A stretch of DNA of 51,605 nucleotides, from positions 1-51,605 of IMG/VR virus record IMGVR_UViG_3300027736_000069. One strand, given 5' to 3'. A program made the translations under genes and the position numbers. This stretch comes from a virus. The notes under the pieces were generated by a model. It made no database searches and was not told the origin of the DNA. It saw nothing but the letters and a program-made list of their open reading frames with translations. Shown piece by piece: positions 1-51,605 of the stretch (position 1 is the first letter of the stretch; each line of letters starts with the position of its first letter).

Positions 1-40
1 AAGATTGCCCACTAACAACCAATACAATATACTTTCCCTA

Positions 41-76
41 ACCCTAGACTTGCCAAGAAAAAAGCAAGTCTAGGGT
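41..76. repeat. 13-bp perfect inverted repeat (strong hairpin)
   Basis: Bases 41-53 (ACCCTAGACTTGC) are the exact reverse complement of 64-76, with a 10-base A-rich loop on the plus strand. Neither strand shows a clean U-tract after the stem, so it is not a textbook Rho-independent terminator. It could be a processing site or a terminus-related structure upstream of the tRNA if the genome is circular. Confidence 0.75.
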
Positions 77-513
77 AGGACTCTATTATGAACTAATATG
101 AGTTTAATCCTCATACATTCATAAAGAGAAGATACTAGTATTTTCCGAACCTATGTCGCTGTATGCGCTTACCGAAGTGCCATATCTTAACGATATAAAT
201 ATCCTTGCATACTTTCGTATGGGAATGGGACATTATATCCTAGCATAGGATAATACTACTGAAGTCATCGGTCATCGTATGGTACATTTGGCATCCCATT
301 GACGATCATTCGCCCCCGTGGGCTATCCGATTGCATAATATACATTGAATCGTCGTGGGGCTATCGTTCCTTCCCAAAGTGTAGACGATGGGATAGGTCG
401 ATATTCGACGAAATCAAATGAAGTTTGAAAGCCCTATGGCAATTCTACCCTTGTCAAATGATAAATAGTCTACTCAATGCGACAGATTGACCGTTATCGG
501 ACACACCGTAGTA

Positions 514-591
514 CCCCCCCCCCCCCCCCTATGGTGACCCCCACCGCTTGGAAGGGGGGAAGGAGGGGGGGTTGGGGGAGAGGAAAGGGGG
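514..591 (+). repeat. 16-C homopolymer followed by a G-quadruplex-type tract
   Basis: Bases 514-529 are sixteen consecutive C residues. The same strand then carries G runs at 554-559 (6), 565-571 (7), 574-578 (5) and 587-591 (5), separated by spacers of 5, 2 and 8 bases, which fits an intramolecular G-quadruplex motif. C and G runs on one strand could also pair as a long GC hairpin. This is striking in an AT-rich genome. The exact length of the C tract should be treated cautiously because homopolymers are error-prone in sequencing. Confidence 0.8.
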
Positions 592-795
592 ATGGACCCC
601 CAAATAAATCTTTGACCCCTAAGTCGATTGATAAAACAGGCGGTATTCTTACACAAAGAGGGTTTATAGGGGTGAAATTGACTAGGGACACTAAAGAACT
701 AGGTACTAAAGACGATGTTTTAACCTAATCATATCAACTTTACAGTCAATAACCTTAGGTTATACTTAGGTCCTTTACTATAAGCCCCAACTTTA

Positions 796-3700
796 CTACT
801 TCTTACTGGTCCTACCTAGTAAATCAGCGAGTAGTGGCGACACTCCCTTGGGTTTAAAGACTGATTTGGGTGGTTGGGGTGTGATTTTGTCAAGATTTCG
901 TAAGCGTTCTTCCTCTATCTGCCTTGCTTTAGAAATATCAAAAGGTTTTTCTACGTTAATAGGTGTCGTAGATACTGAAGGCTTACTAACACCATTAGCT
1001 CTTGCTCCCTGACTATAAGCGTATGGGTTAGATTTCATTTGTACCAGATTCTGGAACTCCATGAAAGCTGATTTGTCATCGAGATCTGCTAACTCCTCAA
1101 AGACTCTAGCAGGAAAGGACAGAGGGGATCTGTTGTAGGGTACAATCGACTGTGCCACATCGGTTACACCTTGTAATACCTTACCGTTAACCATTTTAGA
1201 AACGCCCTTAGCAGCCGTAGCTAGGTTGTTAGACAAAGAAGACTGACCGATGCCACCAAAATTAGTAGAATCTATTACACTCTGTATTCCTTTGCTTACT
1301 CCACCCTTAGTTGTTGAGAACGTAGCGTTCATCATTGCTTGTAAAACTGGTTGGAAGGAGCCAACAAGAGGAAGTCTAGAAGCTATCCTTACTATAAGAG
1401 ATGTAGGATCTTTTTTAAATTCTTCTATGATATCTTCCATAGATCTACCGTTAGACCAATCTAGTAATAGCTTAGTTATAATTTCTGCGGTAGCAGCATA
1501 GACAAGTCCCCCAACCAAAAGACCAACTGTTCCTCTTTCGGCTGCGTTTAACACCGTGTTATCATGCCAAGCTCTCATCCAATTAGTTAAAGCGTTTGTA
1601 AGCTTACCTGTTTCGGTAAAAGACTGAACGTTCTCTACTTTGTTTAAACCAAACCCATAAGAAGATACTCTCTTTCTAATTAAGTTTTCAATTCCATATC
1701 TATATTGGGACACAACGTCATAATACAAATCTGGATCAATTGGTGGTTTTTCCATCTTACGTAAATCGTTAGTTAAATTACTAAGCTCTACAAAATCTAA
1801 CCTGTTGTGTAATGCTCCAAGTTTTCTTAGTCCCCACGCTAAAGCGTTTGCTCTTTCAGTGGAAGTAATACCAACCATAACAAGTTTAATAGCTTCAAAC
1901 TCATTGATACCGTTTCGTCTAGCAATTTCTTTAAATTTTCTTGTTAATTTCTTTTCAGCAACAACTTCAGTATAAGATTCAATTCTTAAACCATTCATCT
2001 CTTCTCTATTAGCCACATCTGACCATTCAGTTAACCATGAAACTAATTTACCGTTCTTTGAACCAGTAAGGAATTTATTAAAACCACCAACAAATCTAGT
2101 TTTTCCTAGGGAACGAACAAACTGAGTGTTACTTTGCAAACTACCGATCATAAGTGCAAACTTAGACCCCTTTGATAAGAAATTAGTAACACCACTAAGA
2201 GGACCAGTAGCTCTTTCTTTTGAATTCCAAATACTACCATAAGAAACTCCACCAAAAGCTGTATTACTTTCGCTGTTGTCACCGTTTGTCCAAGCGTGTG
2301 TATGATCTCTTTGTTGGTCTTCTAAAGCTGTAATCAAATCATCTACTTGGAATTTTATAGCTGGGTTTTTTCTATCCCATACTTTTAATAGGTTTAAAAT
2401 TACCTGAATAGTTCTAATAGGAACAGACAAACCATAACCATCTTTACTATTTTTTACTATCTCTATTAAGACTTCTGGTAAAGATGACTTACCCCAAACA
2501 ATACCTTGAAGAGCAATCATAGACCTAGCACTCTTAGCTAAGTTATCACTTATCATACCACCAGCAGAGATATTAGATGGCAATGTTCCATTAGCTTCAG
2601 CGTAAAGCCAATAAAGCCTAGTCATTCCTTCTTTAAGACTTGTGTATAAAAATTCTTTTTGCTTTACAGAGAGCTGTTGACTATTTTTAATACCATCTTT
2701 AGCAATGTTTTCAAGTTCAATAAGAACATTTACTGGTTTTGTTGTCATCTCTAGACCAGGAATAGATTGAAATGTCTCTAATACCTTGAGATCAACCCCT
2801 CTATTAAACAACCACAGTTGATAAATAGCCCTAATATCATTCCGAACATAAGCTTTAATAGTAGGATCACCCATAACTTCTTCTGGTGTTAGATTCTGAA
2901 CTGTAGTTTGAACCCTAGGATCATCATTAGGTGCTATGTCTGGTCTACCATTTATAAGTTTTCCTGAATCTCTTCTATATCTTCCAGAGTTTGCCTTGTA
3001 ATCAAGCAACTCAGACATCTCTCTGAGAGTTAATGTTTCGTTTTTTAAATATGATTGCCACTTAGGTAACATATTTGTATTATCTCCCCTAACAGTAGAT
3101 AAATATATGTCTCGATCTTCGGGACTTAAGTCAAAAAGATTCTCAGGATTTCTATAAACACGAACAGTATCACCTTCAGTAATAGTAAACACACCATCGT
3201 TAAATTGTTTACGTATTTGTGCTTTTAAAGAAGCAACACTCTTCTGCCAAGTAGTCAAACTATGTTCCGTAATAAATAAATTCTTAAGAGAAGCAGCGTT
3301 AAGTGGCGTTGTCTTACCAGCATCAGCTAAAATTCTATCACGTGTAAACAATGTGTTAACATTCTCTATATCTAAAATACCCAACACAATTAAAGTGTTT
3401 GTATCTAGGGGCATATCAGAAGAACCCTTGTTTTTTCTTGTTTTACTAATTACTCTAGCTTTTTCCCAAGCTTTTAATAGTATTTCTCTATCTGTTGGGG
3501 TCATTTCTCTAAGTTTATTGCCATCAATCTGAACTGGAAAGTGTGTTAAAGGATCACCATCAGTAAGATCTGGAGATACCCACTTTGTTTTTCTTTCTAA
3601 ACCAAAGATTTGTTTGTTCCTAACGATCTGTTCTTCTCTTAACAGAGATAATAAGTTAACGAGTGTTTTTACTTCAGCTGTATCAGCTGTAGTTTTTAAA

Positions 3701-6700
3701 GTTGTTTTTAAATCACCAATAGAAACATCTTTACCAGCTCTAAACATCTCAATATAAAGCCAAGCAACATTATTCTGGTAAGATATTTTACCAAGTTTGT
3801 TTAGTGTTTCTTCTATTCTATCAGAAAGCCTTCTTAAGTGAATAATAGAACTCTTTATCTCATTGACAGATCTCAAAACAGACCTAAGTGGAGCAGAGTT
3901 TGGAGCTACTAATGTAGAAGTAACTATACGGGTATCATCAAAAAGATGAGATAAGAAACTTACAACCTTTATTAAACTTCTAAAGGTATCTCCTGCTTGT
4001 TGTTTATGTTGAATAGCGTTTTGAGTGTTACTCATCAAAGCTCTCCACCAATTACGATTAGCTCTTTCATCTCCCCCAAAGAAGAAACTAATCCAATTAT
4101 TTTGACGAACTGAACGAACAGCCCTATCATCCATAATATCAATAAGAAGCTGTGTCTCATCTCTAGCTACAGTTGATTTATCAATTGGTGAATCCTTATT
4201 AACGTTCTCAGATAACTCAGCAGCTTTTCTAACTTCTATAGGCTTAGCCTCTAACTTGTTTTCATACTTTGAAAGCAACTCTAAAACTTTAGATGTATCT
4301 CTATGTAGTTTAACAAGAGGCTTACCTTCTTTATTTAACGTAATTCTAACAGCATCTTCTGAAATAGGAGGATAAAATTGTTGTGGACTATATGAACTTT
4401 GCTCTGTAACAACAGTTGCAGCTTCTCTATAGATTTGACTTGTGCTTTTGTATTTGGTTTTACCTTTTACACTTACCATTAAAGCTTCTTCAGATGCTTT
4501 AATTTTATCTACAGCAACCCAAAACATACTAACCACGTCTTCTGATCCAAACCTAATTCTATTCATTTCCATTATCTTAGCATTTAACATAACAAAATCT
4601 CCCCACATAACTTTAAAGCTATCTGTTATAATTAAAGCTATATCTGAAATTTCTTTGTTACCTGTTGCCTTATTAAAAGCTTTTAACAAAACTCTAAAAG
4701 TAGAACCATCGGTTCCGTTATCTCTCAAACCATCATTGCCTTCAGTAAGCATTAGGGTAATTTTATCAATTGTAGATACAGCAGGAACAACAGAGCCACC
4801 TTCAATTTTTTGTGGTGACTTAGGTTTAACTATAGGTCTAGCAACTGGTATTGTTGAAACACCATCAGGAGCTACAGCTGTATCTGGTACAACAGTAGCT
4901 GGTTTTTTTGGTAAACTTTCAAACGTAACATACGAGCCATACTGCCATTTCATTTTATCAAACACATAAGTTACACCATACGCTTGGTTTTTTCTAGAGA
5001 GAAGCATAATGGTAACACCATCAATCTCTTCTTTTTTCATTACTTCTTTAAATAAAGTAACAGCTTCCTCTTCTTTTTCTTGTCTTAAAAGGATTCTAAC
5101 TTGGTTTAATAAATCTTCTCTATCAAAAAACTTAAATGGTTTATCTATAGAGTTTAAAACTCTTTCAATATTCTGTAATACAGGATGTGTCCTGCCGTCT
5201 AAATTACCAGCAGAGTAATAAGAATCGTTGGTTAAAGACCCAACTATTTGTCTAGAGGATTTTTGTGGAACAGCTACAGTAACCACAGCTTCAACCTCTT
5301 TAGTACCTAATAGTTTTTCAGCTACACCTAAAGGAATACTTGGTGTTAAATCTCCAACAACATTACCCGTAGTTAAAACAACAGCTTGAGTAACTTCCCC
5401 TGTATTTTTTAAATTACCAACAGGAACAGCTACATCTTTTGTTTTTTCAATTGTACTTGCAGACGTTGATTCATTAACAATATCTTCTATATTTGTTTCA
5501 ACAACCTTTGCTTTTTGTTTCTTAATAACAGAAGTTAGAATAGTCTTAGGTGTTTTAGGTGCTGGGGTTGTTTGATCAAAGGATAAAGAAGAATCCTCCA
5601 TAGCAGTAGCCATAGCTGCAAGTTGATTCCTAGTTGGGGTCTTTCCATTAGTATAGCTTTCTAGCATACCTTCTGGTAACTTTGCTTTAGCAGTGTCTTC
5701 TAACATTAATCTAACTCTTTTTTTAATATTTCCTACACTAAAACCAGAGCCAAAGCGAAGGGTTCCAGCTGTTGATATCTCATCATATGTTTTTCCTGCT
5801 ACAATTAATTGTTTAATATAAAGATCCTTTTCGCTTTTAAAGGAACTGAATTCAATAAGACCTAAAGCATCTCCTAATAAACTCTTTACTGATTGTGATT
5901 TAGCATCTGTTCTAAGTGAGCTTCCTCCAATAGAAGATACAATAAGTGATTCATCTACAACCGCCTGTATTTTTGAATCAACAACACCTAGATTTCCTGT
6001 ATTTTTACTACGGGAATACTCTTTACTAAACTGCTTAAAAGAATCACCTTTACTTTTAATAGCTTCTTGAAATGATTCTGTTATTAAAGGTACTTGTTCT
6101 GTTCTTTTTTTGTTTGCTTCTACTATTATCTCATTCTGTGTTTTCTTAAAATCTTCCCAGTTTGTTTTGTTTATACCAGAAGATCTTAATTTATTATCTT
6201 TCTTACCATCATCCATTAACTTATCAAAAACAGATTTTCTTAATCTGTTTAAGAAACGTTCCTTATTTATAAACTGACCCTCTGTGTCTTTAATTATTCT
6301 TTGAAGCTTCATATAAAAATTACCAACTGAATCATTAAAAGCATCTGAAAAATTCTGAGAATCTAATACAGTTGAAGATAATTTACTTCTTAATGATTCT
6401 CTTACCTTAGTTTCTAATGAAGAATCCTTTAAAATTTCTAAGGCTGCACTTTCTGTTATAGGTTCAATAACATCACCAGCAATTTCTTTTAGTGCTTTGT
6501 TTAAACCCATATTAATTCTAGTTACAGTACTTATTGTTTTTGGCGATGATAGTTTATTTACTTCGTTTATTGTTGTTGTTAAACCCTCTGGAGAAACAAC
6601 CCACGCATCTTCTGAAACTTTTTGTAGTACAAGACCACCAATATCTTCAAGAGAGGTAAGATCATTAAGTGTTACTTGCATCTCTTTAGATAACCCAATA

Positions 6701-9700
6701 GATTTATTTAGTAAATCTATAAATTGTTTCTTAGTGAGTGCTTGACTACCATCCTCTTTTGTCATTTTAGATATCTCATACATTCTACCTAAAATATTAA
6801 ACACTTCGTTTTTGTTTTGAGGGGTTTTAAAAACATTATCTTTTATACTTGACTCAAAACTTGACTCAAAATCATCAGATCGAATAGCCCCGAATGTATC
6901 TGAACGACCGCCAAATGTTTCTGGTATTCCTTTTATATAAGACGGTAAGATACGATCACTACCTAAAACCTCAGCAGCATAAGCTTCAGATACTAAAGAA
7001 TAATCTGCTGATACAAACTCTTCACCTGTATCTAGAATATAAAGAACATCTGAATTTTTACCATCTTCTATAAACAACTTACTTAGTTTCTTTAGGTTTG
7101 GGTTATTAACAGAAAAACCTTCAAGTTCAACACCATCCTTAATAAGCTTTTTGATATTACCGTTAGAAGCAATACCAAGATTATCTTTTAAAGGAGAGTA
7201 TTGATATAAAATACCTGAGTTTATTTCTTTTAATGCGTTGTTTACTGTTGTAAGTTGAATAGTACTAGGGTTATTTGCGTATACTATATTAAGCTGTGTG
7301 TTAATTTTAGTATCTGTTTCAAGTATTTTAATTAAATTAGCGGGTGAGAAGTATGTGTTGTTTGACACAAAGTTTACCATGTTAGGCGTATTTAAAAAAT
7401 AACTTAAGTAGGTGTTAGTAACTACAGATTCATTAGAAGAATTCTCTTTTAAGGTAAAAGCTTCTTTTAAATCAGCATAGGTAATATAACCGTGTCCTTG
7501 TTCTAGTTCTCTTAGAGTTGCTATAACAGGAACACTGAGGTTACTGTCATGCCTTTCAGCAGAATTAAGCAACAGATCTTTTAGTGTTCTTGAAACACTT
7601 TCGTTTGTTAGTGATACACCTAAAGATTTAAAATCATTTTTTACACCTTCTAATATGTTTTTAGATTCTACTTCTGAACTAATGTAATTTGTAAAAACAT
7701 AAGACTCATCTCCATCATCAAGTGCTTCTTTAGGTGCATTAAAAAAGACTTGCTTTCTTCCTTTGTGGAAAATACCTTTTTCAACATAAGTTAAGGATAG
7801 TAAAGGATCTAGTGTTGGTTGCTGACGTACAGCTGCGTCTGGATCTTCATCAACAGCCTTAACTAAAACAATCATTTTTTCTTCCCATGTCATACCAGGA
7901 AGTAATAAATCGTTATACTTTTTTGTTTCAAGACCGTTTCTTTGTAAGGCAAGCATGAACTCACCCTCAATATTAGTTAAATACTTTAAAGTAACCTCAT
8001 AGTTTTCTTTAAACCGTTCCATAAACAGAGCATCTCTGTTATTGTTTTTCATTTCAAAAGTTCGGGGCTTTGTACTAAACTCATAGTTTCCAACTGTTTT
8101 ATCTAATAGAGTACGTGCCTTTTCTATTAGTGTTACCTTTGCGTATTTGCGACCAAGGTAAAAACTATCTCCCTCTAACTTAGTATTTATTAAAGCATCT
8201 ATTGCATAGATATCATCTTTAAACAATCTATTTAATAACTGGAACTCTTCGTGAGTTATTTCTCCTATAAAATCTTTTAACTTGCTGTTTAAATCAGCTA
8301 ATACTTCTTTACTATTTTTGGTAAAAAGTACATACTTAAGTTCTTCTTTGTCTACTTTTTTCACAGCAGCAAGAACAGTATCTACAATTTGTTGTCTTCT
8401 TAGTAGTGGTTTTGAAGATTGTTCTAACTCATGTATAACATTTTTAACAATCCCATATACAGTACTTTCATGGATAGCTTTAGATGCTGAAAGACGCTCA
8501 TATAATTGCATTACATCCGCAGCAATATTACCAACCATCTCTAATAAAGCAGCCTGAATAACACCCTTGTTTTTTCCTAACTTAGAAAGGAATAAAGAAT
8601 AAGCTACTTCATTTACTAATAGATTACTAAAAACTTCAGCAAAAAGTTCTGCTGTGTTACTTGTTGTATAATTAACATTTTCTTTAGTAGCTCCAGCTAC
8701 TTCTATTAACTCTGCACGTAAATTTGGCATATCCTTAAACAACCTTCTTAGTCTAAACAAAGAAGTACCAGTAGCGTATAACTCATAAGCATGTCCAATC
8801 TCATGGGCAACAATTTTAACTCTGGTTAGGTTTCTATATTTCATCAAATTACCAATTGTAATTTCTCCTGTTACATTGTTAATTTGAGATCTTTGACCAG
8901 GAGTAATAGACATTCTTCTATCAAAACGTAAGGTAACTGTTGCAGCTAAGATAAAGTTTCTATCAGCTTCTGATATTAAACCGCTATCAACAAGTGTTTG
9001 AATTTGGTCATAGTGTGCTTTTACTACATCAACATATCCCTCAGCGTGTGTTAAAAAAGATGAAGGAGATTCTAATACACTAATTTGAGCTGCACGTTGT
9101 GCCTTTGTTAAAGCCCTTCCTTTTAATTTACCTAAAGCAATTCTTTTTATTGTAGCAACAACACCTGTTCCACTTAACATCTTTTCAATATCATCCAATA
9201 AACTTAAACGTTTCTCTGCACTTGCCACTACATTATCTGGTGTACTCTGTAAATCTTTTGCTATTGCTACAGTTATTGTTTGTACTTTTTCGGGAGTAGA
9301 AGATGAAACATCTAAAGGAGCTTTGGCTTGTTCTGGGTTATTACGACTACCTGTAGCTGCATCTAAAATACTAATCGCATCTTTTCTTGCTTTTTCTGAT
9401 ACACTAGAAATTCTTTCAACTCTGTTCTGTGTTTCCAGTTTAATTTTTTCACCAGCTAGTTGAGATTTAATATCCGCATGTATTTCTTCTCTACTTAAAA
9501 CAGGTCTCTCTAATAAAATAGGGGTAGTGTTTTCTTCGGGTCTTGTTAAAAATAAAGGAGAATCTTCTACTCTAGTAATAGATGGCTGAATTGGTGATGT
9601 GTTTTTACTTCTCTCAATACTAGCTATATTATCTGTTAGTATTATAGCTTTATCAATAGCTATTATTTTCTGTGAGGGAGTTAATGCATTATAACGACCA

Positions 9701-11556
9701 CCTTCTGATACTGCATCTAAGGCTAGAAGAGGAGAAGTTAATACCTCTGAAGAAGCTGTTCTTAAAGCAAACGAATCTACTGACTCATCCTTAGCTATTC
9801 TACTATTAGGGTGGATAGGTGAGTTGTTAATATCATCTCTTAATCCATTATTTACTTCAACACCTTCAGCTTGTTTTCTTAGGTTAGCGTTTAGTCCTTC
9901 TGGTGTTGGTTCTTTACCAGCTAACACAGCTTTATTTACCGTATCAAAATTGGGATCAACTAGTGCAATATCTTTTCTGTTAAAAAACTCGTTTATATTC
10001 TTTTTAGATTTTTCTATTGCTGATAAACTTGTAGGGTTAAACATCCTACGAAAACCTTCACCAAGACCAGCCATACCTAAATGAAGACCAGCACCAAACA
10101 AACCTCCAACTAAAGCAGAATGTAAAACTTCTTTTGAGTTAAAATTAGTAGCAACCTCTGGATTTAACCCATATACACTGTTAGCAAAAGCTAAGTTATT
10201 GTTTTGTGCTACTGTATTATGGACTGTCATAAAAGCAGCTCCTTGTCCAAAATGCCAAAGTGTTGGTCTAATAATACCCCACGTTTCAGCATACTTAGGT
10301 AAGCCACCAAAACCAACATGCCAAGCTGTACTAACAACTCTAGATAAAACTTCGGTAGCTCCAATACCAACTTCAGCAACGCCTACAGCAGCTCCAGCAG
10401 CTGTACCATAGACAGGAACAGCTGAACCTACCACAGCTTTTGTAATCAAAGACTTAGCAATATCCGCACCTATAATAATAGGTGTGTCTAGATTATTAGC
10501 AAACATTCGCCCAAACGATTTTAACTCCTTAGCGTACCAACGTGGACTAATAAAACTCCTACCAGGATCATATGATTGTAGTTTGTTTTCTATGTTTGTT
10601 TTATTTATAATAGTCTGTAGTTTAAACATAGCAGCATTTTGGTTTTCTATTCCATAGAAACTATCAGCTGTTATATCTAAATCTAATAAACCGTTTCTAA
10701 CGGTGTCGTTTAAAGCTACTGTATCATTAAACCATCTTATATGGTTAAAATTATCATCCTTTTTATTTAATAATTTAACAAGATCGGCTTTATCACCTAG
10801 GTAAACGTTATCAGTATAAGACCTAATAGCTTTAACAGGATCGTACTCAGGAAAGAAATCCCAAACGCCCAAAGAAAACCCTGTGTTTATATTAGCTTTA
10901 GGAGCTGGTTCTATACCCAACACATCTTTAACCATAGAGTAGTTAGATATTAGTTGTTGGGATGCAAATGAAACAAGGTCTCCAGCCCAACTACCTGTTA
11001 GCTTACTATATTTAGGGTATGTGAATGTATCTGTGCCTGTTTGACGAGGTGTATCTAACACATAACGCATGTAAGCTAATTCGTCACGTTGTTTTTGTAT
11101 AACCTTTATAGCTTCAGGTTGTTTTAACTCTTCTTCTGTTGCTGATTTTAACAAATCACCTAAACCCAAAGACTTAACAACATATAAATCTTCTGATATT
11201 TCATTTCTAGGTAATAAAACTTCTCTAAAAGATGGAAGGTTTAACATAGAAGTTATTATTAAACGCTTGGATGGATCAATACCACCAGATACAAGAGATT
11301 CGTTTAGAACTGTGTTGTTTAAAGCAGCTAGTAATGACTCATTTGTAGAAGCTTCATCGCCTTCTATAGGTAATCTAACTCTACTAGACCAATTGTATGG
11401 GTCACTCATACTAGATATAGATGTATCTAATAATAAATTATTGGTTTGGGCTTGCACGGGTTGAAATTCGACGCTTTCTAAATATTTGTTTAAATATAAC
11501 GGCGTTCTTTCATTCTGTTCCTTATCCACAAAACGATCTGTATATAATAAATCCAT
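796..11556 (-). CDS. Giant internal virion (ejection) protein with zincin-type HExxH motif, 3,586 aa
   Basis: The last and largest gene of the late region. It follows two other candidate ejection-protein genes, so it is probably the T7 gp16-like DNA-ejection protein that enters the host envelope. A zinc-metallopeptidase signature HEIGH sits at residues 918-922, with a downstream ELFAEVF segment supplying a plausible third ligand, Glu974. Glycine/alanine-rich hydrophobic stretches lie near residues 365-410 and 485-505. A membrane-like segment (VGLLVGGLVYAATAEIITK) lies near 3340-3365. The middle is largely hydrophilic and Ser/Thr/Lys-rich. No lytic transglycosylase motif was recognised. The ATG at 11556 lies just after the stop of the preceding gene. 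The architecture resembles phage 'polyvalent' proteins carrying peptidase domains; this is inference. Size matches N4 virion RNA polymerase, but the polymerase motifs were not found. Confidence 0.8.
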   Translation of the reverse strand: MDLLYTDRFVDKEQNERTPLYLNKYLESVEFQPVQAQTNNLLLDTSISSMSDPYNWSSRVRLPIEGDEASTNESLLAALNNTVLNESLVSGGIDPSKRLIITSMLNLPSFREVLLPRNEISEDLYVVKSLGLGDLLKSATEEELKQPEAIKVIQKQRDELAYMRYVLDTPRQTGTDTFTYPKYSKLTGSWAGDLVSFASQQLISNYSMVKDVLGIEPAPKANINTGFSLGVWDFFPEYDPVKAIRSYTDNVYLGDKADLVKLLNKKDDNFNHIRWFNDTVALNDTVRNGLLDLDITADSFYGIENQNAAMFKLQTIINKTNIENKLQSYDPGRSFISPRWYAKELKSFGRMFANNLDTPIIIGADIAKSLITKAVVGSAVPVYGTAAGAAVGVAEVGIGATEVLSRVVSTAWHVGFGGLPKYAETWGIIRPTLWHFGQGAAFMTVHNTVAQNNNLAFANSVYGLNPEVATNFNSKEVLHSALVGGLFGAGLHLGMAGLGEGFRRMFNPTSLSAIEKSKKNINEFFNRKDIALVDPNFDTVNKAVLAGKEPTPEGLNANLRKQAEGVEVNNGLRDDINNSPIHPNSRIAKDESVDSFALRTASSEVLTSPLLALDAVSEGGRYNALTPSQKIIAIDKAIILTDNIASIERSKNTSPIQPSITRVEDSPLFLTRPEENTTPILLERPVLSREEIHADIKSQLAGEKIKLETQNRVERISSVSEKARKDAISILDAATGSRNNPEQAKAPLDVSSSTPEKVQTITVAIAKDLQSTPDNVVASAEKRLSLLDDIEKMLSGTGVVATIKRIALGKLKGRALTKAQRAAQISVLESPSSFLTHAEGYVDVVKAHYDQIQTLVDSGLISEADRNFILAATVTLRFDRRMSITPGQRSQINNVTGEITIGNLMKYRNLTRVKIVAHEIGHAYELYATGTSLFRLRRLFKDMPNLRAELIEVAGATKENVNYTTSNTAELFAEVFSNLLVNEVAYSLFLSKLGKNKGVIQAALLEMVGNIAADVMQLYERLSASKAIHESTVYGIVKNVIHELEQSSKPLLRRQQIVDTVLAAVKKVDKEELKYVLFTKNSKEVLADLNSKLKDFIGEITHEEFQLLNRLFKDDIYAIDALINTKLEGDSFYLGRKYAKVTLIEKARTLLDKTVGNYEFSTKPRTFEMKNNNRDALFMERFKENYEVTLKYLTNIEGEFMLALQRNGLETKKYNDLLLPGMTWEEKMIVLVKAVDEDPDAAVRQQPTLDPLLSLTYVEKGIFHKGRKQVFFNAPKEALDDGDESYVFTNYISSEVESKNILEGVKNDFKSLGVSLTNESVSRTLKDLLLNSAERHDSNLSVPVIATLRELEQGHGYITYADLKEAFTLKENSSNESVVTNTYLSYFLNTPNMVNFVSNNTYFSPANLIKILETDTKINTQLNIVYANNPSTIQLTTVNNALKEINSGILYQYSPLKDNLGIASNGNIKKLIKDGVELEGFSVNNPNLKKLSKLFIEDGKNSDVLYILDTGEEFVSADYSLVSEAYAAEVLGSDRILPSYIKGIPETFGGRSDTFGAIRSDDFESSFESSIKDNVFKTPQNKNEVFNILGRMYEISKMTKEDGSQALTKKQFIDLLNKSIGLSKEMQVTLNDLTSLEDIGGLVLQKVSEDAWVVSPEGLTTTINEVNKLSSPKTISTVTRINMGLNKALKEIAGDVIEPITESAALEILKDSSLETKVRESLRSKLSSTVLDSQNFSDAFNDSVGNFYMKLQRIIKDTEGQFINKERFLNRLRKSVFDKLMDDGKKDNKLRSSGINKTNWEDFKKTQNEIIVEANKKRTEQVPLITESFQEAIKSKGDSFKQFSKEYSRSKNTGNLGVVDSKIQAVVDESLIVSSIGGSSLRTDAKSQSVKSLLGDALGLIEFSSFKSEKDLYIKQLIVAGKTYDEISTAGTLRFGSGFSVGNIKKRVRLMLEDTAKAKLPEGMLESYTNGKTPTRNQLAAMATAMEDSSLSFDQTTPAPKTPKTILTSVIKKQKAKVVETNIEDIVNESTSASTIEKTKDVAVPVGNLKNTGEVTQAVVLTTGNVVGDLTPSIPLGVAEKLLGTKEVEAVVTVAVPQKSSRQIVGSLTNDSYYSAGNLDGRTHPVLQNIERVLNSIDKPFKFFDREDLLNQVRILLRQEKEEEAVTLFKEVMKKEEIDGVTIMLLSRKNQAYGVTYVFDKMKWQYGSYVTFESLPKKPATVVPDTAVAPDGVSTIPVARPIVKPKSPQKIEGGSVVPAVSTIDKITLMLTEGNDGLRDNGTDGSTFRVLLKAFNKATGNKEISDIALIITDSFKVMWGDFVMLNAKIMEMNRIRFGSEDVVSMFWVAVDKIKASEEALMVSVKGKTKYKSTSQIYREAATVVTEQSSYSPQQFYPPISEDAVRITLNKEGKPLVKLHRDTSKVLELLSKYENKLEAKPIEVRKAAELSENVNKDSPIDKSTVARDETQLLIDIMDDRAVRSVRQNNWISFFFGGDERANRNWWRALMSNTQNAIQHKQQAGDTFRSLIKVVSFLSHLFDDTRIVTSTLVAPNSAPLRSVLRSVNEIKSSIIHLRRLSDRIEETLNKLGKISYQNNVAWLYIEMFRAGKDVSIGDLKTTLKTTADTAEVKTLVNLLSLLREEQIVRNKQIFGLERKTKWVSPDLTDGDPLTHFPVQIDGNKLREMTPTDREILLKAWEKARVISKTRKNKGSSDMPLDTNTLIVLGILDIENVNTLFTRDRILADAGKTTPLNAASLKNLFITEHSLTTWQKSVASLKAQIRKQFNDGVFTITEGDTVRVYRNPENLFDLSPEDRDIYLSTVRGDNTNMLPKWQSYLKNETLTLREMSELLDYKANSGRYRRDSGKLINGRPDIAPNDDPRVQTTVQNLTPEEVMGDPTIKAYVRNDIRAIYQLWLFNRGVDLKVLETFQSIPGLEMTTKPVNVLIELENIAKDGIKNSQQLSVKQKEFLYTSLKEGMTRLYWLYAEANGTLPSNISAGGMISDNLAKSARSMIALQGIVWGKSSLPEVLIEIVKNSKDGYGLSVPIRTIQVILNLLKVWDRKNPAIKFQVDDLITALEDQQRDHTHAWTNGDNSESNTAFGGVSYGSIWNSKERATGPLSGVTNFLSKGSKFALMIGSLQSNTQFVRSLGKTRFVGGFNKFLTGSKNGKLVSWLTEWSDVANREEMNGLRIESYTEVVAEKKLTRKFKEIARRNGINEFEAIKLVMVGITSTERANALAWGLRKLGALHNRLDFVELSNLTNDLRKMEKPPIDPDLYYDVVSQYRYGIENLIRKRVSSYGFGLNKVENVQSFTETGKLTNALTNWMRAWHDNTVLNAAERGTVGLLVGGLVYAATAEIITKLLLDWSNGRSMEDIIEEFKKDPTSLIVRIASRLPLVGSFQPVLQAMMNATFSTTKGGVSKGIQSVIDSTNFGGIGQSSLSNNLATAAKGVSKMVNGKVLQGVTDVAQSIVPYNRSPLSFPARVFEELADLDDKSAFMEFQNLVQMKSNPYAYSQGARANGVSKPSVSTTPINVEKPFDISKARQIEEERLRNLDKITPQPPKSVFKPKGVSPLLADLLGRTSKK

Positions 11557-11563
11557 ATATTCC

Positions 11564-14500
11564 TTAAGCTTTGAAGTTTGTTAAATAACCTGAATCAACA
11601 ACAGCAATTTGTTTTGTTAACTCTAACATTAATTCTTTAATGGTTAACCCAGTTTCTTTAAATAGCACCTTATCTGATTTATAAAGCACACCCAAAGCCT
11701 TATATATTAAACCATAGTTAGGATTTGAATTACCAAACACACTTGGAAGGGGTAGGTTTGGGTCAAATGATTTAGCTTCTGGGTCTATTTGTCTTAGTTT
11801 ACCCTGAAAATCTTTTTCACCAGCCGTATCCAACCATGTAATAAATGAATCCATTTCTTTTTTTGAAGAGTTAGCATTTAATGGTTTTAACTGAGGGTTC
11901 TTTTTTTTCTGATCTTTAAAATATTCAAGTTTTATTTCAGCTATATAAGCTGGTAATTCTGACCCACTCCCTAACGTTGAATACATATAAGCAAGATCAC
12001 CCTTTTTTTGTTCATCTGTAGATTCAGTACCTACAACAGACATAAAACTATCGTTGGATGCTAACGCATTAACTATTGCATTACCGAATAACTTTCTGTA
12101 TTTTTCTTCTTCTTTAAAATTTGCACTGTTTTTTGTGAAGTCAAATGTTTTTTCTGACTCCCCATTAAACCCTTGAACTGTGTGTGTGAGTTCGTGTGCA
12201 TAAAGTGAATCAAGTTTTTCAGTATCCAACATATTATCATTTCTGTTTATATCATAACCATATTTAGTATTGTTTAAAATTAAATCTGCTTTTGTTATTC
12301 TATCTTCTGGGTTTAAAACAGTACTATCAAAAGAATTTGGATTAACTACAGGTGCTTGTTTTATTACACCCGCAATAAAAGCATCTGGGTTTTGTGTTCC
12401 AAACCCTTCTTGTGGTCTATCTGTTTCAAATACATCTATATATCTTGAAGCAGCAGTATAATCAGGAAGTATGTATGGGATATTAGATATAGTAAAACCA
12501 GCTGGTAGTAACTTTGAAAGAGGAAACTTTTCTTGTCTGTCCATAGCTAAACCAAACATAGTAGCCGTTTCTTCTCTACCATAAACCTTAGTATAAACAT
12601 CACTTAAACTTTGCACACCTAAATAACTAAACTTATAAGGACTTTTTTTATTGTTATCAGCCCACTTCCTTAACTTGTTGTAATAAAAACCTCCAGCTGC
12701 ATCACCAGAATTAAGTTCTGTAATACCCCCTACTTGTTTATCAAAAACAGGGTTAAATATATTTTCAATTAAATTTATATCTGTAAAATTGTAACCACTA
12801 ATTCCATTATTTTTTTCAACATAGTTTACTTTTGGAGAACTCCACTTAAAACCAGCAAAGAAATTTGGATTCCCCTGTGAGATTCGTTCTTGAATATCCA
12901 TAGCTACTGAAACTTGTTCTGGTGTAGCTGAAGAATTAGCTTGAGGATCTCCAGCTAACATTTTTCCTATGATTGTATGACGAAGAAACCGATCATTGTT
13001 ATACTCATTACTAGCATATTTTTTATTGTCTTTAGTTAGATCTAACTCAAAACCACCATAAAGTTGTCTTTGTTTTGGTGTAATCTCAAAACTAAAATCA
13101 TTCTTGGGAATATCTAGGCGGGGTATAGCTGACATATCTTGCCCATTATCATCATACGTCTTTCCACTTGGGTCTTGATTTGTCTTGCTTAACATATACA
13201 AACGAATAGCTTCAGCTTTTGCTTGTATCTTTACTTCCTGTGATGTAGTTTTATAACGTGGGTTTTTAACTAAAGAGCCATCTGCTGAAGCAATCACAGC
13301 TGCTTTATCATTTGATAAAAACCAATTCTCTTCTGTTTTGTTTGGAGGTCTCATATAAAAATCTAAGAACTTTTCTTGCTTATCTTTGTTGTATTTTACA
13401 GCCATTGTTTTTAACACATCTAAAGCTTTAATAACAGTTGTCTTTATTTTTCTTGGTATGTTTGCTTCTTCTGTTTTTTGTAGAACAAGAGTTGGAAGAG
13501 TACTTCCCTCTTTTTCCCATTCTCCTGACATTAACCCAGATAAGACATCTTCACCAAATAAAGTTTTTAAAAAAGCCTTAGATGCTTCTTCTTTAGTTGT
13601 GTTGAGTACTGTATTTAAAGGAGTTCTATCTCTATTTTTTAACTCTTCTTTTGTAGGATTATCGTTTTTCCAGAAAGATAATCCAGTTCTATTTAAGAAT
13701 TCTCCTAAGCTTTCTTCTGTACCAGAAGCATGGACTACATCCCACAGGGTAGTCCAAACTGAGGCAACTGATTTAAGATCATCTGTTAATAAACTCCAAG
13801 TTTTATCGGACGCTATTTGTTCTGGTGTTTTACCAATATTACTAGCTCCGTTTTTAATACCTGATTTTTCTACCATCTTTAAAGTTTCAATTACTTTAGT
13901 AGATAAAAATTCTTCATCTGTTCTTTTGCCATTTATATCTAAAGAGTTTTTTACACCAACGTTATTAAAACCAATCTTTTGGTTGAATGACTCAAAGCCT
14001 GAGACCCCTTCATCCCCACGGGTACTGTTTCTTTCTAAGTCTATAACAACATCTGCTAATTGTTTTCTCTTACTAAGAGGGTTTGTAATTAAAGAACTTG
14101 ATGTGTTTTCTCTATAGAAAGGTTTATCTTGTGTAGAAAAATACTCAATTGTTTGAGATGGATCAACGACAGTAAATTTATTTAGATCAACTGCTTTAGA
14201 GTCACGGGGAAAAGCATAGTATTTATCTGAAGTTTTTTCTTTATAAACAAGCAAATCGTTATCAGTTAACAGCTCGTTAATAACTCTAGTAAACTCAGGT
14301 GAACCTGGCTTCCATAAGATTAAACCAGCCTTAGGTCCTGTGTAAAGCATGTCTGGTTTCTTAGGCTGTGCTTCTGAAGTAGTAACTAAATCTCCATTCT
14401 TAGCAACAGCATCTCTAAACTTTTTAACATCCATAAATTTTTTAGGGCTAGCTTTCCACTCTTCTAGTGCTTGTTTCTCGTTATCTTCTACCTTTCGTAC

Positions 14501-17389
14501 AGTAGTTCCAAACGAAATCTCGTTCACAGATTCCTTATAAGAAGCGAGATCGTAGTTTTCTTCAAAAGCTTTATTATTACTTGCAACTGTTGATATAGAA
14601 TCCATCAAAGCTAAGTATTGTGATAGGTTAGTATATCCATTTTTTTCTCCATGTTTAAAAATAATAGAAAGATTATCCCTAGAAAACAACTCACCTTCTT
14701 TTTGTTTTTTATCAGTTGGTGTTTTTTCAATAGGTCCTAGATTTTCTATAATGTTTCTAAGGGGTAATGCATATCTTACTGTTTCATTAATTGCTGTAGA
14801 GTTAAGTTGTAATGCTCTTATAAAACCAGGTAGGTTAGATATTGCAGTATCGTTTTCTATTGGCTTCCAGTTATTATATAACTCAAAAGATTTAGATGGT
14901 ACTTGATCTAGTAAGTTATCTATATTTATGTTTTTATCTCGCCTAGGAAATGAATCATTTTTTAAAACAGTAGTACTAGAGTGATAGTTTCTTAATGTAT
15001 CTTTAAGCTGTGCTTCTATAAAAACTTGGATACTATCATTTAAACCATCTACACTTGTTCCTGACGATCTAGCTATTGTGTTTCTACCTACAACTAAAGC
15101 AGCTTGTCCTTCTTTGTTAATTGCTTTGTAACCATTTTTAATTGATCTGTTACTTGTACTAACAAACCCACCTTGAATACCTCTTGCTGTAGGTATGTTC
15201 ATTAAGTTACCTTTAGTATTAGAAGGAATTTCTATAAGAACAAGAGGAACTCCTCCATTATTAGATGATATCATATCGTAATCTGTAGTATCATAATCCC
15301 AAGTCCAACCAGTAGCTTCTGGTATATCATTATAAATAGCTATTGCTCTTTCTAATTTAATTCTAGGGGTGTCTTTAAACACTCTTCTAGCAGCTGGAAA
15401 ATAATGTTCTTGGATTTGTGGGTTCATAGCAACTACAAAGCGTAAAATAGATGCATCTGGTATTGGTGTACTAACTTTAACTCCTTGTTTATCTGTAGAA
15501 ACAGAGCCATGAGAATCAATATAAGCCCTAAAAATTTCAAGATCAACTGGCGATCCATTAAAATTATCAGCTAATGTTTTATATTTTTCAAATACAGTGT
15601 TTTCACTATCACCCTCAACAATACCAGATTGGAAGTTACCTCTTAGTGTAGCAATACCAATCAGCTTTGTTGGATCTTTTGTTAATTTTGTTTTAAGGCT
15701 ATCTCTTTCTTCTACAGTACCTTGAGCAAATTTATTTAGCTGTGAAATTATAGGAGAAGAAAGTCGTGAAAGATTATTCATAGAAGGAGAAACATGTATA
15801 ACACCATCAATATTTATAACACCGCTTCTCTCTAGATGAGCTTCTAAAGTTTGAGTTACTAAATCTGTAATAGCTTTGTTTTTATCTTCCTTAGTAAAAC
15901 TATCTTCATTAGTTGGTCTATTAATAACATCAGAAGAAGTCATAGCATTTAATACAACTACCATCAAAGGTTTAAAAGCTGGGTTGTAATTAACAAAAGA
16001 TTGGAGTGTACCATCTTCTACATTTGAATCTTGAAAGTTTGCATCAATATCAAATGTTGTTAGGTTGTTTAATAGATTTCTATTTTTTAAAACCTTAGAC
16101 ATAGTGTTTATAGCTAGTATGTATTCAGGTTTGTTTAGTGCTGGTAATTCTAAAGATATGTTTGTGGGGTCAAATGTACTATATCCTTCTGGTCGATAGG
16201 ATAATTGTGTCTTGCCAATACTATCAACAACCTTTACATTTTGTTCATTATACGGGCTTCTGGTATTCTCTAACACTTTTTGTATACCAGCTTCAGGTAG
16301 ACTGTACTGAGCTGAGAATGCCCATTGAGATAACTTAGCAACCTCAGCTGCGTTTAGACCAGTTGTTGAAGCAAACACCTGAGCTGTTTCTGGTGGCATG
16401 TTTTGTAAAAGTTGAGTTGCATATACTACTTCAGATCTAGATGCTTCGTTATCTAACACACGTTTGAATAGTTTTGTTGTGTTTGGTGTTAATATTTTAC
16501 CATTAGGTGATATAGAATACTTTAAATCAAGTTGAGCTACTGTTCTTATCACAGTATTACTAGCATAATCCATATTAAAATCTTTGTTTATCTTACCTTC
16601 AGGTGTTAATAATTGATTTCCTTTATCATCCACAGAAGCTACATCATCTCCAAGAAGACCCTTAACAGAGAATAAACCAGATAAATAAGGTTTGTTAGGA
16701 ACAGCATTCATCTGTTTCTCTGACATTTCTTTATTAAAAACAACACCCGACATTGGATCAACCATAAGAGAATTGTTGTTTAGTTTTGCAGCTGCTGCAA
16801 CTTGTTTTCTCATTTCATAAGCATTGTTTATTAACTGATAACTTTTATTAGAAATTGTGTTATCAAGTTCTAAACTAGATAACCTAGCTTGCATAGAAAC
16901 CTTTCTCCATAAAGGAGATTCTTTACTAATGTCAGCATCTGTTGTAGTAATTTTATTGTAATAATCTTTACCAACAATACCTTGAGATTTTTCAACTAAA
17001 TCATCTTGAATCTTTCTATATTCTATTGGTAAAGTTTTTTCGTATAGGTTAAACTTAGTAAAATCACCAGTCTCTCTAGCCTCAAGTAAGAGAGACTGAC
17101 CATGTATATTTAAAGTTTCAACTTTTTCTGTATTAGTTTTACCTAATAAATCTAAAGCTGATGCTTGTCCTGTTATGTTATCTTCTAAAACCATACCATA
17201 TATTTGCTGAGCATTCTTAAAAAAGCTTTCACCTAAAGCACCCCAAGCAATACCAGGATCAATACCAACTAACTGATTACCAAAAGTAACTTCTCCTTCT
17301 CGGTATACACCCGTGTTTTCTGGTTCTTCAAAAGTAATTCTACGGGGTTCTTCAAAGACTGTTTGTATACTAGGTTTAATTAAACTCAA
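11564..17389 (-). CDS. Large internal virion (ejection) protein with HExxH zincin motif, about 1,941 aa
   Basis: Second giant protein, between a smaller ejection-like protein and the 3,586-residue one. Near the C-terminus a HELTH zinc-peptidase motif occurs at about residues 1732-1736. About 75-80 residues further on comes an ELPAYIAEIK segment that could provide the glutamate ligand. The rest is hydrophilic with no domain I recognise. The frame has no early ATG. A TTG at 17389, one base after the upstream stop and 8 bases after AGAAAG, is the start I prefer; a TTG at 17428 would add 13 residues. Position suggests a T7 gp15/gp16-type role in DNA ejection, with proteolysis replacing or joining peptidoglycan cleavage. 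That function is inferred; the motif is seen. Confidence 0.75.
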   Translation of the reverse strand: MSLIKPSIQTVFEEPRRITFEEPENTGVYREGEVTFGNQLVGIDPGIAWGALGESFFKNAQQIYGMVLEDNITGQASALDLLGKTNTEKVETLNIHGQSLLLEARETGDFTKFNLYEKTLPIEYRKIQDDLVEKSQGIVGKDYYNKITTTDADISKESPLWRKVSMQARLSSLELDNTISNKSYQLINNAYEMRKQVAAAAKLNNNSLMVDPMSGVVFNKEMSEKQMNAVPNKPYLSGLFSVKGLLGDDVASVDDKGNQLLTPEGKINKDFNMDYASNTVIRTVAQLDLKYSISPNGKILTPNTTKLFKRVLDNEASRSEVVYATQLLQNMPPETAQVFASTTGLNAAEVAKLSQWAFSAQYSLPEAGIQKVLENTRSPYNEQNVKVVDSIGKTQLSYRPEGYSTFDPTNISLELPALNKPEYILAINTMSKVLKNRNLLNNLTTFDIDANFQDSNVEDGTLQSFVNYNPAFKPLMVVVLNAMTSSDVINRPTNEDSFTKEDKNKAITDLVTQTLEAHLERSGVINIDGVIHVSPSMNNLSRLSSPIISQLNKFAQGTVEERDSLKTKLTKDPTKLIGIATLRGNFQSGIVEGDSENTVFEKYKTLADNFNGSPVDLEIFRAYIDSHGSVSTDKQGVKVSTPIPDASILRFVVAMNPQIQEHYFPAARRVFKDTPRIKLERAIAIYNDIPEATGWTWDYDTTDYDMISSNNGGVPLVLIEIPSNTKGNLMNIPTARGIQGGFVSTSNRSIKNGYKAINKEGQAALVVGRNTIARSSGTSVDGLNDSIQVFIEAQLKDTLRNYHSSTTVLKNDSFPRRDKNINIDNLLDQVPSKSFELYNNWKPIENDTAISNLPGFIRALQLNSTAINETVRYALPLRNIIENLGPIEKTPTDKKQKEGELFSRDNLSIIFKHGEKNGYTNLSQYLALMDSISTVASNNKAFEENYDLASYKESVNEISFGTTVRKVEDNEKQALEEWKASPKKFMDVKKFRDAVAKNGDLVTTSEAQPKKPDMLYTGPKAGLILWKPGSPEFTRVINELLTDNDLLVYKEKTSDKYYAFPRDSKAVDLNKFTVVDPSQTIEYFSTQDKPFYRENTSSSLITNPLSKRKQLADVVIDLERNSTRGDEGVSGFESFNQKIGFNNVGVKNSLDINGKRTDEEFLSTKVIETLKMVEKSGIKNGASNIGKTPEQIASDKTWSLLTDDLKSVASVWTTLWDVVHASGTEESLGEFLNRTGLSFWKNDNPTKEELKNRDRTPLNTVLNTTKEEASKAFLKTLFGEDVLSGLMSGEWEKEGSTLPTLVLQKTEEANIPRKIKTTVIKALDVLKTMAVKYNKDKQEKFLDFYMRPPNKTEENWFLSNDKAAVIASADGSLVKNPRYKTTSQEVKIQAKAEAIRLYMLSKTNQDPSGKTYDDNGQDMSAIPRLDIPKNDFSFEITPKQRQLYGGFELDLTKDNKKYASNEYNNDRFLRHTIIGKMLAGDPQANSSATPEQVSVAMDIQERISQGNPNFFAGFKWSSPKVNYVEKNNGISGYNFTDINLIENIFNPVFDKQVGGITELNSGDAAGGFYYNKLRKWADNNKKSPYKFSYLGVQSLSDVYTKVYGREETATMFGLAMDRQEKFPLSKLLPAGFTISNIPYILPDYTAASRYIDVFETDRPQEGFGTQNPDAFIAGVIKQAPVVNPNSFDSTVLNPEDRITKADLILNNTKYGYDINRNDNMLDTEKLDSLYAHELTHTVQGFNGESEKTFDFTKNSANFKEEEKYRKLFGNAIVNALASNDSFMSVVGTESTDEQKKGDLAYMYSTLGSGSELPAYIAEIKLEYFKDQKKKNPQLKPLNANSSKKEMDSFITWLDTAGEKDFQGKLRQIDPEAKSFDPNLPLPSVFGNSNPNYGLIYKALGVLYKSDKVLFKETGLTIKELMLELTKQIAVVDSGYLTNFKA

Positions 17390-17390
17390 T

Positions 17391-18452
17391 TTATTTACTT
17401 TCTGGTAAAATATCTTTATATTGAACAATAGCTTTATATATTGTTTGTGCTAATTGTTTATCTGTTTTTACACGACCAGCTTTCATTTCTCCACGAATAC
17501 CGTTTGCTATGTTTTCAGTAAGTGTTTTTGTAGGAGACATAGCAAAGGCTGTGTTCCAATCATCCATAACAAAATCACCCTTTAATAATAAATCCTCAGC
17601 TATGGATTCTCCTGTTTGTTCTTGGCTTCTAATTTTGTTTCGACTTGAAATTAAATTACCTTCTATTGATTTTAGAATAATAGGTGGAGCAAGTTTCCTA
17701 ACCAAGGATTGTTCTTCTAAAGAGGGGGCTGAGAAATCTTCTTGGTTATACACGTCTTGTCTATTAGTAATATTAACAGACGGTATAAACTTGTTTTCAT
17801 AAGTATAAACACCAACCCTACCATTCTCAACTTTGGATATATCCATAAGATTTAATTGTTCTAATTTCATAACATCATTCACATGGGAATCTACAGGAAT
17901 ATCTGGGTCTAACTTAGACTTTAACATAAAGGTAGACATACGATCATCTAAATTTTGTGTATATACTTTTTGAGCTTTACTATAATTACTATTAGCAACT
18001 GTTGTTGATAACTGAGCAAGTATATTATTAAGCTCTTGTTTAGCCCAAGCAGGAACAACAGATAATTTCTCACGTAAAAAAAACTCTTGTTCTGATTTAC
18101 TAGTTATATACGACATTTCTTTTAGAGGTAAATCTACGAAATCTCTTTTAGCCCCAACTTTACCATCTGGATGCATCTTTTCATACTCTTCCCAATAAAG
18201 TTCTTTAACACTATCAGGTAAACTTTGTACATCAACTTGCTTTTTCCAATAAGCAAACCTATCGTTTTTATTTTTAGGATACATTCCTTTACTAACACTT
18301 GTTATGTTTTCTAATTTGCTTGTTGCGTCTTTATTAAACGCCTTGCTTATTGTTTCAGGATCTAATGATTCCTGTTCCTTAAGCTTAATTGGGTCTGACT
18401 TTGTTTTTAAAACTAATTTTTCTAACGCTAAATATGATTTGTTTTTAATCAA
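17391..18452 (-). CDS. Putative internal virion protein, about 353 aa
   Basis: Hydrophilic, Lys/Ser/Glu-rich protein with no recognised domain, located between the gp14-like gene and the first giant ejection gene. By order it would fit the small ejection-protein slot of T7-like phages (inference). No ATG is available near the 5' end. A TTG at 18452 overlaps the upstream TGA stop (TTGA), matching the start-stop overlaps common here, and lies 11 bases after AAGGA. A GTG at 18461 would add three residues but sits only two bases from the same AAGGA. Its stop is followed one base later by the likely TTG start of the next gene, so the two are probably translationally coupled. Confidence 0.7.
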   Translation of the reverse strand: MIKNKSYLALEKLVLKTKSDPIKLKEQESLDPETISKAFNKDATSKLENITSVSKGMYPKNKNDRFAYWKKQVDVQSLPDSVKELYWEEYEKMHPDGKVGAKRDFVDLPLKEMSYITSKSEQEFFLREKLSVVPAWAKQELNNILAQLSTTVANSNYSKAQKVYTQNLDDRMSTFMLKSKLDPDIPVDSHVNDVMKLEQLNLMDISKVENGRVGVYTYENKFIPSVNITNRQDVYNQEDFSAPSLEEQSLVRKLAPPIILKSIEGNLISSRNKIRSQEQTGESIAEDLLLKGDFVMDDWNTAFAMSPTKTLTENIANGIRGEMKAGRVKTDKQLAQTIYKAIVQYKDILPESK

Positions 18453-19102
18453 TGTAACCACGTTCCTTCTGCACCATATTGAAGTTGACCAGCATACCCA
18501 GCACTTGCGCCAGAAATACCAGCTTGAATTAATCCAGATGTTAAAGCTGATCCAGAGGTATCAGCAATACCTCCCATAGAAGGTATAAACATAGTTTGTT
18601 CTTGGAAGTTAAAATCCCTACCTTGTAATCTATTGTTATAGTTTGTTTCTACATCACGTAAAGATGATGTGTAGTTTGTTTTTAAAGCTATCATATTACT
18701 CTGCATAGATGAGAGGTTTTGACGAAGGATAGCTCTAGCTGTACCTGATGTATTAGATAGATGTCTAACATTTAGAGTAGAAAGAAAGGCTGCGTTTACA
18801 GTAGCAGATTCTTTAGATAGAGTTCCTTTCTTATTCTGGAAATCAACATCTAAAAAATTCTCCGCTATGACTCTTTCTTTATTAGCTGATCTTTCTATAC
18901 CAGTATTTCTTTCAAGTCTTGCTTGAAAGTTTCTCATTATCTGTCTATTGTTTGCATCTGTTTGCCACTGCGCTCTAAAATTAGCATTGTCTTGTGCTAT
19001 CTTAGCTGCTGCTGCTTGAGCTGAAGCTGCGGAAGAAGCACCAAATGCTCCTGCAATTCCCCCAGCCAAAGCCATTCCACCCATTGCAATTGCTACACCC
19101 AT
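18449..19102 (-). CDS. Internal virion protein, T7 gp14-like, 217 aa
   Basis: The N-terminus (MGVAIAMGGMALAGGIAGAF) is a glycine/alanine-rich hydrophobic segment. It is followed by an Ala/Gln-rich helical region and then an Asn/Arg-rich body with several 'NRQ/NNR' segments. This layout is typical of the small ejection protein gp14 of T7-like podoviruses, which forms a channel in the outer membrane; I assign it on layout and position, not on a defined motif. It is the first of four consecutive candidate ejection genes. It overlaps the next gene's TTG start and begins three bases after the stop of the sulfotransferase-like gene. Confidence 0.7.
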   Translation of the reverse strand: MGVAIAMGGMALAGGIAGAFGASSAASAQAAAAKIAQDNANFRAQWQTDANNRQIMRNFQARLERNTGIERSANKERVIAENFLDVDFQNKKGTLSKESATVNAAFLSTLNVRHLSNTSGTARAILRQNLSSMQSNMIALKTNYTSSLRDVETNYNNRLQGRDFNFQEQTMFIPSMGGIADTSGSALTSGLIQAGISGASAGYAGQLQYGAEGTWLH

Positions 19103-19104
19103 TA

Positions 19105-19617
19105 TTAAAACTCCTTTATAAAATCTATAATTTTGTTAATATCTTTATTTAAATCTTCTGTGTAAACTCTTAATACATCCTTATGTGAACAAAGTAGTTC
19201 ATTAACACTACTAGTATATTCATCTACAAGACTATCAATTGTGTTACTTATATTATTATCAGAAAAAGAATCAGAGTTAGAAAGATTTAAATACATAGGT
19301 AAACTAAGTTCGTCTTTTAAAACCTTCAACATACTTTGTTTTTGGGATTCTTTATCTCGTCTTTCTAAAACAACAATTTTAAATACCTTAGAAAAATCAA
19401 CACAAGATAACTGATGACTCCATAGTTTAACTATAAAATTACCGTTATCAATAAAATCTTCTCTTGGGTCTATCTCATAATAACCCAAGGGGTTATGCTC
19501 TGGTATTAATAAATCTTGTATAAACTTATGTCCCATAACAGGCAATCCAGCATTAACTAAAGATTGCATAACAAAAGATGTACCTGTTCTAGGACCTAAG
19601 CCAGTAACAATATTCAT
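19105..19617 (-). CDS. Sulfotransferase-like P-loop protein, 170 aa
   Basis: The N-terminus MNIVTGLGPRTGTSFVMQSL matches the 5'-phosphosulfate-binding loop of PAPS-dependent sulfotransferases (consensus PRSGTSF/L). A later FKIVVLERRDKESQKQS segment resembles the 3'-phosphate-binding 'xxRxP..S' region. At 170 residues it is shorter than most full-length sulfotransferases (about 250-300), so it may be a reduced enzyme or only a P-loop relative. The ATG overlaps the TerL stop (ATGA), indicating coupling with the packaging gene, and the ejection genes follow. Placement among virion genes suggests modification of a virion or host-surface component, or simple cargo; both are inference. Confidence 0.65.
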   Translation of the reverse strand: MNIVTGLGPRTGTSFVMQSLVNAGLPVMGHKFIQDLLIPEHNPLGYYEIDPREDFIDNGNFIVKLWSHQLSCVDFSKVFKIVVLERRDKESQKQSMLKVLKDELSLPMYLNLSNSDSFSDNNISNTIDSLVDEYTSSVNELLCSHKDVLRVYTEDLNKDINKIIDFIKEF

Positions 19618-21326
19618 TTTCTATACCTGTTTTTATTTAATACTGAAATACCATACCCTCTTTTTTTCTGTTTTATAGGATCTTCTAGAGGAAATATAGC
19701 TTCCGTTCTACAAGCACCAGACACAAGAGGACCTAGTAAATGTAAAGATCTTTTGTTTCCAAGCCAAGCTAAATGATTTTCTAAATCTTTTCTTGCTTTG
19801 TTGTTTTTTATTTGGACATCAGGATCAATACTCATACCCTTTGCCCAATAAGAAACAGCAGCAGCTAAAACATCCACACGATCATCCTTAGCTAAACAAC
19901 CTCGTTTGTCTGTTAACCTTGTAATTTGTATTTGAGTTTCTTTATCTCGTATACAACGAGTATCAAACACTAATCTATGTTGAGCAAAAACTGGCTCTAG
20001 TGTTGAGATTAATCTTTGTTCTTTGTTTCCACTAACCTTATATTCTTCAAGAGCAACCTGACCACAATTATTTGAAACAATAGGTCTTAAGATTTGACCA
20101 AACATACCATCACCATAATTAGATTCAAACCTAATTTTCTTTACGTTATAAGCGTTTACTGTTTTACATATTTTTAAAAGTGTTTCGTTATCATACCCAC
20201 CAACCATACCAAACAACTCATGTATGATAATATAACCATTTGCAAAACTACCAACACAGATAGCTGTTTCGTCTGTACCACGCCCCGATGGATCTATAAA
20301 CATAACTGTTTCAAGGAAGGGAATATATTCAGTAGAAGCCCACATAGGCTCATATACTAAATCTCCTCTCATACCAAACACAGGAACTCTTTTATTTTGG
20401 TTTGCATTAGACCACACAACTTTATTAGGGAAGTATTTATTATCAACATCAAATACTATTAAGTCAGATAAATGCAATGGAAATTTTTTAGAGTCTGAGT
20501 TACTGGTATCTAGTTTATAATGTAACGCAAATAAACTAGGTCCTATTTTAGCTTCTATGCTACACATTACTTCTTCAGAAAATCTTTCTGGTTGGGTAGA
20601 CATACCAGGTTCTAGTTGTAGTTTTAAGATATACTCTGAAACGTTTTCACACTCAGATGGTATTGTTATATCAGGCATAACAGCTGGAAACCTAAACACA
20701 GGGTATATATTTAATAGTCTATTATAAACAGAATCTTTTGTTTGTGGTGTACCAAGAAAACGTATGCTACCACCCTCAACTTTATTCCTTACGTTTTCTA
20801 ATTCCATACAACGCTCCCAAAGTTTTTCTCTTGATGATGGTGTATCCGAGTTTTCTGGGATTTCAATATCATCACAGAGGATACAATCAGCATGTGATCC
20901 TGTGATTTGACTTGTAATTCCTTTAGCAGAAACAGAAAGATCTTGTCCTATCTTAGTTTTACCATGTACATTAAAACCAAACGCAGAGTCTTTCTCAAAC
21001 TCTTGTGGTTGTAAGTGTATCATATATGGTACTAAAGACAAGGTTTGTCTTACTTGAGAAACAAACTTTATAGCTCTATCACCTGTGGCTGATAATATTA
21101 GTTGGGTTTTATTAGGATCTAGTAGCAAACACCACGATACAAAACAAGCATTTATGACAGACTTACCATCCCCTCTACCAGCTTGTAGGAGAAAATCATT
21201 TGGTCCGTTCTGTAGGAGTTCAGCCATTGCATATTGCTTTGGTGTTGGGTTACCTAACCCAAGGTATTTAAAACAAAAATAAAGGTGATTCCTGAAGTCC
21301 GATAACACTTCTGGTGGAATAATCAT
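19614..21326 (-). CDS. terL: Terminase large subunit (DNA packaging ATPase/nuclease), T7 gp19-like
   Basis: This 570-residue protein is the packaging motor. The Walker A-like loop AGRGDGKS lies at residues 49-56 and Walker B CILCDDIEI at 148-156 with Asp152/Asp153. The RNase H-like nuclease domain begins with FIDPSGRGTDE (Asp345), continues with RFESNYGDG (Glu401) and ends with DDRVDVLAAA (Asp485). Length and motif spacing fit T7 gp19 (DNA maturase B). It overlaps the small-subunit stop at its start and the sulfotransferase-like start at its end by ATGA junctions. In T7 the terminase comes after the ejection and fibre genes; here the ejection genes come after the terminase. Confidence 0.95.
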   Translation of the reverse strand: MIIPPEVLSDFRNHLYFCFKYLGLGNPTPKQYAMAELLQNGPNDFLLQAGRGDGKSVINACFVSWCLLLDPNKTQLILSATGDRAIKFVSQVRQTLSLVPYMIHLQPQEFEKDSAFGFNVHGKTKIGQDLSVSAKGITSQITGSHADCILCDDIEIPENSDTPSSREKLWERCMELENVRNKVEGGSIRFLGTPQTKDSVYNRLLNIYPVFRFPAVMPDITIPSECENVSEYILKLQLEPGMSTQPERFSEEVMCSIEAKIGPSLFALHYKLDTSNSDSKKFPLHLSDLIVFDVDNKYFPNKVVWSNANQNKRVPVFGMRGDLVYEPMWASTEYIPFLETVMFIDPSGRGTDETAICVGSFANGYIIIHELFGMVGGYDNETLLKICKTVNAYNVKKIRFESNYGDGMFGQILRPIVSNNCGQVALEEYKVSGNKEQRLISTLEPVFAQHRLVFDTRCIRDKETQIQITRLTDKRGCLAKDDRVDVLAAAVSYWAKGMSIDPDVQIKNNKARKDLENHLAWLGNKRSLHLLGPLVSGACRTEAIFPLEDPIKQKKRGYGISVLNKNRYRK

Positions 21327-21544
21327 ACACCACCAAATTTAAAAGGAGACATTGAAGACATCTTAGCTTGTAGTGTGGATACAGAATCAGATGGAATCAT
21401 GTCTAACAGCTCTCTGTTGTCTTGTATAACGCCTCGGACAACTTGGTATAACCCAGGACCACATTTTGAACTATCGCTCAGATCGCCTAATAGGGTGCTT
21501 AGTAGCTCTGTATAAAGTCTATTAACTAACTCTTTGCTATTCAT
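21323..21544 (-). CDS. Putative terminase small subunit, 73 aa
   Basis: Small protein encoded immediately upstream of and overlapping TerL, the usual position for the DNA-recognition subunit (T7 gp18 is of similar size). It contains CGPGLYQVVRGVIQDNREL, which resembles the 'P.LY..VR..L.DN' segment seen in small terminase/maturase A proteins of marine T7-like phages. Start and stop both overlap neighbours by ATGA. Assignment rests on position, size and this segment; sequence conservation in the family is weak. Confidence 0.65.
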   Translation of the reverse strand: MNSKELVNRLYTELLSTLLGDLSDSSKCGPGLYQVVRGVIQDNRELLDMIPSDSVSTLQAKMSSMSPFKFGGV

Positions 21545-21759
21545 TGTGTACTCTTTCTAAAGAATGTTTTCCATGCCCAACTAAGAACAACAACAACAAT
21601 AGGGATATACCATAACACCCACAGATAACTGGGGTCAACTGAGTTTACTATACCATGTTTAATTGTTTCTTCCATTACTGATGGTCTTGTTGTATCTGAT
21701 ACAACTACAGGAACAGTTGAACAACCTATAAGGAATAAAAGGGGTAATAGATATTTCAT
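21541..21759 (-). CDS. Putative unimolecular spanin (lipoprotein plus C-terminal TM), 72 aa
   Basis: The N-terminus MKYLLPLLFLIGCS is a lipoprotein signal with lipobox L-I-G-C (Cys13). The C-terminal part contains a strong transmembrane segment (LWVLWYIPIVVVVLSWAW, about residues 46-63) followed by a basic tail. An outer-membrane lipid anchor plus an inner-membrane segment in one polypeptide is the hallmark of u-spanins such as T1 gp11, which fuse inner and outer membranes at lysis. It is shorter than known u-spanins, leaving only about 30 residues between anchors. The adjacent membrane-protein genes form a probable lysis cassette. Topology is seen; function is inferred. Confidence 0.6.
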   Translation of the reverse strand: MKYLLPLLFLIGCSTVPVVVSDTTRPSVMEETIKHGIVNSVDPSYLWVLWYIPIVVVVLSWAWKTFFRKSTQ

Positions 21760-22190
21760 GATTTATTTCCTGCTGCTGCGGTTCCAAAGTAGAAACCTAC
21801 TAGGGATACTAAGATTTGACGATTTTCAGATGTGTATAAAAACCCATTAATTTCAACAAAAACCTTACGGGTATATTCTGGAATAAGACCAAACATACTT
21901 TCTGGATTAATTGTATCAACCTCAACAAACGTAGGTACTCCAAAGAACGGTAATATGAATGGAGCAACTAGCGTACCAAACAACACAGTCAAGACAATAA
22001 TTTGTCTTACAGCTTTACCCGCATCTATAGAAACTCTAGCAACAGCTTTGTCTTGATTGTCTGTTGTTTGTTTATTTGCAGAGATCATTCGCTCAAACAA
22101 TTCTTTTTGATCTTGTGATTTCTGGGCAAGGTATCTAAATACAAACCCAGCTAAACCACCACCTAACAAACTAATTAACTCTAATGGCAT
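21756..22190 (-). CDS. Putative holin-like membrane protein, 144 aa
   Basis: It has an N-terminal hydrophobic segment (LISLLGGGLAGFVFRYLA), a charged helical stretch, a central segment (QIIVLTVLFGTLVAPFILPF) and a weaker C-terminal hydrophobic segment (ILVSLVGFYFGTAAA). Three membrane segments, small size and position between another membrane protein and a spanin-like lipoprotein suggest a holin. No family signature was recognised. Start and stop overlap both neighbours (TAATG upstream, ATGA downstream), so it is translated in a coupled block with the fibre and terminase genes. Confidence 0.5.
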   Translation of the reverse strand: MPLELISLLGGGLAGFVFRYLAQKSQDQKELFERMISANKQTTDNQDKAVARVSIDAGKAVRQIIVLTVLFGTLVAPFILPFFGVPTFVEVDTINPESMFGLIPEYTRKVFVEINGFLYTSENRQILVSLVGFYFGTAAAGNKS

Positions 22191-22471
22191 TATTTCATAC
22201 TCCTTTTCTCTAAATCAAATACTCTTATACGAAGATCATCTAACATTTCTTGGTGTCTCCCATCATTCACAGCAAATGTAATCTGACTTTTAACAAGATC
22301 TTGTACAATGTTTTTTAGTTCACTAAGGTCTGCTGTTGTTCTGTTTATGGCTTCATTCTTACTACCTAATACAGTAAAGAAACCAGCTACACCTATTGTT
22401 AATACAAACAGTTGTAACCATTGCAAAACTATAGATGGAGAGAACGGCTTTTTTTCTTGTGAAGATGTCAT
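22190..22471 (-). CDS. Small membrane protein with N-terminal TM and coiled coil, 93 aa
   Basis: One transmembrane segment (WLQLFVLTIGVAGFFTVLG, about residues 18-36) follows a short polar N-terminus. The remainder is a predicted amphipathic helix or coiled coil with heptad-like leucines (DLSELKNIVQDLVKSQ, EMLDDLRIRVFDLEKR). This topology resembles an inner-membrane spanin (Rz-like) or a class II holin; either would fit the putative lysis cassette. The ATG overlaps the tail-fibre stop (ATGA). Confidence 0.55.
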   Translation of the reverse strand: MTSSQEKKPFSPSIVLQWLQLFVLTIGVAGFFTVLGSKNEAINRTTADLSELKNIVQDLVKSQITFAVNDGRHQEMLDDLRIRVFDLEKRSMK

Positions 22472-25158
22472 TGTATTTTACTTTCTAAAGTTGTTACTCT
22501 AATTGATAGTTCTTGAATAGCTTTAACAATAATAGGTAAAAGATACCCATACCCAGCTTCAAGTTTATCTGGATTCTCAGAAGAAACAAGTCCAGGAACT
22601 ACTGTTCCTATTGTTTCCTGAGCTTGTATTAAATCTTGTGCAATAAAACCAAACTCGCTTGGACCAACTCTATTTCCATCTCGTTGATTCCATGCAAAAG
22701 CAACTGGTTTTAATTCATTTATAAAACTTAAACCAATAGGAATGTCTATAATATCTTTCTTATCTCTTCTATCAGAAAGAGAAAGTATTACTTGGGTATT
22801 ACAACGTAACGTTGTTATAGCACTATTACCTAGTGTTATTGAATTAGATGTGGTTATAGCTAAGGTATCAGAACCATTCCCAATACATGTATTGTTACTT
22901 CCTGATGTAAGATAACCCCCGCTTTGATAACCAATAGATGTATTGCTTCCACCAGTAGTAACGTTTCGTAAACTTTTAAAACCAACACCTGTATTACTAC
23001 TTGCTGTAGTTGTTACAGCAATTAAAGATTGATAACCAACTGCTGTATTGTTGCTTCCACTACCCGTAGCAGCAGAATACGCTTCCATACCAATTACAGT
23101 ATTAAAACTACCCGATAACTGTAACTTACAAGCGTCTGCTCCTATGATGGTATTTTTACTTGCTGCTGTTCCTAAAGTAGAACCAGCGTAACTTCCTATA
23201 ACTGTATTAGAAGATGTGTTTGCTTTAGTACCTTCGGTAAGAGAGCCTAACGATTGAAGAGCACTAAAACCAATGGCTGTATTATTATCTCCAAAATTAC
23301 ATTCATTTAAAGACATAGACCCTATAGATGTATTATTTACACCCACACTAGAACCTAAAGCTTGAAAACCAACAGCTGTATTATTCACAGGTAAAACTGC
23401 GGTGTTTAATAAATCATATGCAGAACCTTGTTGGACTATACCAGATAAACAACTAGAGCCTATACATACATTTTGATAACCCTGTCTGATATAAGCTCCA
23501 CTAGAAGAACCAATACCAATATTATGGCTGCCATACTCAGATGGGTTATCTACACCAAGTTGTGAACAAGAATTGGTTCCAGCAAACGCACCAATAAAAA
23601 CACTATCACTCCTACCAAAAAGATTAGTACCCGCCCAAGTATCTGCATAATCAACTGATCCAGCAAACGCACCAACTAAAACAGACGAAGCTGTGTTAGA
23701 TATACCAACCCCTGTACAAGCTCCAATAGCTACATCAAGAAGACCACCACTGTAATGCTTTTGTCTGAAGGGAAATGTATCTCTTATTTCTGTAAAACAT
23801 TGACTACCTAAAAGTGTACAACCAACAAAACCAAAACCAGTTGGCTCAATAATTACTCCATCCTCATCTAATAATAAACCAAATGAATTACAAAAATCTA
23901 TATATTCTTGATCACCTACAGCTTGTCCTCCTGCATCTACTGTTAAATGTGCTAATTGAAAATCTGTAAACTCTTGGCTCTCAAGATTAATACCAAACGG
24001 ATTAGCACCATTAGCTCCACAAAACCAACCAAGACAGGTATTACCACCACCATATTGAGTAATTTTGTTATAGAAAGGTGCTGATGGATCTCCAAAGGGA
24101 TGTAGTTCCATGTTCATTGGTTTAGGTGTTCCGTACCCATAACTTACATCGCTAGTAGCTCTGATATAAGGATGATCTTTATTACCAGCTGCTAAGTTAT
24201 CATTAGGATCGTGTGTTGAACCATCACCTATTAAACCAGTTCCTATTTCATTGGCAGCATTATCAAGAGATGTTTGTATGTTTTCTCCGTTAAGAGACAA
24301 AGTACCTATGATACCTACAGCACTGGTAATATCAACATTATCTGTATCTATCTCAACAAGAGATCCTGTTACTTCTAATCCATCTACACAAGTAACATTT
24401 CCAACTAAATTAGAAACTCCAGTAACAGATAAAGAGCCAGTTGCAGATAAAGTGTCAGTCTCTAAACCACCACTGCAAACTACACCAGCCTCAAAAAATG
24501 TTTCGCTGTTAGCAAATGTTTTTTCTCCTGTTATTGTTTGATCTGTATCTAAAGAAACAAACCCATCTGAAGCTTGGCTATCACTTACTCTAACATACTC
24601 ACCTATGATATTTCCATTTAACTCTTGTAGTAGATATAATAATTGATCTGCTTGAAGATTTAAACTTGCAGGACTTAATCTACTACCAGATTGAAACTCT
24701 ACAAACTTAGCTGCACTATATGTTTTACGTCTAATACGAATCCCACTAAATTTATTATTAGATTCAATTACATCTGGTATGGTAATTTCTCCTGATTCTA
24801 AAGTAACTGTAGGAAGTTCACCAAAATTATCTAATCGTATTGTTATTCGTTTTGTATTTGAATCTACTTCATATATAGGTTCATTGTTTACTGACTTAGG
24901 GAGAATAAAAATACTTTCTAATTCTTGTTTCTTTGCGTTTAAACCTGTAAACAAATAACTTATTTCTAGTTGATCTGAATCTAAAAGACCAGATGAAGTA
25001 ATAAGATTTATATCGTTGTAAGAGAATACAGGGTTTTCATCGGCTACGGTGTAATATCCCGATAAGCCATTACTATCCGTCATTCCCATAAAATTACCAA
25101 CTTCTAAATTAACAAATAACATATTGGTAATTACATTTTCTAAATTATTAAAGGTCAT
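22468..25158 (-). CDS. Tail fibre: T7-like N-terminus, adhesin-like repeats, C-terminal S74 chaperone
   Basis: The 896-residue protein has three parts. The N-terminal portion contains FQSGSRLSPASLNLQADQLL, like the virion-attachment domain of T7-type fibres (Phage_T7_tail). The centre carries repeated units ending in NT(A/S/V/G)(V/I)G followed by a small hydrophobic motif such as FQAL or YQSL, resembling the beta-roll head repeats of trimeric autotransporter adhesins. The C-terminus is an intramolecular chaperone of the peptidase S74 family. Its SDRRDKKDI motif begins near Ser795, the probable self-cleavage serine, and a closing coiled coil (ELSIRVTTLESKI) follows. The chaperone would be cut off after trimerisation. 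The fibre probably determines host binding. Confidence 0.88.
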   Translation of the reverse strand: MTFNNLENVITNMLFVNLEVGNFMGMTDSNGLSGYYTVADENPVFSYNDINLITSSGLLDSDQLEISYLFTGLNAKKQELESIFILPKSVNNEPIYEVDSNTKRITIRLDNFGELPTVTLESGEITIPDVIESNNKFSGIRIRRKTYSAAKFVEFQSGSRLSPASLNLQADQLLYLLQELNGNIIGEYVRVSDSQASDGFVSLDTDQTITGEKTFANSETFFEAGVVCSGGLETDTLSATGSLSVTGVSNLVGNVTCVDGLEVTGSLVEIDTDNVDITSAVGIIGTLSLNGENIQTSLDNAANEIGTGLIGDGSTHDPNDNLAAGNKDHPYIRATSDVSYGYGTPKPMNMELHPFGDPSAPFYNKITQYGGGNTCLGWFCGANGANPFGINLESQEFTDFQLAHLTVDAGGQAVGDQEYIDFCNSFGLLLDEDGVIIEPTGFGFVGCTLLGSQCFTEIRDTFPFRQKHYSGGLLDVAIGACTGVGISNTASSVLVGAFAGSVDYADTWAGTNLFGRSDSVFIGAFAGTNSCSQLGVDNPSEYGSHNIGIGSSSGAYIRQGYQNVCIGSSCLSGIVQQGSAYDLLNTAVLPVNNTAVGFQALGSSVGVNNTSIGSMSLNECNFGDNNTAIGFSALQSLGSLTEGTKANTSSNTVIGSYAGSTLGTAASKNTIIGADACKLQLSGSFNTVIGMEAYSAATGSGSNNTAVGYQSLIAVTTTASSNTGVGFKSLRNVTTGGSNTSIGYQSGGYLTSGSNNTCIGNGSDTLAITTSNSITLGNSAITTLRCNTQVILSLSDRRDKKDIIDIPIGLSFINELKPVAFAWNQRDGNRVGPSEFGFIAQDLIQAQETIGTVVPGLVSSENPDKLEAGYGYLLPIIVKAIQELSIRVTTLESKIQ

Positions 25159-25172
25159 TAAAGGATACTTTC

Positions 25173-28073
25173 TTAAGAAGAAATAAGGGAATATTTTTTA
25201 TTAAACTTACCCTTAAGTTCTATGTTTGTTATGTTTACAGGGGAAATATTATTTGATTTAAACGATATAGATGTTAGTGTACTAAAACCAAACACTCTAA
25301 AATTAACAGTACCAAAAGAAGAGATTCCTAATAAAGGAAGGTCTTGATAAAAAGTATCTGGATTAAAAACAGATACTAAAGGATCTCTTCCTCTAGTACT
25401 AGCTTCAATGGTATATTGACCTGAGTAAGCGTGTGAAGCTATACCAGTTCTTAAATTAAAACTACCTTGTAAAATTTTATTATCTAAATCCCTATAAAAA
25501 ACAGGGGATAACTGAACATTCATTTCATAGGTAATCCCAAAATAAATAATTTCGTTAGATGGGTTTCCTTCAAAAACTGTATTTTCTAAATTACCTAAGG
25601 CAGTAATTAAGTAATACCCTTCTTGACCTTGTTCTGATGTACATGTAAGTGGTGTAATAACTAAACCACCTTTATCAACACTCTCAGTATTTAAATAACC
25701 TATGGGTGTATATATTTTTAAATTTGAATAATTTACAGGTATACTGTTTGGTATTCTAAAAGTAGTTATGTTTGTTTCAGCGTCAAACGCACAAGAATAA
25801 TTAGGACCATCTTCCGTATCCCAATCAGGATTTGGAGATAATGCATATCTAAAATCTAATCTAGGTGTAACAGTAATAACATTGTTTTCAAAAGTATCTT
25901 CAGACCTTAATAAACAACGCATTACAAATCTTTTGTTTTCAAACGCATTATTAGCATACTGCCTAACTTTACATATGATATATAAATGATCGTTATATAC
26001 TTGAACAGCTTCTATTGAACACCCACCTGTTGTTTCTGTTTGAATATCATAATCATAAAAAGAACTTTGTATTAAACGTTCACCAGAAAATCTTATGGTA
26101 TATAAAAATAGTTTGTTAGGGGTATCTTCTCCTACCATAATAATAGAATCTTGAGCTGGTGCTGTTGTTATAGTTCTAAATTTAGAAGGTAGATAGCCAG
26201 TTACTGATAAAGATAACTCAACTGCTTTTGCTAAACCAGCTCTATCTTTTCCTGTGTATAAATATATTCTTTCTTTATCCAAGAAAAATAACTGAGACCC
26301 TACAAGAACTGGTTCAACTATAGGAGCTGTTGAGTAAAAAGTAATAGGATCAATAGCTACACTTAGAGGAGAAATAACACTACTAGTAGATCCGCTTTGT
26401 AATATAAATTGCATGTTAGCTTTACTATCAATAAACAAGTACTCTTCAAATGGAGTCATACTGGTAATTTCAGCAAAGGTATTAGACGATGCTCTAACAT
26501 CAATAGGATCTTTTTCTGTGATGTTAGTAGGGTTTTCTATAAACAAACTTTCATAAGCACCTAGTTGAGAACTAAAAACAATATCTGCACCCGCAAAAAA
26601 TAACCTATCTTTAAAAACCGATACTGTGTTTATTTTAGATTGTTTTAATACAGTACCATCAAAATTTTTAAATAAACTAGGTCCAGGATTTGTTATGTTA
26701 TCTCCGCTTGTCCTAGGTGTCCAGTTAATAGGCTCTACTTCACATATGTTATCAGGGTTACTTAAGTTAAAAGAAAGTCTTTGTGGCATTCTCTTAGGGT
26801 CTATATAGGAATGTTCAATTGGTGTTCTAATTTTTTGTAAATATGGTCTTCCTTTACCATAAAAAGTTGAACCGCTTTGTGTAGTAGTTTGGTTTTCTTG
26901 AAATGATAATATCCTATAATAACCTTCGTTTAAATTTAAAAATGAATTTTTAGCATAAAAAATCTTACCTCTTCCAGCTACATAATTTTTATGCGGATGA
27001 TTTGAATCATATAATAACTTTAACATTTCCCGTGCATCAAAATCTCCACCATTTCCATTACTAGCAATCCAATTACCTATTTGTGGTGGTAATTGAATAA
27101 TGCTAGCATCGTTAACAGACTGACCTAAATAAGGATATGTACTATCAAAATAGATAAAATCTTGGACGGGGATTAGATCACCAGAAACATCATTAACATA
27201 ACCTATAAAGGTATCATCGCCAGAACCAGGAGGGGATCCTGCTGTTCCGTCAGGACCGAGACCATACTTTTTTGATACCGCAGAGCTAGACCAATATGTT
27301 AATCGCTTACCAGCAACATCAACAGTTCCTGTAACTTCACCATCTAACCCAAAGGTATAGCCTTCTTTATCACTAGAAAAACCAGCATATACATTTTTGT
27401 TTAGTATGATTAAAGTTGAACCTAAAGCTGATGCTTTTAAAAAGGTAGAAGATTTATTGTTGTCTGGGTTGAATGTTAAATATGATCTAGAGACAGTAGA
27501 CAAAGTTCCTAAATCAGCAGCATCTTGAACCGATATATTGTTGTCAGATGCATAGTCTACCACATATGAATTATTTAAGGCTACTGTTTTATCCCATTGT
27601 GTTTTAGAAGTTTTATCTTCCCAAGAACCATCTTTCCTAATCAACACAATAAAAAACAAAGGCTCTCCTTCATTTACAGCACTTGGATCAATAGTTATTA
27701 AATACCTATTATCTTCATTTATATTATACCAATAATACCAATAATCTTTTTCATCGGGAGTTTCATTATCTCCATTAGAAGATAAAAAATATAACTCAGG
27801 TCTTTGAAAATCATCTGAATTATTATAACCTTGTGTTGAAGGAGTAATCTCACCATTAACAACTGCTGTGTTATCATTAAATTGATTTACAATAGAAAAA
27901 CCAGATCTTTTTTCAAAGTTTTTTTCAAGGGAAATAATTACATTGGTTAATACTTCAGCTTCATAAGACTGTCTCTTATTTGGGGGTTGCTTTCCAACAC
28001 TTAGTAAGTTTGGTATAGCTACTTTTGTACTTTGGAGAGACCTTTGTAAAGCTTTTTTACGTAATTTTGCCAA
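25173..28073 (-). CDS. Tail tubular protein B (nozzle), T7 gp12-like, 966 aa
   Basis: A large beta-rich protein directly after tail tube A, the T7 gene 11-12 order. It forms the tail nozzle in that family. The frame stays open through the end of tail tube A, but the likely start is a TTG at 28073 (M-AKLRKKALQRSLQ...), preceded at proper distance by AAAGGA and located 13 bases after the upstream stop. The N-terminal QSTKVAIPNLLSVGKQPPNK resembles the 'NLLQGVSQQP' type opening common in gp12 relatives. Length is typical for marine T7-like nozzle proteins. Confidence 0.85.
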   Translation of the reverse strand: MAKLRKKALQRSLQSTKVAIPNLLSVGKQPPNKRQSYEAEVLTNVIISLEKNFEKRSGFSIVNQFNDNTAVVNGEITPSTQGYNNSDDFQRPELYFLSSNGDNETPDEKDYWYYWYNINEDNRYLITIDPSAVNEGEPLFFIVLIRKDGSWEDKTSKTQWDKTVALNNSYVVDYASDNNISVQDAADLGTLSTVSRSYLTFNPDNNKSSTFLKASALGSTLIILNKNVYAGFSSDKEGYTFGLDGEVTGTVDVAGKRLTYWSSSAVSKKYGLGPDGTAGSPPGSGDDTFIGYVNDVSGDLIPVQDFIYFDSTYPYLGQSVNDASIIQLPPQIGNWIASNGNGGDFDAREMLKLLYDSNHPHKNYVAGRGKIFYAKNSFLNLNEGYYRILSFQENQTTTQSGSTFYGKGRPYLQKIRTPIEHSYIDPKRMPQRLSFNLSNPDNICEVEPINWTPRTSGDNITNPGPSLFKNFDGTVLKQSKINTVSVFKDRLFFAGADIVFSSQLGAYESLFIENPTNITEKDPIDVRASSNTFAEITSMTPFEEYLFIDSKANMQFILQSGSTSSVISPLSVAIDPITFYSTAPIVEPVLVGSQLFFLDKERIYLYTGKDRAGLAKAVELSLSVTGYLPSKFRTITTAPAQDSIIMVGEDTPNKLFLYTIRFSGERLIQSSFYDYDIQTETTGGCSIEAVQVYNDHLYIICKVRQYANNAFENKRFVMRCLLRSEDTFENNVITVTPRLDFRYALSPNPDWDTEDGPNYSCAFDAETNITTFRIPNSIPVNYSNLKIYTPIGYLNTESVDKGGLVITPLTCTSEQGQEGYYLITALGNLENTVFEGNPSNEIIYFGITYEMNVQLSPVFYRDLDNKILQGSFNLRTGIASHAYSGQYTIEASTRGRDPLVSVFNPDTFYQDLPLLGISSFGTVNFRVFGFSTLTSISFKSNNISPVNITNIELKGKFNKKYSLISS

Positions 28074-28086
28074 TGTATTTTTCCTT

Positions 28087-28755
28087 TTATATCTGTGTCC
28101 AAAAACGAATACGGGAAGGATCGTAATTATATATGTTTCTTTGTCGTTGCTGAGCATCACCAGATGAGAAAATATTTCTATCTTTATCGTTTATATCAGC
28201 AGCTCTACCTCTAGCGTTGAATATAGTTTCTTGATTACTTAAGAACATATCAGTAACTTCATCACCCTGTGTTAAAACTTGGTAGTTTCTAACTGCTGTA
28301 GCTTGTATAGCTCTTTGAGATGGTGTGTCTAGATTTTCCCAAACTAACTTTGAAACAATTTCTACATAATAAGTAACACCACTTATAAAAACATCGGTAT
28401 CATCTGTTGTATTCCATAGACGAAGAGGACCACCTATAGATTGTAACCTAGTGTTTACTCTATCAACACCATTTAAAGCTAGGTGATCTGATATTAAATC
28501 AGCTGAAATAACGCCTTCTTCATCAGAATCTGGTGTTGGTAGTACTAAGTAATTAGTGTTTGCCTGTGTAACCATTTTACGTAAAAACTTATTATTAGCC
28601 AATCCTCTCATTTGAAAATCAAGGGAGGCTTGTTCTAATATAACCTCAGCCATAGCTGTATCAATACCACTTGTGTTTAATAAATCAGACACAAGGTTCT
28701 CACCAGAACTAAGTAACATCTGGTTTACAACATTTAATTTAGATATAATACCCAT
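28087..28755 (-). CDS. Tail tubular protein A (adaptor), T7 gp11-like, 222 aa
   Basis: Starts MGIISKLNVVNQMLLSSGEN, typical of gp11 family members whose N-terminal helix reads 'LdavN.mL.siGE.PV'. It carries the usual segments around NLDTPSQRAIQATAVRNYQ (family 'lp......i...Aar.fq') and a C-terminal RNIYNYDPSRIRF. Its role is the dodecameric ring joining portal and nozzle. The ATG overlaps the stop of the preceding gene (TAATG). Length matches the family (about 200 aa). Confidence 0.88.
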   Translation of the reverse strand: MGIISKLNVVNQMLLSSGENLVSDLLNTSGIDTAMAEVILEQASLDFQMRGLANNKFLRKMVTQANTNYLVLPTPDSDEEGVISADLISDHLALNGVDRVNTRLQSIGGPLRLWNTTDDTDVFISGVTYYVEIVSKLVWENLDTPSQRAIQATAVRNYQVLTQGDEVTDMFLSNQETIFNARGRAADINDKDRNIFSSGDAQQRQRNIYNYDPSRIRFWTQI

Positions 28756-29072
28756 TATGTAGTTCCCTTTACGTCATCACAAGATATTAAACCAAGGGCT
28801 ATCATACAGTCCCTTGGTGTATTATGACACTTACCATCCCACGAAGGCTTGTCTTGTTCTGTTTTTGTTGTAGTATTATCTGAAAGATTTCTTTCTTTAT
28901 TTGTCTCAACGCCTGGGTATAAAGGACCACCAGTAGTTCCATCGTGGGCTGGAGGGTCTACCTCATTTATTGATATTGAAGTTGTTAACTCGTTCATATT
29001 ACTATGTCTAAGAGACATTAATCTCTCAGCCATAGCTATAATACCAGGAGTTAAACCATCATTAGTATTCAT
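28755..29072 (-). CDS. Hypothetical protein, 105 aa
   Basis: Hydrophilic protein with no recognised domain, read between a 70-residue protein and tail tube A. It contains GGPLYPGVE, similar to GGPLYNQRLP in the small protein at 35479-35706. The C-terminal half has three cysteines (CHNTPRDCMIALGLISCDD). The ATG overlaps the stop of the upstream gene and its own stop overlaps the tail tube A start, so it is coupled on both sides and is very probably translated. Confidence 0.7.
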   Translation of the reverse strand: MNTNDGLTPGIIAMAERLMSLRHSNMNELTTSISINEVDPPAHDGTTGGPLYPGVETNKERNLSDNTTTKTEQDKPSWDGKCHNTPRDCMIALGLISCDDVKGTT

Positions 29073-29281
29073 TTTCCTTTACCACCACCACCAACAGAAG
29101 GTATTGAATAGGTTTTAGATGCTTGTTTTCTATTTGTTTTTAAATCTGATATGTTTAAAGAAGTTCCTTGCATAACTTTACTAAGACCCATAGCTAGTGG
29201 ATTTTGTGCTGATCGTCCCATTAGTCTGCTCTGTTGGATTTGTTGAAGTTGGTTTTTTAATTGTTGTGATTTGTCGAACAT
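29069..29281 (-). CDS. Hypothetical Gln-rich small protein, 70 aa
   Basis: Starts MFDKSQQLKNQLQQIQQSRL, a glutamine-rich amphipathic helix, and ends in a glycine-rich tail (VGGGGKGK). The ATG at 29281 follows AAGAAAG, the leader type shared by many small late genes; an upstream in-frame ATG would read through the terminator hairpin and is unlikely. It is the first gene after a strong terminator and overlaps the next gene. Function unknown. Confidence 0.65.
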   Translation of the reverse strand: MFDKSQQLKNQLQQIQQSRLMGRSAQNPLAMGLSKVMQGTSLNISDLKTNRKQASKTYSIPSVGGGGKGK

Positions 29282-29305
29282 TTTTTTCTTTCTTAAAATA
29301 AAAAA

Positions 29306-29337
29306 AATCCCCATAAGTACTACGACTTATGGGGATT
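29306..29337 (-). terminator. Rho-independent terminator (13-bp stem)
   Basis: Bases 29306-29318 (AATCCCCATAAGT) pair perfectly with 29325-29337 around a 6-base loop. On the minus strand the stem is followed by a run of seven T then ATTTT, the standard U-tract. It lies after the gene at 29366-29626 and before the tail block. Confidence 0.88.
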
Positions 29338-29365
29338 ATTGTGCTGTATACTTACTAAGATTATA

Positions 29366-29626
29366 TTAGATCTTTCTGGTAACAGAAGGATCTTGCATTA
29401 CTTCAGACATGGTTAGTTGTTGAGCAACTGTGTCTAAATAAGTTGAATACATTTGTATAACTTCTTGAGATCTCTCAGGATTACTTGAATCTGGGAGTTC
29501 ACGGGCTATCAAAGGTGAGTTTGATAAAAAAGAAGAGGGAATAAGTCCACGTAAGAATTGTTGTTCTAACGCTTGTCTTTTAATATTATATGTATCTTCT
29601 AACTTTTTAATAATAGGTGTTGTCAT
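29366..29626 (-). CDS. Hypothetical protein, 86 aa
   Basis: Helical, charged protein beginning MTTPIIKKLEDTYNIKRQAL and ending MSEVMQDPSVTRKI. No recognised domain. It is preceded by AAGAAAGAAAAAC directly before the ATG, the common late-gene leader, and followed by a strong terminator. It sits between the duplicated hairpin-gene cassettes and the tail genes, which suggests a minor structural or assembly role (inference only). Confidence 0.7.
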   Translation of the reverse strand: MTTPIIKKLEDTYNIKRQALEQQFLRGLIPSSFLSNSPLIARELPDSSNPERSQEVIQMYSTYLDTVAQQLTMSEVMQDPSVTRKI

Positions 29627-29637
29627 GTTTTTCTTTC

Positions 29638-29823
29638 TTAACCATACAGTCTACCATACCACCCATCACGGGATGGTAACATCCAGTCAGGTATAGCAAG
29701 TAAAAAGGGATCAAAGAATCCAGGCTGATTTGGCTTTGGTGGTGGTGGGGGGATATGCTCATCGCCTCTCGCTCGTATCTCTGGAATACTTAAAGGAAGC
29801 TCTTCTTGTCGTTTTGATGTCAT
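29638..29823 (-). CDS. Proline-rich small protein, copy 2 of a duplicated cassette, 61 aa
   Basis: The start is the ATG at 29823 (MTSKRQEELPL...) after AAAGAAAGAAAAATTTATT; the longer frame would run through the upstream hairpin. It has a five-proline run (HIPPPPPKP) and the C-terminal block IPDWMLPSRDGWYGRLYG. That block is nearly identical to the end of the protein encoded at 29923-30207. The two genes also share their leader and upstream hairpin, so this is a recent tandem duplication with a diverged N-terminus. Function unknown. Confidence 0.75.
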   Translation of the reverse strand: MTSKRQEELPLSIPEIRARGDEHIPPPPPKPNQPGFFDPFLLAIPDWMLPSRDGWYGRLYG

Positions 29824-29854
29824 AATAAATTTTTCTTTCTTTGTTAAGCTATAA

Positions 29855-29887
29855 TAAGCCCCCAAGAGTTAAACTCTTGGGGGCTTA
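29855..29887 (-). terminator. Strong 16-bp hairpin, copy 2 (terminator or processing site)
   Basis: TAAGCCCCCAAGAGTT pairs perfectly with AACTCTTGGGGGCTTA around a single base. The minus-strand exit (TTATAGC) is only weakly U-rich, whereas the plus-strand exit reads ATTTTTAT, so it may work in both directions or as a processing site. It is nearly identical to the hairpin at 30239-30271. Confidence 0.75.
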
Positions 29888-29922
29888 TTTTTATAACGCT
29901 TTACTATTAGTACTAGTAATAT

Positions 29923-30207
29923 TTAACCGTACAGTCTACCATACCACCCATCACGGGACGGTAATGCCCAATCAGGTATCATTAACAATAAAGGATCAAG
30001 CCAACCAGGTTGTGGTGGCTTAGGTACTACTCTAGGAGTTCTTCCTCTAGGAGTACGATTTGACAAAATATCTCCAGCCATAGTACCTGGACCTAACGTC
30101 TCAAAATCAAATGGTGGTCCTTGTAACCAAGGACCAAATGGGGTAAATGGTTTAGGCTTACGACTAAAGGTTGGGGATGGGGATGCTGTTGGTTTTGGGG
30201 CAGCCAT
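29923..30207 (-). CDS. Proline-rich small protein, copy 1 of a duplicated cassette, 94 aa
   Basis: The ATG at 30207 (MAAPKPTASPSPTFSR...) follows AAAGAAAGAAAAATTTATC. The N-terminal two thirds is Pro/Arg/Thr-rich. The C-terminal block QPGWLDPLLLMIPDW plus LPSRDGWYGRLYG matches the protein at 29638-29823. It lies directly downstream of the major capsid gene with a strong hairpin on each side. The conserved aromatic C-terminus suggests a binding peptide, perhaps for the capsid or tail (inference). Confidence 0.75.
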   Translation of the reverse strand: MAAPKPTASPSPTFSRKPKPFTPFGPWLQGPPFDFETLGPGTMAGDILSNRTPRGRTPRVVPKPPQPGWLDPLLLMIPDWALPSRDGWYGRLYG

Positions 30208-30238
30208 GATAAATTTTTCTTTCTTTGTTAAGTTATAA

Positions 30239-30271
30239 TAAGCCCCCAAGAGTTTAACTCTTGGGGGCTTA
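30239..30271 (-). terminator. Strong 16-bp hairpin just after the capsid gene, copy 1
   Basis: TAAGCCCCCAAGAGTT and AACTCTTGGGGGCTTA form a perfect stem 23 bases past the capsid stop. Position matches T7 T-phi, the terminator immediately after the T7 capsid gene that lets capsid transcripts outnumber downstream ones. The minus-strand exit reads TTATAACTTAAC, so termination may be partial. Confidence 0.78.
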
Positions 30272-30293
30272 TTTTTATAACGCTATACTAAAA

Positions 30294-31571
30294 TTATGAA
30301 CCAGTAACCTTATACTCTGCACCAAATCCAGTAGTAAGATTACCAGATGTAGTGTCTAAGAACGTAAACAACTTAGCTCTAGTATTAGTAGTAGTATCTG
30401 CTGAAATAGCACTAGCTCCTCCTAATGGACCAACCAAAATTTTACATAATTCTGGGCGCAATACACCAGTACCCATCAACATACTTGCCACAGTAAACTG
30501 TGTGTTACGTCGAATGTCCTGAACAGAATCTACCTTCAAACCCTGAAGAGCTAAACCAGCAACACACTCAGGTTGGAAAATTAAACCATAGATATCAAAC
30601 AAAGAACAATTAAGGTTATACTTTGAAGAACCAATGGATAATTGTGTCTTTGGGAAATGGTTTGTCTTAACAATCTTTACAGACATATAGTCTAAAGAAT
30701 CCGTTAAAGCATTTGCGCCATAAGCCATAGGAACACCATTACCACCATAGATATCACTAGCACCAAACATTGGGATTCTAGTACCAAGATCAGATGTAGA
30801 TCTAGGAATACCTAATGCACGGATAATTTGAAACACCTTTGGATTAACTGCACAAATAACCATACCAACTGGATAATCATTTTGTTGCATTTCAACTAAA
30901 TAATTTTCAATAGATGCTAGAATGTTTAATCCAACTTGTTCTGTCGCTTCATTTGGTAAAGCACCAGCAACAGTAACACCAGCAGCAATAGTTGTAGCAA
31001 CAGCACCACCACCAAAAGCTACACCATTAACAACAGAAGGAGCTGGCATAAAAATAGTAGTACCTGTAACAGCTCTAGGATCATTAGCTAAAGATGGTAC
31101 AACACAAGCAGCAATAAGAGAAGAAATAATTTGCTTATCTCTATTACTTGCCAATGTTAATCCTGCTTGACGAGCAAGCTCTGAACGATAATCCCATTGA
31201 GTAATAAGAGCGTCAATGTTATCTGTTTCAAAGTGAGCTGCCATAGGTCTCTTGTCAAGGTTAACCTTAAAGGTTGTAGTTGCTGATGGTGTACCACTAG
31301 CTCCACCTAATTCAACTCCAGCATCCCATGATGCAAGAAGAGAAACAGTTCCTGTGACAGGGAATTCGTAACTAAAACCACCCATTAGAGGACGGTATGT
31401 AATGAGATGTTCAAAAATGTTGTATTGATCATACGCATTTAAAACCTCCCCACTCCACAAAGGAAGCCATAGCTTATTTAATCCAGCTACTCCTCCTGAT
31501 GTTGCATCTCCTGCTGCTGTACGTGGTAAAGAAAAATCTGTATTTGCAATATTTGCACTTGCGAAAGCCAT
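30294..31571 (-). CDS. Major capsid protein, 425 aa
   Basis: Begins MAFASANIANTDFSLPRTAA and continues with the T7-like capsid pattern of HK97 fold, including WSGEVLNAYDQYNIFEHLIT and the FPVTGTVSLLASWDAG strand region. The ATG at 31571 is set by a good ribosome site (AGGAG nine bases upstream); an upstream in-frame ATG at 31661 lies in the untranslated leader and is rejected. The scaffold gene precedes it and a T-phi-like hairpin follows, as in T7 genes 9-10. Confidence 0.92.
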   Translation of the reverse strand: MAFASANIANTDFSLPRTAAGDATSGGVAGLNKLWLPLWSGEVLNAYDQYNIFEHLITYRPLMGGFSYEFPVTGTVSLLASWDAGVELGGASGTPSATTTFKVNLDKRPMAAHFETDNIDALITQWDYRSELARQAGLTLASNRDKQIISSLIAACVVPSLANDPRAVTGTTIFMPAPSVVNGVAFGGGAVATTIAAGVTVAGALPNEATEQVGLNILASIENYLVEMQQNDYPVGMVICAVNPKVFQIIRALGIPRSTSDLGTRIPMFGASDIYGGNGVPMAYGANALTDSLDYMSVKIVKTNHFPKTQLSIGSSKYNLNCSLFDIYGLIFQPECVAGLALQGLKVDSVQDIRRNTQFTVASMLMGTGVLRPELCKILVGPLGGASAISADTTTNTRAKLFTFLDTTSGNLTTGFGAEYKVTGS

Positions 31572-31651
31572 AATAAAAACTCCTAAAATTTGTTTGTAAA
31601 TAAAAAATAATAAAACACGATTGAAAACTATAATACCGTCTTGTAATTTAT

Positions 31652-31691
31652 TGTTTATCAACCATTGTCATAAATGAGGGTTTTATAAACA
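31652..31691 (-). promoter_or_regulatory. Imperfect inverted repeat in the capsid-gene leader
   Basis: The 129-base gap between scaffold and capsid genes is the longest spacer inside the head module. It holds TGTTTAT/ATAAACA arms plus an inner AACC/GGTT pair around a 15-base loop. Further down, the minus strand reads GACGGTATTATAGTTTTC before the capsid ribosome site. A promoter or RNA-processing site for strong capsid expression is expected here in T7-like phages, but I cannot prove one from a single sequence. Confidence 0.4.
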
Positions 31692-31700
31692 AACAAAATA

Positions 31701-32621
31701 TTAAGAACCGATTGTATTAAAATCAGTGAGCAACATTCTAGATTCTACATAACCTCTGAATGCTGGATCACTTCCATATCTTGGGTTGTTTCTATCAACC
31801 CCAAACTCACGCCTAGACATATATCCTTTTTGAGGACTTATTGTTTCTTGTACAGAAACTCTAGTAAGTGGATTAGATTGTTTAGGTTCTTCTGTTACCC
31901 TACTAAAGTTGTTTTTGTCATACTTAGCGGTTAAACCAAGTAAAGCAATTTCCCAACTTGGGGTTGCTAAAGTAGCATTGATATTATCTTGCTCAACTTG
32001 GGGTAACGTTTGAGAAGCCCACTTAAAAATCTTATCCATCTTTTCTTTACCGCCAATTAAATCTGAAGCTTTAGAATAAGCTATATCAATCTTTGCTTTC
32101 TGACCTGTCATGTATTCATTAATAATACTTTCAGGTAAGTTAGTTTTATCTTGAATTGATTTAATTGTTTCCTTATCTAGCGTACTGTGTAATGCATATT
32201 GTAAAGTCCAAGCTTTCCAGTCAGCAGCTGTAGCTGATTGTTGGGGAACTTGTGTAGCAACTTCCTTTGTGGGGATACGCATTTGATTGTTTAACTCGAT
32301 ATACTCTACAGGACTTTCTTTGGTATCTACAATAGAAGGTGCTGTTATAAAACTTGGTGAAGAGTCTGTAGGTTCATACTTGTTCTTTAGATTAGATACT
32401 TCTTGTCTGGACTTAGTATACTCTCCTTGAGCACTTTTTAAGGCGTTAAACCAAGTATCAACATCCTTAAAATTAGAAGGTACTTCAGCATTCTGATCTT
32501 TAACGTAAGATTTAAATGCTAACCTTTCTCTTTCATTAATAATCTGATCTTGCGTAAGGGATTGTTCATTTAATAATCCAGCCTTTTGGGTTGTTGGATT
32601 ATTATCTTGAGTCTCTGGCAT
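31701..32621 (-). CDS. Scaffolding (capsid assembly) protein, 306 aa
   Basis: Hydrophilic, Gln/Glu/Lys/Ser-rich protein between portal and capsid genes, the invariant position of the T7 gp9-type scaffold. It begins MPETQDNNPTTQKAGLLNEQ and has a helical middle region with QSATAADWKAWTLQYAL and a C-terminal YMSRREFGVDRNNPRYGSDP segment. The ATG is preceded by AAAGAAAGAAAGAATAAC, the A/G leader common to late genes here. Assigned by position, size and composition; scaffold sequences diverge quickly. Confidence 0.8.
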   Translation of the reverse strand: MPETQDNNPTTQKAGLLNEQSLTQDQIINERERLAFKSYVKDQNAEVPSNFKDVDTWFNALKSAQGEYTKSRQEVSNLKNKYEPTDSSPSFITAPSIVDTKESPVEYIELNNQMRIPTKEVATQVPQQSATAADWKAWTLQYALHSTLDKETIKSIQDKTNLPESIINEYMTGQKAKIDIAYSKASDLIGGKEKMDKIFKWASQTLPQVEQDNINATLATPSWEIALLGLTAKYDKNNFSRVTEEPKQSNPLTRVSVQETISPQKGYMSRREFGVDRNNPRYGSDPAFRGYVESRMLLTDFNTIGS

Positions 32622-32689
32622 GTTATTCTTTCTTTCTTTTTTTTATAATCTTCCATTATCTAGAGTTAGATAACTTCATTGTATATTTA

Positions 32690-32944
32690 TCATTGTGGGG
32701 GTGGTGGGGGTCCAATATTAAACCTTTCCCCTTCGCTCATAGAACTAAGAGTGGATTTCATTGGATACTTATTAGTATTTATTTCTATGTTATTATTATG
32801 ATTGTTTACTACTTTATTAAGTATTTGTTTACCCCGATTGCCTAAACCAGCTTCATATTGTTTTTGAAATAAACTTAAAAAATTTCTGGTAGAATTTGCT
32901 TTAACCATTCCATTGTTTTGACTATTCTTAAAAATGTTTTCCAT
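32690..32944 (-). CDS. Hypothetical small protein with polyproline tail, 84 aa
   Basis: Asn-rich basic protein (MENIFKNSQNNGMVKANS...) ending in GPPPPPQ. It sits between portal and scaffold genes with AGGAAAAATTAT before the ATG. No domain was recognised. The C-terminal polyproline recalls several other microproteins in this window (29.6-30.2 kb and 35.8-36.3 kb). Confidence 0.6.
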   Translation of the reverse strand: MENIFKNSQNNGMVKANSTRNFLSLFQKQYEAGLGNRGKQILNKVVNNHNNNIEINTNKYPMKSTLSSMSEGERFNIGPPPPPQ

Positions 32945-32954
32945 ATAATTTTTC

Positions 32955-34631
32955 CTAATTGTTTTTTCTAAATGAGTTTATATCTATTCCTGCGTTCTGT
33001 AACACATTAGCAACACCCTCTCCGTTGTTGTTTTGTATATCTTGTGTAGCAGCAGCAGTACCAGCTGATGCCATAACTTGGTTTAACGCTTGTTGTTGAC
33101 CAGCTAATTGAGCTTGTTGTGCTTTTTCCATTCTACTAGTTTCTTCATTTTGTCTAATCTCTTCTTCGGTAATAATCCAATTCCTGTAATCAAAACCTAA
33201 AGAGGTTATTAAAGCCTTAGAATATTCAGACCATTTAAATGTTGCTATAGCTTCTTTTGGTAGGTTTCTAACCATCTCACCCATCTGCACAAGTTTCTGT
33301 AGATTAGAATCTCTTGATAAAGCTTGAAGACCTGTAACAACTTCTACACTAAGTGATCCATCTTCTTCAAAGAATTGATCGTGCATTTCTTGGTCTAACT
33401 CTTCGTTTTCAATCATCAAGAAAATTGTTCTTTTAATAATTGGTTCCATTAATTCTCTAGCAATAGCTGAAAAAGCCCCACCAAGAATTGTTTCTAATTC
33501 AGAACCAATCATTCTAACAGCTGTTGCAGTAACTCTATCACCGCTTGGGATAGAAGAAGCTGTCATCATAAAAGATTGTCCTATCTCTCTTCTCATTGTA
33601 TCTACAGCTAATTGAGCTGCTTGCAGTTGAGGGTTCATAGTTTGACTAGGAGATAAAACATATACATCTTCTTTTCTAGCAGGAACCCAAGATCCGTTTG
33701 CTTGGGTAGAGACATCATCAATCTCTGTTATACCCGCAGGATCTAAACATAACCAAAAGGTTGTAGCTGCTGCCATACCATCTAACAAAGCTTTTGTGTA
33801 TGAATCTAACGATTGTAAGTCACTAAAGATATCCTCACAATGTGATCTACCATAATTTTCACCAGCAATACCATACCACCGTAAGATAGCACATGGTATT
33901 ACTGAGTATTTACCAGAGTTAATATGCTCTCCAGATGCGGTTTCTTTGTTATACTCCCAGTAAGTTTCTTTGTTTTTTAATTGACAATAAAACTTTTCAT
34001 ACCCAGGTTTTTCTTGGTTAAAGGCAGTTAAATTATTCTTATTGTTTTCACCAATCTCATATTCTATATAAATAATTTCTTTAATATCACCATCTACAGC
34101 TCTAGTACAAACATAGTTATCTAATCTTGTTGTAGAGAATTGACCGTCATCTTCTAAATGAATTAGAGAATCACCTAAAACAATCAAAGATTGTATGGCT
34201 TGAAATACAGTTTCTCTTAGGTTGTTTGATGTTAGTTTTCTATAAACTTGAAACGTCATTAAATCTAAGTATGCTTGTATTTCGGGGGTAGGTTCTACAC
34301 CTGACTTAAGAGCTAATTTAAAAAAGGGTGTATCATTAACTGGTAGTAAAGCACTTAGCATTCTACTTGCTAAAGATGTGACACCTCTTGCACCAATACT
34401 AGAATAGGGTTGTGGTAAAGCTTGCTGCTCTGACCAACCTACAGGTGGTAAGAGACTAGGTATGGTTAAAAAAGCACAGTTTCTAGCTCTCATTAACTTA
34501 GATGTACGATTACCATCTAGTCTTAAAAACCTAGCATGTAATTTTTCTTCTGGTGTAGAACTAATAAGCGAAGTACTTTGTGTTTTAGTTTCTAAAACAG
34601 AATTAAAATTTTTTGTTGGTTTTTTTGACAT
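32955..34631 (-). CDS. Portal (head-to-tail connector) protein, T7 gp8-like, 558 aa
   Basis: The N-terminal portion holds the connector signature region: LRLDGNRTSKLMRARNCAF, LTIPSLLPPVGW and SSIGARGVTSLASRMLSALL. The central part includes YTKALLDGMAAAT and the C-terminal portion SFMMTASSIPSGDRVTATA, as in T7-type connectors. A Gln/Ala-rich C-terminal tail follows (QQALNQVMASAGTAAATQ). It forms the dodecameric ring through which DNA is packaged and ejected. Length is typical (T7 gp8 is 536 aa). Confidence 0.93.
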   Translation of the reverse strand: MSKKPTKNFNSVLETKTQSTSLISSTPEEKLHARFLRLDGNRTSKLMRARNCAFLTIPSLLPPVGWSEQQALPQPYSSIGARGVTSLASRMLSALLPVNDTPFFKLALKSGVEPTPEIQAYLDLMTFQVYRKLTSNNLRETVFQAIQSLIVLGDSLIHLEDDGQFSTTRLDNYVCTRAVDGDIKEIIYIEYEIGENNKNNLTAFNQEKPGYEKFYCQLKNKETYWEYNKETASGEHINSGKYSVIPCAILRWYGIAGENYGRSHCEDIFSDLQSLDSYTKALLDGMAAATTFWLCLDPAGITEIDDVSTQANGSWVPARKEDVYVLSPSQTMNPQLQAAQLAVDTMRREIGQSFMMTASSIPSGDRVTATAVRMIGSELETILGGAFSAIARELMEPIIKRTIFLMIENEELDQEMHDQFFEEDGSLSVEVVTGLQALSRDSNLQKLVQMGEMVRNLPKEAIATFKWSEYSKALITSLGFDYRNWIITEEEIRQNEETSRMEKAQQAQLAGQQQALNQVMASAGTAAATQDIQNNNGEGVANVLQNAGIDINSFRKNN

Positions 34632-34649
34632 TGTGTTTTACTTTATTAA

Positions 34650-35099
34650 TTAAATAACACCCATCATGGTAGAGTTAATAGGTACACCCATTGGGAGTTC
34701 TGTTTTAGTAGGGGTTGTTTCAGATCCAACAGCAACATCTGGTGATACATATGTATCAACATTTGTTTTTGTCTCTGTAGACATACCTGAATACATTGAA
34801 CCATAGAAATCTAATGCAGCTGTATTAGATTCTGTTATTGTTCCAGCTCCAGCTGTAGCTTGTGTGCCAGCTTCGGAGTTTGCTGCGTTTTCAGCAAGGG
34901 TAGATAATTGTTGAGCTTCATTAGCTTCTTGCTTAAGACGAACTCTTTCTTGCTTATCTCTAGCAAACCTCTTAGCTTCTTCTTCAGCAGCATAAGCTCT
35001 TCGTTCTTCTTCTTGTTGCTTTTGATAAGCTCGTTCTTCGTCTGTCTTTGCTTTCATTTCAGCAGCTGTCATACCACCATCTATTTTAGGTGCGCCCAT
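34650..35099 (-). CDS. Hypothetical coiled-coil protein, 149 aa
   Basis: The N-terminal half is a highly charged Glu/Lys/Arg/Ala helix (KTDEERAYQKQQEEERRAYA...), a likely coiled coil. The C-terminal half is Thr/Ser/Gly-rich and ends MGVPINSTMMGVI. It lies directly upstream of the portal gene. The ATG at 35099 follows AAAGAAAGAATTAAAA. T7-like marine phages often have small uncharacterised genes here; a head-assembly role is inference. Confidence 0.72.
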   Translation of the reverse strand: MGAPKIDGGMTAAEMKAKTDEERAYQKQQEEERRAYAAEEEAKRFARDKQERVRLKQEANEAQQLSTLAENAANSEAGTQATAGAGTITESNTAALDFYGSMYSGMSTETKTNVDTYVSPDVAVGSETTPTKTELPMGVPINSTMMGVI

Positions 35100-35101
35100 T
35101 T

Positions 35102-35296
35102 TTAATTCTTTCTTTGTTTGTTATATAAAGTACGTAGTTTATTTACTACCTCAAGACATCCCGCATTAAAAGCTAGTTTCTTAACAAACTCTTTAGTGGG
35201 TATTTCAGGATCATATTGAATTTGTTTGTATGCTTTTTCTAAAAACTCTATTAATTGTATGTCTATATAGGGTATTTTTTCACTAGTTGATATCAT
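35102..35296 (-). CDS. Hypothetical small protein upstream of the portal, 64 aa
   Basis: Carries IQLIEFLEKAYKQIQYDP followed by FVKKLAFNAGCLEVVNKLRTL. Its arrangement ('LI.yLe..f......p.....l....G..evv..L') matches a small protein commonly found beside the portal gene of marine podophages; function unknown. The ATG overlaps the TGA of the newly recognised 58-residue gene upstream, and the stop lies two bases before the next start. Confidence 0.72.
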   Translation of the reverse strand: MISTSEKIPYIDIQLIEFLEKAYKQIQYDPEIPTKEFVKKLAFNAGCLEVVNKLRTLYNKQRKN

Positions 35297-35469
35297 TTAA
35301 GTTGCTTTTCTTTTTCTTTATTATTAATCTTATTAGTTAAATCATCTAATTGATTAGAAAGAGCATCAACTATAGCAAAAAGTTCTTTTACTAAACCCCT
35401 TAAATCCATAGTAGTTGAATCGGCTACACCTAAGTTTAATTTTGTTCTACCTGTAGAATTATGTATCAT
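35293..35469 (-). CDS. Hypothetical small helical protein, 58 aa
   Basis: Reads MIHNSTGRTKLNLGVADSTT, then a leucine-rich helix (LVKELFAIVDALSNQLDDL) and a lysine-rich tail. AAGAGAAAC sits just before the ATG. Its TGA overlaps the following ATG (ATGA), strong support for a real coupled gene despite its short length. The leucine spacing suggests a short coiled coil. Function unknown. Confidence 0.72.
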   Translation of the reverse strand: MIHNSTGRTKLNLGVADSTTMDLRGLVKELFAIVDALSNQLDDLTNKINNKEKEKQLK

Positions 35470-35478
35470 TAGTTTCTC

Positions 35479-35706
35479 TTAAAATATATTGTTTCTTAAT
35501 ACTGAATTTTCAACACTATCAAGCATAAAGTTATTCATTGTTGTTGTCTCTATTTGAGCAACATAATTAAGGTAACTACCAATTGGTAGTCTTTGGTTGT
35601 ATAAAGGACCACCAGTTTCATATTTATTTTGGGAAGGAATTCTTCTTGCTAAAGGTATTGACATAGGTGTGTAAGCTTGAGCGAAAACGTTTGGGTTGTG
35701 TTCCAT
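35479..35706 (-). CDS. Hypothetical small protein, 75 aa
   Basis: Begins MEHNPNVFAQAYTPMSIPLA and contains YETGGPLYNQRLP, echoing GGPLYPG in the protein at 28755-29072. The ATG is preceded by AAAGAAATAAAAT. No known domain. Small size and position in a run of microgenes before the head module suggest a virion- or assembly-related peptide, without direct evidence. Confidence 0.65.
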   Translation of the reverse strand: MEHNPNVFAQAYTPMSIPLARRIPSQNKYETGGPLYNQRLPIGSYLNYVAQIETTTMNNFMLDSVENSVLRNNIF

Positions 35707-35768
35707 ATTTTATTTCTTTGTTTGTTATTCTACGATATAATCGTTGTTTGATGTGCTAGTAAACTTCT

Positions 35769-36083
35769 CTAAGAGACGGAAGGATTGTCACTCCATTCAT
35801 ATGGATAAGGTTCGTATACAATAGGGGGTCCTGGTAGGCGTGGAAATTGTTGGGGTAATACAGGCTTGCGTGGAGGTCCTAGATTTTCTGGATCTGGAAA
35901 CCATTCGTGAAAGGTTTCATCGCCTCGCTCTCCAGTCTCTGGATCACTCCAATGATGTCCCTCGCCACCACTCCAACTGCGTGTAGACTTAGGCGTTGGT
36001 GTTCCAGACCTTAGGGTAGTAGGCGTTGGTGTTGCAGTCAAATTGTTACCAGTTCTTAAAAAAAATCTTGTTTTATTTTGCAT
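35769..36083 (-). CDS. Hypothetical Pro/Thr-rich small protein, 104 aa
   Basis: The start at 36083 (MQNKTRFFLRTGNNLTATPT...) is chosen because AAAGAAAGAAAAAC lies directly before it; earlier in-frame codons overlap the neighbouring gene. The N-terminus has a TPTPTT/TPTPKS repeat. The middle reads WSGGEGHHWSDPETGERG and the C-terminus is Pro/Tyr-rich (PRLPGPPIVYEPYPYEW). It is probably extended and unstructured. Function unknown. Confidence 0.65.
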   Translation of the reverse strand: MQNKTRFFLRTGNNLTATPTPTTLRSGTPTPKSTRSWSGGEGHHWSDPETGERGDETFHEWFPDPENLGPPRKPVLPQQFPRLPGPPIVYEPYPYEWSDNPSVS

Positions 36084-36111
36084 TGTTTTTCTTTCTTTTG
36101 TAAACTTCCAC

Positions 36112-36300
36112 TCAATAATCCCAGTCTGGACCGTACCTACTGGGGCTGGGGGTGATCGCCCATGGATCAGGCTTAGGTGGTGGTGGAGGAGGTTGTATTG
36201 GTTTAGGTCGGATTGGGACCATAAAAATTTGACCATTTAAGTAAAGTGGAACCCAAGTGGTTCCTAATTCATATTGTATAGGAGGTGGTGTGTATGACAT
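36112..36300 (-). CDS. Hypothetical polyproline small protein, 62 aa
   Basis: Reads MSYTPPPIQYELGTTWVPLY, then a hydrophobic strand (LNGQIFMVPI) and a run of six prolines before a Pro/Trp/Tyr-rich end. A clear AAAGAAAGAAAGAAAAAC leader precedes the ATG. Like its neighbours it is probably disordered apart from one strand. Function unknown. Confidence 0.65.
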   Translation of the reverse strand: MSYTPPPIQYELGTTWVPLYLNGQIFMVPIRPKPIQPPPPPPKPDPWAITPSPSRYGPDWDY

Positions 36301-36324
36301 AGTTTTTCTTTCTTTCTTTTAATA

Positions 36325-36621
36325 TTAAGATTGAGAATTAGCTTGTCTACGTCTCTGATCCATCTCATTACTCCAAATCTTTCTTTCTCCGTCTTGTATT
36401 TGTCTAATCCGTTCATACTCGGTTGTCCACGTATTTGTCTTAGAATCCCACCAGAGAGGGTTTCTTGGATCTGGAGGACCAACAAAGTCTGGTCCATTCT
36501 CCCTATTCCAACGGTCTCTCCATTGTAAAATAATAGGTAAGCCAAAGGGATTATTATGAAAGTCTGCTGGGAAAACTTCTTCTGTATTCAATACTGGTTT
36601 TGTTTGATCTCGTTCTGCCAT
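36325..36621 (-). CDS. Hypothetical Trp/Arg-rich small protein, 98 aa
   Basis: The ATG at 36621 (MAERDQTKPVLNTEEVFPAD...) follows AAAGAAAGGAAAAATACT. The longer upstream frame overlaps the 42-residue gene and is rejected as a start. Rich in Trp, Arg, Asp and Pro (WRDRWNRENGPDFVGPPDP, WWDSKTNTW). No recognised domain. Confidence 0.65.
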   Translation of the reverse strand: MAERDQTKPVLNTEEVFPADFHNNPFGLPIILQWRDRWNRENGPDFVGPPDPRNPLWWDSKTNTWTTEYERIRQIQDGERKIWSNEMDQRRRQANSQS

Positions 36622-36637
36622 AGTATTTTTCCTTTCT

Positions 36638-36766
36638 TTATCTTTTTGGGGCTGGGTTACCAGTACTACCAGTAGAGCTTTGTGTTTTATAACGCTTAGA
36701 TCTAGTGGCTGTTTGCATTGTTGGATTGTAAGTTGAAGTTCTTTTTGTTGTTGTTTTCTTTGCCAT
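36638..36766 (-). CDS. Hypothetical basic microprotein, 42 aa
   Basis: Reads MAKKTTTKRTSTYNPTMQTA followed by a Lys/Arg/Ser/Thr/Gly-rich end (...NPAPKR). GAGAATCAATC precedes the ATG, and its stop lies within the leader of the next gene. The lysine/threonine bias suggests a nucleic-acid-binding or disordered peptide. Support is position, leader and gap-filling between RNR and the next gene; no homology was recognised. Confidence 0.5.
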   Translation of the reverse strand: MAKKTTTKRTSTYNPTMQTATRSKRYKTQSSTGSTGNPAPKR

Positions 36767-36790
36767 GATTGATTCTCTTTTTGAAAAGGT

Positions 36791-38707
36791 TTATAAAATC
36801 TCACAACCACCAGCTGAACAAGCGGGTGTGTGGGTTGATGTTGTTGTATCTATTAATTCATACTCTACTAACTTATTAAAGTTTATTTTAGGTTTAGGAA
36901 AAAGATTATATGTACGTGCATCAATAGATTCAAAAGGTGCTTGTGCATATATATGATCTGACTTTGGTAGAAAAGCTATACCGCTTATCTTTTCAAAGTT
37001 TTCCCAAACCCAATTACCAACAGCAAGAAATTCATTATCAGAATAGGAAACAGTAATACTTGGTTTATGATGACAATAAAACTGTTGATAGTCTAACCAA
37101 AGTTGTAAGTGTTCTAATGCACCTAAACTTTCTTGGGTAATAGAACCACTTGTTGCTTTTTGAGGGAACGTTAATACAGCTGTTGCTAGTGGATTAATAA
37201 CACAATCCTCACAAACAATACCTTGATCTTTTAACATAGGATACAAGGGATCTTTCTTATCTAATCTTACACGACGTAGGTAATATTCAGAATGTCTTGG
37301 ATGTAAACCACTAGCTGAATCAACCAAACAACTTGTTGTTCCTTCTGGTTTAATACATGTTATAGATTTACTAGGCTCAATACCTAGTTTAAATGACCAA
37401 GTTAAATTGGTATACTCAGCGGTTTCTTTTAACACTTCTAGTGTATACTTAAGCTTTGCTCGTCCTTCTTTACCAGACATTAAGGAGTTATCAAATATAC
37501 CTGTCATTGAAACACCTAACAAACGTTCTTCCTTACAATTTTTTTCCCAATTTTTTCGTAAATAAGGAAAGTTTGTAAACATACTCTGTACTGTACCAAT
37601 TATAGTTGCTTGCTCAATTTTTCTATTTAATGTTTCTATTGTATCTTCTTTACGAACAACAACAGTACTGAGATTGCAGAACTGCATGGGTCTCAGGATT
37701 ATTTCTGAACAAGGGTTAGTACCAAACTCATATGATGTATTTCTATTGGACATAGTAGCTATATCTGTCATAGCTTTTCGATTACATATACCACGCTCAC
37801 CACTATGGGAGTTATATAAATCTGTCCACTCTTCCATAAACTGCCCCATTGAGGGTCTATCTTCGTAGATTGCTGAGTTGTTTGCCAATGAGCGGTGAGA
37901 AGAAGCTTCCCACCAAGCACCTGACTTACAGGTAGCCATCTCACGGTTACTTAGATCGCTTAAGGAGATCATAGCAGACCTACGTACACCCCCCACAATG
38001 ACAGATTGTGCTATTTTACAGCATATATCATGGCATTCAAGAGCAGATAGGTGTCTTCCTTTGGCTTTATAAAAGGATTGAGTAACATATCTAAACACTT
38101 CTTCTAGGGGAGCAGGACCACTAGCTCTACCACCAAATGTTTTGAGTTTCTCTCCCGCCCCTCTAACCAAAGAAACATCCCACTTAGGATGAACCCCATT
38201 ATACAGGTTGTTAATAAGGTCTTTTAAAGAGTTACACCACCCTTCCCTAGAATCCTCTACTATTAGTACTACATCAAAATCTTTTGATATACTACTTGGA
38301 ACTAATGGAAGTTTTGTAATACATCTATTTTCAACAGAGTAACCAACCCCTGTACCGCACATAAGGATATACATTAACTCACTAAATGAATCAACACAAT
38401 CTATATCCATATAAGCGCAGTTATACAAAGCTGTGTTGTCTTTATCCAACGCTTTACCAGCTGTCATAAGACCTCTCATGGAAGGTAAAACCTCCATATT
38501 TAATATGGCAGTTTTGATGTCAGGTCTTGTTAATAATAAACTGGACTTGTTTGTGAAATAATTCCACCACCTATCTACTGTTTCTTCCCATGTTTCTCTT
38601 CTATTCTCAGAAGAAATCCATCTACTATATCTACTTATAGCTATAAATTCTTGGAAGGTTGATGTTGTTATAGGACTTTGTGATTGAGTTGTAGGAATGT
38701 TATACAT
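36791..38707 (-). CDS. nrdJ: Class II (adenosylcobalamin-dependent) ribonucleotide reductase, monomeric type, 638 aa
   Basis: Converts ribonucleotides to deoxyribonucleotides using a B12-derived radical, independent of oxygen. Key residues are visible: LYNCAY (Cys97) and MQFCNLS (Cys344), the active-site redox pair; NPCSEI (Cys333, Glu335), the thiyl-radical cysteine loop; and a C-terminal CSAGGC (Cys630, Cys635) relay pair spaced as in the Lactobacillus RTPR. CGTGVGYSVE is also typical. At 638 residues it is shorter than RTPR (about 739). It stands at the end of the DNA-metabolism block and requires host cobalamin. Confidence 0.93.
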   Translation of the reverse strand: MYNIPTTQSQSPITTSTFQEFIAISRYSRWISSENRRETWEETVDRWWNYFTNKSSLLLTRPDIKTAILNMEVLPSMRGLMTAGKALDKDNTALYNCAYMDIDCVDSFSELMYILMCGTGVGYSVENRCITKLPLVPSSISKDFDVVLIVEDSREGWCNSLKDLINNLYNGVHPKWDVSLVRGAGEKLKTFGGRASGPAPLEEVFRYVTQSFYKAKGRHLSALECHDICCKIAQSVIVGGVRRSAMISLSDLSNREMATCKSGAWWEASSHRSLANNSAIYEDRPSMGQFMEEWTDLYNSHSGERGICNRKAMTDIATMSNRNTSYEFGTNPCSEIILRPMQFCNLSTVVVRKEDTIETLNRKIEQATIIGTVQSMFTNFPYLRKNWEKNCKEERLLGVSMTGIFDNSLMSGKEGRAKLKYTLEVLKETAEYTNLTWSFKLGIEPSKSITCIKPEGTTSCLVDSASGLHPRHSEYYLRRVRLDKKDPLYPMLKDQGIVCEDCVINPLATAVLTFPQKATSGSITQESLGALEHLQLWLDYQQFYCHHKPSITVSYSDNEFLAVGNWVWENFEKISGIAFLPKSDHIYAQAPFESIDARTYNLFPKPKINFNKLVEYELIDTTTSTHTPACSAGGCEIL

Positions 38708-38741
38708 TAAAAAACTTTCGTATAGTTATTATTAGCCCCAA

Positions 38742-39479
38742 CTAAAGGGTTGGTAACCATAAATTAGGTGATGAGGAAACAGAATCATACTCTCCAGCAC
38801 GGAGAATACGAACACATTGAGCCATCTTAACGGCGTAATCATACCCATAATTACACCCATTAACATCCAAAGCTAATTCATAGGTAGCCAATACAGCATT
38901 CGTCCAATTTTCAGGAGCTGTTGACCCCAATATCTTAGCTGCTTTAGCTGGTCCACATCTCCAAATTCCTGGAACATTGTCTGTTGTATCTCCTGATAAC
39001 CACTGTGAATGGAAGTTATACTCCGCTGTTCTAGCGTCTAATAAAATAGACTGTTCTTCTTTCATAGGATTCCAATGCCATCCTCTAACAGATCGTAGGT
39101 CTTTATCTATAGTAACAGCAATAGCCTCATAATTACTAGCCATCATACCCATGATATCGTCTGCTTCTATGTTAGAATATCTTAAACAATTAGTTGCAGA
39201 TACTAATTCTATAGCGTAAGACAAACAGTCAGGGGGTACATGAGCTGAAGAATCTCTATGTCTTTTATAGGGATCCCATACTTTTCTTCTGAAATTATTA
39301 TTTCTATCACAAGATAAAGCAATATAAACTTTATCACAATCGGTAGGTGTCCACGTTTTTATGTCGTGTTCAATCCTAGAAGGTAGATATTCTATACCTT
39401 CTGTCTCTGCCCAATACGCAGCTTTATAAGCTATTATATCACCATCTAACACACATGTTGTTGGTTTCTTCTCAATCAT
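38742..39479 (-). CDS. 5'-3' exonuclease (FEN/T7 gp6-like), 245 aa
   Basis: Contains the metal-binding motifs of flap-type 5'-3' exonucleases: VLDGDIIAYKAA near the N-terminus, NIEADDIMG in the middle, VTIDKDLR, and a helix-hairpin-helix region introduced by WLSGDTTDNVPG. T7 gp6 and T5 D15 act in primer removal and host DNA degradation. The ATG overlaps the stop of the kinase-like gene. The stop straddles a repeated AGTTGGGGCTA motif found after two other genes. Confidence 0.9.
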   Translation of the reverse strand: MIEKKPTTCVLDGDIIAYKAAYWAETEGIEYLPSRIEHDIKTWTPTDCDKVYIALSCDRNNNFRRKVWDPYKRHRDSSAHVPPDCLSYAIELVSATNCLRYSNIEADDIMGMMASNYEAIAVTIDKDLRSVRGWHWNPMKEEQSILLDARTAEYNFHSQWLSGDTTDNVPGIWRCGPAKAAKILGSTAPENWTNAVLATYELALDVNGCNYGYDYAVKMAQCVRILRAGEYDSVSSSPNLWLPTL

Positions 39480-40260
39480 TTTCTTCCTCTTCTTCTTCTA
39501 TCCACGAAGGATTATTTGACGTACCAAATTTCTGATCAAACTCATCTATTAACTTCTTAACTTGTGTTGTAAAATCCTCATTGAACCCTATAGATTCTAA
39601 TCCACCTCTCCTTGCTAGACACACAGGACAAACACACCTAAGAACTTCGCTGTGTATATCTTGAGCACCTATAAGGATTTCTGGAAATAATTTTTTTACA
39701 TTTTTTACAAAATCAAGTAGTGTTTTATTATTTTTAAGATTGTAATGAAACAACTCACAATAGTTTTTGTTACCATCTTCAATACTATTGGCAAGAGATT
39801 CTGATTCGTGTGAACGCCACGAAGCATTCTGTTCTATTATTGTTCTAGTACCATGTGAAATAAATATTTGTAATGCTTCTTTTCTTCTTCCGTATACAAC
39901 CTCATTCATGTATCGACAATCATCAACTATAACAACTTTCTCATGCCAGTTTTTAACATCTGTTTCTAGGTTAATAACATCTTGTACTTTTATTTCTTCA
40001 AGTTTTCTATCTAACAACTTAACCCAATAATCACCATCTTCTTTTCGTTTAGAAGAACCTAACTTTTGACAAGCTTCTCTATACTCATTAGAGTTAGATT
40101 CTTTTGTCATACCTGTTGTTCTTTCTACCTCTTCTTTTAATATACTAGCAAAGGTAATGTACACAGGAGAGAAACCTTTATTATAAAAACATTCACCTAA
40201 TATTTTAGCTAGAGTTGTTTTACCAACCCTAGCTTTACCGCCTATCATAATTAACATCAT
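39472..40260 (-). CDS. Deoxynucleoside monophosphate kinase-like P-loop protein, 262 aa
   Basis: The N-terminal MMLIMIGGKARVGKTTLAKI contains a Walker A loop (GKARVGKT). VVIVDDCRYMNEV resembles the Walker B/'DDvR..nE' segment of phage dNMP kinases (T4 gp1 type), and a LID-like SHGTRTIIEQNASWRSHESE follows. A Cys-rich stretch CVCPVCLARRGG suggests an extra metal site. The C-terminus is a run of glutamates (EEEEEEND). It overlaps both neighbours. It would feed dNDPs to replication together with RNR. The substrate is inferred. Confidence 0.75.
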   Translation of the reverse strand: MMLIMIGGKARVGKTTLAKILGECFYNKGFSPVYITFASILKEEVERTTGMTKESNSNEYREACQKLGSSKRKEDGDYWVKLLDRKLEEIKVQDVINLETDVKNWHEKVVIVDDCRYMNEVVYGRRKEALQIFISHGTRTIIEQNASWRSHESESLANSIEDGNKNYCELFHYNLKNNKTLLDFVKNVKKLFPEILIGAQDIHSEVLRCVCPVCLARRGGLESIGFNEDFTTQVKKLIDEFDQKFGTSNNPSWIEEEEEEND

Positions 40261-40711
40261 TTAAATATCTCCATAATTGTTTTGGTGAAAAGTAACGTGG
40301 AATATTTACATCATAGTTCTTTAGAAAATCTGATATAAAAGTACTACACGTTACTGGTGTTGCTACTAGATGAGAAAGATTTACATACCTCAACAATTGA
40401 TACCTGATTAACGACCAATGATCTGATGGTGGGTAAGATGTTACCCATTCATGTTCTTTGTTTGTTAATTCAAGAGTACCAATAGAAAATTCTTTGTAAG
40501 GGTATTCCCCATAAAATTTCTTGTTTAGCCCCAACCTTAGAATACTTGGACTTGCTCCATCCATTGTTAAGAATACTAATCTATGCGATTTAAAGACCAA
40601 CTCTAAATGAACATGAGTATGGTTTGTAAACTGCATTAAACTTATTACAAACCTACGCCATCCTTGAAGTTTGTAAGAGTTATAAAAACAAATCTTTGTT
40701 TCAACTTTCAT
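40235..40711 (-). CDS. Permuted NlpC/P60 (YiiX-like) cysteine hydrolase candidate, 158 aa
   Basis: Shows a His-containing strand (THVHLELVF) before a Cys-containing helix (VTCSTFISDFLKNY) and an ending PRYFSPKQLWRYL. This is the order expected for circularly permuted NlpC/P60-type papain-like proteins. Members cleave amide bonds in cell-wall peptides, lipids or proteins. Lying among DNA-metabolism genes rather than with the lysis cassette, its role here is unclear; it is one of the few hydrolase candidates in a genome with no obvious endolysin. Family call by motif order only. Confidence 0.55.
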   Translation of the reverse strand: MKVETKICFYNSYKLQGWRRFVISLMQFTNHTHVHLELVFKSHRLVFLTMDGASPSILRLGLNKKFYGEYPYKEFSIGTLELTNKEHEWVTSYPPSDHWSLIRYQLLRYVNLSHLVATPVTCSTFISDFLKNYDVNIPRYFSPKQLWRYLNDVNYDRR

Positions 40712-41039
40712 AAAAGATTATTAACCCCAAGTAAACAGCTAATGAGTGTTCAACTCTAGCTCCATCTGATTTCTCCCAACCATGTAACATAACAAGAGCA
40801 TCTGATTTTAATATAAGAGAGAGGTCTCTTCTCATACATTCTTTTAGATGATCTTTACCATCAAGTGATACACTTGTACCAATAAAACCTTCATCTTCAT
40901 CCTCCTTGGCAGGGTTGTAAACAATACCAATAGCTGGATTCTTTTCCCATTTAGCAGCAGCTGTATGAAATGCTGGAAAATTGTGATGGGGATACCCTCT
41001 CATAGGTCCTGCAATATATAAAGCTAATTTTTCTGTCAT
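40701..41039 (-). CDS. DUF4406 / nucleoside 2-deoxyribosyltransferase-like protein, 112 aa
   Basis: The start at 41039 (MTEKLALYIAGPMRGYPHHN) follows AAGGAATAATTAT. The YIAGPMRG motif with downstream FHTAAAKW and the closing GARVEHSLAVYLGL segment are the hallmarks of DUF4406, related to nucleoside 2-deoxyribosyltransferases. It may salvage or modify nucleotides for phage DNA synthesis. Its position between DNA polymerase and nucleotide kinase agrees. The reaction has not been shown for the family in general. Confidence 0.82.
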   Translation of the reverse strand: MTEKLALYIAGPMRGYPHHNFPAFHTAAAKWEKNPAIGIVYNPAKEDEDEGFIGTSVSLDGKDHLKECMRRDLSLILKSDALVMLHGWEKSDGARVEHSLAVYLGLIIFYES

Positions 41040-41050
41040 ATAATTATTCC

Positions 41051-42757
41051 TTAGTGTGTGTCCGACCATGTGTTTCCGACCGTATAATCTGCATCAATCT
41101 GAATGTTTAACTTAAGTTCCTTACCAGCTTCTATAGCTGCGGACTGTAGTATTATACCGACAGTTTCAGCATGAGCATTAGGTACAGCATACTGAAGCTC
41201 ATCATGTATGTATGCCATTTGAATTACACTAGTACCAAATTCTTTCTGTAATTTTTCTGATGCTTTAAGCATCCATAGTTTACTAACAATAGCACCAGCT
41301 CCTTGTAATAAAGTATTCAGTGCAGCATATTCCTTACGTACTGGTATACGTCTACCGTCAGGTAGAGTAACAGCTTTATCTTTTAAGAATTGAAACCTAA
41401 TCTCATCTTGTACTTTACCTAATGCAGGAATCTCTTTCTGAAATCTCTTACGTAAATTCTCAGCATTGGAAACAGTACAATTTAATACCTTACTAAGCTT
41501 AGGGTTACTTGCGCCATATAGATATGCATAGATAAAAGACTTAGCCAAGTCTCTAGATTGTAGACCAGCTGCTGTTTGATTGTGTGTATGTATATCACCA
41601 TCTACTAAGATTTTAGCATACTTACCTTGATCATACTTACTCATGTAGTGAGCAAGCATTCTTAACTCTAAACCCTTAAGATCTGCACCAACCATTGTGT
41701 AGCCATCACGCCCAGAGTTCCATAGGAAACGAACCCTAGGATCACCAGACACCTGTGCTACATTGGGTTGGCTGTGTGTACATCTACCTGTAGCTGCACC
41801 TTGTGGGTTAATCCCGCCATGCACACGCCCATCACGTGATGATGATGCCCTTAAGTTCCAATCTTCTATCTGACTGATCAGTTTAGTAGTGTCAAAGTAT
41901 TTAACAAGAGTAGTTGCTTCCTCAAACTTAAGCTCTGACAACACTTCTTCATCTACCTTGGGGTTACCCTTCTCTGTCTCAGGTGCTACCCATCCATACT
42001 TTTCATTGAGGCGAGATGCAATCTGTAGTCTAGACCCAGGATTAAATACTTCTATCCTGTCCTTAAGACGTTTACCTGTCTTCTCAGATACCCGTCCAAG
42101 AATCTTGTCGGGGAATATGACACGCATGTTGTCTTCAATATCAAGCTTCTCTAACAACAAAGACCTATACAATGCATCGCCTCCAACAAGGTCATAGCCA
42201 AAGCCATTCTCTACTTGTTGTTGACAGACACGTGTAACATTATGTTCAAACCGAACTAATGCTTTGTTAGTGGTGATGAAGTGTAATTGATATTTATATA
42301 TCTTCTCACCTAACAGTACGTCATTGAGACAATACTTGCCCATGTCATCTGAGTATACATCCCAACCACCCTTGTAAACAGTCTTAGGATACTTGAGGTG
42401 AGTACCCCAGTTGTCCAATGAGTTACCACCAAAGGGATGCTCGTTCCTATCAGGAAACATAAGCCGTGATACCACAAGGGTATCGACGATACAGCGAGGA
42501 TGCTTTAGACCAAGCAGACGCATCAGTACAGGTAGATCGTACCCGTAGATATTGTGTCCGACAAGGATATCAAACTTAGACAGGTACACCAATAGCTCTT
42601 GTAGTTGATCCTGCTTCCATAGTTTAGGAGTTGCAGCATCAGTATCCTTTGTAGCTACGCACCATATCTTGGTGCATTCCTTAAGTGCAGTACCCTTCTT
42701 CTCTACATAGACTTCACTGAGGGCATTGCCTTCGATATCTAGTATACATGTTTTCAT
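41051..42757 (-). CDS. Family-A DNA polymerase (T7 gp5-like), 568 aa
   Basis: The replicative polymerase with proofreading. Exo motifs: CILDIEG (Asp7, Glu9), GHNIYGYD (Asp74) and YCLNDV (Asp146). Polymerase motifs: A VGADLKGLELR (Asp359); B RDLAKSFIYAYLYG (Arg402, Lys406, Tyr410, Tyr414); C IHDE (Asp519). Tyr410 aligns with E. coli Pol I Phe762, as in T7. At 568 residues it is shorter than T7 gp5 (704). The ATG at 42757 follows the stop of a 34-residue gene by one base; the longer frame to 42811 is rejected. The N-terminal part is GC-richer than the C-terminal part. Confidence 0.95.
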   Translation of the reverse strand: MKTCILDIEGNALSEVYVEKKGTALKECTKIWCVATKDTDAATPKLWKQDQLQELLVYLSKFDILVGHNIYGYDLPVLMRLLGLKHPRCIVDTLVVSRLMFPDRNEHPFGGNSLDNWGTHLKYPKTVYKGGWDVYSDDMGKYCLNDVLLGEKIYKYQLHFITTNKALVRFEHNVTRVCQQQVENGFGYDLVGGDALYRSLLLEKLDIEDNMRVIFPDKILGRVSEKTGKRLKDRIEVFNPGSRLQIASRLNEKYGWVAPETEKGNPKVDEEVLSELKFEEATTLVKYFDTTKLISQIEDWNLRASSSRDGRVHGGINPQGAATGRCTHSQPNVAQVSGDPRVRFLWNSGRDGYTMVGADLKGLELRMLAHYMSKYDQGKYAKILVDGDIHTHNQTAAGLQSRDLAKSFIYAYLYGASNPKLSKVLNCTVSNAENLRKRFQKEIPALGKVQDEIRFQFLKDKAVTLPDGRRIPVRKEYAALNTLLQGAGAIVSKLWMLKASEKLQKEFGTSVIQMAYIHDELQYAVPNAHAETVGIILQSAAIEAGKELKLNIQIDADYTVGNTWSDTH

Positions 42758-42758
42758 A

Positions 42759-42863
42759 TTAATACCCCAACATTTGCTTGAATGCAGCCATTGTTTTAGA
42801 AGATCCAACAATCTTGTAATAGGTTGTTACCTTCTTTGTCTTTTTACTTTGTTTCTTTTTCAT
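42759..42863 (-). CDS. Basic microprotein upstream of DNA polymerase, 34 aa
   Basis: Reads MKKKQSKKTKKVTTYYKIVG, ending KTMAAFKQMLGY. AGGATATATA lies before the ATG, and the TAA is one base before the polymerase ATG, so it is probably translated and coupled to it. The lysine-rich N-terminus suggests nucleic-acid binding. No homology recognised. Confidence 0.6.
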   Translation of the reverse strand: MKKKQSKKTKKVTTYYKIVGSSKTMAAFKQMLGY

Positions 42864-42872
42864 TATATATCC

Positions 42873-42902
42873 TGCGAATGTGTGCGAATGTGTGCGAATG
42901 TG
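42873..42902. repeat. Three exact tandem copies of a 10-bp unit
   Basis: TGCGAATGTG is repeated three times without change in the 60-base gap between the primase-helicase and the 34-residue gene. Iterated 10-bp units (about one helical turn) in replication regions can be protein-binding iterons; here that is only a suggestion. Confidence 0.85.
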
Positions 42903-42923
42903 CAACAATCAGTTCATCAACGT

Positions 42924-44654
42924 TCATTGTATTCCTTCCACTGGGTTAAAGGCTACCGTACCTGTATCATCTATAGCAAAGCCGATCTCTTGTAACCGAC
43001 CTGATCTATGATCATAGAACAATGCAGTAGCAATGCCTGACCGACCAGTCAGTCGATTCTTCAGTACTCGTACTATAGTTGTATTAGATGTACGTTCATC
43101 AGGATTCTGTCGATCTCTCTCAAGACCAATGACTGTGTTAGGTACTGAGGACAATGCACCAGACCCACGTAGATCCTGTAAGGTGACACGACTACCTTCT
43201 TCGTATGCCTTATCAGTCTTCTTGAGTTGTGATACAATGTCAACATGCACACCTGTACGAACAGACATTGATCGTAGTTCCTTCATCAGTGTATCTATGA
43301 TGATACGTTCTGATCCACCACCCTCAATGTCTTTATCATTAATACCCATAAGACCAGCTGCTGCTGCTGTAATGTGATCAAGAACAATGACATCAACCTT
43401 AAGTGATGTAGCCATGAACTCCATCCGAGCAAGCAAGTTAGTCATAGCATTGTTACCGAGATGATCGTAGATGTACAGATTTGTTTGACACAATCTAGTA
43501 CGTGCCTCTGCATACTCATCCTCACTCAGGTCATCAAGCATATTCACATTGATAGTATTGCGACCCATCTTTACTTGTAAAGCATTCATCATACGTGAAG
43601 CTCTAATAGCCCGTACTGGTTTGTTTAACAACAGTGATATAAGATCATCCATTGTTTCCTGAGGAGATTCCTCAAGCATGATACAACCAACACTGCGACC
43701 ATCAACAAGATGATTGATGATGAGTTCACGTAGGATCGTAGACTTACCAGAGCCTGTGCCAGATGCCCATAGGGTGATCTCACCACTACGCTGACCAATG
43801 AGGAACTCACTGAGCTTATCGTAGGGGAAAGGATATACCTTGACATCATCCATATTCTGTGAGTCATTAGCAATCTTACTAACGTGGAGAATCTCATCGG
43901 GTGAGTAAGCTTGTGCTTCCCATAAGGCATTGACCAATGATTTGGATTGATTGTTCATCAAGCATTCATTGGCATCTTTGTACGGCAGCTTAGCAATCTT
44001 ACAACGACCACTAGACAGGATGTCAGCAACAGCCTTAGCTGCATCTTGTCCTGCTGTATCCATATCAAAGCATAGTATAACCTCAGGATACCCATTGATA
44101 AACTCAAGGTTATCCTTAATAGCTTTTACTGCGGATGTCGCACCATTAGGCAACGATACCACAGCCCATGTACCACCGAGTGATTGATTGACGGTCATGC
44201 AATCAATCTCACCTTCGGTAATTATGAGGCGTTTACCACCTGTAGACTTCCATAGATTCTGACCAAACAATTCAACACCCTTGGCTGATCCCTTCCAAGC
44301 GAACTGCTTATCGGGACCACGTAGATGTTGACCTACTAGAGTATTATCTTTATAGTAGTTAGCAATCTGAACTATCTTTCCATTGATCTTAGCTGTCTGA
44401 TACCCATATAGTCTACATACTTTTTCAGTTAGTAGCCTATCGGATACTTCGCATACTGTACCAATGACTGGTATAAACGTTTTAACGTTAACGGTTGTAT
44501 CTTCTATCACATAATCTCCTTTATGATACCCACAACTAAAGCAGTGGACGTGATCATCATAGACCCCTAAGTTATCCCCTGAGTTATCTCGACCCATAGC
44601 TTGACACTTGGGACACGCATCCTTACGTATGAATGCTGATTCTTTTATATCCAT
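42924..44654 (-). CDS. Primase-helicase (T7 gp4-like), 576 aa
   Basis: Bifunctional replisome enzyme. The N-terminal zinc ribbon has Cys14, Cys17, Cys38 and Cys41 (CPKC...CFSC). The TOPRIM primase core shows ITEGEID (147-151 region) and CFDMDTAGQD. The C-terminal RecA-fold helicase has Walker A GTGSGKST (299-306), Walker B DVIVLDH (about 421-427) and a conserved RVLKNRLTGRSG near the end. Length equals that of T7 gp4 (566). The gene is GC-richer than the structural genes. The start overlaps the preceding small gene by 10 bases. Confidence 0.95.
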   Translation of the reverse strand: MDIKESAFIRKDACPKCQAMGRDNSGDNLGVYDDHVHCFSCGYHKGDYVIEDTTVNVKTFIPVIGTVCEVSDRLLTEKVCRLYGYQTAKINGKIVQIANYYKDNTLVGQHLRGPDKQFAWKGSAKGVELFGQNLWKSTGGKRLIITEGEIDCMTVNQSLGGTWAVVSLPNGATSAVKAIKDNLEFINGYPEVILCFDMDTAGQDAAKAVADILSSGRCKIAKLPYKDANECLMNNQSKSLVNALWEAQAYSPDEILHVSKIANDSQNMDDVKVYPFPYDKLSEFLIGQRSGEITLWASGTGSGKSTILRELIINHLVDGRSVGCIMLEESPQETMDDLISLLLNKPVRAIRASRMMNALQVKMGRNTINVNMLDDLSEDEYAEARTRLCQTNLYIYDHLGNNAMTNLLARMEFMATSLKVDVIVLDHITAAAAGLMGINDKDIEGGGSERIIIDTLMKELRSMSVRTGVHVDIVSQLKKTDKAYEEGSRVTLQDLRGSGALSSVPNTVIGLERDRQNPDERTSNTTIVRVLKNRLTGRSGIATALFYDHRSGRLQEIGFAIDDTGTVAFNPVEGIQ

Positions 44655-44848
44655 TCAATATCCTCCTTAAATTTTTTTAGTAAAATTTTGGGTTCATAAT
44701 ACTCCTTATGAACAGCATTTACTCTGATCCAATCCTTAGCATCTACTAAAGATTTAAAAGTTGTAGGTATACCTGTTGATTCTTCTAACCAACCAGGCTT
44801 ACCCCACTTACCTGTTACCCATATACCGATTGGTTGTTTATCATTCAT
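44645..44848 (-). CDS. Hypothetical small protein, 67 aa
   Basis: Reads MNDKQPIGIWVTGKWGKPGW followed by EESTGIPTTFKSLVDAKDWI and a Lys/Glu-rich end. No recognised domain. AAAAACAAA precedes the ATG, and its end overlaps the primase-helicase start, which supports coupled translation. It is AT-rich, unlike the primase gene it overlaps. Confidence 0.65.
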   Translation of the reverse strand: MNDKQPIGIWVTGKWGKPGWLEESTGIPTTFKSLVDAKDWIRVNAVHKEYYEPKILLKKFKEDIEWI

Positions 44849-44909
44849 TTTGTTTTTCCATAAAAGTACGTAAGAAATAATAGCCTGTTTTTCTTACAAG
44901 ACAAGAAAC

Positions 44910-45173
44910 TTACCTTACTTTTTTAGTGGATATCTTAGGTGGCTTCTTACTAAACTTACCCTTCTTTGCTTGTGCTATACCTTTTTTAACAACCTTCTTA
45001 GTTTGCATTGCTGAGATAGCTGCTATAATATACTCAAGCCATATAGCAAAGGGTAGTTGCGACACTATAGTGTCGTTAGCTTTCTTCTTCTTAAACGCCT
45101 TAGCATAGTTCTTATCGTACTGCTTCTGATCTACCTTGCGATAGCTATCGCCCTTACCATTTGTATTCTTCAT
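44910..45173 (-). CDS. Small lysine-rich protein, 87 aa
   Basis: The ATG at 45173 (MKNTNGKGDSYRKVDQKQYD...) is placed by an AAGGAG four bases upstream. The protein is very basic (FKKKKAND, KKGKFSKKPPKISTKKVR) with one hydrophobic helix in the middle (LPFAIWLEYIIAAISAM). Such a layout would suit a nucleic-acid-binding or membrane-associated small protein; no family recognised. It starts just beyond a strong terminator. Confidence 0.7.
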   Translation of the reverse strand: MKNTNGKGDSYRKVDQKQYDKNYAKAFKKKKANDTIVSQLPFAIWLEYIIAAISAMQTKKVVKKGIAQAKKGKFSKKPPKISTKKVR

Positions 45174-45191
45174 GTATCTCCTTAAAGAAAA

Positions 45192-45233
45192 AAGTAAAGG
45201 GAACACAAGATATTTTCTTGTGTTCCCTTACTT
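45192..45233 (-). terminator. Rho-independent terminator with 12+6-bp stem
   Basis: GGGAACACAAGA (45199-45210) pairs with TCTTGTGTTCCC (45216-45227), extended by AAGTAA/TTACTT across one bulged base. On the minus strand the stem runs into TTTTTTC. It separates the 35-residue gene from the 87-residue gene inside the DNA-metabolism region. Confidence 0.88.
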
Positions 45234-45250
45234 ATATTAACTACCTTGAA

Positions 45251-45358
45251 TCACTTCTTCTTAGTATCTTGAATTGCTCTTCGCTTAGAGTTTGCGGTAG
45301 TATTCACGTACTCATTACGTGGTCCTGTCTTAGCCTTTGGCTTTGGTGTTGGTGGCAT
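45251..45358 (-). CDS. Basic microprotein, 35 aa
   Basis: Reads MPPTPKPKAKTGPRNEYVNT and ends NSKRRAIQDTKKK. An excellent ribosome site (AAAGGAGGATATAT) precedes the ATG and a strong terminator follows the stop, so it looks like a real, well-expressed gene despite its size. Pro/Lys-rich and probably disordered. Function unknown. Confidence 0.68.
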   Translation of the reverse strand: MPPTPKPKAKTGPRNEYVNTTANSKRRAIQDTKKK

Positions 45359-45378
45359 ATATCCTCCTTTCTTTATAT

Positions 45379-45777
45379 TTAATAAGTGTTATTTGAAACA
45401 CCTAAAGTAAAATATCCTTCTTCATCTAAATTAGCCCAACTTTTGGATACAACTAGATTAGTTATACGCTGATCATCATCCCATATCTTCTCATTACATA
45501 CATCTAAAATAGCTTTAGCATAATTATCAACATCAGGTCTAGGAAAATCTAAGATAGTTGTTTTAGGTTTTGTAACAAACAACTCTATAACAACAGTTAA
45601 CACACCTTCGTTAAATATATTGTGAGAATTTCCTATGGTATTCAATACTACATCATTCGCTTCTAGTCTAAATTTTTTATATGGTCCTGAAAAGTAAGCA
45701 CCAAATTGACTTATCCTAGGGCGTGATGCAGCTATTGGGTTGATGTTGAATCTCCAATTATCAGAACGGCAAATCAC
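45379..45777 (-). CDS. rusA: RusA-type Holliday junction resolvase, 132 aa
   Basis: The central RPDVDNYAKAILDVCNEKIW followed by DDDQRI is the classical RusA metal-binding and DNA-cleavage region (conserved Asp cluster). The N-terminal FNINPIAASRPRISQFG fits the family's opening strand. Length (132 aa) matches E. coli RusA (120). It would resolve branched replication or recombination DNA before packaging, a role T7 gives to the unrelated gp3. The only usable start is a GTG at 45777, overlapping the SSB-like gene by 17 bases, with no clear ribosome site. Confidence 0.88.
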   Translation of the reverse strand: MICRSDNWRFNINPIAASRPRISQFGAYFSGPYKKFRLEANDVVLNTIGNSHNIFNEGVLTVVIELFVTKPKTTILDFPRPDVDNYAKAILDVCNEKIWDDDQRITNLVVSKSWANLDEEGYFTLGVSNNTY

Positions 45778-46279
45778 TATCAGATACCGTAGCGACTAAT
45801 GGGTTAGACGCTTTCTGTGTAAACCCCTCAGTCACAGGGAAACCCTGTGAAGGAGTGCTAGTATTTTTAGTAATGATTTGAATACCATTTAAGTATAGTG
45901 ATAAAGAATTATCTCTACTTAAAACACATGGTTGTAACTTAAGTCTAACTGTATCACCTCCAAACGGTACAGAATCTGTATCATTTGATGCTGAATCAAA
46001 ACAAGGGTACTTAATCATATCAAGTTTAACCTTAGACTTAACCTTCAATGTAATCTCTACACCATCTGTAGATGATACTTCCTTCATACCATTAATCTTC
46101 TTAGCACCAGAAGACTTCAATAAAGAATCTAATAGTAACTTAAGAGATGGTGTAACAACAACAGTAACATTATGATTAGCTGATGCTTCTCCGAAAGCAA
46201 CGTCAGGCTTCAATAGATTACTCCACTTAACCATAAGAGTCTCCGTCAACATAGCTGGTAACTTTTGGATATTAGACAT
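45761..46279 (-). CDS. Single-stranded DNA-binding protein-like, 172 aa
   Basis: The ATG at 46279 (MSNIQKLPAMLTETL) follows AAAGGAAAC. The body is beta-rich with segments like GVEITLKVKSKVKLDMIKYP. The protein ends DSDLPF, strikingly like the DDDIPF tail by which bacterial SSBs recruit partner proteins. T7 gp2.5 has an acidic, Phe-ending tail with the same purpose. Its place between DNA-metabolism genes and directly upstream of RusA agrees. No strong OB-fold signature could be confirmed by eye. Confidence 0.65.
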   Translation of the reverse strand: MSNIQKLPAMLTETLMVKWSNLLKPDVAFGEASANHNVTVVVTPSLKLLLDSLLKSSGAKKINGMKEVSSTDGVEITLKVKSKVKLDMIKYPCFDSASNDTDSVPFGGDTVRLKLQPCVLSRDNSLSLYLNGIQIITKNTSTPSQGFPVTEGFTQKASNPLVATVSDSDLPF

Positions 46280-46490
46280 TTGTTTCCTTTGGATTTCTAC
46301 TTTGCTCAATTTGATTTAGTTGTGCTGTTATATCAACTACAATACTTGACAAAGCATTTGCAATTGATCGTAAATAAAACACAACGTTTTCTGTTCTGAT
46401 ACCCTGCGTAGTATCAAGAGGTGGTGCGGGTTGTTCGTTTTCGAGGGTACTCACAACATTTGATTCAACTTCTGGCAATACATAACTCAT
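46272..46490 (-). CDS. Hypothetical small protein, 72 aa
   Basis: Reads MSYVLPEVESNVVSTLENEQ, with a C-terminal helix VVFYLRSIANALSSIVVDIT and then AQLNQIEQS. AAAGGAGAACGAA precedes the ATG, and its end overlaps the SSB-like start by 8 bases. Tight coupling to the SSB-like gene suggests a shared process; no domain recognised. Confidence 0.68.
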   Translation of the reverse strand: MSYVLPEVESNVVSTLENEQPAPPLDTTQGIRTENVVFYLRSIANALSSIVVDITAQLNQIEQSRNPKETNV

Positions 46491-46528
46491 TTCGTTCTCC
46501 TTTCAAAGAGGGTTTTTAAAAATATCTT

Positions 46529-46547
46529 AAGCCCCAACTTAGGGCTT
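46529..46547 (-). terminator. Small hairpin after the 101-aa gene (possible terminator)
   Basis: AAGCCC and GGGCTT form a 6-bp stem around a 7-base loop immediately after the stop of the gene at 46548-46853. The minus-strand exit is AAGATATTTTT, so the U-run begins several bases late. It includes the AGTTGGGGCTTA motif shared with other gene ends. Confidence 0.4.
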
Positions 46548-46853
46548 TCAAATATATTCCATATTAATTATCATTCTTCTTGGTATTTTATTTACCTGTG
46601 CAGTTTCTCCTGGTCCTATTGTATTTGTAACAGATACTTGTTCAGTATCAGCATATAAAACAAAACCAACTGTTATCATATAAGGTAGTGGTTCTTCCGC
46701 ATAAAGTTTAGCTTTATCTTTTTCTAACCACCCTTCACCCCCTACAGTGTAGGCATCTACCCACAATATTTTTGCTAGGGGTGGTATAGTATGTGTTATT
46801 TTAACATCACCTAAAAACTTTTCTAAAGGAGTCTTATCTTTTATTTTTTTCAT
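46548..46853 (-). CDS. Small beta-rich phage protein of unknown function, 101 aa
   Basis: The start at 46853 (MKKIKDKTPLEKFLGDVKIT) follows AAAGAAAAAC. The pattern ILWVDAYTVGGEGWLEKDKA, VGFVLYADTEQVSVTNTIG, IPRRMI resembles a small protein widespread in phages ('W.Da....GW......VGfvl...V.......IPr.mI') whose function is unknown. That resemblance comes from memory of the family, not a search. It lies between metallophosphoesterase and SSB-like genes. Confidence 0.68.
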   Translation of the reverse strand: MKKIKDKTPLEKFLGDVKITHTIPPLAKILWVDAYTVGGEGWLEKDKAKLYAEEPLPYMITVGFVLYADTEQVSVTNTIGPGETAQVNKIPRRMIINMEYI

Positions 46854-46926
46854 GTTTTTCTTTGTCCCATAAGTAAATAATAAAGGAAATCTCAATAGCT
46901 ATTACTAATAATAAACCAGCTGTCAT
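46834..46926 (-). CDS. Single-span membrane microprotein, 30 aa
   Basis: Reads MTAGLLLVIAIEISFIIYLW followed by a charged tail (DKEKHEKNKR). Its ATG overlaps the metallophosphoesterase TGA (ATGA), and its end overlaps the next gene's start by 20 bases. One membrane helix plus basic tail is a common form for phage membrane microproteins. The evidence is coupling and composition. Confidence 0.5.
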   Translation of the reverse strand: MTAGLLLVIAIEISFIIYLWDKEKHEKNKR

Positions 46927-47585
46927 AAGTCCATAACCTCCAAGTAAGGGTGTTTACCATCTATAACTACACCACAAGAAACTACTGGTTTCTTAAGGTG
47001 ATTCTTACCATAACTAAAACCAATGTGATTATTATTCACACCACATCCTACATCCATACCAAAGTATCTTGTGGTTGGACCAACCAACCAGTTAATACCA
47101 GCTATACTGTGGTGATGACCCATCACACAAGAGATTGCTCTTGACTTTGCTTGGTTAAAACTTGGGTATAAACCACCAGTACCAGTACCATGTGTGTAGT
47201 ATACATCATCAATCATAAAACTGTAGTCCCAGTGCCACCCCTTAGTACCGTAGATTTCATTATATCCTTTGATATAGAACGGGGGAATACCAACATCAGC
47301 ATTCAAACGATACACTCGTTCGTCGTGATTACCAATGCACACCCTAAGTTTAGGGAATACTTGATACCATTTAGCTATGTTTAACACAGCTTTCTTATAC
47401 TCAGCAGTAGCATCCTGTGCATTAGGATGTTTCTTATGGAAGGATATAGCATGGTGGTCTACTACATCCCCAATATGTATAACATTATTACAAGAATACT
47501 TATGATAAATTTTAGATACAAACTCAAGATACTTTGAATGACACGCAGGGAAATGCGTGTCACCTATTACTAACACTCTACTCAT
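46923..47585 (-). CDS. Calcineurin-like metallophosphoesterase, 220 aa
   Basis: All signature motifs of the metallophosphoesterase superfamily are visible in order: GDTHFP (metal-binding Asp/His, residues 8-13), GDVVDHH, GNHDER, YTHG and GHHHS. Enzymes of this fold hydrolyse phosphomonoesters or phosphodiesters, including nucleic-acid ends and nucleotides. T7-like marine phages often carry one beside replication genes, but its substrate is not known. It overlaps both neighbours, so it is co-translated with the polymerase block. Confidence 0.9.
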   Translation of the reverse strand: MSRVLVIGDTHFPACHSKYLEFVSKIYHKYSCNNVIHIGDVVDHHAISFHKKHPNAQDATAEYKKAVLNIAKWYQVFPKLRVCIGNHDERVYRLNADVGIPPFYIKGYNEIYGTKGWHWDYSFMIDDVYYTHGTGTGGLYPSFNQAKSRAISCVMGHHHSIAGINWLVGPTTRYFGMDVGCGVNNNHIGFSYGKNHLKKPVVSCGVVIDGKHPYLEVMDL

Positions 47586-47817
47586 CGTTTAATCCTTCTT
47601 CTATGTAAACACTTACATGTAGATTTTGTTGTTGATCAATATTATTTTCTTTAAAAACATTAGGTATATTTGATAAGAATATTTTACTAAAGTTTGAGGT
47701 TGGAAACCATACATTAAATAATTTAACTTTAGTCTTAGATTTTGCAAGCTTAACTAAGGATAATAAACATTGATCTAACTCATACTCACACGTTACTTTA
47801 TGTAGTTTCTTTTTCAT
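47578..47817 (-). CDS. Hypothetical small protein, 79 aa
   Basis: Reads MKKKLHKVTCEYELDQCLLS and includes KTKVKLFNVWFPTSNFSKIF. No recognised domain. The ATG overlaps the RNA polymerase stop (ATGA) and the stop overlaps the metallophosphoesterase start, so it is clearly part of the operon. Its position right after the polymerase is where T7 carries small host- or polymerase-modulating genes; that role is speculation. Confidence 0.7.
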   Translation of the reverse strand: MKKKLHKVTCEYELDQCLLSLVKLAKSKTKVKLFNVWFPTSNFSKIFLSNIPNVFKENNIDQQQNLHVSVYIEEGLNDE

Positions 47818-50285
47818 TGGAAAAGATATTGTGCTGATAAAACATTATCAATATCTAAATCTCCTTTCTCAGGTGGGTTAGGTAACTCTATGTTGAATTG
47901 ATTCTGTAATTGGTTTCTTAATGATTCTAATAAATCTATTGAATGCATAGTATGAAACTCTTCCAAGGTAAACTTCCTCATTAGTGCTACGTTAGGGGCA
48001 TGACAACCATAAGAATCATGCACCATACTCAGTGAAGTTATGTTAGCTGTTATCATCCTAAGAATAGTAGACCACATATGGCTAGCATCAAGCGAGTGAA
48101 TATAGTTGGGGGCTATAGCTAGGTTAACAGCTCTTGTATCTACAAGATCAGGATTAAACGTACCAAAATATAATTCTTTCATATTAAAAAGTTTAGTTAT
48201 AGATCTTCTTGTTTCAAAAGGAAAGTACTGATGTACTACATGAAAGCCACATGGTGTTATCCACTCTAGTGTTTTATTATTTTTACTTATCTCATCAGCT
48301 ATAAACTTTAACCAAACTTTTCCTTTGTTAGGTTGTATAAGAGTTCCTTTTAAAGACTTGTCTATAAAGGATGATAACTCCATCACAGCACCAGCCATCT
48401 TTTCTTTATCCACCCAATCAAGATGTCCCTCAGACTTACAATACCTACGTATACCAAACAAGGTAACACCATATGGGTCAGTCATAACAGCTCTCTTACA
48501 TATAGATCTATTTATATAACCATTCCAATGAGTGAGAAATTCTTTAGCCCACTTACCAGACTTAGTGTCTTGTTCTTTAACAAGATCCATAGACACAGTT
48601 ACTAGATCAGCAACGTGTTGATATAGATCACCAGGTTTTTCTACATTCTCTAGGTTAACATGCTTAGATAATTCTTTAGCTTTCATTAAGGCTACCCAAT
48701 GTTGAACTCCATTACAAGAACCATCCATCTGTACTGGTATTTGTGTTAACCCATCTGATCTAAGTAGATCAAATATAGCAGCTAATCTTTGAAAGGATGT
48801 ATTCTTTTTCTTTTTATTACATACCCACAAACCTTTATGGTTGTAAGGATCTTCGTTAATAAGTTCAAAGCTTTTCATGTTATCATCAACCCACTTAACT
48901 CTATCATCAAACAATAACTTATCTTGATCAAACAAGTTTGCTAAGTGTACCTTAAGCCAGTACAAACCCTCTGTTGTTTGGGGTAAACCAATAGAGAATT
49001 GTATTAACCCTCTATCAAAATCAGATGATTGAGATGATAATAAATCACAAGCAGAGTTAGCTCTACCTCTAAAGTCACATGTATATATTTGATAAAAGAA
49101 CTTAGCCTTAACTAAATCATTAGCTAACTTGAGTCGTACTAACATACGTCCACGTGCACGTTCTTCTTTAAACCAAGTACTATATAGATCTTGTTTTATA
49201 GTACACCACTTAGCCTTATCTTCTTTAGTACCATCTGTTGGATATGGATCTGAGAAACCAAACTCCATAAAAGAATAGGCGGGTAGGTTACAACACTTGG
49301 TATTGTTTCTAAATAAATTATTCATAACATCTAATACCCTAGTGTTTATACTCCATTCGGTATGCATCATAGCATTTAAACCATCAACAACCATATCAGA
49401 TGGAGTAGATCCTTTTTGTACAACAACCTCATCCCAAGATACATCCTTAAACTTTTGTACCATAGGTTTACGAACAAACTTAAGTATGTTACCACCAGAT
49501 TCTTTTAAACTATGGGGTACAGGTGGTACTATCATAGGTCTATATAACAATGACGCTACTGAAACCATATCAACATGTCTTTTATTTAATTCATTTAATA
49601 CATCAGAAGAGAAACATAACACAACTCTTTCCATCCATTTTTTTCCTGTGTTTACCCTAATATTTTTAGAGTATATAACATTAGACTTCTCTATAATCCT
49701 TATCATATGGTGACCAAAGTCTTCTCTATTTTTTCTACTAAAATTCTTAGGGGAAAGATTACCCATCTTCTTAGTGAATGCTCTACATCTTTTAGGTGAC
49801 CAGTTCTTTTGATAGTGTGATTGTTTCATCCAATCATTTCTATTGTTATCCTTACTGTGTTGGTAGGCTATAATTTCTATGGCTAAAGAACTAATACTAT
49901 GCGCTATTGTTTGTGCTGTTGGTAAGGCTGTAAACAAATCAGAATCTTTAGAGTCCCAAGACTTACTTGTAAACCATTCTAAAATCATACACCGCATAGT
50001 AATATCTGCCATCTTAGAAGCACCTAAAGAAAACATAGGGTGTACCCAGTTGGGTGTCCTATCACTACTAGATGTTTTATCTATCCACTCTTGAAACAGA
50101 GGTGTTAATTGTTTAACACAAGAGTTTAATAAAGATTGTTCTGGCTTACCCTCATCAGGTGCAATGTTATATTCTTCCCAGTACCTTTGTTCAGATAAGG
50201 AAAGCATACTTTCTTCAACCATAACTTGATAGTTAGTTCTAGAATCTTGTTCTTGTTTACTTAAAGTAGACCAAAGTGAATTCAT
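47814..50285 (-). CDS. Single-subunit DNA-directed RNA polymerase (T7 type), 823 aa
   Basis: Transcribes middle and late genes from phage promoters. The catalytic residues of the T7 family are present: QMDGSCNGVQHW (Asp521, T7 Asp537); KRAVMTDPYG (Lys597 and Tyr605, T7 Lys631 and Tyr639); and VHDSYG (Asp757, T7 Asp812). YTCDFRGR (about 401-408) matches the T/DxxGR motif, and NYIHSLDASHMW is also conserved. Residues around 680-700 should form the promoter-specificity loop. Length is near T7's 883. AGGAG lies shortly before the ATG, and the upstream spacer is rich in palindromes. Confidence 0.96.
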   Translation of the reverse strand: MNSLWSTLSKQEQDSRTNYQVMVEESMLSLSEQRYWEEYNIAPDEGKPEQSLLNSCVKQLTPLFQEWIDKTSSSDRTPNWVHPMFSLGASKMADITMRCMILEWFTSKSWDSKDSDLFTALPTAQTIAHSISSLAIEIIAYQHSKDNNRNDWMKQSHYQKNWSPKRCRAFTKKMGNLSPKNFSRKNREDFGHHMIRIIEKSNVIYSKNIRVNTGKKWMERVVLCFSSDVLNELNKRHVDMVSVASLLYRPMIVPPVPHSLKESGGNILKFVRKPMVQKFKDVSWDEVVVQKGSTPSDMVVDGLNAMMHTEWSINTRVLDVMNNLFRNNTKCCNLPAYSFMEFGFSDPYPTDGTKEDKAKWCTIKQDLYSTWFKEERARGRMLVRLKLANDLVKAKFFYQIYTCDFRGRANSACDLLSSQSSDFDRGLIQFSIGLPQTTEGLYWLKVHLANLFDQDKLLFDDRVKWVDDNMKSFELINEDPYNHKGLWVCNKKKKNTSFQRLAAIFDLLRSDGLTQIPVQMDGSCNGVQHWVALMKAKELSKHVNLENVEKPGDLYQHVADLVTVSMDLVKEQDTKSGKWAKEFLTHWNGYINRSICKRAVMTDPYGVTLFGIRRYCKSEGHLDWVDKEKMAGAVMELSSFIDKSLKGTLIQPNKGKVWLKFIADEISKNNKTLEWITPCGFHVVHQYFPFETRRSITKLFNMKELYFGTFNPDLVDTRAVNLAIAPNYIHSLDASHMWSTILRMITANITSLSMVHDSYGCHAPNVALMRKFTLEEFHTMHSIDLLESLRNQLQNQFNIELPNPPEKGDLDIDNVLSAQYLFQ

Positions 50286-50323
50286 TTATACTCCTATAAA
50301 TATTTTTTAATGCCGTGTGATAC

Positions 50324-50438
50324 CCATAGTATACTATGGATGCACTGTGGCATCCATAGTATACTGCAAAGTAATACTATAGATGCCACATTAGGCACAT
50401 TAACTACCGAACTAATCGTTTATACGCCACACTTGGCG
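50324..50438 (-). promoter_or_regulatory. Nested palindromes upstream of the RNA polymerase gene
   Basis: The 158-base gap between DUF932 and RNA polymerase holds CCATAGTATACTATGG, a perfect 16-base palindrome (50324-50339). A perfect 16-bp inverted repeat pairs 50328-50343 with 50350-50365 around a 6-base loop. A second stem pairs 50349-50362 with 50374-50387 with one mismatch and shares an arm with the first. Short stems at 50384-50397 and 50425-50438 complete the set. The overlapping stems are mutually exclusive. They could be operators, tandem promoters or an RNA switch controlling the polymerase; no U-tract follows. Confidence 0.7.
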
Positions 50439-50443
50439 CACTA

Positions 50444-51454
50444 TCAACACCAAGCAAGAGCATGATTAGCAACCGCAATAGAATCATCTTGATTAGATCC
50501 CATTAGGTTGTTGTATGCTCTGTTCTCCCATCCAGTCTTACGTCCCTTAGTAGGGATACGATGCTGTAGTTCCTTTGTTACTGCATTGACTGCCATCCAT
50601 GCACTAGCAGGGGCATTCAATTCCTTACGCTCTTCATCAAACCCAGCACTCCACTTAGATACTAAGACAGTAGCATTAAGATAGTTCTTATACTCCTTCT
50701 CTGTCTGTGGGTTAGCCACGATAGGTGATTCTAATAACTCATATACACTGAGGAAGAACTTCTGAATCTGTTCCGTATTAAGGGAGGTATTTGACAGGAT
50801 GTTAACCTGTTCCTTAAAGAACTTACCAGTATTAGCATACTGCTCTAAGGCAAGACGCATCTGAGACTTCTTATCCTCCATGTTACCTGTATGGGTAAAG
50901 CGAATCATATTCTTCTTAGCCCTACCTAATGCCATCTTTAATGTATTCATGCATACAATTCGTACTGATGTAGGTAACCCTGACAATGCAATAGTACCAT
51001 CGTGAGATGATAGCAATGCAAGGTACTGTGTGATAGAATCATTCCCACTGTTAGAGGGAGCAAAGGTATCACCCTTGACTAAGCATATGATCTTCTTACC
51101 ACCCTGTAAAGACAAGGCAGACTCGATCTTAACATCAGCACCTAGTGCATACGCTAAGTCAAAGACCTCATAGTTCTGTACCACTTGATAGTCAGGTGAT
51201 TGTACACTGAGGATATCATTCGTGTCATCCCTAAGGATAGCACAGAACTTATCAGAATAACTAGGGGGAAACTCTCCCTCTGTATCAGCCTCCCATGTTC
51301 TAATACCAGTTGTCTTATGTACTCGCCAATCAAGACCCGCCATCTTCAATGCTTGATGAGGAGTCATTGCTTCCTCTACAGTATAACCCAACCCATGCCA
51401 TGCTTGTTCTTTATAGAACACCGCTCCATCCGTAGCCGTAATCTCATGTGCCAT
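50444..51454 (-). CDS. DUF932 (phage/plasmid-like TIGR03299) protein, 336 aa
   Basis: The first protein gene at the early end. MAHEITATDGAVFYKEQAWHG and a downstream YQVVQNYEVFDLAYALG with GGKKIICLVKG are typical of the DUF932/TIGR03299 family found in phages and plasmids; function is not established. Segments ALSGLPTSVRIVCMNTL and WENRAYNNLMG near the end also fit. AAGGAG precedes the ATG. It is markedly GC-richer than the late genes, like the replication genes. Early position suggests a host-takeover or DNA-related job (inference). Confidence 0.88.
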   Translation of the reverse strand: MAHEITATDGAVFYKEQAWHGLGYTVEEAMTPHQALKMAGLDWRVHKTTGIRTWEADTEGEFPPSYSDKFCAILRDDTNDILSVQSPDYQVVQNYEVFDLAYALGADVKIESALSLQGGKKIICLVKGDTFAPSNSGNDSITQYLALLSSHDGTIALSGLPTSVRIVCMNTLKMALGRAKKNMIRFTHTGNMEDKKSQMRLALEQYANTGKFFKEQVNILSNTSLNTEQIQKFFLSVYELLESPIVANPQTEKEYKNYLNATVLVSKWSAGFDEERKELNAPASAWMAVNAVTKELQHRIPTKGRKTGWENRAYNNLMGSNQDDSIAVANHALAWC

Positions 51455-51520
51455 AACCGAATCTCCTTATAGAATACACAGTAAACCAACAAGGTTTATC
51501 GTGCATTACTAGTTGGTGAA

Positions 51521-51593
51521 TAGACTAAGTGGGACTCGAACCCACACTGTATAGATTTTAAATCTATTGACTCTGCCATTGGTCTACTAGTCC
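51521..51593 (-). tRNA. tRNA with UAA anticodon (Leu, UUA codon), class I body
   Basis: A full cloverleaf folds from 73 bases. The acceptor GGACTAG pairs with TTAGTCT (two G-U pairs). The D arm has 3 bp and a GG in the loop. The anticodon stem ATAGA/TCTAT encloses the loop TTTAAAA, giving anticodon TAA. The variable loop is only 5 bases (ACAGT). The T arm is GTGGG-TTCGAGT-CCCAC, and the discriminator is A. CCA is not encoded. Bacterial leucine tRNAs normally have a long variable arm, so this is atypical. It is the first element of the early end and may help decode UUA in this AT-rich genome. Confidence 0.88.
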
Positions 51594-51605
51594 TGAGTAT
51601 AACTT

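What the first reader, a model, noticed from the sequence alone, without database searches (positions are those of the whole stretch)
796..17389. Two adjacent giant ejection proteins, both with HExxH zinc-peptidase motifs
HEIGH (residues 918-922 of the 3,586-aa protein, with Glu974 as likely third ligand) and HELTH (about 1732-1736 of the 1,941-aa protein, with ELPAY downstream) are seen directly. T7-like phages usually carry a lytic transglycosylase in gp16; none was recognised here. Delivering proteases into the host envelope with the DNA would be a different entry strategy, or the motifs could serve virion maturation.
Basis: partly seen in the sequence, partly recalled or inferred. Interest (0 to 1): 0.65.

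Follow-up and report, generated by a model that had tools for sequence, protein, structure and literature searches.

The report
Zinc-protease domain in giant ejection protein
This T7-like phage carries a giant protein, probably injected into its host with the DNA, that contains a zinc-protease domain related to one in the injected RNA polymerase of phage N4; the same domain sits unremarked in published structures of ordinary phages, and a second suspected protease in the neighbouring protein could not be confirmed.

Summary
In the 3,586-aa gp16-like protein, HEIGH (918-922) lies in a real, conserved zincin domain (about 799-1041). Giant gp16s (3.5-5.1 kaa) of uncultured relatives share it, at three different places between common N- and C-terminal blocks. 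Ordinary gp16-type ejection proteins have it too, including PhiM1 gp48, solved in the virion (8VB2) but described as endolysin-like. H, E, H, a Tyr and a Glu are invariant in 18 aligned sequences; the third ligand is Glu970, not Glu974. An AlphaFold model of the PhiM1-type member has the zincin core; after 8VB2 itself its best match is the HExxH domain of N4 virion RNA polymerase (Z 9.8), then, far weaker, lethal factor (Z 4.3). This is the known "polyvalent protein" metallopeptidase theme, here in T7-type gp16. HELTH in the gp15-like protein has no detectable homologue: undecided. The domain does not replace the transglycosylase (one gp16 has both) and one giant relative lacks it. PhiM1 gp48 and N4 vRNAP carry it inside the virion, so I favour action after ejection, on its own chain or on host proteins. 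Activity is untested.

The parts
796..11556 (-). gp16-like giant ejection protein, 3,586 aa
   Evidence: homologous giant proteins in the same gene order in relatives
8434..9162 (-). zincin (MPTase-type) domain, residues about 799-1041
   Evidence: profile match 799-1041 (this sequence is in the profile); hhalign to relatives and to PhiM1-type domains
8791..8805 (-). HEIGH, residues 918-922: two predicted zinc ligands and the general base
8668..8670 (-). Tyr963, invariant, seven residues before Glu970
8647..8649 (-). Glu970, predicted third zinc ligand (not Glu974)
10048..10785 (-). N-terminal shared block of the giant protein, residues about 258-503, Gly/Ala-rich and hydrophobic
   Evidence: shared with L029, G017 and G015 gp16, weakly with G030
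1135..1980 (-). C-terminal shared block, residues about 3193-3474, with a membrane-like segment near 3342
11564..17389 (-). gp15-like protein, 1,941 aa from TTG
   Evidence: residues 17-122 and 626-743 (1,954-aa numbering) align with G002 gp15
12182..12196 (-). HELTH motif in the gp15-like protein, function undecided
17391..18461 (-). 356-aa protein conserved next to gp15 in the clade
18449..19102 (-). gp14-like protein, 217 aa
   Evidence: weak Pfam T7_gp14 match, E 0.77; 54% identical to the G002 protein
19614..21326 (-). large terminase, used to find the clade

Best explanation
The 3,586-aa protein is a T7-gp16-type ejection protein with an inserted zincin metallopeptidase domain of the kind found in N4 virion RNA polymerase and other injected polyvalent proteins. 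It is packaged with this domain in place, leaves the head with gp14 and gp15 when DNA enters, and the zincin works in the periplasm or cytoplasm: it cuts the giant polypeptide itself, freeing the large variable segments between the two shared ends, and/or host proteins. Shown by sequence comparison and modelling: the domain, its ligand residues, its family, its variable position. Inferred: packaging in this phage, timing, zinc binding, catalysis and substrate. The HELTH region of gp15 is left out of this explanation.
For: Seven of eight complete giant gp16s of the clade carry HExxH, and the three position groups are homologous by profile comparison (E 3e-4, 6e-6, 8e-7; unrelated segments 0.04 or worse). 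Whole-protein comparison finds three main shared blocks: N-terminal block, zincin, C-terminal block. The PhiM1-type domain matches the window-clade profile at 2.2e-7 (controls 0.07 or worse). H, E, H, Tyr and Glu are invariant in 18 sequences. A profile that includes the window finds three solved ejection proteins, 8vb2 (its own kind), 23sg (1.2e-14) and 9sfn (1.2e-9), then lethal factor (0.013). The AlphaFold model of the PhiM1-type domain (pLDDT 78) shows helix, three strands, active helix with HExxH, Glu helix; matches are 8vb2 Z 13.3, N4 gp50 residues 2124-2357 Z 9.8, lethal factor Z 4.3. Timing: the domain is resolved in the mature PhiM1 virion, and N4 vRNAP is packaged unprocessed (PMC11440229; PMC5512222).
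Against: The window's own domain modelled poorly (pLDDT 57) and its searches gave no clear match, so the fold is carried over by homology. G005 keeps the C-terminal block but has no HExxH. No substrate or cleavage site is known, and the PhiM1 paper reports no zinc or protease activity.
Confidence: 0.6

Rival explanations
1. The zincin matures the giant protein before or during head assembly, so that the virion holds fragments small enough to leave through the portal.
For: P1 DdrB, which has such a domain, is processed before packaging (PMC5512222). The giants are about three to four times the size of T7 gp16. In the terL-sampled and isolate loci HExxH was seen in 6 of 9 gp16s of 1,500 aa or more and in 0 of 26 below 1,450 aa.
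Against: PhiM1 gp48 (1,263 aa) and its relatives have the domain at normal size, gp48 is resolved with it in the mature virion, and N4 vRNAP is packaged whole.
Confidence: 0.2
2. The zincin is an injected effector that cleaves a host protein and does not act on its own chain.
For: The nearest match outside phages is a toxin-type peptidase; Iyer 2017 proposes this as one possible role.
Against: No host target is known; the domain recurs in phages of unrelated hosts, as a generic role would.
Confidence: 0.25
3. The domain is a structural remnant without activity.
For: It is absent from many gp16s and from G005.
Against: All ligand residues plus a Tyr are invariant across sequences only 15-20% identical, which a dead domain would not be expected to keep.
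Confidence: 0.1
4. The HELTH region of gp15 is a second, independent zincin, perhaps of eCIS-core type.
For: Expected 0.003 motifs by chance; weak eCIS_core match over 19 residues, E 0.04.
Against: The only exact HELTHTVQ found in IMG/VR is in an eCIS-core-like protein whose flanks differ; no detectable relation to the gp16 zincin; no homologue in viral or genome contigs; region not found in G002 gp15.
Confidence: 0.3

Closest known systems
HExxH domain (C1, residues 2124-2375) of phage N4 virion RNA polymerase gp50
   Same: Same fold by comparison with the PhiM1-type model (Z 9.8), HExxH, inside a ~3,500-aa protein injected with DNA
   Different: N4's is fused to an RNA polymerase in a Schitoviridae phage; here it sits in a T7-gp16-type protein of a phage with a separate T7-type RNA polymerase gene (47814-50285)
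PhiM1 gp48, tetrameric ejection protein, residues 268-528 (PDB 8VB2)
   Same: Homologous domain by profile (2.2e-7), same zinc-site residues and Tyr, same ejection-protein role
   Different: Normal-size gp16; the authors call the domain endolysin/exotransglycosidase-like
Polyvalent-protein MPTase domains (Iyer et al. 2017, PMC5512222)
   Same: HExxH helix, Glu helix, three-stranded sheet, variable position in huge injected proteins
   Different: The passages read there do not describe T7-type gp16 proteins; no further enzymatic domain was recognised here
Anthrax lethal factor peptidase domain (Pfam ATLF)
   Same: Weak sequence (E 0.0077 and 0.013) and fold (Z 4.3) similarity
   Different: Below Pfam's cut-off; a phage virion protein, not a toxin
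T7 gp16
   Same: Gene order and role as the last, largest ejection protein
   Different: T7 gp16 is 1,318 aa with an N-terminal transglycosylase (PMC8954989); none seen here

Membership tests
Zincin-like MPTase of injected (polyvalent) proteins | HExxH with a downstream Glu ligand conserved in homologues | tested here: met
   invariant in 8 and 18 sequences
Zincin-like MPTase of injected (polyvalent) proteins | core of N-terminal helix, three strands, HExxH helix, Glu helix | tested here: inconclusive
   seen in the model of the PhiM1-type homologue; the window's own model is too poor
Zincin-like MPTase of injected (polyvalent) proteins | several unrelated enzymatic domains in the same polypeptide | tested here: inconclusive
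   no other domain recognised by Pfam or PHROGs
Zincin-like MPTase of injected (polyvalent) proteins | zinc binding and peptidase activity | not testable with these tools
   needs protein
T7 gp16-type ejection protein | position after gp14- and gp15-like genes, largest of the set | tested here: met
T7 gp16-type ejection protein | sequence homology of the C-terminal region | tested here: inconclusive
   E 0.011-0.012 at best, no better than between two accepted gp16 groups
T7 gp16-type ejection protein | N-terminal lytic transglycosylase (present in T7, not in all gp16s) | tested here: inconclusive
   no SLT match in the window protein; L113, a PHROG-recognised gp16, also shows none, so the feature does not define the family
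Lethal-factor family (Pfam ATLF) | match above the Pfam cut-off | tested here: not met
   16.4 bits against 27.4
eCIS core domain (PF13699), for gp15 HELTH | match above the Pfam cut-off over most of the domain | tested here: not met
   14.5 bits against 22, 19 residues only

The most novel reading that the evidence does not exclude
An N4-vRNAP-type zincin is a recurrent, movable module of T7-type ejectosomes across Autographivirales, unrecognised in a solved structure, and in this clade it processes giant 3.5-5 kaa gp16 cargo after entry, so that the ejection machine doubles as a multi-effector delivery protein.
Probability: 0.4. Interest if true: 0.75.

Novelty: new variant of a known kind. 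Interest (0 to 1): 0.55.

Why it matters
It links the T7-type ejectosome to the injected-peptidase theme known from N4, suggests that a domain in a published virion structure was given the wrong function, and points to phages with solved virion structures (PhiM1 and those behind 23SG and 9SFN) in which the role of an injected zincin can be tested directly. The giant gp16s, with a zincin at three different places between constant ends, suggest that ejection proteins can grow into cargo carriers.

Tried and rejected
The window's zincin domain alone (5-row alignment) gave a poor model with no clear Foldseek match; lethal factor and a zinc peptidase appear at Z 3.3 among unrelated rows. Single-protein searches for relatives of gp15 and gp16 failed because these genes diverge fast; terminase alignments solved this. 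The Pfam adenovirus-fibre hit and other sub-threshold hits were taken as chance. A link between gp16 size and zincin looked strong in the terminase sample, but PhiM1-type phages of normal size break it. Further HExxH motifs (G002 2046, L034 2115) are not detectably related to the family. The adenosine deaminase match to gp15 (E 0.0097) was set aside: it runs across the HELTH motif without matching its His or Glu and has no support from other libraries.

Full report
What is in the sequence. The window is a 51.6-kb record of a divergent T7-like phage: its RNA polymerase, terminase, nozzle and capsid proteins match Autographiviridae at roughly 20-40% identity. On the minus strand, after the terminase, lie a gp14-like protein (217 aa), a 356-aa protein, a 1,941-aa gp15-like protein and a 3,586-aa gp16-like protein. 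Both motifs are present as described. Neither giant has a convincing Pfam or PHROGs match, and no lytic transglycosylase is seen.

Finding relatives. Direct searches failed, so I used alignments of the terminase. They gave a clade of IMG/VR contigs at 45-70% identity. Fetched neighbourhoods show the same gene order with giant gp16s of 3,489-5,139 aa. HExxH occurs in seven of eight complete ones: window 918, G002 919 (and 2046), G015 3658, G017 3311, G020 3331, G030 1564, G032 1557; G005 has none; the partial L029 has one at 738. Shuffling gives 0.001-0.09 expected each.

One domain in three places. The motif regions fall into three position groups, yet profile comparison shows they are the same domain (E 3e-4, 6e-6, 8e-7, against 0.04 or worse for unrelated segments). 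In the alignment H, E, H, one Phe and one Glu are invariant. Comparing whole proteins, the main blocks shared across groups are an N-terminal one (window about 258-503), the zincin and a C-terminal one (about 3193-3474). The N-terminal block is well supported for L029 and weaker for the others (E 6e-4 to 0.02). The zincin therefore sits at different relative positions between common ends.

Beyond the clade. In the terminase-sampled and isolate loci, six of nine gp16s of 1,500 aa or more carry HExxH and none of 26 below 1,450 aa do (my count of complete ones), including the isolate Limnohabitans phage YIMV22061 (609). L123 has both a transglycosylase (residues 14-122) and the motif (572). Whether all of these belong to the same family was not shown; L123 and YIMV22061 match the profile weakly. 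A profile of the clade domain pointed to PhiM1 gp48, 8VB2 (E 0.098). PhiM1 has HEAAH at 385-389, Tyr442 and Glu449. The zinc-site residues are invariant in six diverse PhiM1-type proteins, HExxH is present in all 18 PhiM1-type IMG/VR loci, and the PhiM1-type profile matches the window-clade profile at 2.2e-7. A profile of 18 sequences including the window then matches 8vb2, 23sg gp10 (1.2e-14) and 9sfn internal virion protein (1.2e-9), followed by lethal factor (0.013). A crAss-like phage and a Helicobacter prophage giant protein carry the signature too.

Fold. The model of the PhiM1-type domain is good (pLDDT 78) and has helix 50-64, strands 70-75, 86-89 and 96-102, helix 118-141 with HExxH at 126-130, and helix 188-197 with Glu190. 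This is the core described for polyvalent MPTases (PMC5512222). After 8VB2 its best matches are the N4 vRNAP region 2124-2357 (Z 9.8 and 9.6), then lethal factor (Z 4.3), with other zinc peptidases further down. The N4 region is the C1 domain whose HExxH its authors note (PMC12633501). The PhiM1 authors called residues 268-528 endolysin/exotransglycosidase-like and do not mention zinc or protease in that context. Fold transfer to the window rests on profile homology, because the window's own model is poor. I did not measure the metal-site geometry in 8VB2.

gp15. HELTH has no homologue in any collection searched; G002 gp15 aligns at 17-122 and 626-743, then weakly near 1030-1073, and has no HExxH. 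Its only family resemblance is a sub-threshold eCIS-core match, and the one exact HELTHTVQ elsewhere in IMG/VR is in an eCIS-core-like protein with different flanks. It remains a motif.

Mechanism. Shown: domain, ligands, family, variable position. Inferred: presence in the virion of this phage, zinc binding, activity, timing, substrate. Because gp48 holds the domain in the mature virion and N4 vRNAP is packaged whole, action after ejection is preferred; whether on its own chain or on host proteins is open.

Novelty. The domain type and its presence in injected proteins are known (Iyer 2017; N4). What appears new, within the papers I could search, is its spread through T7-type gp16 proteins, its unremarked presence in solved ejectosomes, and its shifting place in 3.5-5 kaa gp16s.

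Noticed in passing
L155 (PhiM1), residues 385-449 of the 1,263-aa internal core protein; PDB 8VB2: HExxH/Tyr/Glu zincin signature inside a domain published as endolysin-like; same family in 23SG gp10 and 9SFN.
   Followed up: yes
L161 (crAss-like cr125_1) and L162 (Helicobacter prophage): Large proteins with the same zincin signature; the cr125_1 frame has 34 in-frame stops under table 11, perhaps a recoded stop.
   Followed up: partly
L094:6020-18823 (G005 gp16): A 4,267-aa gp16 with the clade's C-terminal block but no HExxH.
   Followed up: partly
L092 gp16 (7426 onwards) residue 2046; L034:11830-19275 residue 2115: Further HExxH motifs (HEVMH, HEGFH) not detectably related to the family.
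   Followed up: partly
window 29638-29865 and 29923-30249: Two small Pro-rich ORFs with near-identical starts and ends (GAYYxLTKKEKFIM ... SRDGWYGRLYG), apparently a duplication.
   Followed up: no
window 36791-38707: Ribonucleotide reductase with a B12-dependent (class II) insertion-domain match in a T7-like phage.
   Followed up: partly
window 19105-19617: 170-aa protein that by eye reads like a small sulfotransferase or kinase, between terminase and gp14; no Pfam match.
   Followed up: partly
window 40235-40711: 158-aa protein with His and Cys patterns resembling permuted NlpC/P60 peptidases by eye; no Pfam match.
   Followed up: partly
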